Positions 1 through 64,000 of a stretch of DNA of 64,000 nt are shown here, in pieces. Source of the DNA: Bacillota bacterium (GTDB lineage Bacteria; Bacillota_C; Negativicutes; CTSoil-072); assembly GCA_017861495.1 (NCBI GenBank), contig JAGFXW010000001.1, forward strand, positions 14,934 through 78,933, written 5' to 3'. Positions within the stretch are counted from its first letter, which is position 1; the number at the start of each line of letters is the position of its first letter. Under the pieces are notes generated by a model. That model was not told the DNA's origin. It saw nothing but the letters and a program-made list of their open reading frames with translations, and searched no databases. The position numbers and the translations under genes are program-made.

Positions 1-1236
1 TTGCCTAAAAATAAAAACATCCTGAAGTGTAATAACGTCGCCTTCCATCCCTTGGACTTCAGTAATTTGTGTGATTTTGCGACTACCATCCCGCATTCTC
101 GACTGGTGAATGATAAGATCAATAGCGGAAGCAACTTGCTCGCGGATCGCTCTGATTGGGAGATCCAACCCCGCCATGAGAACCATGGTTTCTATCCGAC
201 TCAAAAAATCACGAGGAGTATTGGCATGTCCGGTTGTCATGGATCCATCATGGCCTGTATTCATGGCCTGCAACATGTCTAACGTTTCCCCGCTGCGCAC
301 TTCACCGACTACTATGCGGTCCGGGCGCATCCGCAAGGCATTGCGAACCAGGTCCCGAATAGTAATAGCCCCTTTCCCTTCTATGTTAGGAGGTCTTGTT
401 TCTAATGTAACAACATGTTCCTGACGTAACTGCAACTCAGCAGCATCTTCGATGGTAACAATTCTTTCATCATGGGGAATAAAAGAAGAAAGGACATTCA
501 ATGTAGTCGTTTTACCGGATCCTGTGCCCCCAGATACAATGATATTTAATTTTCCTGATACACAGGCCTTAAGAAAATCCGCCATATTTTCACTCAAAGT
601 ATTAAACCCGATTAAATTATTGATAGTAAGCGGATCTTTGGCAAATTTACGAATGGTAAGACATGGTCCGATTAAGGATAACGGCGGTATAATAGCATTA
701 ACCCTTGATCCATCGGGTAATCTCGCATCTACCAAAGGAGAGCTTTCATCAATCCTTCGCCCAATCGGACTTACAATACGTTCAATAACATTCAGAACAT
801 GATCATTATCACGAAACTCTATATCGGTGAGCACTAGTTTCCCTGCCTGCTCAATGTAAACCTGCTTCGGCCCATTAACCATAACTTCGGTTACATTTTC
901 GTTTTTGAGCAACGGATCAATTGGGCCATATCCCAATACTTCAGCAAGCATATCAGCAATAATTTTTTTCCGCGCACTCTCGGGCACGGGCAGGTATTCC
1001 TCGTCAATAACAAGGTTTGAATATTGGATTACCATTTCATCCATGTGAACTTGATCCAACTTCTCTCCATTACTAGAACGGCCCTCTTCCTCACTCATTT
1101 CGCTCACAATACGTTTATGAATTCGTTCCTTTAATTGTTGGTACAGATCTGCATTGTTATTCTTGCCATTAGACAAGGACTGTGCATCAACCAATTTCAG
1201 ATTATTGTGCTCTTCCATTCGTTTCAGCAACGACAT
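1..1236 (-). CDS. cpaF: Tad pilus assembly ATPase CpaF/TadA (3' end off window)
   Basis: Hexameric secretion ATPase that powers assembly of Flp (type IVc) pili at the inner membrane. 412 codons are visible from ATG at 1236, with a GGAGG-like site just upstream; the C-terminus is cut by the window edge. The protein shows the family order: a helical N-terminus, an N-domain with GYGPIDPLL, then the motor domain with Walker [11 protein letters not shown] near residue 240, an Asp box ([11 protein letters not shown]) and Walker B-like [11 protein letters not shown], followed by TTGHANTP. It is the last visible gene of the leftward tad operon, placed after the pilins rather than before tadB. A strong stem-loop separates it from the upstream flp genes. 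A tadC homologue would be expected further left. Family assignment is very secure. Confidence 0.95.
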
Positions 1237-1403
1237 TAATCTTCCTCCCTTCAGGTTCCCTATTTGATATAGTTGACAATCGCTAGTATTATATTATTAA
1301 CTTTAAAATCTATTTTCATCAACCATAATGCCTTAGGTTGGATTAATCTGTTAAATAATAAAGGCAACCACTAAATATATAAAGGCAACCCAATTCTAAA
1401 AAC

Positions 1404-1456
1404 TAATATAAAAACCGTGACCGGGTCCAGATAGATCCCTAAATCCATCTGAACCC
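1404..1456 (-). terminator. Strong stem-loop with U-tract between flp and cpaF
   Basis: On the minus strand a 14-bp stem (GGGTTCAGATGGAT pairing with ATCTATCTGGACCC, with G-U wobbles) closes a 6-nt loop. About 7 nt later comes TTTTTATATT. It lies just downstream of the two pilin genes and upstream of cpaF. It is probably a partial terminator or an mRNA-stabilising hairpin that keeps pilin mRNA more abundant than cpaF mRNA. The rest of the 290-bp gap is AT-rich, with the 12-mer GGTTGCCTTTAT present twice on the minus strand. Confidence 0.7.
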
Positions 1457-1527
1457 CAGCCACCAACTAAAACTGCAAATTTTCCATTGGCCACTAAACC
1501 ACAAGTTATTATATGGAATAATTTAGA

Positions 1528-1710
1528 TTACAACTGAGCTTTTACATTATTGAATGTGTTAGAAATATCATTTCCCATGCCCACTAATCCAACCATCGCA
1601 ATGACCACTACCAAAGCTAAAATCAAACCATACTCAACCATGCCCTGCCCTTTTTCACTTTTCACATACTGCGAAAGCATTCCACTAATGTAAGTTAACA
1701 TTATTGTCAC
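1528..1710 (-). CDS. flp: Flp-type pilin, second copy
   Basis: A 60-residue class IVb pilin precursor, the structural subunit of the Tad pilus. After a short basic leader comes KGQGMVEYGLI. This matches the Flp processing site, with cleavage after Gly and Glu/Tyr at positions +5/+6 of the mature protein, followed by one hydrophobic helix (LALVVVIAMVGLVG). The length is typical for Flp pilins. It follows another pilin gene 98 bp upstream and precedes a strong stem-loop. The two pilins share the KGQG-VEY core but differ in leader and C-terminal half, so they are paralogues and not a recent duplicate. The matching prepilin peptidase is not in the window. Confidence 0.93.
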   Translation of the reverse strand: MTIMLTYISGMLSQYVKSEKGQGMVEYGLILALVVVIAMVGLVGMGNDISNTFNNVKAQL

Positions 1711-1808
1711 CTCCTTTCACTATATTTTGTCTTCTCCCATGAATAGTAAACCATCATCCGATAAGATAAGATATTAATAAATATCACTAACGTATTTCGA
1801 TGCCTAGT

Positions 1809-1997
1809 CTATAATGCGCCCATGATAGTCACTATGGAAGTAGTAAGATATTCACCCAGCGATATTCCAAATGCACGTATTGCAGAAACAGCAATTACCG
1901 CGACCAAGGACAACAGGAGTGCGTATTCAACCAAGCCCTGACCTTTTTCATTTGCAATACGGGTATATACCTGCAACTTTAACGCATGAAATTGCAT
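1809..1997 (-). CDS. flp: Flp-type pilin, first copy
   Basis: A 62-residue pilin precursor with leader ending KGQG, then LVEYALLLSLVAVIAVSAI, a Flp/Fap cleavage and hydrophobic segment. Gly is at -1 and Glu/Tyr at +5/+6 of the predicted mature protein. The start ATG at 1997 is preceded by a GGCGGATCCGGAG-like ribosome site. It sits 46 bp downstream of tadB and upstream of a second, divergent pilin gene. Tad loci commonly carry more than one Flp; which is the major subunit cannot be read from sequence. The assignment rests on the motif, the length and the tad context. Confidence 0.92.
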   Translation of the reverse strand: MQFHALKLQVYTRIANEKGQGLVEYALLLSLVAVIAVSAIRAFGISLGEYLTTSIVTIMGAL

Positions 1998-2043
1998 CTC
2001 CGGATCCGCCCTTCAACAATTTTTAATCTCGACTAAAACATAA

Positions 2044-2994
2044 CTACATATCAATATCCACAATTCTTCGAACAAACATAATTCCTATTAATAAACTAAA
2101 CATACCATAACCAATCAATATCTTCCCCAAAGGTGCAGTAAACAATAATTGAATATAGTCTGGATTGATAACCCCAATCATTCCTGCCACGACGATGGGT
2201 AGTAGACCAATAATCCAGCCTGATATACGCCCTTGAGCCGTCAAGGTTCGAATTTCTTTTTTCATCATGTATCGGTCTTGAATGGTTGTGGCAATATTAT
2301 CCAATATTTCAGCCAAATTACCGCCAATCTGACGTTGGATTAAAATAGCGGTGACAACAAGATCCAAATCTTCACTACGCACGCGCTGAAGCAGATTATT
2401 CAATGCGGTTTCTGTAGGAGCCCCGAGATTCATCTCTTTTAACATTCGAGAAAATTCAACAGATATCGGCGGTGTCATTTCTCTACTCACCATATCTGCT
2501 GTTTGCAAAAAACTATTACCCGATCGAAGAGTATTAGCCATCAAGGATAATGTATCCCCAAGTTGTTGATTGAACGCTGACAACCTTTGAGCAATTTTTA
2601 TTTTAAGATACACATGTGCTAACATATACGTCAGAAAAGCAATTCCAATACTTACCAATAAACTACCTTTCGTCACAATGAGGCAAAAAGCGCCTATTGC
2701 AACAGCAATTAAAATAGTCAAAGCCAAAAATTCCGATCCTCGTAAAGGGATTCCTGCCTGGATCAATTTGTTGTCAAAATAGCGTGCTTTAGAAAAAGGG
2801 GTGAAAAAAGGGCTTAAATAGCGAACAACATTCATCCACCCTGTAATAGCTTTTGTTACATTTTTAGGAATACTGGGTTGAACATATTTATCAATACGTG
2901 CACTAACCACCTGTTCCTTTTTGGAAACAAGCTTGTATGCCACAATAATGAGTAGAAAGGTCGTTAACGCTGTCAACAAAATAATGATAATCAT
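2044..2994 (-). CDS. tadB: Tad inner-membrane platform protein TadB (T2SSF domain)
   Basis: A 316-residue polytopic membrane protein that forms the inner-membrane platform on which the CpaF ATPase acts. An N-terminal membrane helix is followed by a soluble linker and another pair of membrane segments (residues about 90-130). A GspF-type cytoplasmic four-helix domain follows (about 150-240, with LGDTLSLMANTLRSG and RQIGGNLAEILDNIA, typical of TadB), then two C-terminal helices. The start ATG at 2994 lies 16 bp after the REC-ATPase gene upstream, so the genes are co-transcribed. TadC is the other possible name. The long N-terminal TM-linker and the GGNLAE-type motif fit TadB better, and TadC probably lies beyond the left edge. 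Confidence 0.88.
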   Translation of the reverse strand: MIIIILLTALTTFLLIIVAYKLVSKKEQVVSARIDKYVQPSIPKNVTKAITGWMNVVRYLSPFFTPFSKARYFDNKLIQAGIPLRGSEFLALTILIAVAIGAFCLIVTKGSLLVSIGIAFLTYMLAHVYLKIKIAQRLSAFNQQLGDTLSLMANTLRSGNSFLQTADMVSREMTPPISVEFSRMLKEMNLGAPTETALNNLLQRVRSEDLDLVVTAILIQRQIGGNLAEILDNIATTIQDRYMMKKEIRTLTAQGRISGWIIGLLPIVVAGMIGVINPDYIQLLFTAPLGKILIGYGMFSLLIGIMFVRRIVDIDM

Positions 2995-3010
2995 TTTGCA
3001 CTCCTCCTAG

Positions 3011-4147
3011 CTATCGAATATGCCCTTTACTAGAAGTTTTCTCTACAATATCATCTACGATTTGCAAAATCCCTTGGGCCAATTGTGAATCAGAATCATT
3101 TATAGTGAACGGCACTCCCATATTAAGTGCATTGGTTGCCAATTGAAACTGATTTGGCAATGTCATGATAGGATATCCAATTTCATCTTGCAGTTGACGA
3201 AGATAATCTGATTCCCCCCTTAATTTAAATCGGGATAATATCACTTTAATTTTTTCTTTCTGACAACCCAACTCACGGAGTGAGTTTAAATAATATTTGA
3301 GATGTTCCATCTCAAATCCTGAGTTAATCGCTGCCATAACGTATACAATATCAGATGCTTTGGCCACTGCCAAGGTTCGCTTGTCAAAACCTGCCGCATT
3401 GTCAACTATAACATAACGAAACAGCTTTCTCATCATCCTGATGATTTCCATGAAGGATTCAACATCGATTAATTCTGCTAACTCTGGCCTTGAAGCCCCT
3501 GTCAATACCTTAATAGATTTATTATATGTCTGCAAATAAGTTCCTAAAGTAGATGTAGATATATGCTTTAAGTCACGAACTGCTTCAACAAAGGTATTTA
3601 GCGGATCCACATTCAAGTAAACCGGAATATCTCCAAAAGCAAAATCTGCTTCCACGATTCCTACAAGATGGTCTGTTTCTTGCGTTAAACCAACTGCCAA
3701 ATTTACCGCCAAAGTCGTTTTTCCACAGTTTCCTTTTGGGCTAAGGATTGTAATCATTTCATTTACCGGCAATAACCGAGGTCCATTAAAAGACTTGACC
3801 GCCGCTACCAGTTCTTCAGCTTCGAAGGGTTTGACAAGATACCCCTTTGCTCCAGCTTGTATCACGATACGGGTAATAGTTTCATCCCACTTGTGGCTCG
3901 TACAAATAATCGAAACATCAGGATATACTTCCAATAACCGGGCTATATTTTCCTCAGGACGAGAAGAATTTACATCAATATCCAGCAATACAATGTGCGG
4001 CTTTTGGCCCTCCATTCGTGCAATTGCTTCCTCTAAACTATTAGCCTGTATGATTAAATTAAATACGTCAATGGAACGTACTCTTGCACCCAACATATCC
4101 CGCATAAAACGCATAGAGTCAATAATAACAATCCGTACTTCTTGCAC
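3011..4147 (-). CDS. cpaE: Receiver-domain TadZ/CpaE pilus-localisation ATPase
   Basis: A 378-residue protein that starts at GTG 4147, with GGAGG 9 nt upstream. Residues 1-120 form a response-regulator receiver fold: acidic pocket (VIIDSMRF), likely phospho-acceptor Asp in HIVLLDIDV near residue 57, and conserved Lys in YLVKPF. Residues about 130-378 are a MinD/ParA-like ATPase with deviant Walker A SPKGNCGKTTLA, keeping the signature Lys and the GKT. CpaE/TadZ proteins place the Tad machine at the right cell site. The receiver here looks intact, whereas many CpaE proteins have a degenerate one, so phospho-control is possible. It is the second of two adjacent TadZ-like genes. Confidence 0.88.
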   Translation of the reverse strand: MQEVRIVIIDSMRFMRDMLGARVRSIDVFNLIIQANSLEEAIARMEGQKPHIVLLDIDVNSSRPEENIARLLEVYPDVSIICTSHKWDETITRIVIQAGAKGYLVKPFEAEELVAAVKSFNGPRLLPVNEMITILSPKGNCGKTTLAVNLAVGLTQETDHLVGIVEADFAFGDIPVYLNVDPLNTFVEAVRDLKHISTSTLGTYLQTYNKSIKVLTGASRPELAELIDVESFMEIIRMMRKLFRYVIVDNAAGFDKRTLAVAKASDIVYVMAAINSGFEMEHLKYYLNSLRELGCQKEKIKVILSRFKLRGESDYLRQLQDEIGYPIMTLPNQFQLATNALNMGVPFTINDSDSQLAQGILQIVDDIVEKTSSKGHIR

Positions 4148-4173
4148 CGTACGATGCCTCCAATTTAAACTTA

Positions 4174-5028
4174 CTATTTATTACCTAACCAGCGATTCAA
4201 GCGCTCCGTCAAGCTTGTTTTTTCCTCGCCTAAATTCCCGGATAATATCGCCTGCGTAATGACTAGCATATCTCTAGAGATTTCTTTGTCCGGGTGGGCG
4301 ATGGAGAAAGGCCGACCTTCTCTCGTTGCTGCAACTGCTACAGCAAAATCATTACTGACTTTCGCGGCAAAACGTCGTCCGATGCCAGATTCCACTTCAG
4401 AAATCCCAATCGCCGTTTTTGCTTTGTATCGATTTAATATTAATTTTACCTTATCTTTACTGTAGCCTATTCCTTGAAATGCATCTAAGCCTTTCTGCAA
4501 ATTTTTCACTCCAGATATTGAATCCAATGTATTTATAAATAGAATCATGTTGGACATATCAAGTGCACTTAAAACCAAATCACTGAACCCTAAAGACGTA
4601 TCAATTAAGATATACTTAAAGTGACAAGAAAGTTCACTTAGTACGGAGCCAAAAACTGCGGCAGTAACTAGCTCTACTTTTGCATATTCCCGCGGTGCAG
4701 CTAAAACAAATATATCATGCTGCCATTTTTCAAGATATTCAACAATCGCTTCCCCTGCAGAATAACCCCGCTCTGCAAAATCTGCGATTGTATTGCGGGG
4801 GTGTATATTTAGCAATCTACAGATATCTCCAAAATGCAGGTCAGCATCTACAATACATACTTTTTCTCCACTTAAGCGAGCTAAACATGTCGCCAGATTA
4901 ACAGCTATTGTTGATTTTCCTATTGCATCCACTGTACTAAATAATGTAATAATTTCCCCTTTTTTTTCTGTTCGAAATGATCTTTCATCAACGCCAGGGT
5001 ACTGGACAATTTTATTAACAATAGCCAT
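4174..5028 (-). CDS. TadZ/CpaE-like MinD-family protein with altered P-loop
   Basis: A 284-residue MinD/ParA-fold protein without a receiver domain, sitting between the secretin gene and the REC-ATPase gene. The fold is clear: P-loop region at residues about 29-40, CIVDADLHFGD for Walker A', and KYILIDTSLGFSD for Walker B. The P-loop reads STVDAIGKST. The GKST end is kept, but the ParA/MinD signature Lys and the Gly pair before it are replaced (V, D, A). ATP binding may persist while the dimer-sensing Lys is lost. This suggests a scaffold role, or a heterodimer with the neighbouring canonical ATPase. That role is inference; membership of the TadZ/MinD family is secure. Confidence 0.82.
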   Translation of the reverse strand: MAIVNKIVQYPGVDERSFRTEKKGEIITLFSTVDAIGKSTIAVNLATCLARLSGEKVCIVDADLHFGDICRLLNIHPRNTIADFAERGYSAGEAIVEYLEKWQHDIFVLAAPREYAKVELVTAAVFGSVLSELSCHFKYILIDTSLGFSDLVLSALDMSNMILFINTLDSISGVKNLQKGLDAFQGIGYSKDKVKLILNRYKAKTAIGISEVESGIGRRFAAKVSNDFAVAVAATREGRPFSIAHPDKEISRDMLVITQAILSGNLGEEKTSLTERLNRWLGNK

Positions 5029-5111
5029 ATCTTGTCACCTTTCATCGGAGAAAGTTTGTATCAATTTACAAATAATAACGCTCACATATCTTGTTTATTG
5101 ATAGCAGTACT

Positions 5112-6362
5112 CTATTTTTTGTCCCCATTCTGTTTTTCCTTCCAAGGATCTTCTCCCATTGTTTTTTGCATATCAATCGTTGCCGGGGGTACATAGTCAG
5201 TAGGATCCACAAGAGTCGGCGTCATAATAATTACCACTTCGGTTTTTCCTGATGTAAACGACGTACTTTTGAATAGCTTTCCTATTACCGGTATATCAGC
5301 AAGAAACGGTATTTTATAAACACTTTTGCTTTCTTCATTGGATATCAACCCGCCAATCGCCATGGATTGCCCTGAAACCATCGTAATCACGGTTTCCGCT
5401 TTGCGAGTCTTAATAGGCGGAATGTACATATTTGATCCTAAGCTAACTTGATGGGAAGAATTCCAGTCTAAAGCACTGACTTCTGCCTTTACCTTGCTCG
5501 TGATCAGATTATCCGAATTCACTTCCGGAGCAATATCCAACTTAATTCCATATTCTTTCCATTCAATCCCGATCTGACCATTACTAACACTAACCGGTAT
5601 AGGAATTTCGCCACCAACCAAAATATTGGCCTTTTCACCACTCAAAGTAATCATATTCGGTTGAGATAAAATTTTGGCATTTCCATTTTGGATTAACGCA
5701 TCCAATTCAGCATTGATGTCGCTGTAAGTGCCAAACCACCCAAACACATTACCTTGGTCTGAAATTGTATTGGTACTGCTTTGGCCGAAAGGAAAGGCTC
5801 CCGGTGTCGATACTGAATTTCCCCACAAAATCCCCAGTTTGTCCGTTTTATCTTTGCTGATTTCTACAATTTTTGCTTCAATCTTTACTTGTTTGGGCTT
5901 GCTCAACTCCAACAAGTTAACTACTTTCTCACCATACGCACCAGCCACTTTCTCCGCCCGTGCCCGCTGGTATTGGTCGTTTACCATACCTTCCAATAAA
6001 ACAGTATTATTCACTTTGCTGACTCTAATGTTCGGATATCCTAGTATCGTTTTAATGTCGTTAGCGATTGTAGCATTATTTACTGATACCTCTACATCAT
6101 AGCTGGATCGGCCTGCTGCCGACCATACTTGCAAAGTGGTCGTCCCAGCCGCTTTTCCAACTATTAACACTTCTGTCGGCGATATAATCACAACATCGGC
6201 AATATCCGGATTGGCAACGGCTATCCGTTCCACACTATCCCAACTCAATACTGTAGAATTATTCACCTGTATTACAATATTACCGGCCGCACTAACCGGA
6301 AGTACAAGAAGCAAGACAAGTGCAAATATCATAAGTTGTGCAAAACATTTTCGTTGTCTCAA
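5112..6362 (-). CDS. rcpA: Tad secretin RcpA/CpaC
   Basis: Outer-membrane secretin that forms the exit channel for the Flp pilus, direct evidence of a diderm envelope. A TTG start at 6362 lies 8 nt after AGGAGG and gives about 416 residues. An N-terminal signal peptide (LMIFALVLLLVLPVSAAG) is followed by the pilus/BON-like N-domain (VADVVIISPTEVLIVGKAAGTTTLQVW). The secretin core then carries VEISKDKTDKLGILWG, ILSQPNMITLSGEKANILVGGEIPIPV and the C-terminal GGLISNEE ... VPFLADIPVIGKLFKS type signature (here KIPFLADIPVIGKLF). The length is normal for the family. It lies 24 bp downstream of cpaB, in the same operon. Confidence 0.94.
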   Translation of the reverse strand: MRQRKCFAQLMIFALVLLLVLPVSAAGNIVIQVNNSTVLSWDSVERIAVANPDIADVVIISPTEVLIVGKAAGTTTLQVWSAAGRSSYDVEVSVNNATIANDIKTILGYPNIRVSKVNNTVLLEGMVNDQYQRARAEKVAGAYGEKVVNLLELSKPKQVKIEAKIVEISKDKTDKLGILWGNSVSTPGAFPFGQSSTNTISDQGNVFGWFGTYSDINAELDALIQNGNAKILSQPNMITLSGEKANILVGGEIPIPVSVSNGQIGIEWKEYGIKLDIAPEVNSDNLITSKVKAEVSALDWNSSHQVSLGSNMYIPPIKTRKAETVITMVSGQSMAIGGLISNEESKSVYKIPFLADIPVIGKLFKSTSFTSGKTEVVIIMTPTLVDPTDYVPPATIDMQKTMGEDPWKEKQNGDKK

Positions 6363-6386
6363 GAACAAGACCTCCTCTACACCAAT

Positions 6387-7262
6387 TTAGTTCGAGCTTA
6401 CTTTTGTTCCCCGGATCACTGTTACGCCCGAAGACGAATGTACGCGTTCAACAGGATATGCCGGTGGAGAGTAAGCTGGCGGAATATAAGCTGGTGTGTA
6501 TGCAGGTGTGGGTGTTGCTGTAGAAGCAGTTTCCTTCGGCACATAAGGACGATAAATGATATCATCTGTACTGATTGTATTCAAAAGAGCATAGGACGGC
6601 GTAGGCTGAAACGGCCTCAACGCTAAGTATATTCTGCTTGTTTCACTGGCAAGTGCTAGCATCGTAGCCTCTCGCGGTGTTACAGCCAGCGTAACGGACC
6701 CTGTTTTTTCAGATGCCGCAGCTTTGTCTTTCGTAGCCGCATCCATATTGTCATTGCGGTTGTAGGCTAATACCAATATATTTTGGAGAACCATTTTACT
6801 GACCCCGACATCTTTTCCACCCACGGTCATTATTAAATCAATATAATCTCCGGCCTTGACAAACCCAGAAACCCCACTAATATCATTAGCTGCAATGGTA
6901 AAGGCCCGTTTGTCACTGGGTATTTGCCCAACAAATCCAGGGACTTTACCATCGACCGCCAAGCGACGGTCGGTAACCTGATCTCCCAAGGTCATCGGAA
7001 CCCGCGACATAACGCCGACTACTTTACCAAGGTCATTTACCGCACCCGGCTGCACTAATTCTGGCGGAACCATAACAACCTTCACCATTTCTTTCGTAAT
7101 GACCGTACGCCCGGGGATATCCACCGTTGCCACTACAACCGGTTCTCCTTTTTTTGTCGTTTCAGCCGATTGACTCTTTAAGTAACTATAAACTAATCCG
7201 GCGGTAACCAAACTCAACACTACCGCAATTCCTACCAGTACTTTCATTGGAATTTTCTGCAT
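6387..7262 (-). CDS. cpaB: Tad pilus assembly protein CpaB/RcpC
   Basis: A 291-residue periplasmic assembly protein anchored by one N-terminal helix (VLVGIAVVLSLVTAGLVYSYL). A SAF domain follows (about residues 40-105, VVATVDIPGRTVITKEMVKVVMVPP split by a Pro-rich link), then the RcpC domain with DRRLAVDG, AFTIAANDISGVSGFVKAGD and VTLAVTPREATMLALA. The C-terminal tail is rich in Thr, Pro, Ala and Tyr (TPAYTPAYIPPAYSPPAYP) and is probably disordered. The ATG at 7262 is preceded by GGGGAGGGG. This is the first gene of the tad operon; its leader of about 350 nt holds a c-di-GMP-II riboswitch and its terminator, so the whole operon is probably under c-di-GMP control. Confidence 0.93.
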   Translation of the reverse strand: MQKIPMKVLVGIAVVLSLVTAGLVYSYLKSQSAETTKKGEPVVVATVDIPGRTVITKEMVKVVMVPPELVQPGAVNDLGKVVGVMSRVPMTLGDQVTDRRLAVDGKVPGFVGQIPSDKRAFTIAANDISGVSGFVKAGDYIDLIMTVGGKDVGVSKMVLQNILVLAYNRNDNMDAATKDKAAASEKTGSVTLAVTPREATMLALASETSRIYLALRPFQPTPSYALLNTISTDDIIYRPYVPKETASTATPTPAYTPAYIPPAYSPPAYPVERVHSSSGVTVIRGTKVSSN

Positions 7263-7300
7263 CGACTTTCCCCTCCCCTAAAATTGTGTTTTGCTTTTTA

Positions 7301-7340
7301 ACGTCCAACTAAACATCCAATAAACGTCCAGAAACGTCCA
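7301..7340 (-). repeat. Four phased direct repeats TGGACGTTT in the tad leader
   Basis: Read on the minus strand, the block contains TGGACG, TGGACG, TGGATG, TGGACG, each followed by TT, with starts 10-12 bp apart, close to one helical turn. A near-identical array (TGGATG, TTGACG, TGGACA, TTGATG) with 10-11 bp phasing lies in the EPS leader at 48412-48450 on the opposite strand. This suggests a shared DNA-binding regulator. An RNA-level role for the four GGA triplets in the tad leader is an alternative. Confidence 0.55.
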
Positions 7341-7510
7341 CGCAAGGAGCACAAAAAAACATGATCAACCCTTCATTACAATCAGGCACTCTGCGTGCTC
7401 CAAGAGAAAGACCAATCATGGCTCCATACTGAAGAAAATGAGGCAGAGACTGCAGCCAAATTGATACGATCAAGCCTTGAAAAACCAAACCATCTCTTGG
7501 ACAAATGTGT

Positions 7511-7551
7511 CAAAAAAACCCACCCCAAATACAAACGGTTCAGGGGTGGGT
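7511..7551 (-). terminator. Intrinsic terminator of the tad c-di-GMP-II riboswitch
   Basis: On the minus strand ACCCACCCC pairs with GGGGTGGGT around a 16-nt loop, followed at once by seven T. Its 5' arm overlaps the 3' strand of aptamer helix P1, so the two structures exclude each other. It lies about 250 nt before cpaB. Confidence 0.88.
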
Positions 7552-7614
7552 TCACTACTCGCTCCGCACAAAACAAGTGACCAGATACATTTTGTGCCTC
7601 AACGCTTCACCTAT
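7543..7614 (-). promoter_or_regulatory. c-di-GMP-II riboswitch upstream of the tad operon
   Basis: The minus-strand core reads GGTCACTTG, a stem, GGAGCGAGTAGTGAACCC. This matches the c-di-GMP-II (GEMM-II) core as I recall it (GGGCACUUG ... AGUAGUGCAACC). P1 is GGTG (7611-7608) with CACC (7548-7545). P2 is GCACAAAA with TTTTGTGC. The pseudoknot pairs TCACT with AGTGA. P2 carries G-C pairs where the two EPS copies (at 48062 and 48212) have A-U pairs, which is real covariation. P1 competes with the terminator, so ligand should switch the tad operon on. Confidence 0.87.
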
Positions 7615-7619
7615 ATTGT

Positions 7620-8238
7620 TTGTATCTTCATTTCGCTATTCAATTGTGTAATCCTTCTTGATTTTACGGAAAAAATAATTATTTTTGTAAATTTACCGCC
7701 TTTTTAGTTAATTTTTCTAATTTCAAAGCTATTTCCAAGAATACCGGGAATGAAAAAAACCATGAACACTCCTTCGCAATACAGTCAAGCGGCAAGCGCC
7801 TATCCTGGGAAAGATGGTCATGGCTCGTCAAATAAGCAAGTAGCGTAATGAACTGCAACAATTGTTGACACGAACAGAACCCGCAAAGATTACGAGCCAT
7901 TTCTTGCACAAATAGAACCAGCAAGACACGCATCATACCAATGCGTACAATGTGTCATAGTACAAGTATCCAGCAATGAACCCTGGTGTGGAAAAGCTGC
8001 ATAAGATGTAAAAAAATAGATTAAAGAGTTTTATATTCAAAATTCGACATTCTTTTTTCCATTCCTTCTTGATTTTCCAGAAAAGCAAAAATAAATGTAA
8101 ATTTCTTCGTAAAAAAGCGCCAAGCAAGCTTAGAACTGTCCAGCCTGTACACCGTTCATACACATTTATCACTCATTGTTTTTACATATCGTTCATGTAA
8201 TGCGTATAATAATTCATCCACAATCTGAAGAATTATGC
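7620..8238. other. AT-rich intergenic region between tad and pga operons
   Basis: No recognisable gene. Open frames here are short and lack similarity to known proteins. A block of about 50 bp occurs twice (7651-7700 and 8061-8110), sharing the 14-mer TCCTTCTTGATTTT and then TGTAAATTT 33-34 bp later. The left copy lies just upstream of the tad riboswitch, so it may include the tad promoter. Plus-strand 7750-7850 looks like decayed coding sequence of unknown origin. Confidence 0.4.
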
Positions 8239-8721
8239 TTACATTGCTTGATTGTTCTTGTTTTGCGCGGGATCGGCCGGTGAAAAACAATTGCCTTCAT
8301 AGTTGCAAAGCACTGGGCGTCCTTCAATCAAATCCAAAGTTGCCCCCTTGAAGCTTTGCGCCAGCGCTACCGTTTCGCCTTTTAGTTGAAACAACGCACC
8401 CACCGTTTCCAGCGTTGGCGGCGTCGTGCTGCGGCGTCGATTCTTATTGCCATAGACCCGCAGATTATATTGGGACCAGCCGAGCATAATCAAAAAGATG
8501 CATAACGCAACCCCCGCCAGGACGAGCAGCATATAGAGAGTCCCGCTCGCATATTGCGGCGTAAACAAATAGTTGTAAAAGTAAGTACCGGCAGCCCCCC
8601 ACAACGCAAGGGTCAGAAGGATGAGGAAGAAGGTAAATACAAAAAGGCCAATGGTGATCAAAATATTGTCCGCCGCTTTTTGCTTCGGAGACCGCAGTTT
8701 CGGTTCATTGATAACCGGCAT
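8239..8721 (-). CDS. pgaD: PgaD-like poly-GlcNAc synthase accessory subunit
   Basis: A 160-residue membrane protein beginning at ATG 8721 (GGGAGGG upstream); a longer in-frame reading into pgaC is not used. Two membrane helices (about residues 20-50 and 65-95) are followed by a cytoplasmic tail. In E. coli, PgaD binds PgaC, and c-di-GMP binding at the PgaC-PgaD interface activates polymer synthesis. Here the gene follows pgaC directly (stop and start 1-2 bp apart), the same order as in E. coli. Sequence similarity in this family is low. The call rests on size, topology and gene order. Confidence 0.75.
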   Translation of the reverse strand: MPVINEPKLRSPKQKAADNILITIGLFVFTFFLILLTLALWGAAGTYFYNYLFTPQYASGTLYMLLVLAGVALCIFLIMLGWSQYNLRVYGNKNRRRSTTPPTLETVGALFQLKGETVALAQSFKGATLDLIEGRPVLCNYEGNCFSPADPAQNKNNQAM

Positions 8722-8722
8722 A

Positions 8723-9982
8723 TTATTTCCCTCCCTCTTGCGTCTGAATGACTTTAATTCCCCGGTCCGGACTCGTCCAGACGGCCGGTCCGTTCTTTTT
8801 CTTGAATAACGCGTTCGGTATGGCGCGGATCGCTGCCAATGCGTTAAACACCCAGTACAAAACGGGGTACCAAATAACCACAAAATAGACCGACAGCAAC
8901 CCGGAGTCGTACTTACGGTCTAAAAACAAACTCAGGGAAAATTGGATCAGGCAGACAAACGCAATAATGCAACCGTTCCACTGGGGGATCATGTTGCCAT
9001 GAGCGGCAAAGTCCGTATGATAGCCCAGCAGCATTTGCAGCAGCCAGAAAATCATCGCCGCGACAAACGCAACTGACCAGACAACACTCAGCACATAGTC
9101 AAAATACAAAGGCCATAACCGCCGTTCAGTCCAACGGGTCAAAATATCCACGTGGCGGATCAGGACTTCCATTCCGCCCTGCGCCCAGCGCACACGCTGC
9201 CGCCAAAGCCCGCTCAGCGTTTCCGGCACTAAAATCCAGCCCAGCGCATTGGTTTCATAACGCACGTCCCATTTCTTCTTTTCGATCTTCCAGGTCATAT
9301 CGATATCGTCAGTAATAATATCGGTACTCCATAACCCAACGTCAACCAGGGCGGAGCGGCGGAAAGCCGCAATTACGCCGGAGACGGTCAGTATCTTGCC
9401 CAGCAGGCGCTGTGTCCGTTTTATCAGGCTGATAACACTCGAATACTCCGCTGTCTGGATTTTGGCCAGTATGCTGGTCCGGTTGCGAACCCGCGGATTG
9501 CCGGTCACCGCTCCCACGCGGGGAAATTTCACAAAATGCCAGGCCATCCATTGCAACGCCCGCTTGTCAATCAGGCAGTCGGCATCAATGGTAACCACAA
9601 TCTCTCCCTTGCTCATCAAAAAACCGTAGTTCAAGGCCGCTGCCTTGCCCACATTTTTGCGGATCAACAAAGAACGGACCTTCTCGGACCCGGCCAGGAT
9701 TTCGTTGATCACGTCACTGGTTTTATCGGTACTGGCGTCATCGATCAGCAACACTTCAAAATCCGGGTATTCGGATTGCAGGATGGCGTCTACGGTTTCC
9801 TTCAGACATTCTTCTTCGTTTCTGGCCGGAACCATCACAGTAATGAAAGGAAATTCCTGCAAATCCGGGTATTCCGGTGTATTGCGTTCATGCCGGAAAT
9901 AAAAGCTGGCACCGCCGATCATCCAGATCAAGCTCATTATGATCGGATATAAAAACAGAAACAACCCTAAGATATCCATCAA
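8723..9982 (-). CDS. pgaC: Poly-beta-1,6-N-acetylglucosamine synthase PgaC
   Basis: A processive family GT2 glycosyltransferase that polymerises GlcNAc from UDP-GlcNAc while passing the chain through the inner membrane. 419 residues. There is an N-terminal helix pair, then the GT-A domain with VPARNEEE, DDASTDKT, the metal site TIDADC near residue 135, the acceptor motif TDDIDMTW near 220, and QRVRWAQGG (QxxRW) near 263. Three or four C-terminal membrane helices follow. The order pgaA-B-C-D and overlapping spacing match the E. coli operon. It may be activated by c-di-GMP together with PgaD, which fits the c-di-GMP theme of the window. Confidence 0.94.
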   Translation of the reverse strand: MMDILGLFLFLYPIIMSLIWMIGGASFYFRHERNTPEYPDLQEFPFITVMVPARNEEECLKETVDAILQSEYPDFEVLLIDDASTDKTSDVINEILAGSEKVRSLLIRKNVGKAAALNYGFLMSKGEIVVTIDADCLIDKRALQWMAWHFVKFPRVGAVTGNPRVRNRTSILAKIQTAEYSSVISLIKRTQRLLGKILTVSGVIAAFRRSALVDVGLWSTDIITDDIDMTWKIEKKKWDVRYETNALGWILVPETLSGLWRQRVRWAQGGMEVLIRHVDILTRWTERRLWPLYFDYVLSVVWSVAFVAAMIFWLLQMLLGYHTDFAAHGNMIPQWNGCIIAFVCLIQFSLSLFLDRKYDSGLLSVYFVVIWYPVLYWVFNALAAIRAIPNALFKKKNGPAVWTSPDRGIKVIQTQEGGK

Positions 9983-10012
9983 CAGTCCTCCCCTATGTCA
10001 AGTGTCCGGCTG

Positions 10013-11677
10013 TCAAAACAAACTGTCCGGGTAATAGGAAAAGTAAAGCCCGCCTTTGCTGCGTAAAATATCGGTCTGGCGTTTTATCTCCTGCTCAGTA
10101 TGCCATTTTTGCCGTTCAAAATCAAATGTTTCTACTTGGAAAATCACTTTGTTTGCTGCGGACGGATCTTTCAACGCCTTGTCCGTTACTATTTCGAGGC
10201 GTTGCTGCATTGCGCCGGCTTGCTGCCCCGCAGCGGGCGGAATGGTAATCACGGTATAATCATACAGCGTCAAATAGCGCTGATATTTTTTTGCCGCGTT
10301 CGCCCCTTCAATTGGGTTTACGACCGCTTCAGCCGGGATTGTCCGCGCAAACCGTGTAATCGGTCTCGCTTGGCGAAATTCCCGCATGATTTGTTCGGTC
10401 AAGCCGTCAAGGGCATCCGCCTTCGTTTCCGGCCGCCGGTAGTGGGTCAATGGCAAATCATCCTGAAAAAGCACGCCATCCACATACGTATAGGCTGCCA
10501 AATCCGAATAAAGAGCGGCAACCACACCGATTGGTTTTTCTTCTGCCAGGTACTGCAGGGAAAGGTTCGGGATTGCCGCGTATACTAAAAATTTCGCCTT
10601 ACGAAGTTTGGCGGCAATATGAGAAAAAATATCCGCTTTGACCGGTAAAACACGATTAGGGAAATAAGCGCTTTCCGCCCGGCCATTCGCAGAATCGGTG
10701 GAAACCGCCTGCAGACAAACCGCGCTGACCTTTTCTTTTTCAAAATGCTTCATGACCATCTGCAGGTTGCTGTCGGTCGCCCGCAAATTATCCGGTTCAT
10801 AGATTGTATCGATACTCAGGGTTACAACCTTAATCGGTTTTTTCTCCAAACTGTCCGGCCGCAAAAAAGCAGGAAAGCGGTCAGTTCCGGGATTGTCGAC
10901 AACAACGGCCCGATAGGCTTGCCATAAGCCTGTCGGCCCCGGCACATTCGGTTTGACATCTAGCGTAAATGCAGCCTGGAAACCGTTTCTTTGCGCCATC
11001 TCAATTCCAGCCATAGTATACGCGCCGTAAGGCCAGACCATGGCAGCGGCCTTGTGTCCCAATTCACGTTCAAATTGGCGTTGGGCCTGCCGCAAATCGT
11101 CTTCAACGCGCTGTCGAAACGTCTCTTCCGTTTCGTATCCGGCAGCTCCGTACTCCCGGTCGGCCAATGCATTGCCCCGGTCTCCCTGTGGATTGACCCG
11201 TTTGAAATAATGCGACTTGTAGGAATGAGAAGCTACCGCCACCAAACCGGATGCTTCCATCTCCCGCAATTGCTGCCAGTTGGCCAAAGGTCCTACTTCC
11301 GGCGGCGGGTATTCCAGCCAAAAACCGACAATCGCCAGCATCGCCGGATAATTGTATTTCTGTAACAAGGGAAATACATCGGTATAGAAAGAGATATAAC
11401 CGTCGTCAAACGTAATCATCACCGGTTTATCCGGCAGCGGCGCCCCGTCGCGGGCAAAGGCGATATATTGCTGCAGGGAAATCGGGTGGTAACCTTGCTG
11501 CCGCAAATACGCGAAGTGCTGCTCCAGAGTTTCTTTCGTTACCGTATACATATCGTTTCCCGTCTTACCTACGTCATGATAACATAGGATCGGCACATTC
11601 GTTGGATTCGCAGCTGCCAAAGAAACGCTCCCCAACTGCAGGACAAGGCAAAAGCAAATGAGCCAGACTCTTGCCAT
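10013..11677 (-). CDS. pgaB: Poly-GlcNAc N-deacetylase PgaB (two-domain)
   Basis: Periplasmic enzyme that partly deacetylates poly-GlcNAc so that it can be exported. I choose ATG 11677 (GGAGGTGG upstream, then signal peptide ARVWLICFCLVLQLGSVSL); this gives 554 residues. The N-terminal CE4 deacetylase shows CYHDVG, the metal Asp pair in MITFDDGY and ASHSYKSH. The C-terminal half resembles the PgaB glycoside hydrolase domain (VVTLSIDTIYEP ... VDGVLFQDD). It is shorter than E. coli PgaB (about 670). No clear lipobox Cys is seen, so it may be soluble or tethered by its signal helix. It lies between pgaA and pgaC in one operon. Confidence 0.92.
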   Translation of the reverse strand: MARVWLICFCLVLQLGSVSLAAANPTNVPILCYHDVGKTGNDMYTVTKETLEQHFAYLRQQGYHPISLQQYIAFARDGAPLPDKPVMITFDDGYISFYTDVFPLLQKYNYPAMLAIVGFWLEYPPPEVGPLANWQQLREMEASGLVAVASHSYKSHYFKRVNPQGDRGNALADREYGAAGYETEETFRQRVEDDLRQAQRQFERELGHKAAAMVWPYGAYTMAGIEMAQRNGFQAAFTLDVKPNVPGPTGLWQAYRAVVVDNPGTDRFPAFLRPDSLEKKPIKVVTLSIDTIYEPDNLRATDSNLQMVMKHFEKEKVSAVCLQAVSTDSANGRAESAYFPNRVLPVKADIFSHIAAKLRKAKFLVYAAIPNLSLQYLAEEKPIGVVAALYSDLAAYTYVDGVLFQDDLPLTHYRRPETKADALDGLTEQIMREFRQARPITRFARTIPAEAVVNPIEGANAAKKYQRYLTLYDYTVITIPPAAGQQAGAMQQRLEIVTDKALKDPSAANKVIFQVETFDFERQKWHTEQEIKRQTDILRSKGGLYFSYYPDSLF

Positions 11678-11712
11678 CGAACCACCTCCGCCCGTTGTCC
11701 GGGCTTCTTTTG

Positions 11713-14016
11713 TCACCATGCAGCCCGGTACCGAATGTCGTATTGATGATACCCGAAATGCAATCCGCTCTCATCGTATAAATGGTTCGTGCGGGCACCG
11801 TACTCCGCTCCGATAAGAAAGGCATGGTCAGCAGAAAAATCATGCCCGTATTCCAACCGGAAGAAAGGACTGAAGTCATTGGGATCCGGACGATCCCGTC
11901 CCCATTCCAGGCCGGTGGTCGCTTGCCAATATCCTTCCGGAATGACCCATTTTTCGGTGACGCCGGTTCCATACGCCTGACGCACGGTCGGACTTTCATA
12001 TACAGTATCGACGCCATTGATCTGTTGGTATTTGAAATTGCTGCGTTTCCCATATACAAACCAGTCGAGGCTTTTTTTCTCTTTGCTGAGTAAGATGTGA
12101 TCCCATCGCAAACCATAACCGTTTACCCGGTTTCCATCGCTGTAGAATTCCCGGCTCACATCGAAAGTGAACGAATCTTTGGCCCCAATGGCCCGTTGGA
12201 AGGCAACCGCATAATATTTGCTCATGATCCGTCCAAACCCTTCTATGTTTCCCGGATCCAAGGCCTGAACATCCAGGACGGGCGATTTGCCGAAGTTAAC
12301 ATTCAAATGAGTACGGTCGTCCCAATAATACCGGTTCGAAATACGATAGCTGGTAAAAGACCCATTGTTTTGGTAATTATCCAGCCACATTTCCCCTTCG
12401 TACCGTATTCCGGTATAACGCAACCCGACCGACTGGTTGCGGAGCGTGGCACTTTCACCGGCCGGTTTATCCATGATATGGTTCGAACCAAGGGCAGCCA
12501 GGACCGAATAACTGCCGCCGATATTCTGCTCAGCCGCTATCCAAACCTCATTGGAATCGATCCCTTTGTAGTTGTCGCTATGAGTAAAGCCGGCATATAA
12601 ACCGCCGCGGCGGCGGTTTTCAAAATCGGCAAGAGCGGCTTGCGCCACTGCATTGCGGCTATATTTTTCCCGCAATATACCCGCAGCCGCACCGGCTGCC
12701 CGGTAGTCTCCGACGGAAGCCGCCGTTTGTACGCGGCCCGCATTGCCGGCGATCTCCCCGCCCGGCAGTTTTGCCAGATAATCAAACTGTTCATACGCCT
12801 GCCGCGGCATGCCATGATCAACCAGCACAGTGGCCAGTTCCTGACGAAAAACCGGAACATCCGGAAAACGTTCCAGAACCAGGCCATATACCGCTTGACC
12901 GGCCGCATACCGGCCTTGGCCGATCAGCGCATAAGCATCATCCAACACAACAGCGGCCAATTGCGGCTTCGCATCCAAAGCCTGCCGATAATACGCCAGT
13001 CCCTGCCCTGTTTTTCCCTGCGCGACGCGGGAATAGGCCAGCCCCAATTGAGCGTCTGTCGAATTGGGTTCGCGCTGAATAATATGTTGATAGCATTTTT
13101 CCGCCGGTTGGAACTGACCGTTGCGCAGATACGAATCTGCCAGGGCCTGCAGGCCAAAAACCGGTACCTTCCCATAATCCGGCCATAAGCGTTCGCCCTC
13201 TGCAATCGCCGCTTTATAGTCCGAATTCAACCGCAGAGCCAGCAGATAATCGCTCTGCATCCAAACATCGGCCGTCTTGTCCTGAATGTACGGTTTTAAC
13301 AGCAGCACAGCGCGTCCCTGATCACCGGACCGGATATGCGAGATTGCCAGTTGGTAATCAATCTGCCGTTTTTGCGCAATCCCTTCCGCGCCCGGTTTTA
13401 CCAGGCTTGCGGCACGCTGGAAATCCGCAATGGCCGGTGCGTATTCCCGCCCCAGCATCCGCATGGAAGCGCGGCTCAAATAGACCTCCAGGTCGTCCGG
13501 ATTTTGGGTCAGCAGTTTGTCATAGATTGCATAGCCGGCGGCGTTCCCCATGCGGATAAGCGATTGCGCGTCCCCTATCACCGCTTTATGGTTTCCGTTG
13601 GCCGCAGCTTCATGAAACAATTTTTGCGCCGCTTTATAATCACCCATTTGATAGTAAGCTCCGGCAGCGCTGGATTTTACATAATCCGGAACCGAAGACA
13701 CCTTCAACGTTTCAAACAGTTCAATCGCGGAACGATTATTTCCCGACCAGTTTAATACGGTAATATAATCAAATAAAATAGCCGGTTCAGTGGGATATCG
13801 TTGCACAAGCTGCTTGAAAATTTCCAACGAAGCGGAAAACTGTCCGTCTTGCGCCAATGCAACCGCATATTCTTTGGCGGTCGCAGCATTTTCCGTATTT
13901 TGATTGTACGCAGTTTGTTTTCGCAGCAAATCAGAGGTATCGGCTGCATAAACCGTTCCCAAATTGGCCAATAATAAGGTAACACATAATCCGGATGCCC
14001 ATTTGCGCATTCCCAT
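11713..14016 (-). CDS. pgaA: Poly-GlcNAc outer-membrane porin PgaA
   Basis: Outer-membrane exporter of poly-GlcNAc. The start ATG 14016 lies 6 nt after GGTGG and gives about 767 residues, with signal peptide RKWASGLCVTLLLANLGTVYA. Residues about 30-450 are a superhelix of TPR repeats (for example LELFKQL-type and AEKCYQHIIQREPNSTDAQL). The C-terminal 300 residues are a beta-barrel with alternating aromatic strands, ending in an aromatic residue (RYRAAW), as expected for Bam insertion. Length is close to E. coli PgaA (about 800). It is first gene of pgaABCD, driven by a sigma-A-like promoter 60 bp upstream. A PgaA porin implies a genuine outer membrane. Confidence 0.92.
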   Translation of the reverse strand: MGMRKWASGLCVTLLLANLGTVYAADTSDLLRKQTAYNQNTENAATAKEYAVALAQDGQFSASLEIFKQLVQRYPTEPAILFDYITVLNWSGNNRSAIELFETLKVSSVPDYVKSSAAGAYYQMGDYKAAQKLFHEAAANGNHKAVIGDAQSLIRMGNAAGYAIYDKLLTQNPDDLEVYLSRASMRMLGREYAPAIADFQRAASLVKPGAEGIAQKRQIDYQLAISHIRSGDQGRAVLLLKPYIQDKTADVWMQSDYLLALRLNSDYKAAIAEGERLWPDYGKVPVFGLQALADSYLRNGQFQPAEKCYQHIIQREPNSTDAQLGLAYSRVAQGKTGQGLAYYRQALDAKPQLAAVVLDDAYALIGQGRYAAGQAVYGLVLERFPDVPVFRQELATVLVDHGMPRQAYEQFDYLAKLPGGEIAGNAGRVQTAASVGDYRAAGAAAGILREKYSRNAVAQAALADFENRRRGGLYAGFTHSDNYKGIDSNEVWIAAEQNIGGSYSVLAALGSNHIMDKPAGESATLRNQSVGLRYTGIRYEGEMWLDNYQNNGSFTSYRISNRYYWDDRTHLNVNFGKSPVLDVQALDPGNIEGFGRIMSKYYAVAFQRAIGAKDSFTFDVSREFYSDGNRVNGYGLRWDHILLSKEKKSLDWFVYGKRSNFKYQQINGVDTVYESPTVRQAYGTGVTEKWVIPEGYWQATTGLEWGRDRPDPNDFSPFFRLEYGHDFSADHAFLIGAEYGARTNHLYDESGLHFGYHQYDIRYRAAW

Positions 14017-14075
14017 ATTTGTCCACCATCCCAAACATAGAATTTCATAATAATTATTTCCTAGTTATTTATTCC

Positions 14076-14104
14076 ATTTTAGAAGATTTTTCCCTGCTTA
14101 GCAA
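14076..14104 (-). promoter_or_regulatory. Predicted sigma-A promoter of pgaABCD
   Basis: On the minus strand TTGCTA and TAAAAT are separated by 17 bp. The start point would be near 14069, leaving a leader of about 50 nt with no room for a riboswitch. c-di-GMP control of this operon would therefore act on the PgaCD proteins. Confidence 0.6.
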
Positions 14105-14115
14105 CCTATTTTTTA

Positions 14116-14275
14116 GAGTGTGTCGAGGGGTGTAGTGTGTTGCGGGGACGGGGTTGCGAAACACTCTTTTACAGCAACAAAAAAAGCCGTCATTGGCAGA
14201 CGGCTGCAATACAGATTGACTTTTTCGAGTGTGTATCAGGGGGACGGGGTTGTGACACACCTGTCCCTGACGCCA
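14116..14275. repeat. Two REP-like palindromic elements
   Basis: Two related units, about 14116-14166 and 14228-14275. Each begins GAGTGTGT, contains GGGGACGGGGTTG and ends in a complementary GAAACACTC or GACACACCTGTCCCTGA. Such GGGGACGG palindromes resemble REP sequences spread by REP-associated transposases in Firmicutes. No such transposase is in the window. They flank the DUF948 gene terminator. Confidence 0.6.
14178..14206 (-). terminator. Intrinsic terminator after the DUF948 gene
   Basis: On the minus strand AGCCGTC pairs with GACGGCT around a 7-nt loop, followed by a run of T. It lies about 75 bp beyond the DUF948 stop codon and between the two REP-like units. Confidence 0.85.
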
Positions 14276-14277
14276 CG

Positions 14278-14640
14278 TCATTTCCGTAAAAAAATCCCTC
14301 GTAAAATATCGCTGATCATTTTTGCGTAGGCCACGAAGGTTTCCAGGTTTGCCTGCAGGTCATCCACTGTATCGGTTACCTCTGTCTGCAACACATGGAA
14401 GGCCTCGCCGGTCTGATCCACCATTTCGTTCAGACTGACACTCAGTGCGTTCACATTTTCCAGAGTTTCCGGCAGCAGGGTCAGCACCTTGCGAACATCC
14501 CTGTCATGATCGTCAAGAACTGTCCGCACTTGGCTGACAACCCCCAATACCTGGCGCAATACGGCAACCAAATAGACGCCTATCGCAACACCTACAAGAA
14601 TACAAAGAAAAAGTCCAAGGTCGTATAACGAAATATACAT
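14278..14640 (-). CDS. DUF948-type membrane protein
   Basis: A small protein of about 120 residues starting at ATG 14640 (AAGGAGGG upstream). One N-terminal membrane helix (LGLFLCILVGVAIGVYLVAVL) is followed by a long helical, coiled-coil-like tail with acidic and amphipathic repeats (VTDTVDDLQANLETF). This is the layout of DUF948 proteins, which in Firmicutes often neighbour ytxH, as here. The family function is not known; an envelope or general-stress role is suggested only by this association. It is followed by an intrinsic terminator and preceded by a hairpin after ytxH. Confidence 0.78.
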   Translation of the reverse strand: MYISLYDLGLFLCILVGVAIGVYLVAVLRQVLGVVSQVRTVLDDHDRDVRKVLTLLPETLENVNALSVSLNEMVDQTGEAFHVLQTEVTDTVDDLQANLETFVAYAKMISDILRGIFLRK

Positions 14641-14732
14641 CGACAGCCCTCCTTTTCGGCGATTGAAAAAGGCCAATTCAACTTTTTTGAACAGCCTTTA
14701 CTTTTATGACGAATATACGCTGCATTCATCAA

Positions 14733-14760
14733 ACGGACGGGCATTCCTGCCCGCCCGTTA
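14733..14760 (-). terminator. GC-rich hairpin after ytxH
   Basis: On the minus strand AACGGGCGGGCA pairs with TGCCCGTCCGTT around a GGAA loop, immediately after the YtxH stop codon. The tail is not T-rich, so it may end transcription weakly or stabilise the 3' end. Confidence 0.55.
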
Positions 14761-14763
14761 ATT

Positions 14764-15078
14764 CTATTCTTTGATTTCTTTAACTTCTTCCGCTGCGCCG
14801 GTCATCTGGGCTTTCTTCTCCTGTATCTTTTCTTTTACTTCGTCGACTTTTTCCTTGGCCATTTCCATCACTTCTTTGGCTTTGTCCGGAAGTTCTTTAG
14901 CGGCGTTGGCAATGTCTTCGCGGGTTTCCTTACCGGATTTCGGTGCTAGAAGGACACCGGCCATAGCTCCTACCGTCAAACCGATAGCTGCGCCTACTGC
15001 CGCGTCTTTGACGGCTTGTTTACGAGCCTTTTGCCGGCGGACTTTTTTGCCTTTTTCAATCAATTCAATGAGAGACAT
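14764..15078 (-). CDS. YtxH-family general stress protein
   Basis: A 104-residue protein with a short basic N-terminus, one Gly/Ala-rich membrane segment (AAIGLTVGAMAGVLLAPKSG, with the family APKSGKETR signature) and a charged, helical C-terminal half rich in Lys and Glu (KAKEVMEMAKEKVDEVKEK). YtxH proteins are general-stress or envelope-associated in Firmicutes; the exact role is not established. A GGAGGTGT ribosome site precedes ATG 15078. Its neighbour DUF948 is a common partner. Assignment is from the APKSGKETR motif and topology. Confidence 0.88.
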   Translation of the reverse strand: MSLIELIEKGKKVRRQKARKQAVKDAAVGAAIGLTVGAMAGVLLAPKSGKETREDIANAAKELPDKAKEVMEMAKEKVDEVKEKIQEKKAQMTGAAEEVKEIKE

Positions 15079-15242
15079 GTCTTACACCTCCAGCATGTTT
15101 TGCATTATTGAATACATAGCAACTATTCGCAGCGCGGACGGCATAATCCTCTTGGAATTGCAAATTTTTTCAATTTTTTCTGTTTCCTGTTGGCTTAAGC
15201 GGCAAAAGTGACAACTTCGCCGGTTTAGCCAACAGTTGTATC

Positions 15243-15728
15243 CTAGAATTTATACGTTAACCCAGCGCCGACACGATGTTTGTCATTGCCGGCATCCGGC
15301 ATGAAAGAACGGAAATAAACGTTGGCGCCCAGGTCACTGGTAATATTGTACGTAGCGCCGGCTTGCACTTCGGTGAATTCATCAGCAAAAATTACATACG
15401 CGTGACCATCCCATTTATTGTCTAATGCTCCAGTCACACCAACACCCAAATAGGTTGAGCCGCTGCTGTAATCCCGGTGTCCGATAATCCCCCGGAAATT
15501 ATTCGTAAAGTTGTATTGTCCGTAAAGATCGGTTGAACTATCATCGTTTAAATCGATACTCTGCAAACCGACCGTTATACGGCTGCCGACTTTATTCTCA
15601 ATGTACAGGTTGTCATTTGAAACACCAACTGCCGTTTGTCCGGTTGCCAGGTCATTGAGCGGCGCAGCCATTACGGTACCAAGACCCATAACAAGAAGAG
15701 CAACTGTAATACAAATGATTTTTTTCAA
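15243..15728 (-). CDS. Small outer-membrane beta-barrel protein
   Basis: A predicted eight-strand-sized barrel of about 161 residues. I choose TTG 15728, preceded by AGGGGG at 8 nt, because the signal peptide starts there (KKIICITVALLVMGLGTVMAA). The mature part alternates polar and hydrophobic residues with many Gly and aromatics (TDLYGQYNFTNNFRGIIGH, STYLGVGVTGAL). It ends LTYKF, a C-terminal Phe typical of the Bam recognition signal. No catalytic residues or named family are recognised; OmpA/OmpW-like small barrels are possible. It supports a diderm host. The upstream small gene ends 64 bp away. Confidence 0.72.
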   Translation of the reverse strand: MKKIICITVALLVMGLGTVMAAPLNDLATGQTAVGVSNDNLYIENKVGSRITVGLQSIDLNDDSSTDLYGQYNFTNNFRGIIGHRDYSSGSTYLGVGVTGALDNKWDGHAYVIFADEFTEVQAGATYNITSDLGANVYFRSFMPDAGNDKHRVGAGLTYKF

Positions 15729-15791
15729 TCGAAAAACCCCCTGTCGTTTTTTATTTATTTCCCGGCAATAAACCTGTTTTCCCAATCCGGT

Positions 15792-16034
15792 TCATTCCTC
15801 TTTCCGGTTAGCGCCGGAGAGGTTTGTATTGCGGATTTTATCAATCTGGCCTACAGGCTTCGGTGCAAGCGGCGCGGTTTTCCGCTCGGCCGGCAGCCCG
15901 GAAACTACGGGCTGCATAAGATGTTTCTCCCCACACATACCGTTTTTTTGCGGTTCCATTTCCTTCTCGGAAGCGTTGCCGGATCCACCCCCTTCCGCCG
16001 AAGGTGCGTTAAAAAATAAGTTTCTTTGATTCAT
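15792..16034 (-). CDS. Small hypothetical protein
   Basis: An 80-codon reading frame with a good ribosome site (AGGAGG, ATG at 16034). The product is hydrophilic and rich in Gly, Pro, Lys and Glu, with two Cys-free halves around a CGEK element, no membrane segment and no signal peptide. I do not recognise a family. It sits just upstream of the beta-barrel gene in the same direction and may be co-transcribed with it. It may be a genuine small gene; the composition looks disordered. Support comes only from the ribosome site and the spacing. Confidence 0.4.
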   Translation of the reverse strand: MNQRNLFFNAPSAEGGGSGNASEKEMEPQKNGMCGEKHLMQPVVSGLPAERKTAPLAPKPVGQIDKIRNTNLSGANRKEE

Positions 16035-16148
16035 TCCCGTTTGCCTCCTATTTTTCCTTCTTTTTTCTGAACATTCTTGTTTTTATTAGCCTCCTTACCT
16101 TACAGCAAAAAAGCTCATGCGCCTGCGGTTTGTTTGCAGACTGCCGAA

Positions 16149-17300
16149 TTATCCCTCAATGATTTGAATTACTTTTTTCCGGTAGGTCTCAAAAGAAAAC
16201 GTTCTTGCCCGCTCTGCCGCTTTTGCTTTATAGTAATTGGTGCGTTCGCGGTTCGTGAGCAGTTCAACTATCGCTTCGGCAAGCATTTTGTCTTTTTGGG
16301 GTTCATGGCTTTCATCCGCGGCAAACGGCGGTACCAGTACGCCATAATCAACATATTCTATTTTCTCAGCAGTTTTATCTTCGAAGGTTTCCGTCAAAAT
16401 TTCACGCGGCCCCGTCTTGCAATCAGTCGCCACCACAGGAAGGCCGCAGGCCATGGCCTCTACCAGCGTGTTGGGAAACCCTTCATTAATGGACGACAGC
16501 ACATAAAGATCGCATTTCGCCTCATAGCGGAAAGGATTCGGCTGAAAACCAACAAAGGTGACATGGCCAGCCAGCCCCATTTTCCGGCTGTGTTCCTGCA
16601 AGGCGGTCATTTCATCGCCATCGCCCACCAGAAGCAGTTTAGCCTGGGGTATTTCCTTTACGACATGAGCCATCGCATTGATCAAGTGGCGGAATCCTTT
16701 TACTTCCTGCATTCGTCCTACACTGACAACTACGGGAGAATGGAACGCCACGGAAACCGGCTCCTTGGCCCCCTCGATAATTGCCGCAATATTATAGGGA
16801 TTATGCAGCGTCTTTACTTTGGCGGCAGGGATATTATAAAGGTCCGCCAAATCCGCCGACAGTTTTTGGGCAACGGTTATGACGGTGTCCGCTTTACCGA
16901 ATACCAGTTTGCCGATGATTTTATCCCAGCGAGACCGGGTCAGGGCGCCATAACCGTGGACAGATACCAGGATCTTGTCAGACGCCCGGGAAAGCACGTT
17001 GACAAAGTTCGCCGAGGTGCCCAGCGATAGGGTAATATCAATGTTGTGTTCCCGTTTCAGCCTTTGCAGCGCACGGGCGCGGCGCAGAAGGTTGACCATC
17101 TTGTTGAACGTGCCGGTTACCGGAGGAAGCTCCAAATTCAACAAGGTTCCGCCAAATTCATAATTGCACTCCTGTTTGTTAAATATGACAAGAATCGTAT
17201 TATAATCCTTTTGCAGAATATCCGCCGTATTGATGGCAATTCTTTCCTGGCCGCCGATGCCAATATTTGCAACCAGCACCAAAAGGTTTTTCCTCTCCAT
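16149..17300 (-). CDS. Family GT4 glycosyltransferase (set A)
   Basis: A GT-B glycosyltransferase of about 383 residues that transfers a sugar from a nucleotide donor to a glycan, probably at the cytoplasmic face of the membrane. ATG 17300 is preferred (GGTGG 8 nt upstream) over GTG 17312. Family marks: N-terminal ANIGIGGQER (acceptor loop), VVSVGRMQEVKGF at the domain boundary, and the C-terminal EGFPNTLVEAMACG (E-x7-E) near residue 290. An insert of about 20 charged residues near 330 (TEFEDKTAE type) is unusual. It is last of a set with a TupA-like ATP-grasp and a DUF2334 protein, a set repeated to the right. Confidence 0.88.
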   Translation of the reverse strand: MERKNLLVLVANIGIGGQERIAINTADILQKDYNTILVIFNKQECNYEFGGTLLNLELPPVTGTFNKMVNLLRRARALQRLKREHNIDITLSLGTSANFVNVLSRASDKILVSVHGYGALTRSRWDKIIGKLVFGKADTVITVAQKLSADLADLYNIPAAKVKTLHNPYNIAAIIEGAKEPVSVAFHSPVVVSVGRMQEVKGFRHLINAMAHVVKEIPQAKLLLVGDGDEMTALQEHSRKMGLAGHVTFVGFQPNPFRYEAKCDLYVLSSINEGFPNTLVEAMACGLPVVATDCKTGPREILTETFEDKTAEKIEYVDYGVLVPPFAADESHEPQKDKMLAEAIVELLTNRERTNYYKAKAAERARTFSFETYRKKVIQIIEG

Positions 17301-17366
17301 ACTCCAGTCCACCTTTTTTTGCAGTCTTACCGCATGCCAAAAACGGCTTGCACAGCAGACATGGCA

Positions 17367-18446
17367 TCATTCATCTTCTATGGCCAGCAGGTCAATCCAG
17401 CTGCCCATCTTATACGCCCACTCCTCCGGCTCGATATTGTTGCAGCCTCCCGCATGATAAAAGGTGATTTCGCCAAAGTAGATGCCGCCATCGATGTTGT
17501 ATAAATCAACCCGGCAATGAGGAAATGGTTTGGACAGGATTTCCGCATAACTGCGCATGACAGCAAAATTATCCGGCTTTGGCACCAATTCCGTCGGAAA
17601 AGTTTGATGGTCGACTTCTATTTTTACATTGAGCAGGTTCAAATTCTCATCATAGACATTCCCGCGCGAATCAAAACGGTGCGACCCGTCTTCGGCGCAG
17701 ATATCGATATCGAGGAGGATACAGCGCACAACGCCATGAAAGCAGAGAAACCGGTAGTCAACGAGAGGAGAGTTATCCTTGTTTTTTAATACTTTTTCGC
17801 AGATGATTTTCGGCGGGATGTCCTTGTAATTCCATTCGCGGGATTGGAAGTAGTAATTTTCGGTCAGCGCCCGGTCAAGTTCTTTGTGCACCTTCTCCTT
17901 GGGAAATGTATTTTTATTGGCACAGAGGAAATTACTGCCGCTGGCATGGTTGCACTTGAGAAAAAACTCATCGGGCAAAACGTCATAATCGATATCTTCC
18001 GTTTTTTCGTATACGCCGTATAATTCCGTCAAAATATGGTCCAATCCGCACGCCCTCACATATTCGCGCACCCGATACTTGTCGGTGCAGAGCGTCAACA
18101 GCGGATTTCGATAATGCAGCTTCAACCACCACAGCTTTTCGTCAAAGGTTTGCGGATTCCTTATATTCAAAGCCCGGCCCGTGTTTTCACGGTATTTGTT
18201 TTTGGCAAAAGTTTCGTCGTCGACCTCTTTGGTAACAGTCATTTTTATACGGTTTGCCTGTAGATACAGTTTGGTAAGCCATTTGCTTTTATAAGACAGC
18301 GTTCTGATAAATAGCTTCAGCTTATGGTTCACGCGGATTTTTTTTGCAACCGCTATTTTTATATACTCTGCCTGCCGATACAGTTTGACCAGCAGTTCAT
18401 TATTATCCGCTATTTTTTGCAGCAGTACCTTCAATTCATACTTCAC
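17367..18446 (-). CDS. TupA-like ATP-grasp protein (set A)
   Basis: A 359-residue protein of the ATPgrasp_TupA group, named after TupA of teichuronopeptide synthesis; the members are thought to ligate an amino acid or similar group to a glycan. GTG 18446 follows GGGGGGAG. After a helical N-terminal extension with an internally repeated KxYRQAxxIK-like unit, the core shows TFDEKLWWLKL, DKYRVREYV, FFLKCNHASGSNF, LVDYRFLCFHG and CRVDLYNIDG, then GEITFYHAGG near the end. It is about 70 percent identical by eye to the 19483-20451 product over the core, but longer by an N-terminal repeat. Its substrate here is unknown. Confidence 0.82.
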   Translation of the reverse strand: MKYELKVLLQKIADNNELLVKLYRQAEYIKIAVAKKIRVNHKLKLFIRTLSYKSKWLTKLYLQANRIKMTVTKEVDDETFAKNKYRENTGRALNIRNPQTFDEKLWWLKLHYRNPLLTLCTDKYRVREYVRACGLDHILTELYGVYEKTEDIDYDVLPDEFFLKCNHASGSNFLCANKNTFPKEKVHKELDRALTENYYFQSREWNYKDIPPKIICEKVLKNKDNSPLVDYRFLCFHGVVRCILLDIDICAEDGSHRFDSRGNVYDENLNLLNVKIEVDHQTFPTELVPKPDNFAVMRSYAEILSKPFPHCRVDLYNIDGGIYFGEITFYHAGGCNNIEPEEWAYKMGSWIDLLAIEDE

Positions 18447-18504
18447 CCGGCTCCCCCCCTTTCAGCGCCAATCCTTTCCGGCAATATTCCGGGATATCGC
18501 GCTT

Positions 18505-19290
18505 TCATGATCTTGCGATCTTCGCACCGGCGGTAATTGTTCTCATCTTTTTGTATACCGGATAAAGAAAGCCAACAATATTGTCATGAATAATTCCATA
18601 TATTCTTTCCTGCCGCATCGCTTGAGCCAAGGGCAGACGGGGAAGTTGGCAGGCGCTCTGAAAATCAATGACAAACCGGTCGTTCTGTTGTAAAAATTTT
18701 TCCGTTGTCAGGAAAATCTCTTCCGGCGCCGTGTTGGGGTGAAAACAGACTGTCGACAAACCCCAAAGGACTCTTGGTTTTGCCTCGCGGCAGGGAACAA
18801 TGGTCAGCCCATGCCAGTCGTAGGGAGCAGTGGCGGATCCGATCGTAATGTAGCGAAACCCGGACTCCCGCAAGGCTTTCAAAGTATTCTCGTCAACCGT
18901 ATCCGAGGGAGCCATGAACAGGTCGGTGGCCAGATCCTGCGCTTTCAGGATTGCAATGCCTTTTTGGATTTTATCGAGCTGTTCCGGATAAGGAAGTCCG
19001 GCAAATTCACTTTGTCCCGCATTGTTAAATATTCCCCGGTCTTTTGTTGCGTAAACATGGGTATAGCCATGCATGGCGATCTTCCAGCCCTGATTTTTCA
19101 GCCGGCGCATACGACCCCAAAAATCAGGCAATTCTTCGCAGGGCTTTAGATCATCATCCTGGTTGTCGGGAACAATTCCAATAATGGGCTTTATATGATA
19201 ACAGTCAAAGAGGTCCTGGAACCGCCTGAATTTCTCATAATTCATCCGCGGACAAATATCGTCCATACGAAACAGTACATGAAACGCCAT
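18505..19290 (-). CDS. DUF2334 polysaccharide deacetylase-like protein (set A)
   Basis: A 261-residue protein of the NodB-like deacetylase fold. An N-terminal FRMDDICPRM (metal Asp pair), PIIGIVPDNQDD and AMHGYTHVY (His-x3-His metal motif) match DUF2334 deacetylases. No signal peptide is visible, so it would act in the cytoplasm, perhaps on a lipid-linked or nucleotide sugar. AAGGAG precedes ATG 19290. It is a close paralogue of the 21641-22426 product; identity by eye is high, including the EARPRVLWGLSTVCFHPNT-type segment. It sits upstream of an ATP-grasp and a GT4 gene in the same direction. Confidence 0.85.
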   Translation of the reverse strand: MAFHVLFRMDDICPRMNYEKFRRFQDLFDCYHIKPIIGIVPDNQDDDLKPCEELPDFWGRMRRLKNQGWKIAMHGYTHVYATKDRGIFNNAGQSEFAGLPYPEQLDKIQKGIAILKAQDLATDLFMAPSDTVDENTLKALRESGFRYITIGSATAPYDWHGLTIVPCREAKPRVLWGLSTVCFHPNTAPEEIFLTTEKFLQQNDRFVIDFQSACQLPRLPLAQAMRQERIYGIIHDNIVGFLYPVYKKMRTITAGAKIARS

Positions 19291-19482
19291 CGTGCAACAT
19301 CTCCTTCACCGTGCGTGATGTCATGCTGAAATCATCCGGATACTCCGGGACGGCAAGGACGCTCTTGGTATTTTCATAATTCTTCGTTTTTTCTGACATT
19401 TCCTGCTTCGGCTGATCTTTTTATCATAGCCGCGAGGCCCTTAATACACCCCGCACAACGGCAATACTGAAAAAATACCGTC

Positions 19483-20451
19483 TTAGCCGTATTGATCCGT
19501 CTTTACGATCGACAAATCGATCCAGCTTCCCATCGTATACGCCCACGCTTCCGGCTCGATCTTGTTGCAGGCGCCTGCGTGATAAAAGGTGATTTCGCCG
19601 AAATAAATGTCCCCATCAATGTTGTATAAATCCACCCGGCAATGGGGAAACGGTTTGGACAGGATTTCCGCATAACTGCGCATGACGGCAAAATTCTCCG
19701 GCTTCGGCACCAATTCGGGCGGAAACGTTTGCCGGGTTACCCTGACGTTGAGCAAATCCAAATTTTCGTCATACACATTGCGCCGCGCATCATGGCGGTG
19801 CGATCCGTCTTCGGCGCAGGTATCGATGTCAAGGAAAATACAGCGCACAACGCCATGAAAGCAGAGAAATCGGTAGTCAATGAGCGGGGCGTTGTTCTTG
19901 CTTTTCAGCACTCTTTCGCATACTATTTTCGGGGGGATATCCTTATAATTCCATTCACGGGATTGAAAATAATAGTTTTCCTGCAGCGCCCGGTTCAGCT
20001 CCTTGTTCACCTTTTCCCTGGGAAACGTATCTTTATCGGTACAGAGAAAATTAAAGCCGCTGGCATGGTTGCACTTGAGAAAAAACTCATTGGGCAACGC
20101 GTCATAATTGATATCCTCCGCTTTTTCGTATACGCCGTATAATTCATTCAAAAGGTGGCCTAATCCGCACGCCTTGACGTATTCACGCACCCGGTACTTG
20201 TCCGAGCAGAGGGTCAGCAACGGATTTCGATAATTCAGTTTCAACCACCATAACTTCTCATCAAAGGTTTGCGGGTTGTCTAAATTCAACTCCCGGCCCG
20301 TATTTTCCCGGTATTTATTTTTGGCAAACGCTTCATCGTCAATTCCTTTGGTAACAGCCATTTTTACACGATTTGCTTCTTTATACAGTTTTGTCAGCAT
20401 CTCGCTTTTCCGTGACAGCGTTCTGATCAATGTCTTCAACTCATGGTTCAT
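19483..20451 (-). CDS. TupA-like ATP-grasp protein (set B)
   Basis: A 322-residue paralogue of the 17367-18446 product. It lacks about 37 N-terminal residues of that protein and matches it through TFDEKLWWLKL, YRVREYVKACGLGH, FFLKCNHASGFNF, LIDYRFLCFHG and HCRVDLYNIDG to GEITFYHAGA. GAGGAGGG precedes ATG 20451. The ATP-grasp fold suggests carboxylate-amine or similar ligation on a glycan; the substrate is unknown. It begins 75 bp after a GT4 gene. A 190-bp gap separates it from set A to the left, with no clear terminator. Confidence 0.82.
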   Translation of the reverse strand: MNHELKTLIRTLSRKSEMLTKLYKEANRVKMAVTKGIDDEAFAKNKYRENTGRELNLDNPQTFDEKLWWLKLNYRNPLLTLCSDKYRVREYVKACGLGHLLNELYGVYEKAEDINYDALPNEFFLKCNHASGFNFLCTDKDTFPREKVNKELNRALQENYYFQSREWNYKDIPPKIVCERVLKSKNNAPLIDYRFLCFHGVVRCIFLDIDTCAEDGSHRHDARRNVYDENLDLLNVRVTRQTFPPELVPKPENFAVMRSYAEILSKPFPHCRVDLYNIDGDIYFGEITFYHAGACNKIEPEAWAYTMGSWIDLSIVKTDQYG

Positions 20452-20526
20452 CTCAATCCCTCCTCATAATCCATGGCCCGCTGTTCTTTCCCGCCAGGCG
20501 GCCGGAGGCGTATCGTTTCCTTCTTG

Positions 20527-21615
20527 TTATACACGGATTATGTACTCGTAAAAGCGTTTAGAAATCTTCTCCATGGAATGGGTTTCGCGGATTTTCAACG
20601 CATTTTGCGACAGCTTTTTCGCCAACAGTTCGTCGGAAGCAATCCGCTTCATAGCGTCAGCCATTGCCGCGACATCGTCTACAGGCACCAGCAAGCCGTT
20701 CTGACCGTCGCGAATAAGCTCTGACGGGCCAAAATCGCAGTCCGTTGCCACACAAGGCAATCCGCAGGCCAAAGCCTCAATCATACTATTCGGCATTCCT
20801 TCATGGCGGCTCGCAAAGGCGAACATCGTATGACGGCAAAGCGCAGCCGGCACATCAACAGCATAACCCTCCAAAAAAGCATGCTTTTCCAGCCCTTTTT
20901 CCCGAATCAGTTTTTCCAGCACCACCTGCTGCCCTCCCTCGCCGTAGATGTGAAGGGTATGATCAGGAAAGCTTTCATGAAAACGGGCAAAGGCGTTAAT
21001 AAGGGTATCAAAGCCTTTTACCGCCTCCAAACGTCCGGTAGCGCAGATTGTTCGGGGTCGGCGTTTTCTTGGTTCCGGTACGGTTTCCGGCATCGTATCC
21101 GCAAATATCCCATTCGGAATGACAGCGCTCTTGTTGCGGGTTTTCGCCGGATAATAGCTTTTCGCTCCTTCTGTGGAAAAAATATACCCATCCGCATAAG
21201 GAGAAAGCAGTTTTTTCATCGTTTTCCAAAAAAAACTTTCCTCCGACCGAAATGGGTTGCTGCGTTCCGAACCTACAATTTTGATAGGCAAACACCGTTT
21301 CGCCGCGAGCGCAAACGCAAGATTGTTGATGCCGAAGCAAACGACGATATCGGGACGGCTCCCTTTAAATACTTCGCAGGTCAGGCTAATCCGCCGTAAA
21401 TTGTTTTTTATCGCGGCAAAAAGGGTTTTACTGTGAGCGTTCGCCGATAAATTGATAAAGTGTATTCTTGCGTCCAGAGAATATAGGGACGGTTTTTCAT
21501 CAACCACCAGGATGGAAACCTCCGCCCCGCGTTTCACAAAGTCATTGGCAAGTGAGGAGATGACCCGCTCAGCGCCCCCCTGTTGCAATGTCCCGTAATA
21601 AAACATGATGTGCAA
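20527..21615 (-). CDS. Family GT4 glycosyltransferase (set B)
   Basis: A 362-residue GT-B glycosyltransferase starting at TTG 21615 (GGGGGGG upstream), the start that preserves the usual N-terminal strand and GGAER loop (FYYGTLQQGGAERVI). The C-terminal donor domain shows CATGRLEAVKGF, HLYGEGGQ-type and RHEGMPNSMIEALACGLP (E-x7-E). It is related to, but clearly diverged from, the set A enzyme, so it may have different donor or acceptor choice. It lies between a DUF2334 gene and an ATP-grasp gene; gene order differs from set A. Confidence 0.87.
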   Translation of the reverse strand: MHIMFYYGTLQQGGAERVISSLANDFVKRGAEVSILVVDEKPSLYSLDARIHFINLSANAHSKTLFAAIKNNLRRISLTCEVFKGSRPDIVVCFGINNLAFALAAKRCLPIKIVGSERSNPFRSEESFFWKTMKKLLSPYADGYIFSTEGAKSYYPAKTRNKSAVIPNGIFADTMPETVPEPRKRRPRTICATGRLEAVKGFDTLINAFARFHESFPDHTLHIYGEGGQQVVLEKLIREKGLEKHAFLEGYAVDVPAALCRHTMFAFASRHEGMPNSMIEALACGLPCVATDCDFGPSELIRDGQNGLLVPVDDVAAMADAMKRIASDELLAKKLSQNALKIRETHSMEKISKRFYEYIIRV

Positions 21616-21640
21616 AGCGTCCCCCCCCCTTGTTCCATTC

Positions 21641-22426
21641 CTATCGGCCTTCGAATTTCATATTGCCGGTATCCTTTCTCAGCCTTTTGTACAGCGGGTA
21701 AATGACGTTCACGATTTTATCCTGAACCAGTCTGTATATCTTCTCCTGCCGCAGCGCTTCGGGCAGGGACAGGCGGGGCAATTGACAGGCTCTCTGAAAA
21801 TCGATGACAAACCGGCTGTTATTTTTTAAAAACGTTTCCGTTGCCAGGAATATTTTCTCTGGTGTAGTGTTGGGATGAAAACAGACGGTTGATAAACCCC
21901 AAAGGATTCTGGGTTTCGCCTCCCGGCAGGGAATAACAGTGAGTCCATGCCAATCGTAGGGAGCAGTGGCTGCCCCGATCGTAATGTAGTGAAATCCGGA
22001 TTCCTGCAAGGCTCGCATGGTGTTCTCGTCGACCGTATTGGAAGGAGCCATGAACAGGTCGGCAGCCAGACCTTGCGTTTGCAAAATTGCAACGCCTTTT
22101 TGGATTTTGGCCAACTGTTCTATATAGGAAAGACCCGCAAATTCACTTCGCTCAGCGCGGTTGAATATTCCGGGTTCTTTTGTTGAATAAACATGGGTAT
22201 GCCCATGCATCGCGACACTCCAGCCCCGCTGTTTCAGCTGGCGCATGATATCCCAAAACTCGGGCAGCGCCTCGCACGGATTGAGATTGTCATCCTGGTT
22301 GTCAGGCACGACCCCAATAATGGGCTTTACTTCATAGCGGTCGAAGATATCCTGGAACCGCTTGAAATTGGTATAATTCATTCGCGGGCAAATATCGTCC
22401 AAACGGAAAAGTACATAAAATGCCAT
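21641..22426 (-). CDS. DUF2334 polysaccharide deacetylase-like protein (set B)
   Basis: Paralogue of the 18505-19290 product. The start ATG 22426 (GGGAGAGGG upstream) matches the start of that protein; a longer reading is not used. About 261 residues with FRLDDICPRMNY, PIIGVVPDNQDD and AMHGHTHVY (Asp-Asp and His-x3-His metal-site motifs). No signal peptide. The C-terminus ends in a basic tail (YPLYKRLRKDTG). It is the first gene of set B, directly downstream of the orphan IS3 orfA, which may mark the edge of the duplicated block. Confidence 0.85.
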   Translation of the reverse strand: MAFYVLFRLDDICPRMNYTNFKRFQDIFDRYEVKPIIGVVPDNQDDNLNPCEALPEFWDIMRQLKQRGWSVAMHGHTHVYSTKEPGIFNRAERSEFAGLSYIEQLAKIQKGVAILQTQGLAADLFMAPSNTVDENTMRALQESGFHYITIGAATAPYDWHGLTVIPCREAKPRILWGLSTVCFHPNTTPEKIFLATETFLKNNSRFVIDFQRACQLPRLSLPEALRQEKIYRLVQDKIVNVIYPLYKRLRKDTGNMKFEGR

Positions 22427-22514
22427 ATTGCACCCTCTCCCTGCCGCGAACATGTCATGGTAACAGAGCGCGGAAATACCGTATGCTGCCTTTTATGGCA
22501 CAGCGTTATAAGGT

Positions 22515-22805
22515 TCAATTCTTACTGTGGTACCGGGCAAAAATAGCCGCGGCTTTTTTTAAGATCGCGTTTTCTTCCCGCAGCTCCGCAACCGTTTTTT
22601 TCAGCTTTTTCACTTCATCATCTTCCTGCAGGAGATGTCCGCTGCCGGGAAACGCTTTTTCCTTGTGCTTGTTGTATTGGTTGATCCACTTGTACAAAGT
22701 ATTGGCATGAATTCCCAATGCGTTGGCCACGTCAGAAACAGTCTGACCGCCATCCTGCACGAGCCGAACCGCTTCTTCCTTGAATTTCTTATCAAACCGG
22801 TTCAT
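22515..22805 (-). mobile_element. Orphan IS3-family transposase OrfA
   Basis: A 96-codon gene for an IS3-type OrfA: helix-turn-helix (FKEEAVRLVQDGGQTVSDVA, then GIHANTLYKWINQY) and a C-terminal leucine-zipper region (VKKLKKTVAELREENAILKKA). GGAGGTGTCCC precedes ATG 22805. OrfA normally overlaps a larger orfB with the DDE catalytic domain, but here only about 90 bp separate it from the DUF2334 gene and no orfB is present. It is therefore an inactive remnant. No terminal inverted repeats could be recognised by eye. Confidence 0.85.
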
Positions 22806-23041
22806 TGGGACACCTCCAAATCGTTGTTATTTTTCTTGTTTTTTCTAATTATAATTACTATTTTCTTACTAATCTTCCTTTTTACCAGTTCCCATCTGGG
22901 TGAATTCTTCTAGCTACCAGAACAGGATTCTCGCCCCATGGTCATTTTTATTTTTTTATGGTAGAGTAGGCCTTGGGCAGAAAAGAAAGTTTTTCACAGT
23001 GCCTAAAATCAATCAAAACTGTTTCATCGTCACATTGATGA

Positions 23042-23129
23042 GGAAACCGGATTGGCACACTTATCGCGAGGTAAGGCCGCAAAGCCATGGGTCTCTATGC
23101 CGAGTAGGGGATGAGATCGCCAGGTTGCC
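23042..23129 (+). promoter_or_regulatory. c-di-GMP-I (GEMM-I) riboswitch
   Basis: A three-way junction fits the GEMM-I aptamer. The closing helix is GGAAACC (23042-23048) with GGTTGCC (23123-23129). GGC (23054-56) pairs with GCC of the conserved CGCAAAGCC. Inside, CTTATC and GGTAAG close a GCGA (GNRA) tetraloop. The second hairpin is GGTCTC with GAGATC. The order GGCA..., GNRA hairpin, GCCGCAAAGCC, hairpin, GCCAGGTTGCC is diagnostic. It lies 126 nt before the start of the RTX beta-helix gene. The expression platform is not obvious; no T-tract terminator is seen, so translational control is possible. Confidence 0.85.
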
Positions 23130-23255
23130 GTGTTAGCATGTCTAGCGCATTATGGTTCCGGCGTACCCCCCGTTCTTTCTTTGCGGACCAAATTACGTAC
23201 CAGCGATGATGCCCGCAATGGATTTTCCAAAAAAGAACAGGAGGTAAAACATAGT

Positions 23256-24827
23256 ATGGCAACGATTAATCTTGGGGATCTCTGGACGTCAAGCACCGGG
23301 AACGGGGTCACGGACGATACGGCGATTTTCCAACAAGCTCTGAAACTGGCTGCAGGGGGTACACTGTATATCCCAAAATCCAGTGTAGCGTACTCGCTCA
23401 GTAGTGGTCTACAAATCCCATCCAATACCCACATTATTTTTGAGGCAGGCACCAATGTCCAAGCCACTGCAGGGTTTCCAATCGATACAGCCTTGTTTAA
23501 AATGTCAGGGGTCTCAAATGTTACGATTGACGGAAACGGCGCTACTTTTGGCATGTCGAAAGTCCAATATCCAACCGGATACGTTGGCGCAGACTTCAGG
23601 GTTACCAATTGTTCCAATATCACATTGAACAACCTTATTGTCACAAGTACCAGTGGCGGAGACGGCTTTTATATCAACAATGTCAGCAACCTAACCATGT
23701 CAGGTTGTGCTGCATCGAATTGTATGCGCAACGGGCTGACTCTGATTGGAGCCAATGGAGCGCTCATTGAAAACTGTTATTTCTCCAAAAACGACGGCGG
23801 CATCCATATCGAACCCAATGGCCCCACCGATGTGTTGAAAAACATTGTTTTCCAGAATTGCCTTTCGGAGAATAATGGTGATTACGGAATATCTCTCGGT
23901 TTGGATAAATATAAATACGAGACAAGCCGGACTGATGTAAGCGTTACTTTTACGAACTGCACAACCCGGAATAACGCGGTCTGCGGTCTTTACCTTCCCG
24001 TTTACAACTTCAACTACGGGATCGGCGGAACAATCGATGTAAACAACTACACTTCCGACGGCGACAAACTGGCAATGAGTATTTCCAATAGCGGCTCAAC
24101 GTCGCCGATTGTTACCGTAGATAAATGGAAGATTTTAAATCCGACCGCTTACGATTTATCGATCGTAAATTATCAGGGCGCTGCCTGGATTCGCGACATG
24201 AGCGGCGTAACCTCGGGAAGAATCGTATTCACCCAGGGCACCTTTACCTCTACGGTACCTACCGTTGGCGTCAATACCGCGACAACTACGACGACTACGC
24301 CAACAACAACCACGACAACGACTACACCGACCACGACGACTTCCACCACTACGACAACTACCACCCCAACCAGCAATATCACGTATGGTACAACGGCCAG
24401 CGATACCATCAACGGCACCAGCGGAAACGATGTAATTTATGGTATGGGCGGTCAGGACTTCCTGTATGGCAACGACGGCAACGACATCTTGTGGGGCGGC
24501 GCCGGCGAAGGCGATCGACTGACCGGCGGAAAAGGAGCAGACACCTATATGTTCGGCCTCGGCGACGGCAACGATAAGATTACCGGCAGCAGCATCAACA
24601 ACCAGGATACGGTTTTGTTCAACTCCGGCATCAAGGTATCTGATCTTAGCGTGAAGCTGCTCAGCAACAGAGACCTGGTGATCAGCTGCAACTCCACGGA
24701 TTCTCTGACCATTCAAAACTGGAGCTACAGCACGGGAACGGCTTTGAATACGTTCCAATTTGCAGGTGATTCCAGCAAGTATAAGCTGACAATGACCAAC
24801 GGCGTTGCTTCCTGGGCAAAAGTATAA
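23256..24827 (+). CDS. Beta-helix protein with C-terminal RTX repeats
   Basis: A 523-residue predicted secreted protein starting at ATG 23256 (AGGAGGT upstream); frames reaching further left cross the riboswitch and are rejected. Residues 1-340 are a right-handed beta-helix of the pectate-lyase/glycan-lyase superfamily (TDDTAIFQQALKLA at the cap, then NVTIDGNGATF, NLTMSGCAASN, GALIENCYFS rungs). Residues about 341-371 are an almost pure Thr/Pro linker. Residues about 380-435 are RTX calcium-binding nonapeptides (GGQDFLYGNDGNDILWGG), followed by an LTIQNW module. There is no signal peptide, as expected for type I secretion by the HlyB/HlyD system at 48670-54292. It may cleave or bind the EPS, or act as an adhesin. 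A paralogue lies at 30506. Confidence 0.88.
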   Translation: MATINLGDLWTSSTGNGVTDDTAIFQQALKLAAGGTLYIPKSSVAYSLSSGLQIPSNTHIIFEAGTNVQATAGFPIDTALFKMSGVSNVTIDGNGATFGMSKVQYPTGYVGADFRVTNCSNITLNNLIVTSTSGGDGFYINNVSNLTMSGCAASNCMRNGLTLIGANGALIENCYFSKNDGGIHIEPNGPTDVLKNIVFQNCLSENNGDYGISLGLDKYKYETSRTDVSVTFTNCTTRNNAVCGLYLPVYNFNYGIGGTIDVNNYTSDGDKLAMSISNSGSTSPIVTVDKWKILNPTAYDLSIVNYQGAAWIRDMSGVTSGRIVFTQGTFTSTVPTVGVNTATTTTTTPTTTTTTTTPTTTTSTTTTTTTPTSNITYGTTASDTINGTSGNDVIYGMGGQDFLYGNDGNDILWGGAGEGDRLTGGKGADTYMFGLGDGNDKITGSSINNQDTVLFNSGIKVSDLSVKLLSNRDLVISCNSTDSLTIQNWSYSTGTALNTFQFAGDSSKYKLTMTNGVASWAKV

Positions 24828-24848
24828 AACAATTCATCCGGTTCTTGC

Positions 24849-24882
24849 ATAGTCGGCGGGTTTTCCCGCCGACTATTTTTTT
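24849..24882. terminator. Bidirectional terminator between the RTX gene and rmlB
   Basis: A perfect 12-bp stem (ATAGTCGGCGGG with CCCGCCGACTAT) with a TTTT loop is followed by T7 on the plus strand. It serves the RTX gene and probably also the end of the converging EPS operon. Confidence 0.9.
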
Positions 24883-24900
24883 GTCTTGCAGGAAATACAG

Positions 24901-25956
24901 CTACTTTTCATGGTACATTTTCTTGTAATAGTCCCTATAATCACCGGATACGACGTGGGCCATCCATTCTTTATGAGCCAGATACCACTCGATCGTTTGC
25001 TTGATTCCCTGTTCAAACGTGTAGGCGGGGGTCCACCCCAGCTGATTTGTGATCTTCGCATGATCAATCGCATACCGCCGGTCATGCCCCGGTCTGTCTT
25101 TGACGTATTTGATCAACTCTTCCGACTTGCCCAGTGCTGCAAGGATCAGTTTCACGATCTCAATATTCGCTTTTTCATTATTGCCGCCAATATTGTAAAT
25201 TTCCCCATTCATCCCTTTATGCAGCACCACGTCGATAGCGGAACAATGATCCAAGACATGCAACCAATCCCTGATCTGCATTCCATCGCCATATACCGGT
25301 AGCTCCCTGTCCTGCAAACAGTTGTTGATCATAAGCGGGATCAGCTTCTCCGGGAACTGGTATGGCCCGTAGTTGTTGGAACAGCGGGTGATGTTCACAG
25401 GCACGCCAAACGTTTCATGGTAAGCCCTTACGATCATGTCGGCGCTTGCCTTGGACGCAGAGTAAGGACTGTTCGGCAATAGCGGCATGGTTTCGACAAA
25501 TTTCCCCGTTTTACCCAGCGCCCCGTATACTTCATCCGTGGATATCTGCAAATAGTTTACTCCCGGCTTGTATTCCCGCGAATATTTGTCGCCCGGGTTT
25601 GCGTTCCAGTGTTTTTTTGCACTGTCCAGCAGTACCTGCGTTCCAATGACGTTGGTTGTCAGGAATATCTCCGGATCGATTATGCTTCTGTCGACATGGG
25701 ATTCGGCCGCAAAGTTCACCACACTATCAATAGCAAACTCGCTGAAAATAGCATCGATCCGCGTTCTGTCCCGGATATCGGCTTTAATAAACGTGTAATT
25801 CCCGGTATCCGTTAATTCTTTCAGGTTTTCCAAATTGCCGGCATAAGTCAGGGCGTCAACATTGATAAGTTTATAGTCCGGATGTCGAGCCGCCATATAC
25901 TTCACAAAATTACTGCCGATGAACCCGGCTCCACCGGTTATCAATAGGTTCTTCAT
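24901..25956 (-). CDS. rmlB: dTDP-glucose 4,6-dehydratase RmlB
   Basis: A 351-residue extended short-chain dehydrogenase that converts dTDP-glucose to dTDP-4-keto-6-deoxyglucose. It shows the NAD site [19 protein letters not shown] (catalytic Thr-Asp-Glu), [11 protein letters not shown] (Tyr-x3-Lys) and [10 protein letters not shown], all at family positions and of standard length. Start ATG 25956 overlaps the rmlA stop by 4 bp (ATGA). It is the last gene of the EPS operon. No rmlC or rmlD is present, so the product is likely used by the nearby aminotransferase and not for rhamnose. Confidence 0.97.
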
Positions 25957-26825
25957 ACCGATTCCTCCGTCAGAGAAAGAATATACCGTCCATAATCAGT
26001 CATTTTTAAACTTTCTCCAATGGCCTGCAATTGCTCATTCGTAATAAACCCTCTCCGCCAGGCAATCTCCTCAATGCAGGAAACATAGAATCCCTGTCTT
26101 TCCTGGATGGTTTCCACGTACTGCGCCGCCTTCAGCAATCCTCCCGGCGTTCCCGTGTCAAGCCATGCCATCCCGCGTCCGAGGAGGATCACCTGCAATT
26201 CCGCTTTTTCCAAATACACATTGTTCACGGCGGTGATTTCAAGTTCCCCCCGCGCGGACGGCTTGATATTTTTTGCGATCTCCACTACCTGATTGTCATA
26301 GAAATACAAACCCGGCACGGCATAATTTGATTTGGGATTCTGCGGTTTTTCCTCAATGGAGATTACTTTTTTTTGACTGTCGAATTCAACGACCCCGAAA
26401 TTTTGCGCATCCTTTACCGGATAACCAAAAACAACCGCGCCTGTTTGGAGGTCTTTGGCCCGATTGAGAACCCGGGTAAGATCCTGTCCGTAAAAAACAT
26501 TATCGCCCAGGATCAAACAGACGCAATCATCGCCAATAAAGTCTTCTCCCAGTAGAAACGCCTCGGCAATTCCCCGGGGAACCTCCTGAATCTTATAGGA
26601 AAAATGCAGGCCGAGTTTGGAGCCATCTCCCAAAAGTTTCCGGTACAGCGGAGTATCTTCAGGTGTTGAGATGATTAAAATATCGCTTATCCCCGCCAGC
26701 AAAAGGACGGAAAGAGGGTAATAAATCAGCGGCTTATCATAGATAGGCAATAGTTGTTTGGATACGGCTTGCGTCATCGGATAGAGGCGAGTGCCTTTTC
26801 CGCCTGCCAATATGATTCCTTTCAT
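25953..26825 (-). CDS. rmlA: Glucose-1-phosphate thymidylyltransferase RmlA
   Basis: A 290-residue nucleotidyltransferase making dTDP-glucose from dTTP and glucose-1-phosphate. The N-terminal [13 protein letters not shown] signature, [25 protein letters not shown] and [20 protein letters not shown] are all conserved, and length is standard. It overlaps rmlB by 4 bp and follows the DegT aminotransferase by 23 bp, so the three form a unit for an amino-6-deoxy sugar nucleotide. Confidence 0.97.
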
Positions 26826-26848
26826 CTTTTCCCCACCTTCCTTTTTGC

Positions 26849-27952
26849 TTAGATTTTACCGTCTAAAATGAGGTTGCAAATTCGGTCAATCTCTTCCGGC
26901 GCCAGTTCTTCGTACAACGGGAGGGTCAATATTCGGTCTGATATATATTGGGCTGTCTCAGTTTGCCCACAGGCCACTTTGTTTCGATAGCAAGCAAAAT
27001 TATTGATTAACGGATAAAAATATTTTCGGGAAATAATATTGTCTTTCTTCAATATTTCATAGACCTGGTTCCGATCCAGCCGGTAGCCGTCAAACAGAAC
27101 CGGAAAATACGCGTAGTTGCTTTTCACGTAGGGCTGCGGCTGCGCCAGTTTTATGCCGGCTATGCCGGAAAGCTTCTCCCTGTATCGTTCCACCGCTTTT
27201 TTACGTTTCTCTATTGTCTGGTCGATATGGCGCAGATTGCAGATGCCCATGGCTGCCTGAAATTCATTCATTTTTGCATTTCCGCCGACATAATCAACTG
27301 TTTCCGGGCTGGTGATTCCAAAATTTTTTAAGTAATCCAGCATCGTTTTTAATCCGTCATTGTTATAGGTTACGGCTCCGCCTTCTATCGTGTGGAATAC
27401 TTTCGTGGCATGGAAGCTGAACATAGAGGCGTCGCCGCAGGTGGCAATGCCCTGGTCTTGTATCGTTACGCCAAAGGCATGGGCGGCGTCATAAACAACC
27501 TTTAAATTATAGTTCCGGGCAATCGTATCGATCGCATCGACATCGCATACATTCCCATACACATGAACGGGAATAATGGCCGACGTTTGTTTCGTAATTA
27601 AACGTTCCAGTTTTCTAACATCCATGGTATAGGTATCCGGCTCAATATCACAAAATACCGGCGTCAATCCGTTGCGCACAATCGCGTGCGTTGTGGATGC
27701 GAAAGTGAATGGCGTTGTAATCACTTCTCCGGTCAGCCCAAGCGAGGCAATTACGCACTCCAATGCCAGATGGCCATTTGCGAAAAGCGTAATATTCGGT
27801 GTTTTCAAATATTCGGCAAGCTTTTTCTCCAACGCCTTGTGCTTGCTGCCCATATTGGTCAGGCAGCGACTTTCCCATAGTTCTTTAATTTCTGCCATGT
27901 ATTCTTCAAATCCCGGCATCGAGGAACGGGTTACTTGTATCGGATTGTTCAT
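26849..27952 (-). CDS. DegT/DnrJ-family sugar aminotransferase
   Basis: A 367-residue PLP-dependent nucleotide-sugar aminotransferase. ATG 27952 (GGGGAGG upstream) is preferred over a longer start inside the flippase gene. It shows FANGHLALE at the phosphate site, [20 protein letters not shown] and the Schiff-base Lys in [15 protein letters not shown]. Next to rmlA and rmlB, and without an FdtA-type isomerase, the simplest reading is amination of dTDP-4-keto-6-deoxyglucose at C4, giving a viosamine-type dTDP-4-amino sugar. A 3-amino product is possible if an isomerase lies elsewhere. The family is certain; the product is inference. Confidence 0.9.
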
Positions 27953-28004
27953 TTGAAAATTCCTCCCCTCTTGCGTTCTGGGATCCCGGTCATGAAACTG
28001 CGGG

Positions 28005-29480
28005 TCATTCGTCCCCATTCACCGCCTGTATCCGTTTTCTCCGCAGCAGTTCTTTTCCCGTATCCAGCAGATAGAGAAAACACTCCAGCTTGAATAGAAA
28101 TGCCAACCCAATATAAACGGATGCGCCTGCAATCACCTGGCCGAGTAATTTCACCCCGCTATTCCAGTCCGTGAAATGGATGGGATAAATGGCAGCGCCC
28201 ATTACGACGGATAGCAATAAAGAAGGGATAATATCCAGCCACTGCTCTTTAAAACTGTACTGTAACAACTTTCCGTTCGGATATGAGTTGATCGCTGTCG
28301 AAATAAAGGAGGTGACAGGCATAAACGCAACCATGATATAAATTCCAAACGGAGCGCTTATGGCTAACACGATGACTCCCAGACACTTCTTGATGATTTC
28401 CAACTTCAGAAAAATATCACTGCGACCCAACGCTTTGATGGCCTGTAAATTGGCCACATGGATCGGCCAGAAAGCAAAGGTGATGCACATCATTTGCAAA
28501 AACGGCACACAAGGCAGCCACTTATCCGTTAGTAAAATTTTGACCAGCAGTTCTGCGCATACACCAAGCCCGGTCATCATCGGAAAGATGACGAAAGAAC
28601 TGGTCACAATGGAACGCCTGACCATCGCCTTCACTTTCCCCTTGTCATCCTGGCTGGCCGATAATGCCGGCAGCATGACACTGGAAATGGATCCATTGAT
28701 ATTCGTGATAATCAGGCGGGGAAACTGCTCTCCTCTGACAAAATACCCCAACATCTCCGGATTGTACATCTTGCCAATCACAAGGCTATACAGATTGCTA
28801 TAAATTGTGTCCAACATGCTTGAGCATAACAGGTTCCTGCCGAAGGCGAACAAGCTTTTAACCCTGGAAAGGGAAAACAGCATCCCTGGCCGCCATTTCA
28901 CCGTAAACCAAAGAATGACGGTAATGAGCAGCTGATTGGTAAGATGCTGGGCTACCAGCGCCCAGACGCCGAAACCGGCGTAGGCCATCACAATGCCGAG
29001 ACTGCCGGAAAACAGCGTGCCACCGAGGGTACTGAAAAAAACTTTTTGAAACTTCATCGTTCTCGATACAACAGCATATTGAATGGAATTCACCGCTCCG
29101 AAAAAGAGGGTAATGGATAAAACACGGAGAATGGCAATGATTTGGTCTTCCTGGTAAAAATCGGCGATCAAGGGAGCAGACAAATACAAGGCAATATATA
29201 ATGAAGCAGCAACGAAAAGGCTGAGATGGAATACAGAAGAAAAGTCTGTTTCATCGACATTCTTCTTTTGTATCAACGCTGCGTTAAATCCGCTGTCCAC
29301 AAAAACATTAGCGATGGCAATAAATACCACAATCAAGGCGATAACGCCGTAATCTGCCGGTAATAACAGCCGCGCCAATAGGATCTGTATAAAAAACTGG
29401 ATTCCCTGGCGCCCGCCATTTTCCATCAACTTCCAAAAAAGGCCTGATAACACTTTATTTTTCATGTCTGTGTTCATCAT
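28005..29480 (-). CDS. Wzx/WzxC-type polysaccharide flippase
   Basis: A 491-residue integral membrane protein of the MOP superfamily that flips lipid-linked repeat units across the inner membrane. About 14 predicted membrane segments are visible, starting with the family N-terminal pattern (SGLFWKLMENGGRQGIQFFIQILLA truncated to its LFWKLMENGGRQG core), followed by LLPADYGVIAL and DSGFNAALIQKK, which are typical of the WzxC/RfbX group. AAGGAAAA precedes tandem ATGs at 29480. Together with the O-antigen-polymerase-like gene at 41876 and the Wzz/Wza/kinase genes it points to a Wzx/Wzy-dependent EPS. Confidence 0.92.
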   Translation of the reverse strand: MMNTDMKNKVLSGLFWKLMENGGRQGIQFFIQILLARLLLPADYGVIALIVVFIAIANVFVDSGFNAALIQKKNVDETDFSSVFHLSLFVAASLYIALYLSAPLIADFYQEDQIIAILRVLSITLFFGAVNSIQYAVVSRTMKFQKVFFSTLGGTLFSGSLGIVMAYAGFGVWALVAQHLTNQLLITVILWFTVKWRPGMLFSLSRVKSLFAFGRNLLCSSMLDTIYSNLYSLVIGKMYNPEMLGYFVRGEQFPRLIITNINGSISSVMLPALSASQDDKGKVKAMVRRSIVTSSFVIFPMMTGLGVCAELLVKILLTDKWLPCVPFLQMMCITFAFWPIHVANLQAIKALGRSDIFLKLEIIKKCLGVIVLAISAPFGIYIMVAFMPVTSFISTAINSYPNGKLLQYSFKEQWLDIIPSLLLSVVMGAAIYPIHFTDWNSGVKLLGQVIAGASVYIGLAFLFKLECFLYLLDTGKELLRRKRIQAVNGDE

Positions 29481-29502
29481 TGTGATTTTCCTTTTTTGGC
29501 TT

Positions 29503-30462
29503 CTACGCCTTATATATTTTTCTTATTTTCAGTGATAAATTTAAAACAGAGGGAAGGTACGCGCCCAAATATAACATCAGTTTGTGCTTTATACTCAGGG
29601 CATCGTATTTTGTCCTGTATTTTTCCGTTTTAATCTTCCGGATGTCGTAATCGGCCAACAAACGGTTAAACTCCCGGTTCAAAAGATACTGATGGATCGC
29701 GGCTTCATACTTGTAATTGGTATACTGGTTGATTTCATCTAACATAATACCGGTTTTTCTGATATATTCGTTCATTTTGCGTTCATCAGCCAGGATCGTA
29801 CTGCTCCATGAGTTTTCAACCATGGCCCGATAGTCGGACATACATTGGGCAATATAATGCACCTCGCCTTGCAGTGAAAGGTAGATCGTCAATGGATAAT
29901 CTCCCACGGCAGCTTGGAGGTAAAAATTCGGGAGGGTCTCCACCAGCTTTTTGGGATAAAACATGGAATTGGTCGCAAACAGTCCGCCTCCGCCGCTGAT
30001 CACCTCCTCTGTGGTAAAAAGCCTGTCGCTGTCGGCGGGTTGGATGTATCCGGCAACTTTATTATTGCGGGCAATTCTTCTCGCTGCATGCGTGCACAAA
30101 CTGCATTGCGGGTTTTTTTCCATATGCTCCGCCTGTTTTTGAAGCTTGAATGGATCCGTCCAGTAATCGTCGCCTTCGCATAACGCGATATATTTGCCTT
30201 TGGCCCGCGGATAAATAAATCTCGTATCGATATGCCCTCCCTTTGAGTGCTGGTTCTCGCTCTGATAAATCGGCTTGATAATTTCCGGATACGTTTTTTC
30301 ATAGTTTCTGATGATCTCGGCCGTTCTGTCCGTGGAAGCGTCGTCATGGATAATCACTTCAAATGGAAAGCTTGTTTTCTGCATCAGAAAGCCCTCTATT
30401 GCGTCTGAAATATACTTTTCGTGGTTGTAAGTAATACAGCAAATGCTAATCATGATATCCAT
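29503..30462 (-). CDS. Family GT2 glycosyltransferase
   Basis: A GT-A glycosyltransferase of 319 residues. ATG 30462 has AGGGG 8 nt upstream. It shows the N-terminal SICCITYNHEKYI, IIHDDASTDRTAEII (nucleotide-binding) and CEGDDYWTDPFKL (the metal-binding DxD region), typical of EPS and capsule GT2 enzymes. Later residues are helical and without membrane segments. It would add one sugar to the lipid-linked repeat unit in the cytoplasm. It lies between the flippase and a beta-helix gene. Donor and acceptor cannot be read from sequence. Confidence 0.9.
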   Translation of the reverse strand: MDIMISICCITYNHEKYISDAIEGFLMQKTSFPFEVIIHDDASTDRTAEIIRNYEKTYPEIIKPIYQSENQHSKGGHIDTRFIYPRAKGKYIALCEGDDYWTDPFKLQKQAEHMEKNPQCSLCTHAARRIARNNKVAGYIQPADSDRLFTTEEVISGGGGLFATNSMFYPKKLVETLPNFYLQAAVGDYPLTIYLSLQGEVHYIAQCMSDYRAMVENSWSSTILADERKMNEYIRKTGIMLDEINQYTNYKYEAAIHQYLLNREFNRLLADYDIRKIKTEKYRTKYDALSIKHKLMLYLGAYLPSVLNLSLKIRKIYKA

Positions 30463-30505
30463 TTTTTCCACCCCTTGACCTTGACGTACGCGTATTCCCG
30501 CTCGC

Positions 30506-31588
30506 TTAGAATTGGCTGAACACGACTTTTCCGGAAATTACGCCGCTCAAATCGCGAACCCAGGCCGCATCCAAATAATTTACTTTATTCATATTATAAG
30601 CGGTCGGATTTACAATCTGCCATTTATTGATCACTACAGATGGTGATAAAAGACCGCTATTGGAAAGATTGATCGCCAGTTTGTCCCCGTCAGAGGTGTA
30701 GTTGTTTACATTGACCGCCCCGCCAATCCCGCAGCCAAAATTGTAAACGGCGAGATAAAGGCCCGTACTGCCATTATTCCTTGTCGTGATGTTGTTAAAA
30801 GAAATATCGACATCGATGCGGGCAGCGGCAGTTTTGTACTTATCGAGGCTGATGCTTACCCCATAGCTTTTGTTATTCTCGGCGAAGCTGTTCTGAAAAA
30901 CGATACCGTTTAACAGATCCGCGGGGCCATTGGGCTCCACATGGATTCCATCGCTATTTTGCGAAAACACGCAATTCTCAATCAGCGCTCCATTGGCGCC
31001 AATGAGGGTTAATCCATTGCGCACGCAATCCGACGCGGAACAACCGGATACCACAACGTTGTCCACATTATTGATATAAAAGCCATCCCCGCCGCCGGAA
31101 CTCGTCACCACGATGTTGTTCAAGGTGATATCGGCGGAATTGGTGATTGAAAATGTTCCTCCGGCAAAACCACTCGGATACTGGGAGTTCAACATTCCGA
31201 ACGTGGCGCCGTTTCCGTCGATCACAACATTCGCAACCCGTGAGATCTTAAACAACGGTTTATTGATCGGAAGACCGGCATTGGCTTGAACTACGGTTCC
31301 TTCTTCAAAAATAATATGGATGTTGGCTGGAATTTGCAGATTGCTGACGGAGTACGCCGCGCTGGCTTTGGGTATATACAGTGTACCCCCGGCAGCCAGT
31401 TTCAGCCCCCGTTGAAAAATCGCCGTGTCATCCTGAACCCCGTTCCCGGTGTTTTCCTCCCACAAGCTGCGCAAATCGGTAATGTTCTGGCTCGCATTTC
31501 CCGGCCGCATGCCCATGCAAAAAAGGAATTCAGTAATTAGGCACATAATCAAAACCAATCGGATTGTTCTCCCGGCTCTGGTAATCAT
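30506..31588 (-). CDS. Beta-helix protein with signal peptide, no RTX tail
   Basis: A protein of about 360 residues paralogous to the beta-helix part of the RTX protein at 23256 (shared TDDTAIFQ, LKLAAGGTLYIPK, VIDGNGATFGM, NGLTLIGANGALIENC). ATG 31588 is chosen (GAGGTG 7 nt upstream); it begins a basic region and hydrophobic stretch (LVLIMCLITEFLFCMGM) that looks like a signal peptide or anchor. The C-terminus stops where the RTX protein continues into its Thr linker. The two paralogues would therefore reach the envelope by different routes (Sec here, type I there). EPS operons often encode a beta-helix lyase or epimerase; no catalytic residues can be assigned. It overlaps the upstream gene by 59 bp. 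Confidence 0.85.
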   Translation of the reverse strand: MITRAGRTIRLVLIMCLITEFLFCMGMRPGNASQNITDLRSLWEENTGNGVQDDTAIFQRGLKLAAGGTLYIPKASAAYSVSNLQIPANIHIIFEEGTVVQANAGLPINKPLFKISRVANVVIDGNGATFGMLNSQYPSGFAGGTFSITNSADITLNNIVVTSSGGGDGFYINNVDNVVVSGCSASDCVRNGLTLIGANGALIENCVFSQNSDGIHVEPNGPADLLNGIVFQNSFAENNKSYGVSISLDKYKTAAARIDVDISFNNITTRNNGSTGLYLAVYNFGCGIGGAVNVNNYTSDGDKLAINLSNSGLLSPSVVINKWQIVNPTAYNMNKVNYLDAAWVRDLSGVISGKVVFSQF

Positions 31589-32717
31589 CGCCACACACCT
31601 CGCTGGAATTACTTTGGGTCTGTACTGCGGGATTTCGATAAATCGGAAAAAATCCATTACCTAATTCAATTGCATTGCCCATTTTCAGTTCATACTGGCT
31701 GCGCATCGCATACAAATTCCAATAAACGGCCTCATCATACACTTTCTTTCCAATCAACGCAAGGTTTATTCCGTCAGGCGCAAACGCTTTCTTGTAGCGG
31801 AAAAGATTGTCGCATTGGTTATTGTAACCGCCGCCCAGCATATACATTTTTTTGCCATTTTCAATCCCCCAGCGAATTGCGGCGGCCTTGATGATTTCGT
31901 TTGGATATAATCGGAGAGCTTCTTTTTCCGTACCGCCTAAAAACGAATACATATGCTTGTCGGAAACCAGGATTAATTCAGTAGAAACCACCTTGTTGGC
32001 ATACAAAGTATGGAAGAATAAGTATTTTCCGTTTAATTTTTTAACGACAGCGGAAAAGAAATCTTCCGAAAAATAATATTTTTGTTGGGCGCTCTTTCGA
32101 TCCATGGTCGCATAATATATTCTCTTGAATTCTTCAATCCGTTTTCCGCAACTGTCAATTTCCACCCGCAGGCCGTTTCGTACGGCGCGCCGGATATTCG
32201 TGCGGACCTTGTGGGCAAAACTATTCCAAATATCAGGTAATCCAGCATCCAGGGATCGATAAACGTGCGGCGAGACCTCTTCCATATTCCCGGAAAAAGC
32301 ATCCGCATGGCAGGAGTATGGAGAAAAGCGGACAAAACAGGTAACAACACGATTGATTGCCGCCCACTCATCGAAAGCCTGCCAAAATATTTCAGCAATC
32401 TTTCTCGGCAGATATTTTAGCTTGTTTTTGCAGGAATAGGACAAACCACCATACCCATGCGGACTGGCAATATCATAATATTGACACCGCTCTCCGGCCC
32501 ACTTTTCTTTGCTTAATGGTTTCAAAATAAAGGGAAACATAACGACCATATCGGAGATTTCCAGATACGCGCAAAGGGCAAAATCACCGGGCCGGCAAAA
32601 CAGTTTTACAAATTCAGGATGCGAAAAAATTTCTTTTTCCGGTTGAAGATGCCATAATTGAAGCCATAGCTCAAGATGCGATGCGCAATCCGCGTTCAAA
32701 ATTTCCAGCGTGCCCAT
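31530..32717 (-). CDS. FemAB/GNAT-like acyltransferase
   Basis: A 395-residue protein resembling the GNAT-fold FemAB/CelD-like acyltransferases of capsule and EPS loci. ATG 32717 has AGGGGG upstream; the longer GTG start is not preferred. Features: a central basic segment (AHKVRTNIRRAVRNGLRVEI, typical for this fold), KYLFFHTLYANKVVSTELIL, and YSFLGGTEKEA followed by LGGGYNNQCDNLFRYK. Such enzymes transfer amino acids or acyl groups onto glycans or lipids. In this position it may act with the carrier-protein cassette upstream. The C-terminal 30 residues are polar and overlap the beta-helix gene start; the overlap is unusual but both frames look intact. Confidence 0.75.
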   Translation of the reverse strand: MGTLEILNADCASHLELWLQLWHLQPEKEIFSHPEFVKLFCRPGDFALCAYLEISDMVVMFPFILKPLSKEKWAGERCQYYDIASPHGYGGLSYSCKNKLKYLPRKIAEIFWQAFDEWAAINRVVTCFVRFSPYSCHADAFSGNMEEVSPHVYRSLDAGLPDIWNSFAHKVRTNIRRAVRNGLRVEIDSCGKRIEEFKRIYYATMDRKSAQQKYYFSEDFFSAVVKKLNGKYLFFHTLYANKVVSTELILVSDKHMYSFLGGTEKEALRLYPNEIIKAAAIRWGIENGKKMYMLGGGYNNQCDNLFRYKKAFAPDGINLALIGKKVYDEAVYWNLYAMRSQYELKMGNAIELGNGFFPIYRNPAVQTQSNSSEVCGDDYQSRENNPIGFDYVPNY

Positions 32718-32828
32718 TTCACTAAGCCCCCTGACTTTCTTTGTCAGAGACACACCAGGATATCTTTACCGTATTTTGATCTGTCTTTGCCTGTATTTCG
32801 TGTATCTCTTGCTTTGTGGCAATACTAT

Positions 32829-33896
32829 TCATGAATACTCGATCATTTCGGCAACTTGCATTTTCCCAATCGTCATCAGCATAGCCGCCCAGTTAAGGCC
32901 GGTTCCAAATCCACAAAAACATACCTTAAAGGAACCGTTCTTCAACTGCTCTCCCAAATTATATACGGTATTTACCGGAATTGTGGCTCCGCTGGAATTG
33001 CCAAACCGCTCCACAATATTGGCCGGCATTTTTGCGTAAGGAACCCTCAATTGATCCGCCAATTTCTCAAGCATAAACCGGTTTGGCTGATGGAACAGGT
33101 AGTAATCGATTTCTTCCTTCGCGCTGCCACTGGTAACCAATAAATCTTCAATAAGGGCCGGAACCTTGGTTTGAACAAAATTGAATACGCCGGTTCCATC
33201 CATAAACAGATTATCCTTGCTGCGCAGATTGCCATCCCCGTTGTCTTCCATAATTGCAGTTTCCGTGGTTGACGGCAGCCGCAAACCACCCGCCGGAATA
33301 ATCAGCGCTTCGGCCTGGCTTCCATCCATTTTGACATTCGCATGGATCACATTCGGGATGCAATCCTTCTCAACAATCGTGATCGCCGCGGCATCGCCGA
33401 TAATCGGGTAGCTGTTGCGGTCCTTCCGGGAAGTTCTGTGGCTTAGAAACTCTGCATTCAGGAGGATTACTTTGTTGATACTCTCCTGTTCCAACAGCAT
33501 AAATGCCTGGGTCAGCCCGACGACGTAGCCGGCACAACCCTGATTAATGTCCAGGCAAATAACGTCTTCCCGCAATCCGAGCCTTCCCTGGATGATGTTG
33601 CTGGTCGGTGGAAGCAGATAGTCAGCAGTTTGCGTCACCAGAATGATTGCATCAATATCTTCTTTCTTTACAATCCCCTGTCCCAATAAATATTCCATAC
33701 CGAAGACGCAATAATCGGAAATACAGTCTCCCTCTTCCGCAATCCGATGCCGGTCGTAACCCATAATTTTTTTCAAGCGCAGCGACTTTTCCGGCGGGAA
33801 GTTGTAATTGCCGATCTCATCGTCAAACAGGCTTTCCTTTTTGGGAACTACGCACAAAATCCCGCTTATTTTTTTATTGTGAAAATTCATGTTCAT
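32829..33896 (-). CDS. 3-oxoacyl-ACP synthase III (KAS III)-like enzyme
   Basis: A 355-residue thiolase-fold condensing enzyme. ATG 33896 overlaps the stop of the upstream carrier-protein gene (ATGA). The full catalytic triad is visible: Cys in INQGCAGYVVG, His in YLFHQPNRFM and Asn in ERFGNSSGATIP, with C-terminal GFGTGLNW. It probably condenses an acyl group with malonyl-carrier, or transfers an acyl group between carriers. In EPS and flagellin glycan islands, KAS III and ACP genes make short acyl groups (such as 3-hydroxybutyryl) that decorate amino sugars. That role is inferred from context; the enzyme family is secure. Confidence 0.9.
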   Translation of the reverse strand: MNMNFHNKKISGILCVVPKKESLFDDEIGNYNFPPEKSLRLKKIMGYDRHRIAEEGDCISDYCVFGMEYLLGQGIVKKEDIDAIILVTQTADYLLPPTSNIIQGRLGLREDVICLDINQGCAGYVVGLTQAFMLLEQESINKVILLNAEFLSHRTSRKDRNSYPIIGDAAAITIVEKDCIPNVIHANVKMDGSQAEALIIPAGGLRLPSTTETAIMEDNGDGNLRSKDNLFMDGTGVFNFVQTKVPALIEDLLVTSGSAKEEIDYYLFHQPNRFMLEKLADQLRVPYAKMPANIVERFGNSSGATIPVNTVYNLGEQLKNGSFKVCFCGFGTGLNWAAMLMTIGKMQVAEMIEYS

Positions 33897-34123
33897 ACAT
33901 TCCCACCATACCTTTCCACCAACCGTCTGATTGAATCTGTGTCCGAAAAGTTTTCCGGAATGATATCTGTGCCGCAAATTTTAATTCCATAGCGTTCTTC
34001 CAAAGTAGATACCAGCACGACCATGTCAAATGAGTCGAGAACGCCGTTCTCTATAAAATTACTTTCCTGGTAAAAATCAAATTCCGGCCTGATCCCCGTA
34101 AGTATTTTAATGATCTCTTCCAT
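33893..34123 (-). CDS. Acyl carrier protein (cassette copy 1)
   Basis: A 76-residue four-helix carrier protein. The phosphopantetheine site is the Ser in NGVLDSFDMVVLV near residue 31, in the usual L-D-S-hydrophobic context. The rest is acidic and helical and of standard ACP length. It is translationally coupled to the KAS III gene by a 4-bp overlap and lies 51 bp after the adenylating-enzyme gene. It is distinct from a housekeeping fatty-acid ACP (DSLD core) and is probably dedicated to this cassette. Confidence 0.87.
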   Translation of the reverse strand: MEEIIKILTGIRPEFDFYQESNFIENGVLDSFDMVVLVSTLEERYGIKICGTDIIPENFSDTDSIRRLVERYGGNV

Positions 34124-34174
34124 TGCGATCCCTCACAATCGTTGCAAAATCGGCGAACGCCTCTCCTGCTCCAT

Positions 34175-35701
34175 CTATTGTCCGTAACGGTGAAACAACG
34201 CCACCCGGTCGATTTTTCCATTGGCGTTCAACGGCATTTCTTCCAGCTGGTGAGCCGTCGTAGGCAGCATATATTTCGGCAATAACGGCAGCAGGGCTTT
34301 TCGGATATCGCCTATTTCAGTCGGTTGAGACGCCTTATAGAGCAATACGATCTCTTCCCGGGCCTTGTTATAGGTTACGCAGGCACTCTCGATGACCGGC
34401 AGACCGGCAACCACAGTTTCAATTTCTCCAAGTTCTATGCGATAGCCCATGTGTTTAATTTGCGAATCTTTGCGGCCAACAAAAATGATTTCGTTCCGCT
34501 CATTGATATAAACCAGGTCACCGGTTCTGTATATCTTGTCCGGGTAATGGTCGTGCAGGGGATTTTGTACGAACGCAGCCGCCGTTTTCTCCGGATCATC
34601 CCAATACCCGAGCGCCAACGAACTGCCCCGGACACACAATTCGCCGACTTCCAGCAGTCCCGCCTGTTTATTTTCTGCGGTGAGGACCAATATATCCGTA
34701 TTCCGGCAGGGAAAACCGATCGGCAAAGAGTCCTGGTCCGAAAATTCCCGTTCCACAATATAGTAAGTACAATCCACCGTAATCTCGGTAGGTCCGTAAA
34801 GATTGGCAAACAGCGCTGTCGGCATTTTTTTGCGCCAATAATTCAACTGCTTATTCGGCATAACTTCCCCGGCAAAGAGGATTTTAGCCAGCCGGGACGG
34901 CATAATTTCATCAAGAATCTGCGCATTGGCTACGTTGATCAATACTGACGGCACCCAAAATACAAAGTTAATACCCATATCGTTTACATACGTCATCAGC
35001 TTTGCAGGGAAAGAGAACAGCATTTTGGGAATAATAACAAGTGTGGCGCCGGCCCCGAAACACAGGTAAATATCCAGCGTGGAATTATCAAAGAAGAAGG
35101 GAGACTGACTGCCAATAACAGTTTGTTCGTCAATCCCGAAGCATCCTATGGCCCAATCGATATAATCGACAACTCCCCGGTGAGCGACTACAACGCCTTT
35201 TGGCGTTCCGGTAGACCCGGATGTGTAAATAACATACACAGGGTCCACGTCAATCACTTGCCCGATAATTTGATCCAGGAAATGCTCTTCTTCCCCGGAC
35301 AGTTCTTCATACTGGGTTCCCGCCAATACGCATTTTGATGCTTCGACGCCCAAGGAAGCCAAAAGTCCGGTATATTCCGGCGAGGTGACAATCGCTGCTG
35401 GTTTCAAATTGGCTAAAATTTTCCCCAATCTTTGTTCTGGGAGTTTTTCATCCAACGGTACATAGAAATTACCACTATAAAGGATGCCCGCAAAGGCAAT
35501 GATACTATCGACGCTTTTGGGCAATAACACCGCGACTGGCCGACGAAAGGAAGCGTGATCTTTTGCCAATTTCAAAGCAAGCTGTCTGCCGAACTGCCGC
35601 AATTGGCCAAACGTTAGCCGGCGAGCGCCATCCACAATGGCTGGTTTGTCGCCAAACCGGCGGACAGTTTCCTCCAAGTATTCCAGGACGCTATTCTTCA
35701 C
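34175..35701 (-). CDS. Amino-acid adenylating enzyme, DltA/NRPS-A type
   Basis: A 508-residue ANL-family enzyme that activates a carboxylic or amino acid as adenylate and loads it on a carrier protein. GTG 35701 has GGGAGGG upstream. Core motifs are complete: A3 VIYTSGSTGTPKG, A5 NLYGPTEITVDCTYY, A7 YRTGD, A8 GRKDSQIKHMGYRIELGEIE (exactly 20), and A10 Lys in NANGKIDR. It most resembles D-alanine-activating DltA and stand-alone NRPS A domains. The Asp anchoring an amino group appears as FFFDNSTLD. It lies between two carrier-protein genes. The substrate is unknown. Confidence 0.9.
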   Translation of the reverse strand: MKNSVLEYLEETVRRFGDKPAIVDGARRLTFGQLRQFGRQLALKLAKDHASFRRPVAVLLPKSVDSIIAFAGILYSGNFYVPLDEKLPEQRLGKILANLKPAAIVTSPEYTGLLASLGVEASKCVLAGTQYEELSGEEEHFLDQIIGQVIDVDPVYVIYTSGSTGTPKGVVVAHRGVVDYIDWAIGCFGIDEQTVIGSQSPFFFDNSTLDIYLCFGAGATLVIIPKMLFSFPAKLMTYVNDMGINFVFWVPSVLINVANAQILDEIMPSRLAKILFAGEVMPNKQLNYWRKKMPTALFANLYGPTEITVDCTYYIVEREFSDQDSLPIGFPCRNTDILVLTAENKQAGLLEVGELCVRGSSLALGYWDDPEKTAAAFVQNPLHDHYPDKIYRTGDLVYINERNEIIFVGRKDSQIKHMGYRIELGEIETVVAGLPVIESACVTYNKAREEIVLLYKASQPTEIGDIRKALLPLLPKYMLPTTAHQLEEMPLNANGKIDRVALFHRYGQ

Positions 35702-35774
35702 GTTGGAACCCTCCCCCCAACATCGTCCGGAAATTCACGCAGCCTAAAGAGATCAAGGTTCCGGACGCATTTCC

Positions 35775-36044
35775 TTAGCAAACCCGTAAAGAATGTTTGG
35801 GTTCTTCCTCCTCCTCCTCCAGCTTATCCTCGACAAAATTGACAATATCCTCTACCGAAGCGCATTGTTTTAACTTCGAAGTTTCCACCGTCAGGCCAAA
35901 AGTTTCATGGAACAGAGCGGCAATACTCAACCGCCCCAGCGAATCCCATCCATCAAGGCCGTCCAGTTCTGTTGACAACGTTAATGTTCCCGCCGGTTCA
36001 AACAATGCTTCTTCCAATTTCCCCAGCAATTCTTGTTGTTTCAC
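35775..36044 (-). CDS. Acyl/peptidyl carrier protein (cassette copy 2)
   Basis: A carrier protein of about 89 residues. GTG 36044 has GGAGGGG 5 nt upstream; earlier ATGs overlap that site. The phosphopantetheine Ser lies in LDGWDSLGRLSIAALF near residue 40, a context closer to acyl carriers of modular pathways than to the ACP at 33893. The C-terminus is a Glu-rich stretch (EDKLEEEEEEP). It precedes the adenylating-enzyme gene and follows an acyltransferase gene, so it may receive the adenylated acid. Confidence 0.82.
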   Translation of the reverse strand: MKQQELLGKLEEALFEPAGTLTLSTELDGLDGWDSLGRLSIAALFHETFGLTVETSKLKQCASVEDIVNFVEDKLEEEEEEPKHSLRVC

Positions 36045-36072
36045 ACCGATCCCCTCCATCAACGTTTATTTT

Positions 36073-36705
36073 TTATTCAATTCTCCGGGCCGGATTGCCA
36101 AATACGCTGACGTTCGCCGGAACATCCCGGATAACGACGCTGCCCACTCCAATTTTGGCTCCTTTGCCAATCCTCTTTCCGGGAATAATGCGAACCCCGC
36201 CTCCCAAAAACGCCTGTTCCTCCAAATAAACATGTCCCGTCAAATCGCAATGATCACTGATGCTGCAGCCTTGTTCCACCGTTACGTCATGCCCGACAAC
36301 CGTAAACGAATCGACTAACGTATAATCCCCTATAAAGGAGTTGGGACAGACGACCACTTGCGGACAAAGAATGACCCCTTCGCCAATGGTGGTATAGTCG
36401 GCAATAATAACGGAAGGATGAATAATGCTGACAAACTTGGCTCCTTTTTCTTTCAGGGCTTTGCAGATCCGCATTTTATTCGCCGGATCGGCAATCGCGC
36501 AAACAAATTCCTCGTCGGCTTCCGGTTCATGGTCCTTGATCGGTCCCACCACCAGGTTCGATAACTGATACTTATCCAACGCCTGGAGATCATCATTCAA
36601 AAAGCCGACCGACTCCCACCGTTTTTGCACATTTTGAATGTCCTTGACCCATTCAAAGGTTTCTCGACCGCAATGTCCGGCGCCAATGATCAGCAATTTG
36701 CTCAT
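36073..36705 (-). CDS. PglD/NeuD-family sugar N-acyltransferase (1)
   Basis: A 210-residue enzyme. ATG 36705 has AAGGAGATG upstream; a longer frame overlapping the BKACE gene is rejected. The N-terminal Rossmann-like part (LLIIGAGHCGRETFEWV) binds the nucleotide sugar. The C-terminal left-handed beta-helix of hexapeptide repeats (SIIHPSVIIADYTTIGEGVI, exactly 20, then VVVCPNSFIG) binds acyl-CoA; the catalytic His is likely in VVGHDVTV. Family members acetylate or acylate amino sugars such as UDP-4-amino sugars or dTDP-viosamine. A second, diverged family member lies at 37609. Confidence 0.9.
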   Translation of the reverse strand: MSKLLIIGAGHCGRETFEWVKDIQNVQKRWESVGFLNDDLQALDKYQLSNLVVGPIKDHEPEADEEFVCAIADPANKMRICKALKEKGAKFVSIIHPSVIIADYTTIGEGVILCPQVVVCPNSFIGDYTLVDSFTVVGHDVTVEQGCSISDHCDLTGHVYLEEQAFLGGGVRIIPGKRIGKGAKIGVGSVVIRDVPANVSVFGNPARRIE

Positions 36706-36778
36706 ACGTTCATCTCCTTCTCTTCCGCTTATTTTCACTCCACCCCGGGTTATGCCGCACCCAGCTTTCCAAGGTATG

Positions 36779-37612
36779 CTATCGATAGCATTTGAGCATA
36801 TCCCGCACTTGGCGGGGAGTTGCAATCGGCCGGTTTAATTCCCTGGCAATCCGGCACACCCGTTCCACCAGGCCATAATTCGTAGAAAACACAGCACGAT
36901 CATCATCCATCCAAAGATTATCCTCCAGGCCGGTGCGGACTCCATCAGCGGCCACGAGACCTAAACAATTGGCAACCAGCTGTGAATTTCCGATGCCGGC
37001 AACAGAACAGATCGAGTCCGGGGGGAATTCCGACATGATCGTTGCCAGATGAAACAGTTTCGCTTGCGCCGACGCTACATTGCCCAGCAAAATATTAAAG
37101 TAATAGGGAGCAGGGATATTTTTTTTCTGGATAAGATAGTTTGCATAATTTACCATTCCCAAGTCAAATACTTCGAATTCCGGAAGTATTCCTTTTTCCA
37201 GCATTTTTTCAACCAGGCTTTCAATGATTACAGGGCTGTTAACACTCGCCTGTTTCGGAAAATTCAATGAGCTTAATGTCAGACTTGCCATATCCGGGCG
37301 GCAGTCGCCATCCAATTCCAATACTTCCGACCGTTTTTCAAATTCGGGGATATTCCGGCCGCTGGTGGTAACCACGATGATAACCTCGGAATTCACAGTC
37401 CGGATTCCCTCAATAATGCGGGCAGAGACCTCTTTGCGATGGGTAGGGATGCCATCTTCGTCGCGGGCGTGGAGATGAACCATTGATACGCCAAGTGGAA
37501 TACAACGACAAACGTCTTCGATAATTTCTTCCGGCGTAAGCGGGACATAGGGGGTATCTTTCCGCGTCGGCACCATTCCAGTCGGAGCTAAATTAATGAT
37601 TAACGGTTTCAA
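36779..37612 (-). CDS. Beta-keto acid cleavage enzyme (BKACE, DUF849)
   Basis: A 277-residue TIM-barrel enzyme of the BKACE family, which exchanges acyl groups between a beta-keto acid and acetyl-CoA, giving an acyl-CoA and acetoacetate. TTG 37612 has GGAGGGG upstream and overlaps the preceding gene by 4 bp. Visible signatures: NLAPTGMVPTR, the Zn site MVHLHARDEDG, EFEVFDLGMV and GVRTGLEDNLW. Best known in lysine fermentation (Kce). Inside an EPS operon it is unusual; it may supply an unusual acyl-CoA to the adjacent sugar acyltransferases. That link is inference from overlap and order. Confidence 0.88.
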   Translation of the reverse strand: MKPLIINLAPTGMVPTRKDTPYVPLTPEEIIEDVCRCIPLGVSMVHLHARDEDGIPTHRKEVSARIIEGIRTVNSEVIIVVTTSGRNIPEFEKRSEVLELDGDCRPDMASLTLSSLNFPKQASVNSPVIIESLVEKMLEKGILPEFEVFDLGMVNYANYLIQKKNIPAPYYFNILLGNVASAQAKLFHLATIMSEFPPDSICSVAGIGNSQLVANCLGLVAADGVRTGLEDNLWMDDDRAVFSTNYGLVERVCRIARELNRPIATPRQVRDMLKCYR

Positions 37613-38259
37613 CTGGTTTCCCCTCCCTTCAACGACATTTCCCGGGCCGGAACCCCGGCGACCGTGACATGCGGCATGACATTTCGGGTTACGACAGAAC
37701 CGGCTCCCACAACTGCCCCTGCGCCGACTTCACGCCGCAGCATAACCGTCGCGCCGGCGCCAATGAATGCTCCCTGCCGTAAAACCGTCTCTCCGCCAAT
37801 GGTAGCTCCGGGTCCCACAAAAACATAATCTTCGACGGTAACATCATGGCTTAGCAATACCCGCAACCGAAGGGTTACAAAATTGCCGATTGCAACGTTG
37901 CTGCCAATCACACAACCATCCGGGATCACACAGCCAATGCCGGTTGTAACATAATTCATATCGATACCGGGATGTATCAAACCCGCAATGCGGCAACCAC
38001 GATTCAGCAGCATTTCCGCAACCGCCTGTTTGTTGCGGGGGCCATGCACATTATTCACGAAATAAACGCCCTCCCGGTTTAACTCAGGAATGCGGTCCCG
38101 GGTTCCCAAGACCGTGTATCCCAAAAAGGTTTTTCCCTGTAATTCCGGAGTATCATCAATAAAACCCAACAAATTCCATGTAGGTTCATGTCGATTAATC
38201 GCATCAATTAACTTGATATAATCAAAATACGCTGCGCCGAAAAAAACCAACGGTTTCAT
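37609..38259 (-). CDS. PglD/NeuD-family sugar N-acyltransferase (2)
   Basis: A 216-residue acyltransferase with an N-terminal nucleotide-sugar binding part (LVFFGAAYFDYIKLIDAI, in place of the usual GAGGHG loop) and a C-terminal hexapeptide-repeat beta-helix (IHPGIDMNYVTTGIGCVI, VIGSNVAIGNFVTL, VGPGATIGGETVL). The catalytic His is probably in LLSHDVTVEDYV. The altered N-terminal loop (GAAYFDY) differs from paralogue 1 and may change sugar choice. It is the first gene of the acyl cassette after the GalNAcA genes and is coupled to the BKACE gene by a 4-bp overlap. Confidence 0.88.
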   Translation of the reverse strand: MKPLVFFGAAYFDYIKLIDAINRHEPTWNLLGFIDDTPELQGKTFLGYTVLGTRDRIPELNREGVYFVNNVHGPRNKQAVAEMLLNRGCRIAGLIHPGIDMNYVTTGIGCVIPDGCVIGSNVAIGNFVTLRLRVLLSHDVTVEDYVFVGPGATIGGETVLRQGAFIGAGATVMLRREVGAGAVVGAGSVVTRNVMPHVTVAGVPAREMSLKGGETS

Positions 38260-38333
38260 TGGATCACCCCTTTCTGAATTAACGGGAGAACGATGCGGAC
38301 ACTCGCTTATTCGCTTCCTTACAAAACATACGA

Positions 38334-39410
38334 CTACTTCCGGTGGTTAACATACCATACAGTCGCTTCCGCCAGCCCCTCGCGCGTTGAATGGGAGGGT
38401 GAATAGCCGAGCAGAATCCTCGCTTTGTCGATATTCGCCAGAGAGTGCCGGACATCACCGGCGCGAAAATCCCGGTATTGTGGTTTTACTCCACTGCCGG
38501 ACGGCAAATAAGCGGCAACCTGCTCACGGATGAGCTCAAACAATTGATTAAGAGTTATCCTTTCGCCGCAGGCAACATTGTAGATTTGCCGCAAAGCGGC
38601 CGTATTCTCTGTGCATCCGGCAAGCAAATTTGCCTGCACCACATTGTCAACATAACAGAAATCCCGGCTCGTTTCTCCATCGCCGTTAATGTACACCGTT
38701 TCACCCCGCAGTAAGCTGAAAACCCATTTGGGTATCACAGCCGCATAAGCGCCTTCCGGATCCTGCCTGCGTCCAAAGACATTGAAGTAACGAAGCCCGA
38801 CACAATCCAGGCTATAGTTAAGACCAAATACTCCGGCATACAGCTCGTTCACCGTTTTTGTCACCGCATACGGGGAAAGCGGTTTGCCAATTTCCGCTTC
38901 CACCTTTGGCAACCCGGGGTGGTCGCCGTACACCGAACTGGAAGAAGCGTATACGAAGCGTTTAATTTTGGCCATCTTGGCCGCCACCAGCATATTCAAA
39001 TAACCATCAACATTGCTGCGGTTGGTGGAAATCGGGTCTGCCAGGGAACGGGGCACCGATCCTAATGCAGCCTGGTGAAGAACAATATCGACGCCTTCAC
39101 AACATGACCGGCAAGTATTCAGATCGCAAATATCGCCTTCAATAAACGAAAACCGTTCTGCCTGCGCCGCATCAACACTAGAAAGGACTTCCACGATATT
39201 ACGTTGATGGCCGGTAGAAAAATTATCCAACCCAACCACCGTCTGATCCAGCATGAGAAGGGTTTCCACTAAGTTTGAGCCGATAAAACCGGCTGCTCCG
39301 GTAATCAACCAGGTGCGCGGTTTCTCCCGCAACGTTTCACATAGTTCTTTACAAGCTCCAGTAAACAACCGCCGATGGGAAATCACTTCTTTTGAATGTT
39401 GATTTGACAT
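38334..39410 (-). CDS. tviC: UDP-GlcNAc(A) C4-epimerase, WbpP/TviC type
   Basis: A 358-residue extended short-chain dehydrogenase. It matches WbpP/TviC strongly from residue 33 on: [19 protein letters not shown] (19), [55 protein letters not shown] (Tyr-x3-Lys) and [16 protein letters not shown]. These enzymes interconvert UDP-GlcNAc/UDP-GalNAc or their uronic acids. Together with the adjacent dehydrogenase it makes UDP-GalNAcA, as in Vi antigen synthesis. The start overlaps that gene by 62 bp; no better internal ATG exists, although TTG near residue 15 is possible. Confidence 0.93.
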
Positions 39411-40632
39411 CCACGATCACACCCTCACCGTTATGTAATTTGGCAAGCAATCCTTCAACACCGTCTTTCAGGTATCTATCATGCGCAACGGCCAAAACAA
39501 TGGCGTCCAAATCCTGCAATTCCTCGTCGGTGCAAAGCTTTACGCCATACTCTTCCCACGTTTCCTGCGGGTCCGCCAGTGGGTCATGAACCTGCGCCTG
39601 AATTCCATAGGCGCGCAGCTCCTGAAGAATATTGGCAACCCGGCTGTTGCGAATATCCGGTACATTTTCCTTAAACGTCAATCCCATTACCGCCACCTTG
39701 GCGGAGCAAAGGTTTTGCTTCGCAGTAATCATCGCTTTTACAGTTTGTCCGGCAACATACTCTCCCATATGGTCATTAATACGGCGCCCAGCCAAAATCA
39801 CTTGCGGGTTATAACCCACTTCTTCAGCCTTGTATGCGAGATAATAAGGATCTACCCCAATACAATGTCCGCCAACCAGGCCCGGCTTGAAAGGCAGAAA
39901 ATTCCACTTTGTTCCTGCCGCTTCCAGAACAGCGTCAGTGGGGATTTTCAACATATTAAAAATTATGGCCAGTTCGTTAACCAGCGCAATATTCAAATCC
40001 CGTTGCGTATTCTCAATGACTTTTGCCGCTTCCGCGACTTTAATGCTTTCCGCCCTGTATACCCCGGCATCAATAATTGCTCCATACACTTCTGCAATCG
40101 TATTCAAGGTTTCCTCATCTTCACCCGAAACCACTTTTACAATTGTCTCCAATCGGTGAACCTTGTCCCCGGGATTGATCCGCTCCGGCGAATAACCGAG
40201 TTTGAAATCCTTGCCGCGTTTTAGGCCGGAAGACTGTTCCAGCACCGGGCCGCATATATCTTCTGTCACTCCCGGATAAACCGTTGATTCATAAACTACA
40301 ATAGCGCCGGGCTGCATTACGCTGCCCACGATTTGCGAAGCCTTGATTAATGCCGACATCAGCGGGCGGTTCGCTTTGCCGATGGGTGTCGGTACGGCAA
40401 CGACAAAAAAGTTGGTTCCTATCAATGCGTTGGGATCCGCCGTGATCTGTAACGTTGTTGTTTTTAGCGCATCTTCCGTTAATTCTTTTGTATTATCAAA
40501 ACCTGACTGCAATTTTTCTATTTTCTTTTGTTGGACATCAAAGCCAACCACATTGGCAAATTTATTGGCAAACGCAATCGCTAACGGCAATCCCACATAG
40601 CCGAGTCCGATAACCCCTATTTTGCGCTCCAC
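39349..40632 (-). CDS. tviB: UDP-N-acetylhexosamine 6-dehydrogenase, TviB/WbpO type
   Basis: A 427-residue nucleotide-sugar dehydrogenase that oxidises UDP-GlcNAc or UDP-GalNAc to the uronic acid in two NAD-dependent steps. N-terminal Rossmann [27 protein letters not shown], the catalytic Cys in [17 protein letters not shown] and the C-terminal [13 protein letters not shown] segment are complete. The match to TviB/WbpO (PDIRNS, NPGDK) is better than to UDP-glucose dehydrogenase. It pairs with the TviC-type epimerase downstream, so the EPS very likely contains GalNAcA. Confidence 0.95.
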
Positions 40633-40674
40633 AATACCTACCTCCTTTTCATCGAACTATGAATGGAATGATGA

Positions 40675-41835
40675 TTATGAGTTCGGCCAATGAACGGCAA
40701 CCGGTTCATACAAAACCATTTTGTATACTTCGCAGTATCTCGCAGCGATTGCCTTCATGTCAAAATTGCTTTGAATTCTCCGGCGGGCATTATTCCCTAA
40801 TCTTTCCCTACCCTCCGTTCCGGCTTCAATCAATTTTGTCCATCCATTCGCCAATGCAAGCGCATTTTGCGCCGGCACTACCACTCCGGTTTCACCCACA
40901 ATCAGTGAGGAATCCCCTGTATCTGTAACAACACACGGTATACCGCAGGCCATTGCCTCGCCAACCACATTGGGAAACGCTTCGCCAAGGGATGAAAGTG
41001 TCGCTATATCGAGTGCTGTTAGTATTTTCGGCACATCATTTCTCAGCCCGAGAAGGTGTATTTTGTTTTCAATCTCCGCCTGTTCGATCCAACCAATCAG
41101 CGTTGCATTTTGTTCATTGATATCACCGCCGCAAAGGAGAAATTCCGCATTGCGATATTTCTTTGCCACTATCCCTGCTGCCTGGACAAAGTTGTGATGG
41201 TCTTTTTGCGGATCGAAGCGGGCAACCATTCCAATCAAGATGGTTTCTTGTTCTATGCCTAGGCTTTTCCGCACCTCATCGCGCGCTTTCTTATCCGGAT
41301 AAAATATATCCAGTTCAAACCCGTTGGGAATAATGATGATTTTTTTGGGGTCATAGCCAATCAGTTGATGCGTCTCTTTCGCCTCGTGGGAACAACAAAT
41401 AATCCGGCTTGGTAAATAACGGGATAGATACCCGCAAAGTTTGGCGACTTTGACCGTTACGGGATTATTGTAACGGGGATCCAGATTGCTGTGCCGTATG
41501 CCCCATATTACCGGTGTTCGGGGGGCAGCCAACATGGCCGCCAACGACCCTAAAACATCTGCATGATACATCCAAGTTTGAATAATATCCGGTTTGATTT
41601 TGCGGATGAGATGAGCCAAATACAGGATCTTTGAGGGACTGATCTTTCCCCTTTTCATATCCACAGCCCAAACATCCACGCCGAGCGATCGTATTTTTCC
41701 ACCTACTTCAGAGATGTCTGTCAGGGAGATTACGGTCGCATCCAAATGAGCCAGGTCGCTATTGGCCAATAATTTGTACAACATCCCCGGGGCTCCGCCG
41801 GTATCGAGACTGCTGATGATATGTAGTATCTTCAC
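40675..41835 (-). CDS. Family GT4 glycosyltransferase in the EPS operon
   Basis: A 386-residue GT-B enzyme. GTG 41835 (GGAGGG 6 nt upstream) is chosen over an ATG inside the polymerase gene because it begins exactly at the usual VKILHIISSLDTGGAPGML strand. The C-terminal donor domain carries GMVARFDPQKDHHNF and SSLGEAFPNVVGEAMACG (E-x7-E). It would add a sugar to the lipid-linked EPS unit. It lies between the polymerase-like gene and the GalNAcA dehydrogenase gene, so it may transfer GalNAcA, although this is only positional. Confidence 0.9.
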   Translation of the reverse strand: MKILHIISSLDTGGAPGMLYKLLANSDLAHLDATVISLTDISEVGGKIRSLGVDVWAVDMKRGKISPSKILYLAHLIRKIKPDIIQTWMYHADVLGSLAAMLAAPRTPVIWGIRHSNLDPRYNNPVTVKVAKLCGYLSRYLPSRIICCSHEAKETHQLIGYDPKKIIIIPNGFELDIFYPDKKARDEVRKSLGIEQETILIGMVARFDPQKDHHNFVQAAGIVAKKYRNAEFLLCGGDINEQNATLIGWIEQAEIENKIHLLGLRNDVPKILTALDIATLSSLGEAFPNVVGEAMACGIPCVVTDTGDSSLIVGETGVVVPAQNALALANGWTKLIEAGTEGRERLGNNARRRIQSNFDMKAIAARYCEVYKMVLYEPVAVHWPNS

Positions 41836-41875
41836 GGCTTTCCCTCCTACTGCGGTGAATGTGAAGCCAACAGGT

Positions 41876-43186
41876 TCATTCTTTTTTTTCAGCGGCAAAT
41901 ACATTTCCGGCTACGGCCCGCGTGGTCAAAATCGACAATAACAGCAGGATCGGTCGTTCCTCCAACAGATGGTGGCTTATAAATCCATATGCGATTAGCA
42001 ATATAACGATAGCGACTCCGCTGAAATTTTTCATTTTTTTGTTGAGAAATAGAATGGCCAGCAGCCACCAAACATAAGACAATACGCCGAATATGCCATT
42101 TTCAACCCATCGCGCCACATATATATTATGCGGGCCCAACCACATGGAAGTGACATATCCCGACCCTTTTCCCCATAGCGGACTGCTGGCAATCAACGGA
42201 TAATATTCGTCAAGGATTCTCACTCTCGCATCCGATGTTGATAAAGCGCCGCCAACATCTCCGGTAAACCATTCCATGCGCGCAGACTTAAATTGAAGAA
42301 TTTCAAGCTGGCTGAGATAGTCCGGCAGCAGGAAAACAATGACGCCTCCCAGACAGATCAACAAACCAGCCCCTTTTATAAAGAATGAGACGCGTTCTTT
42401 ATTTTTTAAATTGATCAAGTACAACAAAGCGATCAGCAGGAACTCAACAACGCCACCGCGGGAAAAAGTGAAAAATATGCCGACGCCGCAGACAACGGCC
42501 AAAATCATATCCTGCCAATTTAAGGCTTTCTTTTCCCAGCGCAATAACACAGTGAGAAACAGTACCATACTGAATGCGGCAATATTTGGCTGTTCATAAA
42601 TTCCCGACGCCCGGTAGTCCAGTTTGGAAAAGGTCCCCGGATACAGGGCATCGACAAAAACGGTGACTATCACAACAAGAAAGGCTATGGCAACGGTCGT
42701 CGACCATTTCCATTTACTGATGTGCATCATTCCGATCGCTACGCCCGTCAAAAAAAGCAGAAAATCGAGAGTAGGAAGCAGCACGGCTTTATAATTTTGA
42801 TCAAAATAAGCCTCTTCCAAAAAGATACCTACCCAGCTAAATCCCACTATCGCCGCAAAAGGAATAATGATCGGCAGCGACCTTGTAAAAATCAAAGCAT
42901 ACTGCCCTTCAAAATAAGTGGAAACCACACTTAATATCCATATGGAGCCAATCCAGGCTACCAATAATATGATGGGGGATATGGGCAGCATTCCCATTTG
43001 AAAAAGGTAACTGTCCAGTCGCAGCAGAAAAAACAGTAACGTGGACAGAATGTATGTATCGCGCAGGAGTAAAAATAATCTCGCAAAAATATTTTCCTGC
43101 CCTGTGCCAACCGTAAACCCTTGCAAAGGAACCAGCGCTTTATCAGCCACCGATTTCACCCCCTGATCGGAATATTTCCAAGTCAT
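41876..43186 (-). CDS. O-antigen ligase/polymerase-like membrane protein (Wzy)
   Basis: A 436-residue integral membrane protein with about 12 predicted helices and the large periplasmic loop near residues 280-340 typical of Wzy_C proteins (VRILDEYYPLIASSPLWGKGS, containing the family GxGSGY-like motif, then LGPHNIYVARWVENG with the conserved HNIYV-type His). It is expected to polymerise EPS repeat units in the periplasm. ATG 43186 overlaps the dehydratase stop (ATGA). Ligase versus polymerase cannot be separated by sequence; the Wzx/Wzz context favours polymerase. Confidence 0.88.
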   Translation of the reverse strand: MTWKYSDQGVKSVADKALVPLQGFTVGTGQENIFARLFLLLRDTYILSTLLFFLLRLDSYLFQMGMLPISPIILLVAWIGSIWILSVVSTYFEGQYALIFTRSLPIIIPFAAIVGFSWVGIFLEEAYFDQNYKAVLLPTLDFLLFLTGVAIGMMHISKWKWSTTVAIAFLVVIVTVFVDALYPGTFSKLDYRASGIYEQPNIAAFSMVLFLTVLLRWEKKALNWQDMILAVVCGVGIFFTFSRGGVVEFLLIALLYLINLKNKERVSFFIKGAGLLICLGGVIVFLLPDYLSQLEILQFKSARMEWFTGDVGGALSTSDARVRILDEYYPLIASSPLWGKGSGYVTSMWLGPHNIYVARWVENGIFGVLSYVWWLLAILFLNKKMKNFSGVAIVILLIAYGFISHHLLEERPILLLLSILTTRAVAGNVFAAEKKE

Positions 43187-45087
43187 CCTCTTTCATGCTT
43201 GCCATCGTATTCAGTCATTCTCTCCGTTTCCGCAGACGCAGGCGCTTCATTACAGCCGCCGGTCCGGCGATGGTTCGGCAACCCTCGGACAAAGGTGGGA
43301 ATTAATTTACATAAGATGCTGCTGATTTTCTCCGGTTCATCTGTCGCCCGGAGCATGGTCAAGCCATCATTCAGTTTTTGCGGATCCACCGCTCTCAGAT
43401 TGGCGACATAAATTTTTTCATGTTTTGTCGAATTGCTTCCCTCTTCGGCCGTGAGGATCTCTTCGAACAATTTTTCTCCCGGCCGCAGGCCGGTGAATTC
43501 AATTTTAATGTCCTTGTACGGAACAAGGCCAGTCAATTCGATCAGATCACAAGCCATATCAAGAATGCGAATGGGCTTGCCCATATCCAGAATAAATACT
43601 TCTCCGCCCTGCGCCATCGCGCCGGCCTGCAACACCAATTGAGCCGCCTCCGGAATGGTCATGAAATAGCGTTGCATATCGGGGTGGGTAATGGTAACCG
43701 GACCCCCTCTGACAATTTGTTTGCGAAATAACGGGATCACGCTTCCCCTGCTGCCCAGCACGTTGCCGAACCGCACAGCCATAAATTTATTTTGGGGTTT
43801 CGTATTCATGCCGCAGATGATCATTTCCGCTACCCGTTTGGTGGCGCCCATAATGCTGGTTGGATTGACCGCCTTGTCTGTAGAAATCATTACAAATCTC
43901 TCGACATCTGCCTTTACAGCCGCTTCAGCCACAACTTTGGTGCCAAAAATATTATTTTTAACCGCTTCATCCGGCTGGGTTTCCATCAAGGGTACGTGCT
44001 TGTGGGCGGCTGCATGAAAAACCACCTGAGGATAAAATCTGGCGAAAATTGTATTGATCCGTTTTTCATCGCAAACATTGGCAATGATTGCTTCCGTTCG
44101 AAGTTTTGGATAATCCCACTGCAATTCACGCTGGATATCACAAATATTATTCTCGCTTTTCCCAAGCAGGATCAACTGCCGGGGAGCCATTTTCGCGATT
44201 TGGCGGCATAATTCCGATCCGATTGACCCTCCCGCCCCCGTGACAAGAATGCGCTTATCCGCCAAATACTTCGAAACAAGCGATGTATCGAGCCTCACCG
44301 GATCGCGGCGCAGTAAATCTTCCAAATTAACATCGCGCAATTGACGCATGGTGACCATTCCATCGAGAATTTCATAAACAGCCGGAACGACTTTTACACT
44401 GCACTTTGTTTGCCTGCACACCTGAACAATTTCCCGTACCAAGGTCCCATTTGCCGAAGGAATGGCGATAATGATCTCCTGGACATGGTGCTGCGCAACA
44501 AGCGGGTGGATTGCGTCCCTGTTGCCAAGGACTTTTTCGCCCAACAAAAAATGTCCGATTTTTGCCGGGTCGTCGTCGATAAAGCCAATGATTTTTTTGC
44601 TGCTGCCATAATGATCTTTGATTTCTTTGGCGATAGAAGCGCCAACATCACCGGCGCCAACGATTAATACGTTGCTACACTGTTTATAGCGTTTGCGGTG
44701 CCAGTGATATACAAGACGCACGCAAATACGGCTTAGTCCAATACAAGCTATGTTAAGGATTCCGCTCAATAAGAACATGCTTCTCGGCAGGATAATTCCC
44801 ATGCCGTAGGCAATAATTGCCAGCATAACCGACCCCAGCGTTACGGAGCCCACTATACTGAACAATTCGTTTATACCGGCGTAACGCCACAGTCGCCGGT
44901 ACAAGCGGAACAGATACAGCAGGATCATTTGAACCACGACAACAACCGGAACAAAGTCAACCAACGTAGCATAGAATGAAGGTTCAATGTTCCCTTCAAA
45001 TCGTATATATAACGCAACGAACGGTGTCAACGCCACGATCGCAGCATCGGTAATCATCAGCGCGCTACACAAGATTAAATATCGCAT
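43183..45087 (-). CDS. Membrane-bound nucleotide-sugar 4,6-dehydratase (CapD/WbpM/PglF type)
   Basis: A 634-residue protein: four N-terminal membrane helices, a first Rossmann-like region (LIVGAGDVGASIA near residue 140) and a catalytic SDR domain from about 275 (LVTGAGGSIGSELCRQI). ISTDKAVNPTSIMGATKR carries the Met-x3-Lys that replaces Tyr-x3-Lys in this family, and RFGNVLGSRGSVIP follows. Members convert UDP-GlcNAc to the 4-keto-6-deoxy sugar, the first step to bacillosamine, FucNAc or QuiNAc. Length is full for the CapD/WbpM group. It lies directly downstream of the tyrosine kinase gene, a common EPS order. Confidence 0.94.
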   Translation of the reverse strand: MRYLILCSALMITDAAIVALTPFVALYIRFEGNIEPSFYATLVDFVPVVVVVQMILLYLFRLYRRLWRYAGINELFSIVGSVTLGSVMLAIIAYGMGIILPRSMFLLSGILNIACIGLSRICVRLVYHWHRKRYKQCSNVLIVGAGDVGASIAKEIKDHYGSSKKIIGFIDDDPAKIGHFLLGEKVLGNRDAIHPLVAQHHVQEIIIAIPSANGTLVREIVQVCRQTKCSVKVVPAVYEILDGMVTMRQLRDVNLEDLLRRDPVRLDTSLVSKYLADKRILVTGAGGSIGSELCRQIAKMAPRQLILLGKSENNICDIQRELQWDYPKLRTEAIIANVCDEKRINTIFARFYPQVVFHAAAHKHVPLMETQPDEAVKNNIFGTKVVAEAAVKADVERFVMISTDKAVNPTSIMGATKRVAEMIICGMNTKPQNKFMAVRFGNVLGSRGSVIPLFRKQIVRGGPVTITHPDMQRYFMTIPEAAQLVLQAGAMAQGGEVFILDMGKPIRILDMACDLIELTGLVPYKDIKIEFTGLRPGEKLFEEILTAEEGSNSTKHEKIYVANLRAVDPQKLNDGLTMLRATDEPEKISSILCKLIPTFVRGLPNHRRTGGCNEAPASAETERMTEYDGKHERG

Positions 45088-45110
45088 GTTAAACGCCCCT
45101 TATATGCTAT

Positions 45111-45800
45111 TTACCGCGCTTTTTGCTGAGCTGTCCGGTAATAGTAGGAAGAATAGACTTCCTCATCCGCATCATCTACCCGGTTCATGATTACGCCAAG
45201 AATATTTGCTTTTGCCTTGATCAGTCTGTTTTTGGCTTTTTGGGCGTCGTCAGGACGCACGGATCCGGAATCCATAATAAGAGCTACACCATCCACCCTC
45301 CCCGCCAGAATAAGGGCGTCAGTCACTGCCAAAATGGGCGGCGTATCGATAAGAATCACCGTTGCCTCATTTTTTAATGTTTCAAAAATCTTATAAAGTC
45401 TGGTAGCCGCAAGCAATTCGGCAGGATTTTTGCTGTGCGAACCACTGGCTACCAGGTACAAATTGGGGATGTCCGTCTTTTGTATTGCGTCCTCAATGCT
45501 CATCGTACCCAACAGTATATCGGTAATTCCTACGTTTTGGACCCCAAAGATCGTATGTTGCACCGGTTTACGCAAATCACAATCCAGAATGATTACTTTT
45601 TTGCCGGATTGGGCAATCGATATCGCTGTATTTGCCACCGTCAGGGACTTCCCCTCATCGGAACCGGTGCTGGTAAACAAGATGGTCTTCATATCGCCGT
45701 CATCCTGCGATAATTGAATATAGGTACGCAAACCGCGAAATGCTTCAGCTGCAGGCGATTGCGCCCGGTCACGGATCATAAGCTTATCTTCTCGCATCAT
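45111..45800 (-). CDS. Bacterial tyrosine kinase (CapB/EpsD/Wzc cytoplasmic type)
   Basis: A 229-residue BY-kinase that controls EPS polymerisation with the adjacent Wzz-like activator. ATG 45800 has GGAG 8 nt upstream. Motifs: RDRAQSPAAEAFRGLRTYI (19), Walker A FTSTGSDEGKSLT, Walker A' VIILDCDLRKP and Walker B ATVILIDTPP. The C-terminal tyrosine cluster is VYSSYYYRTAQQ (four Tyr) for autophosphorylation. Kinase and membrane activator are separate proteins, as in Firmicutes, although the host seems diderm. No matching phosphatase gene is visible. Confidence 0.94.
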   Translation of the reverse strand: MMREDKLMIRDRAQSPAAEAFRGLRTYIQLSQDDGDMKTILFTSTGSDEGKSLTVANTAISIAQSGKKVIILDCDLRKPVQHTIFGVQNVGITDILLGTMSIEDAIQKTDIPNLYLVASGSHSKNPAELLAATRLYKIFETLKNEATVILIDTPPILAVTDALILAGRVDGVALIMDSGSVRPDDAQKAKNRLIKAKANILGVIMNRVDDADEEVYSSYYYRTAQQKAR

Positions 45801-45833
45801 CCATCTCACTCCATTCGTTTTCTTCTTCCCGAA

Positions 45834-47234
45834 TTATTTTTTTGTGCGTTTGGCAGAGCCATACGTCGGGATGCTGGCAATTACCGGCAAATCAAGATAT
45901 CGTCTCACATCCTCGGCAGTATCAATCGTACGGCGAACACTGCTGAGCACAACGGCTATTCCTGTTCCGAACAGCAATCCCAGCAGTGAAGCAACGATCA
46001 CATTCAAGGCTTTTGCCGGTTTGATGGGATTTAACGGAGCGCTTGCCATATCTACAATCTGGACATCCGTCGATTGCATTACCTCGCTGATCTTGGCTTC
46101 TTCATAACGTCTGGCCAGCATGGTGTACACTTCCTGCGCCACTGAAGCATCCCGCATCACCCTTGCCAGGCCTTGTTCCTTTGCAGGAAGAGCAACCAGT
46201 TCTTTTTCACTGTCTGCCAAAATTCGGGCGATCGTTTCCTGCTGGGCATTGGTGGCAGCCATTTCCGCCTGGGCCTGTATTTTGTTCTGCAGCAACATTT
46301 GATGGACCGGATTCATGGATGGCGCTTCCGACTTGACCACTTTGCCAATTTCCGATGTTAATCCGGCTTTGGTTTCTTCGACGGCCGCCTTTGCAGTCAC
46401 TACCCTGGGGTGCATTTCATTATATCTGCTCAGGAGAGTGGCGAGTTCAATCTGCTGATCGGCCAATCTTGCCTTATACTGCTGTATCAGCGCGTTGTCA
46501 GCAACCATTCCCACATCTTCGCCCGCCAATTCCCGGTTTGCATTGGCAACCCTCGCCTGGGCGGAAGCCAGCGCAACCTTGTTTTGCGCGGACAACTGAT
46601 TCACAGCCGTTTGCCATTGGATCAGGGAAGCGCTTTTGTCCGATAATGATGTCATTTTTTCCTGCTGCTTATACGAAGCTACTGCCTGTTCCGCTTTTTC
46701 GAGATCCTGTTTCGCCGTTCCCAGACGGTCGCCAATGAACGTCTTGACATCTTTCTGTTCTGAACGAACCAGGGAAGTAAGCCGTTCAATGAAGGTGGTC
46801 ATTACCAAATTGGTAAGCTTTTGTGCTTCTTCCGGATCGTCTGCCTGCACTTTCACGCTGAGAAGTTCCGTTTCTTTCACGGCTTGCGTGTTAATGCGTT
46901 TCAACATCACGTCATACGTCGGTTTTTCATTGTCGGCAAAACCGGCTTTTTCAATAACCCCCTCTACTACACCCCGACTTTTGATGATATCGGCATACGT
47001 CGCCATCAATTGTTTGCTCGTATCCGTTCCGGTTTGCCGATTATTCAATAATACGGTTTCCGCTCCTCCCGATTGATGAATACGCAGCGTCGCTTCCGCC
47101 TGGTAAGTCGGCGTCATGATGTAGCTCAGCACCGCCGCAATTACACCGGCAAAGAAGAAACAATTAAAAATAAGCCATTTGTATTTTTTTAGAACTCGTA
47201 GTTTATCTTGAACCTCATAACTTTTCTCTCCCAT
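45834..47234 (-). CDS. Wzz/GNVR-type polysaccharide co-polymerase
   Basis: A 466-residue chain-length regulator and kinase activator. ATG 47234 has GGGGTG upstream; a longer frame crossing the wza-like gene is rejected. There is a first membrane helix near residues 20-40 (WLIFNCFFFAGVIAAVLSY), then the Wzz fold (TYQAEATLRIHQSG), and a long periplasmic coiled coil (about 160-370) with GNVR-like SRYNEMHPRVVTAK. A second helix near 400-430 follows the PxxP-like segment ASAPLNPIKPAKALN. The cytoplasmic tail ends in basic residues that would contact the BY-kinase. It lies 33 bp before the kinase gene. Confidence 0.93.
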   Translation of the reverse strand: MGEKSYEVQDKLRVLKKYKWLIFNCFFFAGVIAAVLSYIMTPTYQAEATLRIHQSGGAETVLLNNRQTGTDTSKQLMATYADIIKSRGVVEGVIEKAGFADNEKPTYDVMLKRINTQAVKETELLSVKVQADDPEEAQKLTNLVMTTFIERLTSLVRSEQKDVKTFIGDRLGTAKQDLEKAEQAVASYKQQEKMTSLSDKSASLIQWQTAVNQLSAQNKVALASAQARVANANRELAGEDVGMVADNALIQQYKARLADQQIELATLLSRYNEMHPRVVTAKAAVEETKAGLTSEIGKVVKSEAPSMNPVHQMLLQNKIQAQAEMAATNAQQETIARILADSEKELVALPAKEQGLARVMRDASVAQEVYTMLARRYEEAKISEVMQSTDVQIVDMASAPLNPIKPAKALNVIVASLLGLLFGTGIAVVLSSVRRTIDTAEDVRRYLDLPVIASIPTYGSAKRTKK

Positions 47235-47250
47235 GACGTCACCCCGCTCA

Positions 47251-47892
47251 TTAATTATTATTATCGAAATTGCTGATATAATAGGCAGATGAGATGATTG
47301 GAGCGATGTCACGCCCCCAATCCAAACGTCCATTGGTATCCAGGAACAAGATGTCTCCATTGTTCAACGGGTAATTCTGAGTCATGTCGCCCTTTTTCAC
47401 GATGTTTAGCAGGTTCACTATAATTGGTTCTGTGTTTTTTTGCCCATTGCGGATCAAATAGACTTTCTTTTTGGCGGTGTCTTTCGTCCAACTGCCCGCG
47501 GCGGCAATGGCATCGATTACATTGTGCGAGTTTTGCAGTTCCACGATACCGGGTCGATTGATTTCACCCAGTACATATACCCGTGTCGAGTGAAACTGGG
47601 CAATATTGACTGAAACCCGTGGGTTCTTCACATAGGGTACCAATTGTTCCGTCATAACCCGTGACAACTCCGAAGGAGTCCGTCCCACAACCTGGACCTC
47701 ACCGAGTAAGGGAAAGTCGATTTTTCCATCCGGCCGGACAATGATTTGGGCAATTTGCATCTCTTCCAGCCCAAAAACATTAATGGCCAGCACGTCGCCC
47801 TCCGCAATCACATACCCGCCGGCAATGGCTGGACAGGCATTTGCCGCTAAAATCATCGCCATAACAATGAGTCCCAAACAAATTTTTTTCAT
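47251..47892 (-). CDS. Polysaccharide export protein, Wza/SLBB family
   Basis: A 213-residue secreted protein. The signal peptide is KKICLGLIVMAMILAANACP; a weak lipobox ANAC makes lipidation possible. The Poly_export domain (YVIAEGDVLAINVFG, VRPDGKIDFPLLGEVQVVG) is followed by one SLBB domain (VYVLGEINRPGIVELQ) and NGDILFLD. It is shorter than E. coli Wza (about 380) and lacks its C-terminal transmembrane helix domain, so another protein may complete the outer-membrane pore. It is the first gene of the EPS operon, behind two tandem c-di-GMP-II riboswitches. Confidence 0.9.
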   Translation of the reverse strand: MKKICLGLIVMAMILAANACPAIAGGYVIAEGDVLAINVFGLEEMQIAQIIVRPDGKIDFPLLGEVQVVGRTPSELSRVMTEQLVPYVKNPRVSVNIAQFHSTRVYVLGEINRPGIVELQNSHNVIDAIAAAGSWTKDTAKKKVYLIRNGQKNTEPIIVNLLNIVKKGDMTQNYPLNNGDILFLDTNGRLDWGRDIAPIISSAYYISNFDNNN

Positions 47893-48033
47893 ATTCCGCC
47901 CCCCATTCTTATATTTTAATACCCGTTTTAAGCCCGGAATAACCTGACTAAACCTTAGCGCGCAGGAGACATTTATTTCCCTTTTAAAACCAACTATTCA
48001 AAATAATACCTATAATTCACTTGTTTTTAGAAA
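47893..48033 (-). other. EPS leader between riboswitch and first gene
   Basis: About 140 nt of AT-rich leader between the proximal riboswitch terminator and the wza-like start. Apart from the GGGGGCGG-like ribosome site close to 47892, no further structure or small gene is recognised. Confidence 0.5.
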
Positions 48034-48068
48034 CAAAAAACCACCCCAGCACAAATACAGGGGTGGTT
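48034..48068 (-). terminator. Terminator of the proximal EPS riboswitch
   Basis: On the minus strand AACCACCCC pairs with GGGGTGGTT around a 13-nt loop, followed by TTTTG. The 5' arm contains the 3' strand of aptamer P1 (CCACC), so aptamer and terminator exclude each other. Confidence 0.88.
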
Positions 48069-48131
48069 TCACTACTTGCTCCACATAAAACAAGTGACCA
48101 CATACGTTTTATGTTTCAACGCATCTCCACC
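48062..48131 (-). promoter_or_regulatory. c-di-GMP-II riboswitch, EPS proximal copy
   Basis: Minus-strand core GGTCACTTG ... GGAGCAAGTAGTGAAACC. P1 is GGTGG (48131-48127) with CCACC (48066-48062). P2 is ACATAAAAC with GTTTTATGT. The pseudoknot pairs TCACT (48097-48093) with AGTGA (48073-48069). It is homologous to the tad copy and to the distal copy 80 bp upstream, with compensatory changes in P1 and P2. Ligand binding should stabilise P1 and let transcription proceed. Confidence 0.88.
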
Positions 48132-48190
48132 AGATCGTTATTTGATTAAAAGATCAAATAAGATTTGAGGATGATCAGAAGTTCCTGAGA

Positions 48191-48218
48191 CCAAAAATCG
48201 CCCCGGGAAGACAGGGCG
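48191..48218 (-). terminator. Terminator of the distal EPS riboswitch
   Basis: On the minus strand CGCCCTG pairs with CGGGGCG around a 6-nt loop, followed by ATTTTTGG. The 5' arm overlaps the P1 3' strand GCCCTG of the distal aptamer. Confidence 0.82.
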
Positions 48219-48290
48219 GTTTCACTACTCGCTCCACATAAAACAAGTGACCACATATGTTTTATGCTTCAACGCGTCTCTCCTGCCCCG
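48212..48290 (-). promoter_or_regulatory. c-di-GMP-II riboswitch, EPS distal copy
   Basis: Minus-strand core GGTCACTTG ... GGAGCGAGTAGTGAAACC. P1 is CGGGGC (48290-48285) with GCCCTG (48217-48212), a pairing different in sequence from the other two copies. P2 is GCATAAAAC with GTTTTATGT, and the pseudoknot TCACT/AGTGA is kept. It lies about 40 nt after a predicted promoter, so it is first in the leader. With the proximal copy it forms a tandem arrangement. Confidence 0.87.
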
Positions 48291-48336
48291 CTTGGATATG
48301 CCAACCGACTGAACAGGATCACTTCTTAAGCATTAT

Positions 48337-48366
48337 TCTATATAGTTGATAATTTTGCCGTTTCAA
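48337..48366 (-). promoter_or_regulatory. EPS promoter P2, sigma-A type
   Basis: On the minus strand TTGAAA (48366-48361) and TATAGA (48342-48337) are 18 bp apart. The start point near 48330 lies about 40 nt before the distal riboswitch. The phased repeats at 48412-48450 lie 50-85 bp upstream of the -35 box, a normal place for an activator. Confidence 0.6.
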
Positions 48367-48410
48367 CGCAATTTTCTTATCTTTTTTTGGTGTAATGAAT
48401 ATCCGCCATT

Positions 48411-48450
48411 TTGGATGTTTGTTGACGTTTGTGGACATTCATTTGATGTT
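48411..48450 (+). repeat. Four phased direct repeats TKGAYGTTT upstream of the EPS genes
   Basis: TGGATGTTT, TTGACGTTT, TGGACATTC and TTGATGTTC follow one another with GA dinucleotides 10, 10 and 11 bp apart. They lie between promoters P1 and P2 of the EPS leader. The tad leader has a similar array at 7301-7340 on the minus strand. Confidence 0.55.
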
Positions 48451-48487
48451 CTTAATCCATCCATTCTTCCTTTTTACTTCTGGTTTT

Positions 48488-48517
48488 ATTGTACTCCTTG
48501 CCAATCTCCCCTGTCAA
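48488..48517 (-). promoter_or_regulatory. EPS promoter P1, sigma-A type
   Basis: On the minus strand a perfect TTGACA (48517-48512) and TACAAT (48493-48488) are 18 bp apart. Transcription would start near 48480 and cross the phased repeats and both riboswitches. It lies only about 150 bp downstream of the secretion ABC gene stop. Confidence 0.65.
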
Positions 48518-48669
48518 TACTTCCTGGCAATTATTTGTCGAATATTTAAATTTTTTAGATAATTTACATTATACACTAACTATCGTAATTTTAAAGAAAT
48601 AATGTTAATTAATGTCTTTATGGCAAAAATATATGTTCTTTATTTTTTTCTGTCATTTGCTATTTCCAA

Positions 48670-50781
48670 CTATAACTGCTGTTGCTGTACCATGTGGTAG
48701 TAGTATCCTCCCCGAGCTGTCAATTCTTCATGCGTTCCTTGTTCAACCACCTGGCCTCGGTCCATAACAAGGATCATGTCACTACGCCGGACCGTCGACA
48801 GCCGATGGGCAATCATCAACATGGTTCTTCCTTGGCCAATTATGTCCAAGTTATCCATGATAATCCGTTCCGATTCATAGTCCAAGGCGCTGGTCGCCTC
48901 ATCAAAAATGAGTATTTTGGGATTATTCAATAAAGCACGGGCAATCGCGATACGCTGCCGCTGTCCTCCCGATAGCAACGATCCCCGCTCACCTACTTTT
49001 GTATTGTAACCATCCGGCAACTCCGCAATAAATTCATCGGCACCGGACATCACCGCAACCTGCCGGACCTCTTCCTCTGTTGCCGTATCACGGGCAATTG
49101 CAATATTTTCCGATATAGTTCCATTAAACAGAAAATCTTCCTGCAAAACAACGCCGATCTGACGTCGCAGCCAGGCAGGCTCAACCTGTCCCAAATCCAC
49201 GCCATCGATAAACACAGCGCCGCTTTCCGGCACATACAGCCTTTGGATCAATTTTGTCAACGTGCTTTTCCCCGAACCGGACCGTCCGACAATACCAACC
49301 CTGCTGCCCGGTTTGATATGCAAGCTGACTTGCCGCAAAATTTCGCTGCCGCCAACGTGGTAGCGGAAGGTAACCCGATCTAATTTTATATCTCCCTCAA
49401 TTTCCGGCAACGTCGTCCGGTTGGGGTTGAAGGGCGGTTCCGGCGTTTCTTGCAAAATATCCCCCAAACGGTCAACCGAGACCCGGGTTTGCTGAAAATA
49501 TTGCCAAGTGTTAACCAATCTTAGGATCGGCGCTATCACCTGGCCGGCCAGCATTTGAAAGGCAATTAATTCTCCCACCGTCAATTTTTGGTCGATAACC
49601 GCCCGCGCGCCAATCCACAAAATGCTCAGATTAAAGGCTTGCTGGGCAAAAACGCCAATATTTTCCGCCACATTGGATAAATTGGTAGTGGAAAAAGCAG
49701 CTTTTACGTAACGGACCAAGCCTTCTTCATACCGACGGGCAAAATCACCCTCTACCGCCATCGCCTTTATCGTCTGAATCCCGGTAACAGCTTCAATCAA
49801 ATAGGATTGATTGGCTGTCGCTGCCTGAAACCGTTGGTTGATAAGACGGCGAAACCATGGACTCAACAGCACGTTCAGGATGATGAAAAACGGAATAACG
49901 ACCAATAACGTCAAACTTAATGTCGAACTGTAAGTAATCATTACGCCGATGTAAACGATGGCAAACAGGATATCCAAAACAACGGTTAACGCAGTTCCCG
50001 TTAAAAAGTTGCGAATTACTTCCACTTCGCGCAGCCGGGAAACGATATCGCCTACCTGCCATCTTTCATAATAGCTCAATGGTAAAGCAGTAACATGGCG
50101 AAACAGAAGGCTGCTGAGCGAGGCATCAATTTTATTGGTGGTGTTTGTAAATAAATACGCCCGCAAGGCCGTGAGCCAGGCTTGAAAAACAGAAATCGCC
50201 AACATTCCGCCCACAAGAATGTCCAGCGTGGCCAAACTCCGGTGCACAAGCACACGGTCAATGATCACCTGCATAAACAGCGGTGAAATTAAGCCGAACA
50301 ATTGCAGGAGAAAAGACATGAACAACACCTTTAACAAAATCCTTCGATACTTGCCAATAATCGGCAAAAACAAATTCATCCCAAATTCCCGTACAGCCGT
50401 CTTAATCGTTGGACGCCTGACAAGTAAAATGATTTCTCCGCTCCAGGCATTTTGAAACTGCGCCATAGGAATATAGAACGGCTGTTGACGATACGGATCA
50501 TCAATAATCAGACTTGAGCCATAACTGCGGATAATGACTACATAGTTGCCATTCGTAAGCAGCGCAATCGCCGGAAACGGCAGTTGCGCAATGCTATCCC
50601 GGTTTGGTTTCTGCAAAGAAGCCTTCAATTCCAAATCCTTGGCAGCTCTCAAAACAGCAACCGTATCCATACCGGCTTCCCCAACCGCATAGGCACGCTG
50701 CATTTGGTTCGCGTCGGCAGGAATCCCCAGCATTTTTGCAATTTTCACCAGGCTGAGCAACCCAGTATCCAATTTTTCCAT
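48670..50781 (-). CDS. Type I secretion ABC transporter (HlyB/RtxB-like), second copy
   Basis: A 703-residue ABC exporter half-transporter. Residues 1-125 form a C39-like domain without the protease Cys, as in HlyB, so it docks substrate but does not cleave it. Six membrane helices follow (about 150-430), then the ATPase domain: Walker A VGRSGSGKST, signature LLSGGQRQRIAIARALL, Walker B ILIFDEATSALD and the switch His in MIAHRLST. It is last of a three-gene operon ABC-HlyD-ABC. The likely substrate is the RTX beta-helix protein at 23256; TolC must be encoded elsewhere. It is about half identical by eye to the first copy. Confidence 0.92.
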   Translation of the reverse strand: MEKLDTGLLSLVKIAKMLGIPADANQMQRAYAVGEAGMDTVAVLRAAKDLELKASLQKPNRDSIAQLPFPAIALLTNGNYVVIIRSYGSSLIIDDPYRQQPFYIPMAQFQNAWSGEIILLVRRPTIKTAVREFGMNLFLPIIGKYRRILLKVLFMSFLLQLFGLISPLFMQVIIDRVLVHRSLATLDILVGGMLAISVFQAWLTALRAYLFTNTTNKIDASLSSLLFRHVTALPLSYYERWQVGDIVSRLREVEVIRNFLTGTALTVVLDILFAIVYIGVMITYSSTLSLTLLVVIPFFIILNVLLSPWFRRLINQRFQAATANQSYLIEAVTGIQTIKAMAVEGDFARRYEEGLVRYVKAAFSTTNLSNVAENIGVFAQQAFNLSILWIGARAVIDQKLTVGELIAFQMLAGQVIAPILRLVNTWQYFQQTRVSVDRLGDILQETPEPPFNPNRTTLPEIEGDIKLDRVTFRYHVGGSEILRQVSLHIKPGSRVGIVGRSGSGKSTLTKLIQRLYVPESGAVFIDGVDLGQVEPAWLRRQIGVVLQEDFLFNGTISENIAIARDTATEEEVRQVAVMSGADEFIAELPDGYNTKVGERGSLLSGGQRQRIAIARALLNNPKILIFDEATSALDYESERIIMDNLDIIGQGRTMLMIAHRLSTVRRSDMILVMDRGQVVEQGTHEELTARGGYYYHMVQQQQL

Positions 50782-50784
50782 ACG

Positions 50785-52143
50785 TTACCTCTCCCTCAAC
50801 GCCTCGCTCTTATATTGCCGGAATGGATCCAGGAAGTATTCGATTACCCGCTTCTGCCGAATTTTTATTTCAGCCATCGCAGTCATTCCAGGAGTCAGAG
50901 GGATTACCCTGTCATTGACAGCAATACTCTCTTTGGACAGCTTTAACCGTATACGGTATGCATAGTTTTTCTCCTTATCCTGTTCCGCATCCGGGCTGAT
51001 GCCGATAACCTCCGCATTAATCAAGCCATATTTTTGGAAATTAAATGTGTCGACTTTCACTTCCGCCGCTTGGCCGACATAGATAAAACCAATATCTTTG
51101 TTGGCAGCCCAGGCTTCCATTTCCAGCGTTACGTCTTCCGGAACCAAAACCATTAATACTTGGGCAGGCGTTACTACGGCTCCCGGCGAATACACGGAAA
51201 ATTGGCTGACAATCCCATCAACAGGGGCGATGATTCCGGCCAGAAAGTCTTTTTTCTCCGCTTTTTTCAATTCTTCCTGATCAGCCGTCAACAATTTTTG
51301 ATCTTCAACTAGCTTAGCGTCGATTTCACGGCCGTGCTCGGCAACAAGCGTTGATAAATTTTGCCGGCTTTGCGCAAGCAAAGATCGGCTGCGAACCACT
51401 TCTTTTTCCTGAGCCGCAAGATTTTGCTGCAATTCCATCCGCCGCGCCCTTTGATCCAACAACTGAAAATAGGCGACCGCATCCTGGGCCATCAGTTTTT
51501 CGAGCCGGCTTTCCTTGTCGATATTGACTGCCAGTTGATCTGCAAATTTTTCCCGATTGATAAGCGCCATCGACAACGTTGCCTCGTTTTGGCGGACGCT
51601 TTCGTCCGCAGCGCCAACCTTGGCCTGATATTCATTATTTCGGCTGTTATACAATTGAACTTGATACTCAAAATTTTGCGGTTCAACATCCTGGCTGCGG
51701 ACCGGCGCGAACGGCCGGCCTTCCTTTTCCGCTTTCAGCCGCTCAATCTCCAGTTTATAATATTCTACTTCTTTCCTGATCCGTTCCACATCCGCAGCCG
51801 TTGTCACCCTGTCAAGCTCCAGCAACAGATCCCCTTGTTTCACCCGCTGGCCTTCGCGAACATAAATCTGTTTCACCACGCCCTTATCTTCCGCCTGCAA
51901 GGGCTTCACCTGTCCCATAGGGATAATCTTGCCCGGAGCGACAGCCACTTCATCCACGCGGCCAAAAATTGACCACAACGCGCCGGTTGCCATCAAGGCG
52001 ACAATGGTCCAAAGCAATATCCGGCCTAAAGGCGAAGGAGGCGTTTCCGTTACCTCCAGAACTGCAGGCAGAAATTCCGTTTCCCGGCGGGTCAACTTAC
52101 GGCGGCTTTTCTTTTTAAACAGCTTCCAGACGTTAAAATTCAT
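50785..52143 (-). CDS. HlyD-type membrane fusion protein
   Basis: A 452-residue periplasmic adaptor of type I secretion that links the ABC transporter to TolC. ATG 52143 (GGGTGAGG upstream) is chosen over one inside the ABC gene. A short basic cytoplasmic tail is followed by one membrane helix (ILLWTIVALMATGALWSIF), the lipoyl/barrel part (VDEVAVAPGKIIPMG, VKQIYVREGQRVKQGDLLLE, exactly 20), and a long coiled coil (about residues 120-300). The HlyD signature follows in the C-terminal beta domains (GIVSQFSVYSPGAVVTPAQ, GLINAEVIGISPDAE). It lies between two ABC genes, 3-8 bp from each. Confidence 0.93.
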   Translation of the reverse strand: MNFNVWKLFKKKSRRKLTRRETEFLPAVLEVTETPPSPLGRILLWTIVALMATGALWSIFGRVDEVAVAPGKIIPMGQVKPLQAEDKGVVKQIYVREGQRVKQGDLLLELDRVTTAADVERIRKEVEYYKLEIERLKAEKEGRPFAPVRSQDVEPQNFEYQVQLYNSRNNEYQAKVGAADESVRQNEATLSMALINREKFADQLAVNIDKESRLEKLMAQDAVAYFQLLDQRARRMELQQNLAAQEKEVVRSRSLLAQSRQNLSTLVAEHGREIDAKLVEDQKLLTADQEELKKAEKKDFLAGIIAPVDGIVSQFSVYSPGAVVTPAQVLMVLVPEDVTLEMEAWAANKDIGFIYVGQAAEVKVDTFNFQKYGLINAEVIGISPDAEQDKEKNYAYRIRLKLSKESIAVNDRVIPLTPGMTAMAEIKIRQKRVIEYFLDPFRQYKSEALRER

Positions 52144-52150
52144 TTCAACC

Positions 52151-54292
52151 TCACCCTTCTTGCTGCGCAACTAATTTTTGATACACGCCTTGTCGCGCAA
52201 TCAATTCGTCGTGTGAACCCTGTTCAACAATCCGGCCATGATCCAGAACAAAAATGATGTCGCAATCTTTTACCGTGGAAAGCCGGTGGGCAATAACCAT
52301 CGCCGTACGGCCTTCACAAATACTCGCCATATTCTCGTTGATGATCCGTTCCGATTCATAGTCCAAGGCACTGGTTGCTTCATCAAAAATAATAATCTTG
52401 GGTTCTGTCAACAACGCCCGGGCAATAGCAATCCGTTGACGCTGCCCGCCCGACAGCGCGGTTCCGCGTTCCCCCACCAGCGTATCATACCCTTGCGGCA
52501 ATTCCAGGATAAACTCATGCGCACCGGCAATTTGCGCGGCTTTGATCACTTCCCCCATATCGGCGCTGGGGTTCGCCATTGCAATATTATCCCGGATGCT
52601 TCCGCCGAATAAATAACTCTCTTGCATCACGGTCCCGATTTGCCGGCGGAGCCACGCCGGTTCAAGCGTTCTCAAATCAACACCGTCGATCAATACACGC
52701 CCTTCCTGAGGCAAATAGAAACTTTGCACCAATTTCGTTAATGTGCTTTTCCCTGAACCCGACCGGCCCACAATCCCCACCCGTTTTCCTGCTGGAACAT
52801 CAAGTCCCACATGATCGAGAATTAACGGTCCGTGCGGATCATAGCGAAAGGCCACATCGTCAAAACGGATATTACCCTGAACTGGCGGACGGTCTGGCGG
52901 AGCGGCAAAAACAGGTTCCGGCCGGGTATTCAAAATATCACCCAGCCTTTCCATGGATAATCCTGCCTGTTGAAACGATTGCCACTTGCCGATCATCTCC
53001 AAAACAGGGGCGCTTGCCTGTCCTGCCAGCATTTGAAAAGCAATCAGTTGTCCTAAAGTCAATCTTCCGTCCATGACCATATGACCGCCGAACCAGAGAA
53101 TACTGAGACTGGATAAACGCTGTACCAGGGATCCGATATTACTGACCCCGATATTCAACGTTGCGCTTCGAAAAGCAGCGCGCATATAAGTAGCAACCAA
53201 TTCTTCCCAGCGGTGGTTAAACTGCGGTTCCAGCGCCAATGCTTTTACAGTCTGAATTCCTGTTACTGCCTCGACCACAAAACCATTGTTGTCTGCTTCC
53301 GCCGCCCAAACAGCATCCAGGCGATGCTTATAAACCGGAGTCGCGAGGATATTTTGCAGCAGATAAACAGGGATTGCAGCCAAAGCAAGCAAGGTCAATG
53401 GCCAGCTATAATAAAACATCACTCCAAAAAACACAATGGTAAACATCGTATCCAAAAGGACCGTAATCGCATTGCCGGTTAAAAACTCCCGGATACTGGT
53501 CAAAGCGCTTATTCGCATCAGGGTGTGGCCAACCTGCCGCTGCTCAAAGTACGGCAATGGCAACGCCAGTAAATGTCGAAACAAGCGGGTTCCCAGAATT
53601 ATATCCAGCTTATTTGTCGTGTGGTTCAATAAATAGGTTCGCAAAATTCCCATTACTGCTTGAAAAAAGGCAAAAATGATAAAAACAACCCCTAATACAT
53701 TCAACGTTGAAATTCCCTGGTTGCCAATCACCTTGTCAATAACAACCTGTGTGAATAACGGCGTAACCAACGCAAACAGCTGCAGAAAAAAAGTCGCAAC
53801 GACAACTTCTCCCAAAAACACTTTGTATTGAAAAATAGATCCCGTAAACCAATGCAGATTATATTGACGCAAAAAATACTGCCAATTAAACCGGCGGCGA
53901 AAAATCAGCAATTCTCCGTTCCAGGCGGTCGCAAACTCATCCAGCGTCATCGGATGCGGATCTTCTTCCCCCGGATGCAAAACCAGCACTTTTTGATCGT
54001 CGTTCCGTCCAACAACCACCCAATCCCCATTTTTGAACACAGCAATTGCCGGCAGCGGCACGTCTTGCAACTGCCCCATTTCAAGCCGGGCCGCTTTGGC
54101 TTTGAGCCGATATGTTTTTGCCAGCCGAAGAATATCGGCCGCCCCCTGCGTTCCTTTTTCAACCTCGCGCCGGACATCTGCCTCATTTATGAAGATCTGT
54201 AATATACCGGCCACGATCAAAAAACATTGCAATGCCGGACTAAGAACATATTCTTTTTTTTGCGTTTCTGCAAATTGTTGCTCTTCGCTCAT
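52151..54292 (-). CDS. Type I secretion ABC transporter (HlyB/RtxE-like), first copy
   Basis: A 713-residue ABC exporter subunit starting at ATG 54292 (AAAGGGGAG upstream). The N-terminal C39-like region is reduced and has no catalytic Cys/His pair. It is preceded by a helical segment with one hydrophobic stretch (LSPALQCFLIVAGILQIFI). The membrane domain and ATPase are complete: VGRSGSGKST, LSGGQRQRIAIARALL, IIIFDEATSALD, MVIAHRLST. Two intact transporters around one HlyD resemble the RtxB/RtxD/RtxE arrangement of Vibrio, suggesting a heterodimeric pump. It is first in the operon, after an attenuator-like leader. Confidence 0.92.
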   Translation of the reverse strand: MSEEQQFAETQKKEYVLSPALQCFLIVAGILQIFINEADVRREVEKGTQGAADILRLAKTYRLKAKAARLEMGQLQDVPLPAIAVFKNGDWVVVGRNDDQKVLVLHPGEEDPHPMTLDEFATAWNGELLIFRRRFNWQYFLRQYNLHWFTGSIFQYKVFLGEVVVATFFLQLFALVTPLFTQVVIDKVIGNQGISTLNVLGVVFIIFAFFQAVMGILRTYLLNHTTNKLDIILGTRLFRHLLALPLPYFEQRQVGHTLMRISALTSIREFLTGNAITVLLDTMFTIVFFGVMFYYSWPLTLLALAAIPVYLLQNILATPVYKHRLDAVWAAEADNNGFVVEAVTGIQTVKALALEPQFNHRWEELVATYMRAAFRSATLNIGVSNIGSLVQRLSSLSILWFGGHMVMDGRLTLGQLIAFQMLAGQASAPVLEMIGKWQSFQQAGLSMERLGDILNTRPEPVFAAPPDRPPVQGNIRFDDVAFRYDPHGPLILDHVGLDVPAGKRVGIVGRSGSGKSTLTKLVQSFYLPQEGRVLIDGVDLRTLEPAWLRRQIGTVMQESYLFGGSIRDNIAMANPSADMGEVIKAAQIAGAHEFILELPQGYDTLVGERGTALSGGQRQRIAIARALLTEPKIIIFDEATSALDYESERIINENMASICEGRTAMVIAHRLSTVKDCDIIFVLDHGRIVEQGSHDELIARQGVYQKLVAQQEG

Positions 54293-54321
54293 TGCTTTTC
54301 TCCCCTTTGCAGCCCGTACTC

Positions 54322-54429
54322 GAAGAAAAAATAAGACCCACTCCCCAGTAGTCGGTCCGGAAGTGGATCCTTAAATATCTATCATCGATTAAGTGGAATG
54401 AGATATGCAGGACATAAGAGCATCCACTC
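54322..54429 (-). promoter_or_regulatory. Attenuator-like leader of the type I secretion operon
   Basis: On the minus strand GATCCACTTCC (54369-54359) pairs with GGGAGTGGGTC (54345-54335), an 11-bp stem followed by TTATTTTTTC, which is a convincing intrinsic terminator only 30 nt before the first gene. Upstream, GAGTGGAT (54429-54422) can pair with ATCCACTT of the terminator arm, or with a second TCCACTT at about 54397-54391. Two exclusive folds are therefore possible. I do not recognise the aptamer, if there is one. Confidence 0.6.
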
Positions 54430-54531
54430 ACATCATATAAAGTTAATTGAATGATATTTCAGAATTATCTGTCTGATTTTATTATATTTCTAGTCATTTG
54501 TTTTGTCCATACTTTATGGCAAAGTTCTCCT

Positions 54532-54559
54532 GTATAAACATCGTATAATAAATTTTCAA
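54532..54559 (-). promoter_or_regulatory. Promoter of the type I secretion operon
   Basis: On the minus strand TTGAAA (54559-54554) and TTATAC (54537-54532) are 16 bp apart, giving a leader of about 230 nt. On the plus strand TATAAT at 54588-54593 probably serves the divergent SGNH gene; its -35 box is weak. Confidence 0.5.
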
Positions 54560-54634
54560 TTATCTGTCTATTCCGAATTTCATATTGTATAATAGAATTG
54601 TCACTGGATCTTGCTATTTCAGGAGTGTGGGGCC

Positions 54635-55651
54635 ATGAAAGCAGCGTGCAAACTTTTTATTGCTCTGGTTTGTGCCCTATTGATTTGGGAAATACTACTG
54701 GAATGCACCATGTTCCGTTCAAGCGGGGCAACTTCTCATCCGGTACTCGGCAGAATTCCGGATTACGGGTTGTGCCTCAATGGCCGGGAAGGCTTTTCTG
54801 CCTTCAGCCGAAATCGTTTTGGTTTTCGCAATCCGGAAATTGGCCCAAAACAGCAAGATCAATCTCGTATTCTTGTTTTGGGCGACTCGTATACAGAAGC
54901 AATTCAAGTAAACAACCAGGATACCTTTTGCTCCCAATTGGAACAATCGCTCCATCGCAAAGGAGTGGGAAACGAGGTCATTAACGCCGGCAGGAGCGGG
55001 GCTTCTCCCGCTTATTATATTCATTTGGCCGATTATTATACGCGTACCTTCGAAGCCGACTTTGTTGTTATCCAGTTGAATGAAAAAGACTTCATTGAAG
55101 ATATGGCCGATCGCAGCAAGCCGTTCTTTATTGAACAGGATGGAAATGACTATAAAACAATCTATCGTGAAACCAGTAATTCTTTTACACAAAAACATCC
55201 GGAACTAAGTTCCTGGATTACACGTTGGTCGATCGTCCAGCTTGGATTGCAAAAAAAAGAGAGCCTGTTTGCTGCAAAAGAAATCAAGCAAGAAGCAAAA
55301 ATAAAAAAACTCCCCGCTCTCGATCAAATCGTCGCCTGGAGCGTCCGTTCTTTTAAAGAACGCTATAAAAATGTAGTAATCGTATTCATTCCGGCAATCA
55401 ATTATTCCCAACCTGACGGTCAATCTACCGAGGTCGAAGACCTGCTCTGCAAATACAGCCAAATTTATGATGTCACATTGATCAATATGAGACCTGTTTT
55501 TATGAACGCCTATTCAGAAACACTCCAACCACTGCATGGTTTTTATAATACGATGCCCGGAATCGGCCATATTAACAAGGAAGGGCATCGGTTGACAGCG
55601 CAGCAGCTATCTGATTACTTTGAACATAACATCCGCATGACAACCCCGTAA
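54635..55651 (+). CDS. SGNH/GDSL-type hydrolase, AlgJ/AlgX-like
   Basis: A 338-residue predicted periplasmic protein with an N-terminal helix (ACKLFIALVCALLIWEILLE) acting as signal or anchor. ATG 54635 has AGGAG 9 nt upstream. The SGNH fold is shown by block I ILVLGDSYTEAI (Ser near residue 86), NAGRSGASP (block II Gly), VVIQLNEKDF (block III region, Asn) and GHINKEGHRL near the C-terminus with the catalytic His. The MBOAT gene downstream makes an O-acetylation pair like AlgI with AlgJ/AlgX or PatA/PatB. It would move acyl groups onto exported polysaccharide. Confidence 0.85.
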   Translation: MKAACKLFIALVCALLIWEILLECTMFRSSGATSHPVLGRIPDYGLCLNGREGFSAFSRNRFGFRNPEIGPKQQDQSRILVLGDSYTEAIQVNNQDTFCSQLEQSLHRKGVGNEVINAGRSGASPAYYIHLADYYTRTFEADFVVIQLNEKDFIEDMADRSKPFFIEQDGNDYKTIYRETSNSFTQKHPELSSWITRWSIVQLGLQKKESLFAAKEIKQEAKIKKLPALDQIVAWSVRSFKERYKNVVIVFIPAINYSQPDGQSTEVEDLLCKYSQIYDVTLINMRPVFMNAYSETLQPLHGFYNTMPGIGHINKEGHRLTAQQLSDYFEHNIRMTTP

Positions 55652-55661
55652 GCTGTAAATC

Positions 55662-55763
55662 ATGAACTACCATAAAGAACGCACAGACTATCTGCGTGGG
55701 TATGGCTTCAGCCCGGTTTCTGATGAACAGCGCATTATTTTGGAAAGAAGGGTTGTGAAATGA
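55662..55763 (+). CDS. Possible 33-residue small protein coupled to MBOAT gene
   Basis: A short frame fills the 108-bp gap between the SGNH and MBOAT genes. Its TGA overlaps the MBOAT ATG (ATGA), a typical coupling arrangement. The product is hydrophilic (HKERTDYLRGYGF, DEQRIILERR), with no membrane segment. No good ribosome site is visible at its start. It may be a leader peptide for coupling, or chance. Confidence 0.3.
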   Translation: MNYHKERTDYLRGYGFSPVSDEQRIILERRVVK

Positions 55764-57157
55764 TATTCTCAACGTTGGATTTCTTTCTGTTTTTCTCTGT
55801 AATAACAGTCGCAATGATACTTATCAAATCAAAAACGATTAAAAAAGCGATTCTTTTGCTGGCAAGCTATTATTTCTACGCGTATTGGGACTATCGTTTT
55901 GTTTTTTTGATGTTTGTTATGTCAGCAGTGAATTATCAATTGGGAAAACAAATAGAAGGGAGTACTATGACTCCTGCCAAAAGACGATGGCTGACGTTCG
56001 GCATAGTTTTCAATTTGATCATCCTTGGTTTTTTCAAGTATTACAATTTTTTTATCGAGTCCGCCAATTCTGTTTTAGCTCACATGGATTTGGCGCTGCC
56101 GGCTCTGGAAATTATTTTGCCGGTTGGCATATCGTTTATTACGTTCGAAGTCATGAGCTATATCATCGACATATACAGAGGAACAGGCAAGTCAGCCGAT
56201 AGTTTTTGGGATCTATCCCTGTTGGTCGCATTTTTTCCCCACCTGATAGCGGGGCCAATATTGAAGCCATCCCATTTTTTGCCGCAGCTTGCCAACGAAA
56301 TCGTTATAAAAAAGCACAACATGGAACTTGGAATTCAGCTCTTTCTCATTGGCTTGGTCAAGAAAGTTCTGATTGCAGATAATCTGGCGCTGTTTGTTGA
56401 CCCGGTATTTCAAAATCCCCACCATTTTAGTTCGCCGACAATCTGGTTGGCCGTGATCGCCTATACCGCTCAGATTTACTGCGATTTTTCCGGTTATACC
56501 GATATGGCCATTGGTTCAGCAAAGTGTCTTGGCTTTGATATACCGCAAAATTTCAACATGCCTTATATCTCTCGCAGCATTACCGAATTTTGGCGAAGAT
56601 GGCATATCTCTCTTTCAACCTGGCTGCGGGATTATTTATATATCTCTCTGGGCGGAAACCGCAAGGGGAAATTGCGACAATACTCCAATCTGGGGATTGT
56701 CATGCTGTTGGGCGGCCTTTGGCATGGAGCAAGCTGGAACTTCGTCGTGTGGGGAGGCTTGCACGGCGCCGCCTTGGCAATACACAAAATTTATACCGAT
56801 TATTTTAAAACAGCCGCTTCTCCTTCACGTTTATATAACTTCCTCTGTTGGTTTATCACCTTTATATTTGTCTGTGTTGCCTGGGTGTTTTTTCGATCCA
56901 AAGACTTCACCGTTTCATGGTATATTATTCAGAAAATGTTTTATATACTACCACCGCAGGGAATAAATTGGTATGCAACTTCGTTGCTCATTACCGTTCC
57001 AGTTCTTGTCCTGGCCCACTATACTCGTTACAAAATTCAGGATTATTATTTCTCTTTTAGTTCTTTTAAGGGATTGGTTATTTTGTTTTTCACCATTTTG
57101 AGTTTCCTGTTCCTGGCTCCGGTTAATTCATCCCCATTCATTTATTTCCAATTCTAA
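55760..57157 (+). CDS. algI: MBOAT-family O-acyltransferase (AlgI-like)
   Basis: A 465-residue membrane-bound O-acyltransferase with about 10 helices that carries acyl groups across the inner membrane for polysaccharide modification. Family marks: the N-terminal hydrophobic FSTLDFFLFFSVITVAM-like start, PVGISFITFEVMSYIIDIYR (exactly 20), LIAGPILKP, FSGYTDMAIGSAKCLGF, RSITEFWRRWHISLSTWLRD (exactly 20) with one conserved His, and GLWHGASWNFVVWGGLHG near residue 320 with the catalytic His. GAAAGAAGGG precedes ATG 55760. It works with the SGNH partner upstream. Possible acceptors are the EPS and poly-GlcNAc. Confidence 0.92.
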   Translation: MIFSTLDFFLFFSVITVAMILIKSKTIKKAILLLASYYFYAYWDYRFVFLMFVMSAVNYQLGKQIEGSTMTPAKRRWLTFGIVFNLIILGFFKYYNFFIESANSVLAHMDLALPALEIILPVGISFITFEVMSYIIDIYRGTGKSADSFWDLSLLVAFFPHLIAGPILKPSHFLPQLANEIVIKKHNMELGIQLFLIGLVKKVLIADNLALFVDPVFQNPHHFSSPTIWLAVIAYTAQIYCDFSGYTDMAIGSAKCLGFDIPQNFNMPYISRSITEFWRRWHISLSTWLRDYLYISLGGNRKGKLRQYSNLGIVMLLGGLWHGASWNFVVWGGLHGAALAIHKIYTDYFKTAASPSRLYNFLCWFITFIFVCVAWVFFRSKDFTVSWYIIQKMFYILPPQGINWYATSLLITVPVLVLAHYTRYKIQDYYFSFSSFKGLVILFFTILSFLFLAPVNSSPFIYFQF

Positions 57158-57169
57158 AGCGTAGAAAAA

Positions 57170-57210
57170 AACCACCGTTATTATCCGTAGTGGATAATAA
57201 CGGTGGTTTT
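57170..57210. terminator. Bidirectional terminator between MBOAT and uspA genes
   Basis: A perfect 17-bp stem (AACCACCGTTATTATCC and its complement) with a 5-nt loop has T4 on the plus side and T6 on the minus side. It ends both converging genes. Confidence 0.92.
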
Positions 57211-57216
57211 GTCCTG

Positions 57217-57669
57217 TCAGCCCTTTACCACAAGAACCGGAACCGGCGCCAGGTTGACCAATTTGGTCGTTACGCTTCCCAACAGGATGTCCAGCGTACC
57301 ATGGCCCCGCGTACCGGCAATAATCAGATCAATCGCATGCTCTTTGGCATAATCAATCAATACGGCGGCAGCATCGCCTTCCAGGATTGCAGTCACCATT
57401 TTGGCTTTCTGCGCCTGTCCCAGCAATTTGACCTCTTCCATCATATAAATATCTTCTTTTTGCGCCTCTTTCATCCGGTCGGTCAACGTAGCCCACGCCG
57501 GCCCGCCTTCCATTAAACCAAAATTCCTCGTCTCGGAAAGAACTCCCCAAACGAGAACAACATGCGTTTCGGCGTTATAATGATGACTTAGATCCAACGC
57601 CCAGTCCAGCGCTTTTCTGCTGTGAGGCGATCCATCAAAAGCCACTAAAATTTTTTTCAACTCTTTCAT
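57217..57669 (-). CDS. Universal stress protein, UspA family
   Basis: A 150-residue UspA protein. The N-terminal KILVAFDGSPHSRKALDWA has the nucleotide-binding Asp, and the C-terminal AGTRGHGTLDILLGSVTTKL (exactly 20) fits the ATP-binding G-x2-G-x9-G-S/T motif, so it is an ATP-binding member. A G-rich ribosome site precedes ATG 57669. The middle contains an insert of about 20 residues rich in Glu and Met. It lies between a terminator and a baeRF-like gene, and its role in stress survival is general. Confidence 0.93.
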   Translation of the reverse strand: MKELKKILVAFDGSPHSRKALDWALDLSHHYNAETHVVLVWGVLSETRNFGLMEGGPAWATLTDRMKEAQKEDIYMMEEVKLLGQAQKAKMVTAILEGDAAAVLIDYAKEHAIDLIIAGTRGHGTLDILLGSVTTKLVNLAPVPVLVVKG

Positions 57670-57796
57670 CTTGTCCCCCCCTCACAAGTTCTTGTGCCCG
57701 GAGAGTTTGGGAAACCCAGAGGGAACAGGGAGACAAAAACTTGCCTCCCTGCCTTCTGCCCCTAAATCAGCACGACTCACTATAACAACCGGCCGA

Positions 57797-58972
57797 TCAG
57801 TACCGGAAAACAGCGGCAATCGGTTTTCCTCCCGGCACACCATCCGCATCAAGCGCATGAACGGTTCCCCCGTTCATAAAGGTAAATGCAGCAGCCAAAT
57901 CCAACAGGCTTTCATCTCCGTTTTCCTGTTTTTCATGTACTTGAACTTCATTGGTCGTCCTGTCAAAAGTTCCCCAACGCTGAACTCCTGCGGCAACAAA
58001 CAACGTTTCCACCTGTCCGCTTTGCGCAGCGGGCACAATTCGTTCCAAAGCGTCGGCAACCCGCTCACTGCCCTGCCCGTAAAGCTGTTCGAACCGTTCC
58101 GCCGCTTTTTTCTGTTCCGCTAAAAATTGCGGGCCAATAATATCCCAGGCATTTTTGTGCAATTCTTTCGCACTCAACAAATCCGGACTGCCCTTGATAG
58201 CCTGATCAATTAAATTCGGGTATTTATTGACCTCTTTATAGATTGACAGCAGATATTCAACTCCGGCCAATACCAGCGGGAACTTGTCATCTTTGACAAT
58301 TTCCTGCAACCCTTTTTCTACACGGAGCAGGAATTGCAAAATATCTTGTTTCGCAAACTCCTTGGTACCGCCTTGCCCGGTGGCAACCGGAGTCGCGCTT
58401 CCCGTCAAGGAGCCAGGAGAACCGCCGCCATGCAGGCTGAAATGTCTTTCCTCCACTTGTCCGGAATGATCAGGACTTAATGTTTCCTGCAAGCTACGCG
58501 GCATTTTCCCGGTATCGAGTTCATTAATACTATATCGGCTGCCACGCAGAAGTCTGACATTGTTCTGGCTCAACGCCAAAATATAAAATTGGCCGTCATT
58601 CGCAAAATGCGGCAATATCGGTTTAACGGCAAAACGTTCGCCGACAACCACTGCTTCTTGTAAATTCAATTCAAGACGATAGAAACGGCTCCAGTTCGGC
58701 GCAACAAAGAACGCCAAACCGTCACTCTGATGCTGCCAAAAATCCGTATCTTTTACCATCGATTTAGCCGGTTCAAGTAATTTCTGCGCTTCCGGCGCGC
58801 GCATGCCTCTTCCAATCAGTTGCTCTTCCGCATCTCGCAACAGATTTTTAAACCGGATTGGATCCTGCAGGATTTCCGGCCCTTTGCGATGAGTCGGTAG
58901 AAAGATTGAAATGCACCATTTTTGTTCCGCTTTCATTAATCCTTCTAATTCGGCTCTGTTTAAAGTATCCAT
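57797..58972 (-). CDS. baeRF-family (bacterial eRF1-like) protein
   Basis: A 391-residue cytoplasmic protein. The second ATG (58972) is correctly spaced from AGGAGG. It resembles bacterial archaeo-eukaryotic release factor-like proteins: an N-terminal SIFLPTHRKGPEILQDPIRF (exactly 20), a middle region SDGLAFFVAPNWSRFYRL, FYILALSQNNVRLLRG, and an eRF1-domain-3-like end (ESLLDLAAAFTFMNGGTVHA). Such proteins may act on stalled ribosomes; experimental knowledge is limited. It has no membrane segments and is preceded by a clear ribosome site. Its link to the neighbouring stress gene is positional only. Confidence 0.75.
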   Translation of the reverse strand: MDTLNRAELEGLMKAEQKWCISIFLPTHRKGPEILQDPIRFKNLLRDAEEQLIGRGMRAPEAQKLLEPAKSMVKDTDFWQHQSDGLAFFVAPNWSRFYRLELNLQEAVVVGERFAVKPILPHFANDGQFYILALSQNNVRLLRGSRYSINELDTGKMPRSLQETLSPDHSGQVEERHFSLHGGGSPGSLTGSATPVATGQGGTKEFAKQDILQFLLRVEKGLQEIVKDDKFPLVLAGVEYLLSIYKEVNKYPNLIDQAIKGSPDLLSAKELHKNAWDIIGPQFLAEQKKAAERFEQLYGQGSERVADALERIVPAAQSGQVETLFVAAGVQRWGTFDRTTNEVQVHEKQENGDESLLDLAAAFTFMNGGTVHALDADGVPGGKPIAAVFRY

Positions 58973-59106
58973 GGCCATCCTCCTCTTTTGTCAATGATTT
59001 CTTTACCATTCCTATCACAAACATTGGATAACAGTAACATGGATCATGTTTTGTCCAGGGCGCGACAGATTACTTTGTCCAGCAGTCCGACGTACGATGG
59101 ATGAGA

Positions 59107-59811
59107 CTACTGTTTCGGCATCATTTTTTTCATCGTTTCTCCCATATCCATTATCTCTACTCCTGCCGGCAGTTGGAATTCATCGGCAGGAACCGGGCCG
59201 AATTTCATGTTTTTATACTCCGTCACCGTTTTGGTACCATCTTCCTCAATCACTTCCACCCGCATAGGAACGCCATAATCTTCCCTTACCCACATTTTGG
59301 TTTGCACTTTCGTTTTTTCGTCCGTAATGAGCAATACCCTGCACTTTACCCCGTCATAGGTCGTCGTTTCCAAGACTTTTACCTTGGCGGCGTCAGCATC
59401 ATTTGTGAATTTATCCGGGGTATCTGCGGTTTTCGCCTGGTCCAAAGGAATCTTAATCGCCGATTTTTCCGCCGGATTGTACATATAGGCGACTTTTGCC
59501 TCGCCGTCAATAATCGTTGACATCTTGTTATTTTCAATCATCATTTCACTTTTAATTTTTTTGCCGGAAATCCACATTTTCCCGGTCATCGCTTGTTCCT
59601 CTTTGCCCTTCATACTATAATCGTAAGACATTCCGCTAATTTTTTTCCCTTTGGCAAAAAGATCGGCCACCGTTTCCTGTTTCTGTTCCGCAGGCTGGCT
59701 GGCAGGGCCGGAACCAGGCGCCTGACTTGGTTTTGAACCTCCGCATCCGGCAACAAACAGGCTCATCGCCATAACCGCAACCATCATGAAAACAACCCAT
59801 GCTTTCTTCAT
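59107..59811 (-). CDS. Lipoprotein with LolA/DUF4412-like domain
   Basis: A 234-residue predicted lipoprotein. ATG 59811 has AAGGAGG upstream; the longer frame is not used. The signal peptide ends in the lipobox LFVAGC (Cys near 22), followed by a Ser/Pro/Gln linker and a beta-rich domain. That domain carries MSYDYSMKGKEEQAMTGKMW (exactly 20), YMYNPAEKSAIKIPL and VKCRVLLITDEKTKVQTKMW (exactly 20), which recalls the curved LolA/LppX-type sheet of DUF4412 proteins. It is probably surface- or periplasm-anchored; ligand and role unknown. It is followed by a short gap and the baeRF-like gene. Confidence 0.78.
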   Translation of the reverse strand: MKKAWVVFMMVAVMAMSLFVAGCGGSKPSQAPGSGPASQPAEQKQETVADLFAKGKKISGMSYDYSMKGKEEQAMTGKMWISGKKIKSEMMIENNKMSTIIDGEAKVAYMYNPAEKSAIKIPLDQAKTADTPDKFTNDADAAKVKVLETTTYDGVKCRVLLITDEKTKVQTKMWVREDYGVPMRVEVIEEDGTKTVTEYKNMKFGPVPADEFQLPAGVEIMDMGETMKKMMPKQ

Positions 59812-59929
59812 CTTGCTTTCCTCCTTACCGAATGATACAAGGAATCCGAATGGAGAGGCTGAAATTCGCAGCGGTTCTTTCACACAATCATTTGCAATCA
59901 CAATACCCCTTACTTAAATTTTATACCAA

Positions 59930-59972
59930 ATAAAAAATAAGTCCATCCTTTTTTTTAGAATTGATGGACTTA
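59930..59972 (-). terminator. Terminator after the alpha/beta hydrolase gene
   Basis: On the minus strand AAGTCCATC pairs with GATGGACTT around a 15-nt A-rich loop, followed by ATTTTTTATTT. Confidence 0.82.
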
Positions 59973-60013
59973 TCTGAATTAACTGTAAATATTAGGCTGT
60001 AGAAAGACATGGG

Positions 60014-60898
60014 TTATATCGTATCAAGAAAAAGGATAACTTCTTGCAAATATCGCTCTTCGTCCGTCGCAAAGGACTTAACATGTCTGGCGTACGGTAC
60101 CCTTACGAGTACAGCCGCCGGGTATGCTTGTTGCAGCAATTCACTGTTCTCAATCGGAACGTCCACATCCGCTTCGCCATGAATCAAAAGCAACGGGCGG
60201 GAATCAAGCTGCCGAACTGCACGGACCGGACTGACTTTTTCAATATCAACTCCGGTTAACGGCGGTACGATCAGCAAAATGCTTTGATTAAATGGAATAG
60301 CGGGTAAATTCGTCCAAACCGATAAGTTTTTTTCCAGATAACTCTTCAAATCAGCATAGGGTGAATCAGCAATCACGGCAGTAATTTCCGCATCTTGTGA
60401 AGCTGCCATAATCGCGGTGGCGGCTCCCATCGAAAATCCGTACAGCGTAATTTTCCGGCTCAGTTCGGATTTACTGCGGACATAATCCACTGCCCCCAGC
60501 AAATCAGCTGTTTCATATTGTCCCAATGTAGTTTGGGTTCCGTCCGATTCACCGCAATCGCGCAAATCAAACAGCAATACATTAAACCCATGATTGACCA
60601 GAACTTGAACCACCGGTAACACAGGGACGTCGTCCTGAAGACGGTTTTTTCCATAGCCATGCGAAAAAATAATCGTTTGCCGGTTCGCCGGTGATTCTAT
60701 CAACCAGCCTCGCAAAGTCAAATTTCCTGCTCGGCTTGAAAAAGTTACCGGCTTGTAACCAAGTCCAACCACAGCAGGTGAAAACGCGACCTGCTGACGG
60801 GCCGGATGCATCAAATCCCAGCCCACATAGGCCGATATTGTCAACACGATCGCACAGACCCCGAACAATAAACGAAATAGTATTTTAACAATCTTCAC
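60014..60898 (-). CDS. Membrane-anchored alpha/beta hydrolase
   Basis: A 294-residue hydrolase starting at GTG 60898 (AAGGAAGG upstream), with one N-terminal helix (ILFRLLFGVCAIVLTISAYV, exactly 20) as anchor or signal. The serine-hydrolase fold is clear: oxyanion loop IIFSHGYGKNR, nucleophile elbow YGFSMGAATA (Ser near residue 155), acid in LLIHGEADVDVP and His in YARHVKSF. It resembles the YqkD/BAAT-like group of peptidase/esterase hydrolases. Substrate unknown. A good terminator follows. Confidence 0.85.
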   Translation of the reverse strand: MKIVKILFRLLFGVCAIVLTISAYVGWDLMHPARQQVAFSPAVVGLGYKPVTFSSRAGNLTLRGWLIESPANRQTIIFSHGYGKNRLQDDVPVLPVVQVLVNHGFNVLLFDLRDCGESDGTQTTLGQYETADLLGAVDYVRSKSELSRKITLYGFSMGAATAIMAASQDAEITAVIADSPYADLKSYLEKNLSVWTNLPAIPFNQSILLIVPPLTGVDIEKVSPVRAVRQLDSRPLLLIHGEADVDVPIENSELLQQAYPAAVLVRVPYARHVKSFATDEERYLQEVILFLDTI

Positions 60899-60935
60899 AA
60901 AAACCTTCCTTAATACGGATTGCTATAAGGCTCTT

Positions 60936-63251
60936 TCAATGCATGGCATGGTTCCGATGGAAAAAATCCACCGCCTCCTGCGCCGGCAGGGGGTGACTGA
61001 TCAAAAAACCTTGAATATAATCGCACTCCAATTCCCGCATCATTTTCAGCTGTGTATCTGTCTCAACACCTTCCGCCACGACGGCGATGTTCATTTGATG
61101 GGCCAGACGGACGATTGTCCCGATGATGGCCGTCCCATTTTGGGTAACTCCGGCTTCCCGCAAGAAGGATTTATCAATCTTGAGAACATCCAGTGGCAGA
61201 CGGCTCAGGTAGGTTAGGGACGAATATCCGGTCCCGAAGTCATCCAACGCAATACGGATCCCCAATTGTCGCAGATTTTTTAATTTGGTGAAGTTTTCTT
61301 CCAACGATTCCATCAAGACGCTCTCTGTGATTTCCAATTCCAGCAACTCAGGCGGATAATTTTCTTCCCGCAAAATACGATGAACCCGCTGCGGAAAATC
61401 ATTCTGCATTAACTGCCGAGCCGAAACATTGACGGCAACACGGACAGGTTTATGGATCGCTTTCCGGATTCCATTGCCAAACCGGCAGGCAGACCGCATC
61501 ACCCAGTCGCCTAGGGGAATAATCAATCCGGTTTCTTCCGCCAAAGGAATAAAGGCTTGCGGCGGAATAGGTCCCTGTTCGGGATGAAACCAGCGCACGA
61601 GCGCTTCAAAAATAGCCGCTTGGCCGGAAACCCTGTCAATTTGCGGTTGGAAGTGAACCGAAAACTGTTCGAGCGTCAACGCTTTTTGCATATCGCTCTC
61701 CATCTGAATCCGACGGACAATTGCTTCCTGCATTTCTTCCTGGAACAGCCGCCATGTTTTTTTACCGGCAGCTTTTGCGCAATGAAGTGCCGTATTGGCA
61801 TTGCGCAAAATCGTATCCGGCGTCGCATCGCTAAGGAAAAAAGCAATTCCGACACTGCAGGACAACGCAATTTGATTACCCCAGGAAAAAAACGGCCGGG
61901 AGAAGGTATTTAAAATCCATTTCGCCCAAACTTCACTTTGTTGTGAATCAAGCCCTTTTATAAAAAAGGCAAATTCGTCGCCCCCGGTCCGGGCTACGAC
62001 GCCATCCGGCGGCAATATCGACTTAAGCCGGTCGGCAATTTCAATCAACAGGCTGTCGCCGCAAGCTTGACCCCAGGAATCATTTACCAGTTTAAAGTTG
62101 TCGATATTGATTAAAAATAACCCGCCCCGGATTTGCCCATTTCCTGATTTGCCAAGAAAATCACCCATGGTTTCATACAGACTGACGCGATTGGGGAGAT
62201 CCGTCAATGCATCATGGTAGGCCATGTGCCGGATCCGTTCGTCTTGTTGTTTACGGGTAGTAATATCCGAATAGGATCCTACCATGCGTACCGGCTTACC
62301 GTCCGCATTAACCACAGCCTTTCCTTTATCCAGCAGCCAAATCCAGCGTCCGTGCGGGATGAGGAAACGGTACTCCACTTCATAGATTTCACTATTGCCG
62401 GCCAAGTGCGCATTGTAAGCGTCTTGCTGTCGGGCAAAATCTTCCGGATGGATCCGGGCATCACGGATCGTCATGAAATCTTCGACAACCGCCTGGGGAT
62501 CGCCCGTGTCGGCAGTAACCCGCAATAAGCCGAGTTTGACAGCCCACTGCCGGGATATAGACCAACTGTCCCCTTCGATATCCCAATCCCAAATCGCATC
62601 GCTGGAAACTTCTACCGCCCGGCGATAGCGGGTTTCACTTTCCGCCAAAGAAGCTTGCGTGATTTCCAGTTCCCTTACTTTTTCCCGCAACGCTTCTTCC
62701 GCAAGAAACAGTTTTGTATACAGCGTTTCCAATTCTTCGAAATTCGTGTATAACTCTTCGTGTGCATCCTGGAGTTTTTTTTCCGCCTGTTTTCGTTCGG
62801 TAATATCCCGGGCCACAATAACCAGAAATTCTTTATCCTGAACCATTACACGGCTGCTGGAGACCTCGACCGGCAGTTTTTCTTCCTTGCACCGCAGCCG
62901 GCATTCGCTTACCCCTCTGGCCAACGATGCCAAAAAGGAGGTTTCCGGCGTTTCGAGAATTGGTTCAGCAAATTCAAGATAGGAGGTAATTCGCGTTTTC
63001 GCTACTCCGGCCGTATTTTCTACATTACAATTGCGCGCCACCGCATTGGCATCCACAATTTGCTCCGTACTGTAGTCTACTAAAAAAATCGCTTCCGGAA
63101 CCTGGTCCAATAAAGAGCGAAACCGTTCCAATTCCGCCATACGCTGCTGCAGTTCCGGATAATAGATTTTGCGCACCGAAGATTCCCCGAGGCCAATTAA
63201 TAGCTCGCGGGTAAAATTCCGTTCCTCCGGTATATCATAACGCCTGTTCAT
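60936..63251 (-). CDS. PAS-PAS-GGDEF-EAL c-di-GMP enzyme
   Basis: A 771-residue cytoplasmic sensor enzyme. Two PAS domains (about residues 45-150 and 215-335, each ending in a DITxRKQ PAC-like segment) are joined by a coiled coil. The GGDEF domain (about 345-505) has an intact RTGGDEF site near residue 424. The EAL domain (about 515-765) has FEALVRW near 549, ALDDFGTGYSSLTYLSRLPL (exactly 20), LKIDKSFL and VVAEGVET. Both catalytic sites look complete, so it could make or break c-di-GMP depending on the PAS signal. No membrane segment. Its start overlaps the dehydrogenase gene by 17 bp. It is the only c-di-GMP enzyme seen in this window with four c-di-GMP aptamers. Confidence 0.94.
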   Translation of the reverse strand: MNRRYDIPEERNFTRELLIGLGESSVRKIYYPELQQRMAELERFRSLLDQVPEAIFLVDYSTEQIVDANAVARNCNVENTAGVAKTRITSYLEFAEPILETPETSFLASLARGVSECRLRCKEEKLPVEVSSSRVMVQDKEFLVIVARDITERKQAEKKLQDAHEELYTNFEELETLYTKLFLAEEALREKVRELEITQASLAESETRYRRAVEVSSDAIWDWDIEGDSWSISRQWAVKLGLLRVTADTGDPQAVVEDFMTIRDARIHPEDFARQQDAYNAHLAGNSEIYEVEYRFLIPHGRWIWLLDKGKAVVNADGKPVRMVGSYSDITTRKQQDERIRHMAYHDALTDLPNRVSLYETMGDFLGKSGNGQIRGGLFLINIDNFKLVNDSWGQACGDSLLIEIADRLKSILPPDGVVARTGGDEFAFFIKGLDSQQSEVWAKWILNTFSRPFFSWGNQIALSCSVGIAFFLSDATPDTILRNANTALHCAKAAGKKTWRLFQEEMQEAIVRRIQMESDMQKALTLEQFSVHFQPQIDRVSGQAAIFEALVRWFHPEQGPIPPQAFIPLAEETGLIIPLGDWVMRSACRFGNGIRKAIHKPVRVAVNVSARQLMQNDFPQRVHRILREENYPPELLELEITESVLMESLEENFTKLKNLRQLGIRIALDDFGTGYSSLTYLSRLPLDVLKIDKSFLREAGVTQNGTAIIGTIVRLAHQMNIAVVAEGVETDTQLKMMRELECDYIQGFLISHPLPAQEAVDFFHRNHAMH

Positions 63252-64000
63252 ATATGGCTTTCACATCCTTTATCCCCATAGCTCGCGGATTGGTAGCCAT
63301 ACAGGCATCCTCCAGAGCAGGATCGATTAATTGTTCAATCAGTGCTTCGTCAACGCCTAAGTCGCGCAGGGTATTTCGAATGCCAATACTCCTGCGGAAA
63401 GCTTCAAAGATTTGATGCAGTTTATGCGCAGCCACATCATACGGCAACTGTTCCAACGAAAAGCCAAATATTCGCCCAATATTCTGAAATTTCTCCGGAC
63501 AAGCAGGATAATTGAATTCAATCACCGGTCCAAGAAGGATTGCATTGCATTCGCCATGCGCTAAATCCAGAAATCCGCCCAGGCTATGCGCCATAGCGTG
63601 CGCCGCTCCCAAAATGGCGTTCGAAAACGCCAGCCCGGCCTGCAGGTTGCCCATCAGCATCTGCGCCCGCCATCCCAAATCTTGCGGATCTTTCATCACT
63701 TCCGGCAAAGCCTGCCGGATGAGCCGGATCGCCTCTACCGCATGCAGATCCGTAACCGGCGAACTGGCATTGGATACATACGCTTCAATCGCATGGACCA
63801 AAGCATCCATTCCAGAGCAGGCTGTCAAATAGGGATCCATTGTAATGGAAATTTCCGGATCTAATAAAGCCGCGTCCGGTACCACCGCTTTGCTGACAAT
63901 TGAAATTTTAGTCTTGCGGATTTCATGCAAAATAATAGCAAACTGGGATACTTCCGAAGCAGCGCCGCTGGTAGTCGAAATACACAGCAAAGGAGGCATC
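63235..64000 (-). CDS. Iron-containing alcohol dehydrogenase (5' part off window)
   Basis: The C-terminal 254 residues of a group III Fe-dependent alcohol dehydrogenase; the N-terminal nucleotide-binding half lies beyond the right edge. Visible marks: the TTSGAASEVSQFAII loop, VVPDAALLDPE, the first metal ligand region TACSGMDALVHAIEAYVS, GAAHAMAHSLGGF with ligand His residues and HGECNAILL. It could reduce aldehydes or oxidise alcohols or diols with NAD(P). The stop overlaps the GGDEF-EAL start by 17 bp, so the two genes are probably translated from one mRNA. Confidence 0.92.
   Translation of the reverse strand, partial: MPPLLCISTTSGAASEVSQFAIILHEIRKTKISIVSKAVVPDAALLDPEISITMDPYLTACSGMDALVHAIEAYVSNASSPVTDLHAVEAIRLIRQALPEVMKDPQDLGWRAQMLMGNLQAGLAFSNAILGAAHAMAHSLGGFLDLAHGECNAILLGPVIEFNYPACPEKFQNIGRIFGFSLEQLPYDVAAHKLHQIFEAFRRSIGIRNTLRDLGVDEALIEQLIDPALEDACMATNPRAMGIKDVKAIYEQAL

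Follow-up and report, generated by a model that had tools for sequence, protein, structure and literature searches.

Are tandem riboswitches really independent of each other? The question is raised by the conserved linker between two c-di-GMP-II riboswitches that follow one another in the genome of a Bacillota bacterium. The pair lies on the minus strand of the 64,000-nucleotide stretch of DNA analysed here (the window), where the leader consists, in order, of a promoter-like site, about 200 nt, aptamer 1, terminator 1, a linker of about 58 nt, aptamer 2 and terminator 2, followed after 142 nt by the ATG of the first gene at 47892. The promoter-like site (48488..48517, minus strand; TTGACA-18-TACAAT) is a consensus match only, with 11 of 12 letters, and ranks first among 12 such sites in 2 kb, for which shuffled sequences gave a mean of 4.7.

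The first gene encodes a polysaccharide export protein (47251..47892, minus strand; Poly_export and SLBB, Pfam PF02563, E 3e-22), which we take to be of the Wza type and for which every NCBIfam match to the Poly_export product stays under its cut-off. It opens a 23.0-kb set of 21 same-strand ORFs (24901..47892, minus strand), mostly polysaccharide genes, with Pfam matches for all 21 and NCBIfam matches for seven. Represented are export, Wzz/GNVR, tyrosine autokinase, Polysacc_synt_2 dehydratase, Wzy_C, glycosyltransferases, UDP-sugar dehydrogenase, flippase and sugar-nucleotide enzymes, as well as AMP-binding, PP-binding, ketoacyl synthase III, BKACE, FemAB-like and beta-helix proteins. Matrix genes such as these are a usual target of c-di-GMP. 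It is plausible that the whole set forms one transcript. A terminator-like hairpin followed by T7 (38247-38262, minus strand), at the start of a hexapeptide-transferase gene, might be an internal stop; over 24800-44000, 29 terminator-like hairpins were found, not clearly above the 22.2 (sd 4.6) in shuffled sequences. Immediately upstream of the tandem, an HlyD adaptor stands between two ABC transporters that have C39-like domains (48670-54292, minus strand), a cluster that is possibly the type I exporter of the RTX protein encoded in this window. A PAS-GGDEF-EAL protein is encoded at 60936-63251 (minus strand), near the genes under putative c-di-GMP control.

Both aptamers were identified using cmscan against Rfam 15, in which the c-di-GMP-II family (RF01786) has a gathering score of 53.5. 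Unit 1 (48205..48288, minus strand) scores 62.6 bits (E 1.4e-11) and unit 2 (48052..48135, minus strand) 55.7 bits (E 1.2e-9), each over the full length of the model. The original prediction of two tandem c-di-GMP-II riboswitches is borne out by the Infernal search that it had proposed; both matches lie inside the range stated for it, 48034..48290. The aptamers are 69 nt apart, in a register of 153 nt, and the gap holds no ORF of at least 80 aa on either strand; 69 nt minus terminator 1 is too short for a gene; a published survey of tandem riboswitches left out gaps of more than 300 nt (PMC9481103). Two full units of the same class thus follow one another here without an intervening ORF. Tandem Repeats Finder reported no array at the tandem, as expected because the copies have diverged.

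Comparisons were extended to 58 elements, three from the window and 55 matches from genomes of the class, and the 26 that are exactly 84 nt long were compared column by column as ungapped sequences. Nineteen columns are at least 90% conserved among the 24 of these outside the window pair, and neither window copy departs at any of them, suggesting the same ligand for both units; judged by sequence, both would bind c-di-GMP. In both copies, the P3 loop forms all seven pseudoknot pairs with the 3' strand. Each of them is formed in 24 to 26 of the 26 elements, and at pair 39-67 both sides vary, with A-U in 13 elements, U-A in eight and G-C in three. Standard pairs make up all of P2 (3/3) and P3 (8/8) in both copies, and in the Rfam register 8/11 of P1 in unit 1 and 5/11 in unit 2, several of them G-U, with shifted registers possible.

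Within columns 12-73, five positions distinguish the two copies, namely columns 13, 22, 31, 59 and 72. At pair 13-59, where unit 1 has C-G and unit 2 has U-A both in the window and in the closest genome found, the MAG CTSoil_073 (G001; first gene 68% identical in protein), the difference is thus compensatory. The compensatory pair between the copies accordingly sits in P2 and not in P1, where such changes had been claimed. The two helices quoted for P1 lie in different registers and are not homologous: in model columns, CGGGGC/GCCCTG spans -1 to 4 and 72-77, and GGTGG/CCACC spans 5-9 and 70-74, the latter taking C70 and C71, the pseudoknot partners of the loop GG. The model columns thus rule out that the two represent one compensated helix.

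Each unit has its own intrinsic terminator, as foreseen, and hence its own expression platform. Terminator 1 (48193..48218, minus strand) consists of CGCCCUG...CGGGGCG followed by AUUUUU, the stem at 48218-48199 being succeeded by ATTTTT, and folds at -11.5 kcal/mol (z -3.5). Terminator 2 (48035..48070, minus strand) consists of GAAACCACCCC...GGGGUGGUUUU within a U6 run, its stem lying within 48070-48037 and running into T6 at 48040-48035, and folds at -20 kcal/mol (z -5.5). A simple terminator scan listed terminator 1 alone, a count of one that is no excess over the shuffle mean of 2.1.

In terminator 2, the 5' arm includes the AACC pseudoknot strand along with the beginning of P1. In unit 1 of the window, the terminator arm has one base in common with the pseudoknot strand and lies otherwise in P1, so that its switch would rest on P1, which in both copies is weak in the Rfam register; free folding of this unit adds an A/U-rich extension to the terminator arm. 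From this overlap, clear for the pseudoknot strand in unit 2 and confined largely to P1 in unit 1, c-di-GMP is predicted probably to turn transcription on, in agreement with the direction proposed at the outset. Using a script, an overlap of the predicted terminator arm with the pseudoknot strand or with P1 was found in 50 of the 58 elements, a raw count over elements many of which are orthologous to one another; 41 of these overlaps comprise at least three pseudoknot nucleotides and nine lie in P1 or comprise less of the pseudoknot. On inspection the overlap is also present in L165, missed by the regular expression, and in window unit 1, mis-picked by the script, and it is absent from the remaining six (L127, L131, L143, L148, L176 and L177).

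Folding with the pseudoknot bases held unpaired gave mixed results in the seven units of the lineage, that is the tandem units of the window (W1, W2) and of G001 (L146a, L146b), a third window element (W3) and its G001 counterpart (L162), and L141. An extended P1 replaces the terminator in L146a, W3 and L162, and part of the terminator stem stays in W1 (six of seven pairs), W2, L146b and L141. That four of the seven keep part of the stem counts against the explanation that we favour.

This explanation, to which we assign a probability of about 80%, is that two complete c-di-GMP-II transcriptional ON switches would operate in series and largely independently. While RNA polymerase moves off each aptamer, the 3' strand of P1 and, clearly in unit 2, the AACC pseudoknot strand would either be kept by the bound aptamer or pass into the terminator's 5' arm. 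With c-di-GMP bound, the base of the terminator beside the U-run would be kept from closing and transcription would continue; without ligand, the terminator would form. In the OFF state, the 5' strand of P1 may in addition be sequestered in each unit by an upstream hairpin. As the transcript would have to pass both gates, basal leak should multiply down and the response should become somewhat steeper.

The ideal product curve of two units that are identical and act independently gives an EC90/EC10 of 40 vs 81, or an effective Hill coefficient of 1.19, and with an assumed leak of 10% and a maximum of 80% the calculated range rises from 8-fold to 64-fold. Lower leak should thus be the larger gain, and the steepening modest. 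Of the 'sharper, AND-like' response originally predicted, the first half holds in this modest form, whereas the second does not: both units appear to have one ligand, for which reason two-input AND logic was rejected, and the published term is pseudo-cooperative. In the tandem survey, 59 doublets and nine triplets of c-di-GMP-II riboswitches are classed in this way, and the authors expect from them a steeper, more 'digital' curve (PMC9481103). As described there, these tandems resemble that of the window in comprising complete same-class units, with no ORF between, under multiple expression platforms (PMC9481103). They are, however, mostly found in Paraclostridium and its near relatives, where they precede a gene for a putative surface anchor (COG4932), whereas the window tandem belongs to Bacillota with Negativicutes-like kin and has a polysaccharide gene set as its target. 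A 2025 survey, for its part, reports c-di-GMP riboswitches to be significantly enriched in tandem arrangement (PMC12452182). Tandem c-di-GMP-II riboswitches are therefore already known as an arrangement, and the new details are the conserved linker and a predicted, statistically weak P1-holding hairpin; in the open-access literature we found no paper on a c-di-GMP-II tandem before polysaccharide genes in this lineage.

A related system is the triple-tandem riboswitch Bc3-5 of Bacillus thuringiensis, which likewise consists of serial transcriptional ON switches for c-di-GMP but differs in belonging to class I, with an unrelated aptamer fold, in its three copies and in its target genes (PMC4759541). 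According to the results given in that study, more copies lead to lower background, larger fold change and more digital curves. The double Bc4-5 has a background of 0.070 and a 28-fold change, compared with 0.342 and 11-fold and 0.168 and 13-fold for its single units, and the double Bc3-4 (0.356, 7-fold) outperforms Bc3 (0.98, 3-fold) but not Bc4 (PMC4759541).

The tandem recurs in G001, again with a register of 153 nt and in front of the ortholog of the first gene. Unit 1 (L001:9674-9757) and unit 2 (L001:9827-9910) of G001 score 60.5 and 60.8 bits, respectively, and its counterpart of terminator 1 folds at -16.7. In 90 kb of the G001 contig, tblastn matches were obtained for 41 of the 48 window ORFs; 19 of the 21 ORFs of the polysaccharide set are collinear, ORF 36779-37612 being unmatched in these 90 kb and 37609-38259 matching only at the place of a paralog. 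Window and G001 agree at 376 of 872 fourfold sites (43%), counted in five gene pairs chosen from the neighbourhood. By comparison, unit 2 with its terminator is identical over 96/96 nt, a stretch (48130-48035) that includes most of aptamer 2, whereas unit 1 with its terminator is identical over 78/98 columns and the linker over 50/58; the values are 121/224 for the 5' leader and 37/142 for the stretch after terminator 2. The promoter-like site is the same in 24 of 30 columns, both hexamers being identical. A leader hairpin (GAAUGUCC/GGAUAUUC; 48340-48445, minus strand; z of the stretch -3.0) is partly retained in G001, and has no match in Rfam at gathering.

Counted over alignment columns, the aptamers are identical at 73/86 between W1 and L146a, 80/84 between W2 and L146b, 70/86 between W1 and W2, and 72/85 between L146a and L146b. 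Together with the shared P2 difference, these values fit a duplication that preceded the divergence of the two genomes, with a small margin on the side of unit 1. A recent exchange of this segment could mimic purifying selection, the tandem being known from two genomes only; among the genomes searched, the order of G001 contains G001 alone.

The linker (48136..48193, minus strand), which starts on the final T of the terminator-1 tail, holds two predicted hairpins; in extended form, the second would pair with the 5' strand of P1 in unit 2. In the 5' flank and first bases of unit 1 (48281..48318, minus strand), UCCUGUUC (48318-48311) would pair with GGGCAGGA (48288-48281) according to folding; an AUCCUG block of this flank is retained in G001, and the single-sequence shuffle test (0.095) is not significant. 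Such features might indicate that the units are coupled, the conserved linker hairpin pairing with P1 of unit 2 and events at unit 1 setting the folding or pausing of unit 2. We regard this as unlikely, although several observations point to it: the conservation of the linker matches that of unit 1 and its terminator, upstream pairing of 8-10 of the first 12 aptamer nucleotides is predicted in W1, W2, L146a, L146b and L141, and the UAUUUG of the terminator-2 loop repeats the linker 5' strand and, by eye, could pair with the linker CAAAUA. Also by eye, linker pairs read CUA/UAG in G001 and UCA/UGG in the window, including a double change from U-A to C-G. On the other hand, the predicted pairing fraction is no better than with shuffled flanks in all seven lineage units (0.095 to 0.5 in the five units just named, 0.095 to 0.99 overall), and the hairpin is absent from W3 and L162, with 0/12 nucleotides paired. 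MFE z is -2.2 for W2 and L146b and -0.9 to -1.3 for W1, L146a and L141. Moreover, folds with the pseudoknot blocked show no loop-linker pairing in W2 and L146b, and an insulating hairpin accounts equally well for the conservation of the linker. As a class-wide feature the anti-P1 hairpin was rejected, 6 of the 58 elements falling below 0.05 where about three are expected. The anti-P1 linker hairpin may nonetheless serve as a lead, if a statistically weak one. In a further form, which we consider equally speculative, the tandem would be more than two independent switches, either because anti-P1 hairpins of linker and 5' flank, together with the repeat of the linker 5' strand in the wholly conserved loop of terminator 2, establish a four-strand exchange at each gate (sequester, P1, pseudoknot and terminator) through which unit 1 conditions unit 2, or because the invariant 96-nt unit 2 acts in trans after termination.

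Also unlikely is that unit 2 is the sole working gate and unit 1 a decaying duplicate with a weakened terminator. Terminator 1 is indeed the weaker of the two in the window, with AUUUUUGG as its tail and hardly any overlap with the pseudoknot, and of the 98 columns of unit 1 and its terminator 20 are changed relative to the G001 ortholog, compared with none of 96 for unit 2 and its terminator. However, unit 1 outscores unit 2 in Rfam and retains all 19 conserved columns, and its terminator is present in both genomes despite the change in sequence. It is very improbable that the two units form a two-input or two-threshold gate by responding to different ligands or to widely different levels of c-di-GMP: although they differ at the five columns given above, none of these is among the 19 conserved ones, columns 13 and 59 form the compensated P2 pair and column 22 leaves its P3 pair intact.

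At least 55 RF01786 matches were found in at least 32 of 380 class genomes, scoring the best 11 candidates per genome; one of them, L177 (G037), was not confirmed when its locus was rescanned. Among 54 class loci rescanned with about 1 kb upstream and 2 kb downstream (shorter for L145, L152 and L166, at contig ends), only G001 has a second copy close by. An alignment scan kept 80 loci of 573 relatives, and among the 16 scanned with Rfam (L001-L016) c-di-GMP-II occurs in L001 only; a viral scan gave no match. In two of these loci (L010 and L004; one of G001 itself, the other of Sporomusa acidovorans), Poly_export genes have a c-di-GMP-I riboswitch 1.2-1.7 kb upstream. The 3.3-Mb genome of G001 has 25 c-di-GMP-I and four c-di-GMP-II matches (one of the four below cut-off), with close class-I pairs at C23:297003/297356 and C8:15412/15984. 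In 20 of the 55 class matches, the N-terminus of the downstream ORF resembles by eye that of L136, a T2SSE protein with MshEN according to Pfam; three other downstream ORFs tested with Pfam are RTX (L128), ShlB (L148) and Poly_export (L124). The last of these, in G099, resembles the window in having a c-di-GMP-II riboswitch before a Poly_export gene (PF02563), but has one copy in 3 kb, and its predicted terminator overlaps P1 alone. The hits and the outer-membrane-type genes suggest that the kin of this lineage are diderm Negativicutes.

The window holds two further c-di-GMP riboswitches, both single. W3 (7536-7618, minus strand), a c-di-GMP-II element just at gathering (RF01786, 53.5 bits), precedes Tad pilus genes (CpaB/RcpC, secretin, ParA-like), and its G001 counterpart L162 lies at the matching place with 50.3 bits, below gathering. 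In W3, the 5' flank AUACAAAC and the GUUUGUAU of the terminator loop are complementary to each other, as are AAUACAAAC and GUUUGUAUU in G001; constrained folds pair flank and loop, possibly forming a long P1. A c-di-GMP-I riboswitch (23044-23132, plus strand; 58.5 bits in Rfam) lies upstream of an RTX/beta-helix protein gene and has a counterpart at the matching place in G001 (C23:135701-135788). The likely start codon of the RTX/beta-helix gene is at 23256, after a GGAGG site, and not the GTG at 23130.

With single riboswitches before Tad pilus and RTX/beta-helix genes, the adhesion and matrix programme of this organism seems to be wired to c-di-GMP through RNA. Within it, a tandem c-di-GMP-II gate would be placed on polysaccharide synthesis in a Bacillota lineage, with both copies and their spacer retained between genomes that agree at only 43% of fourfold sites.
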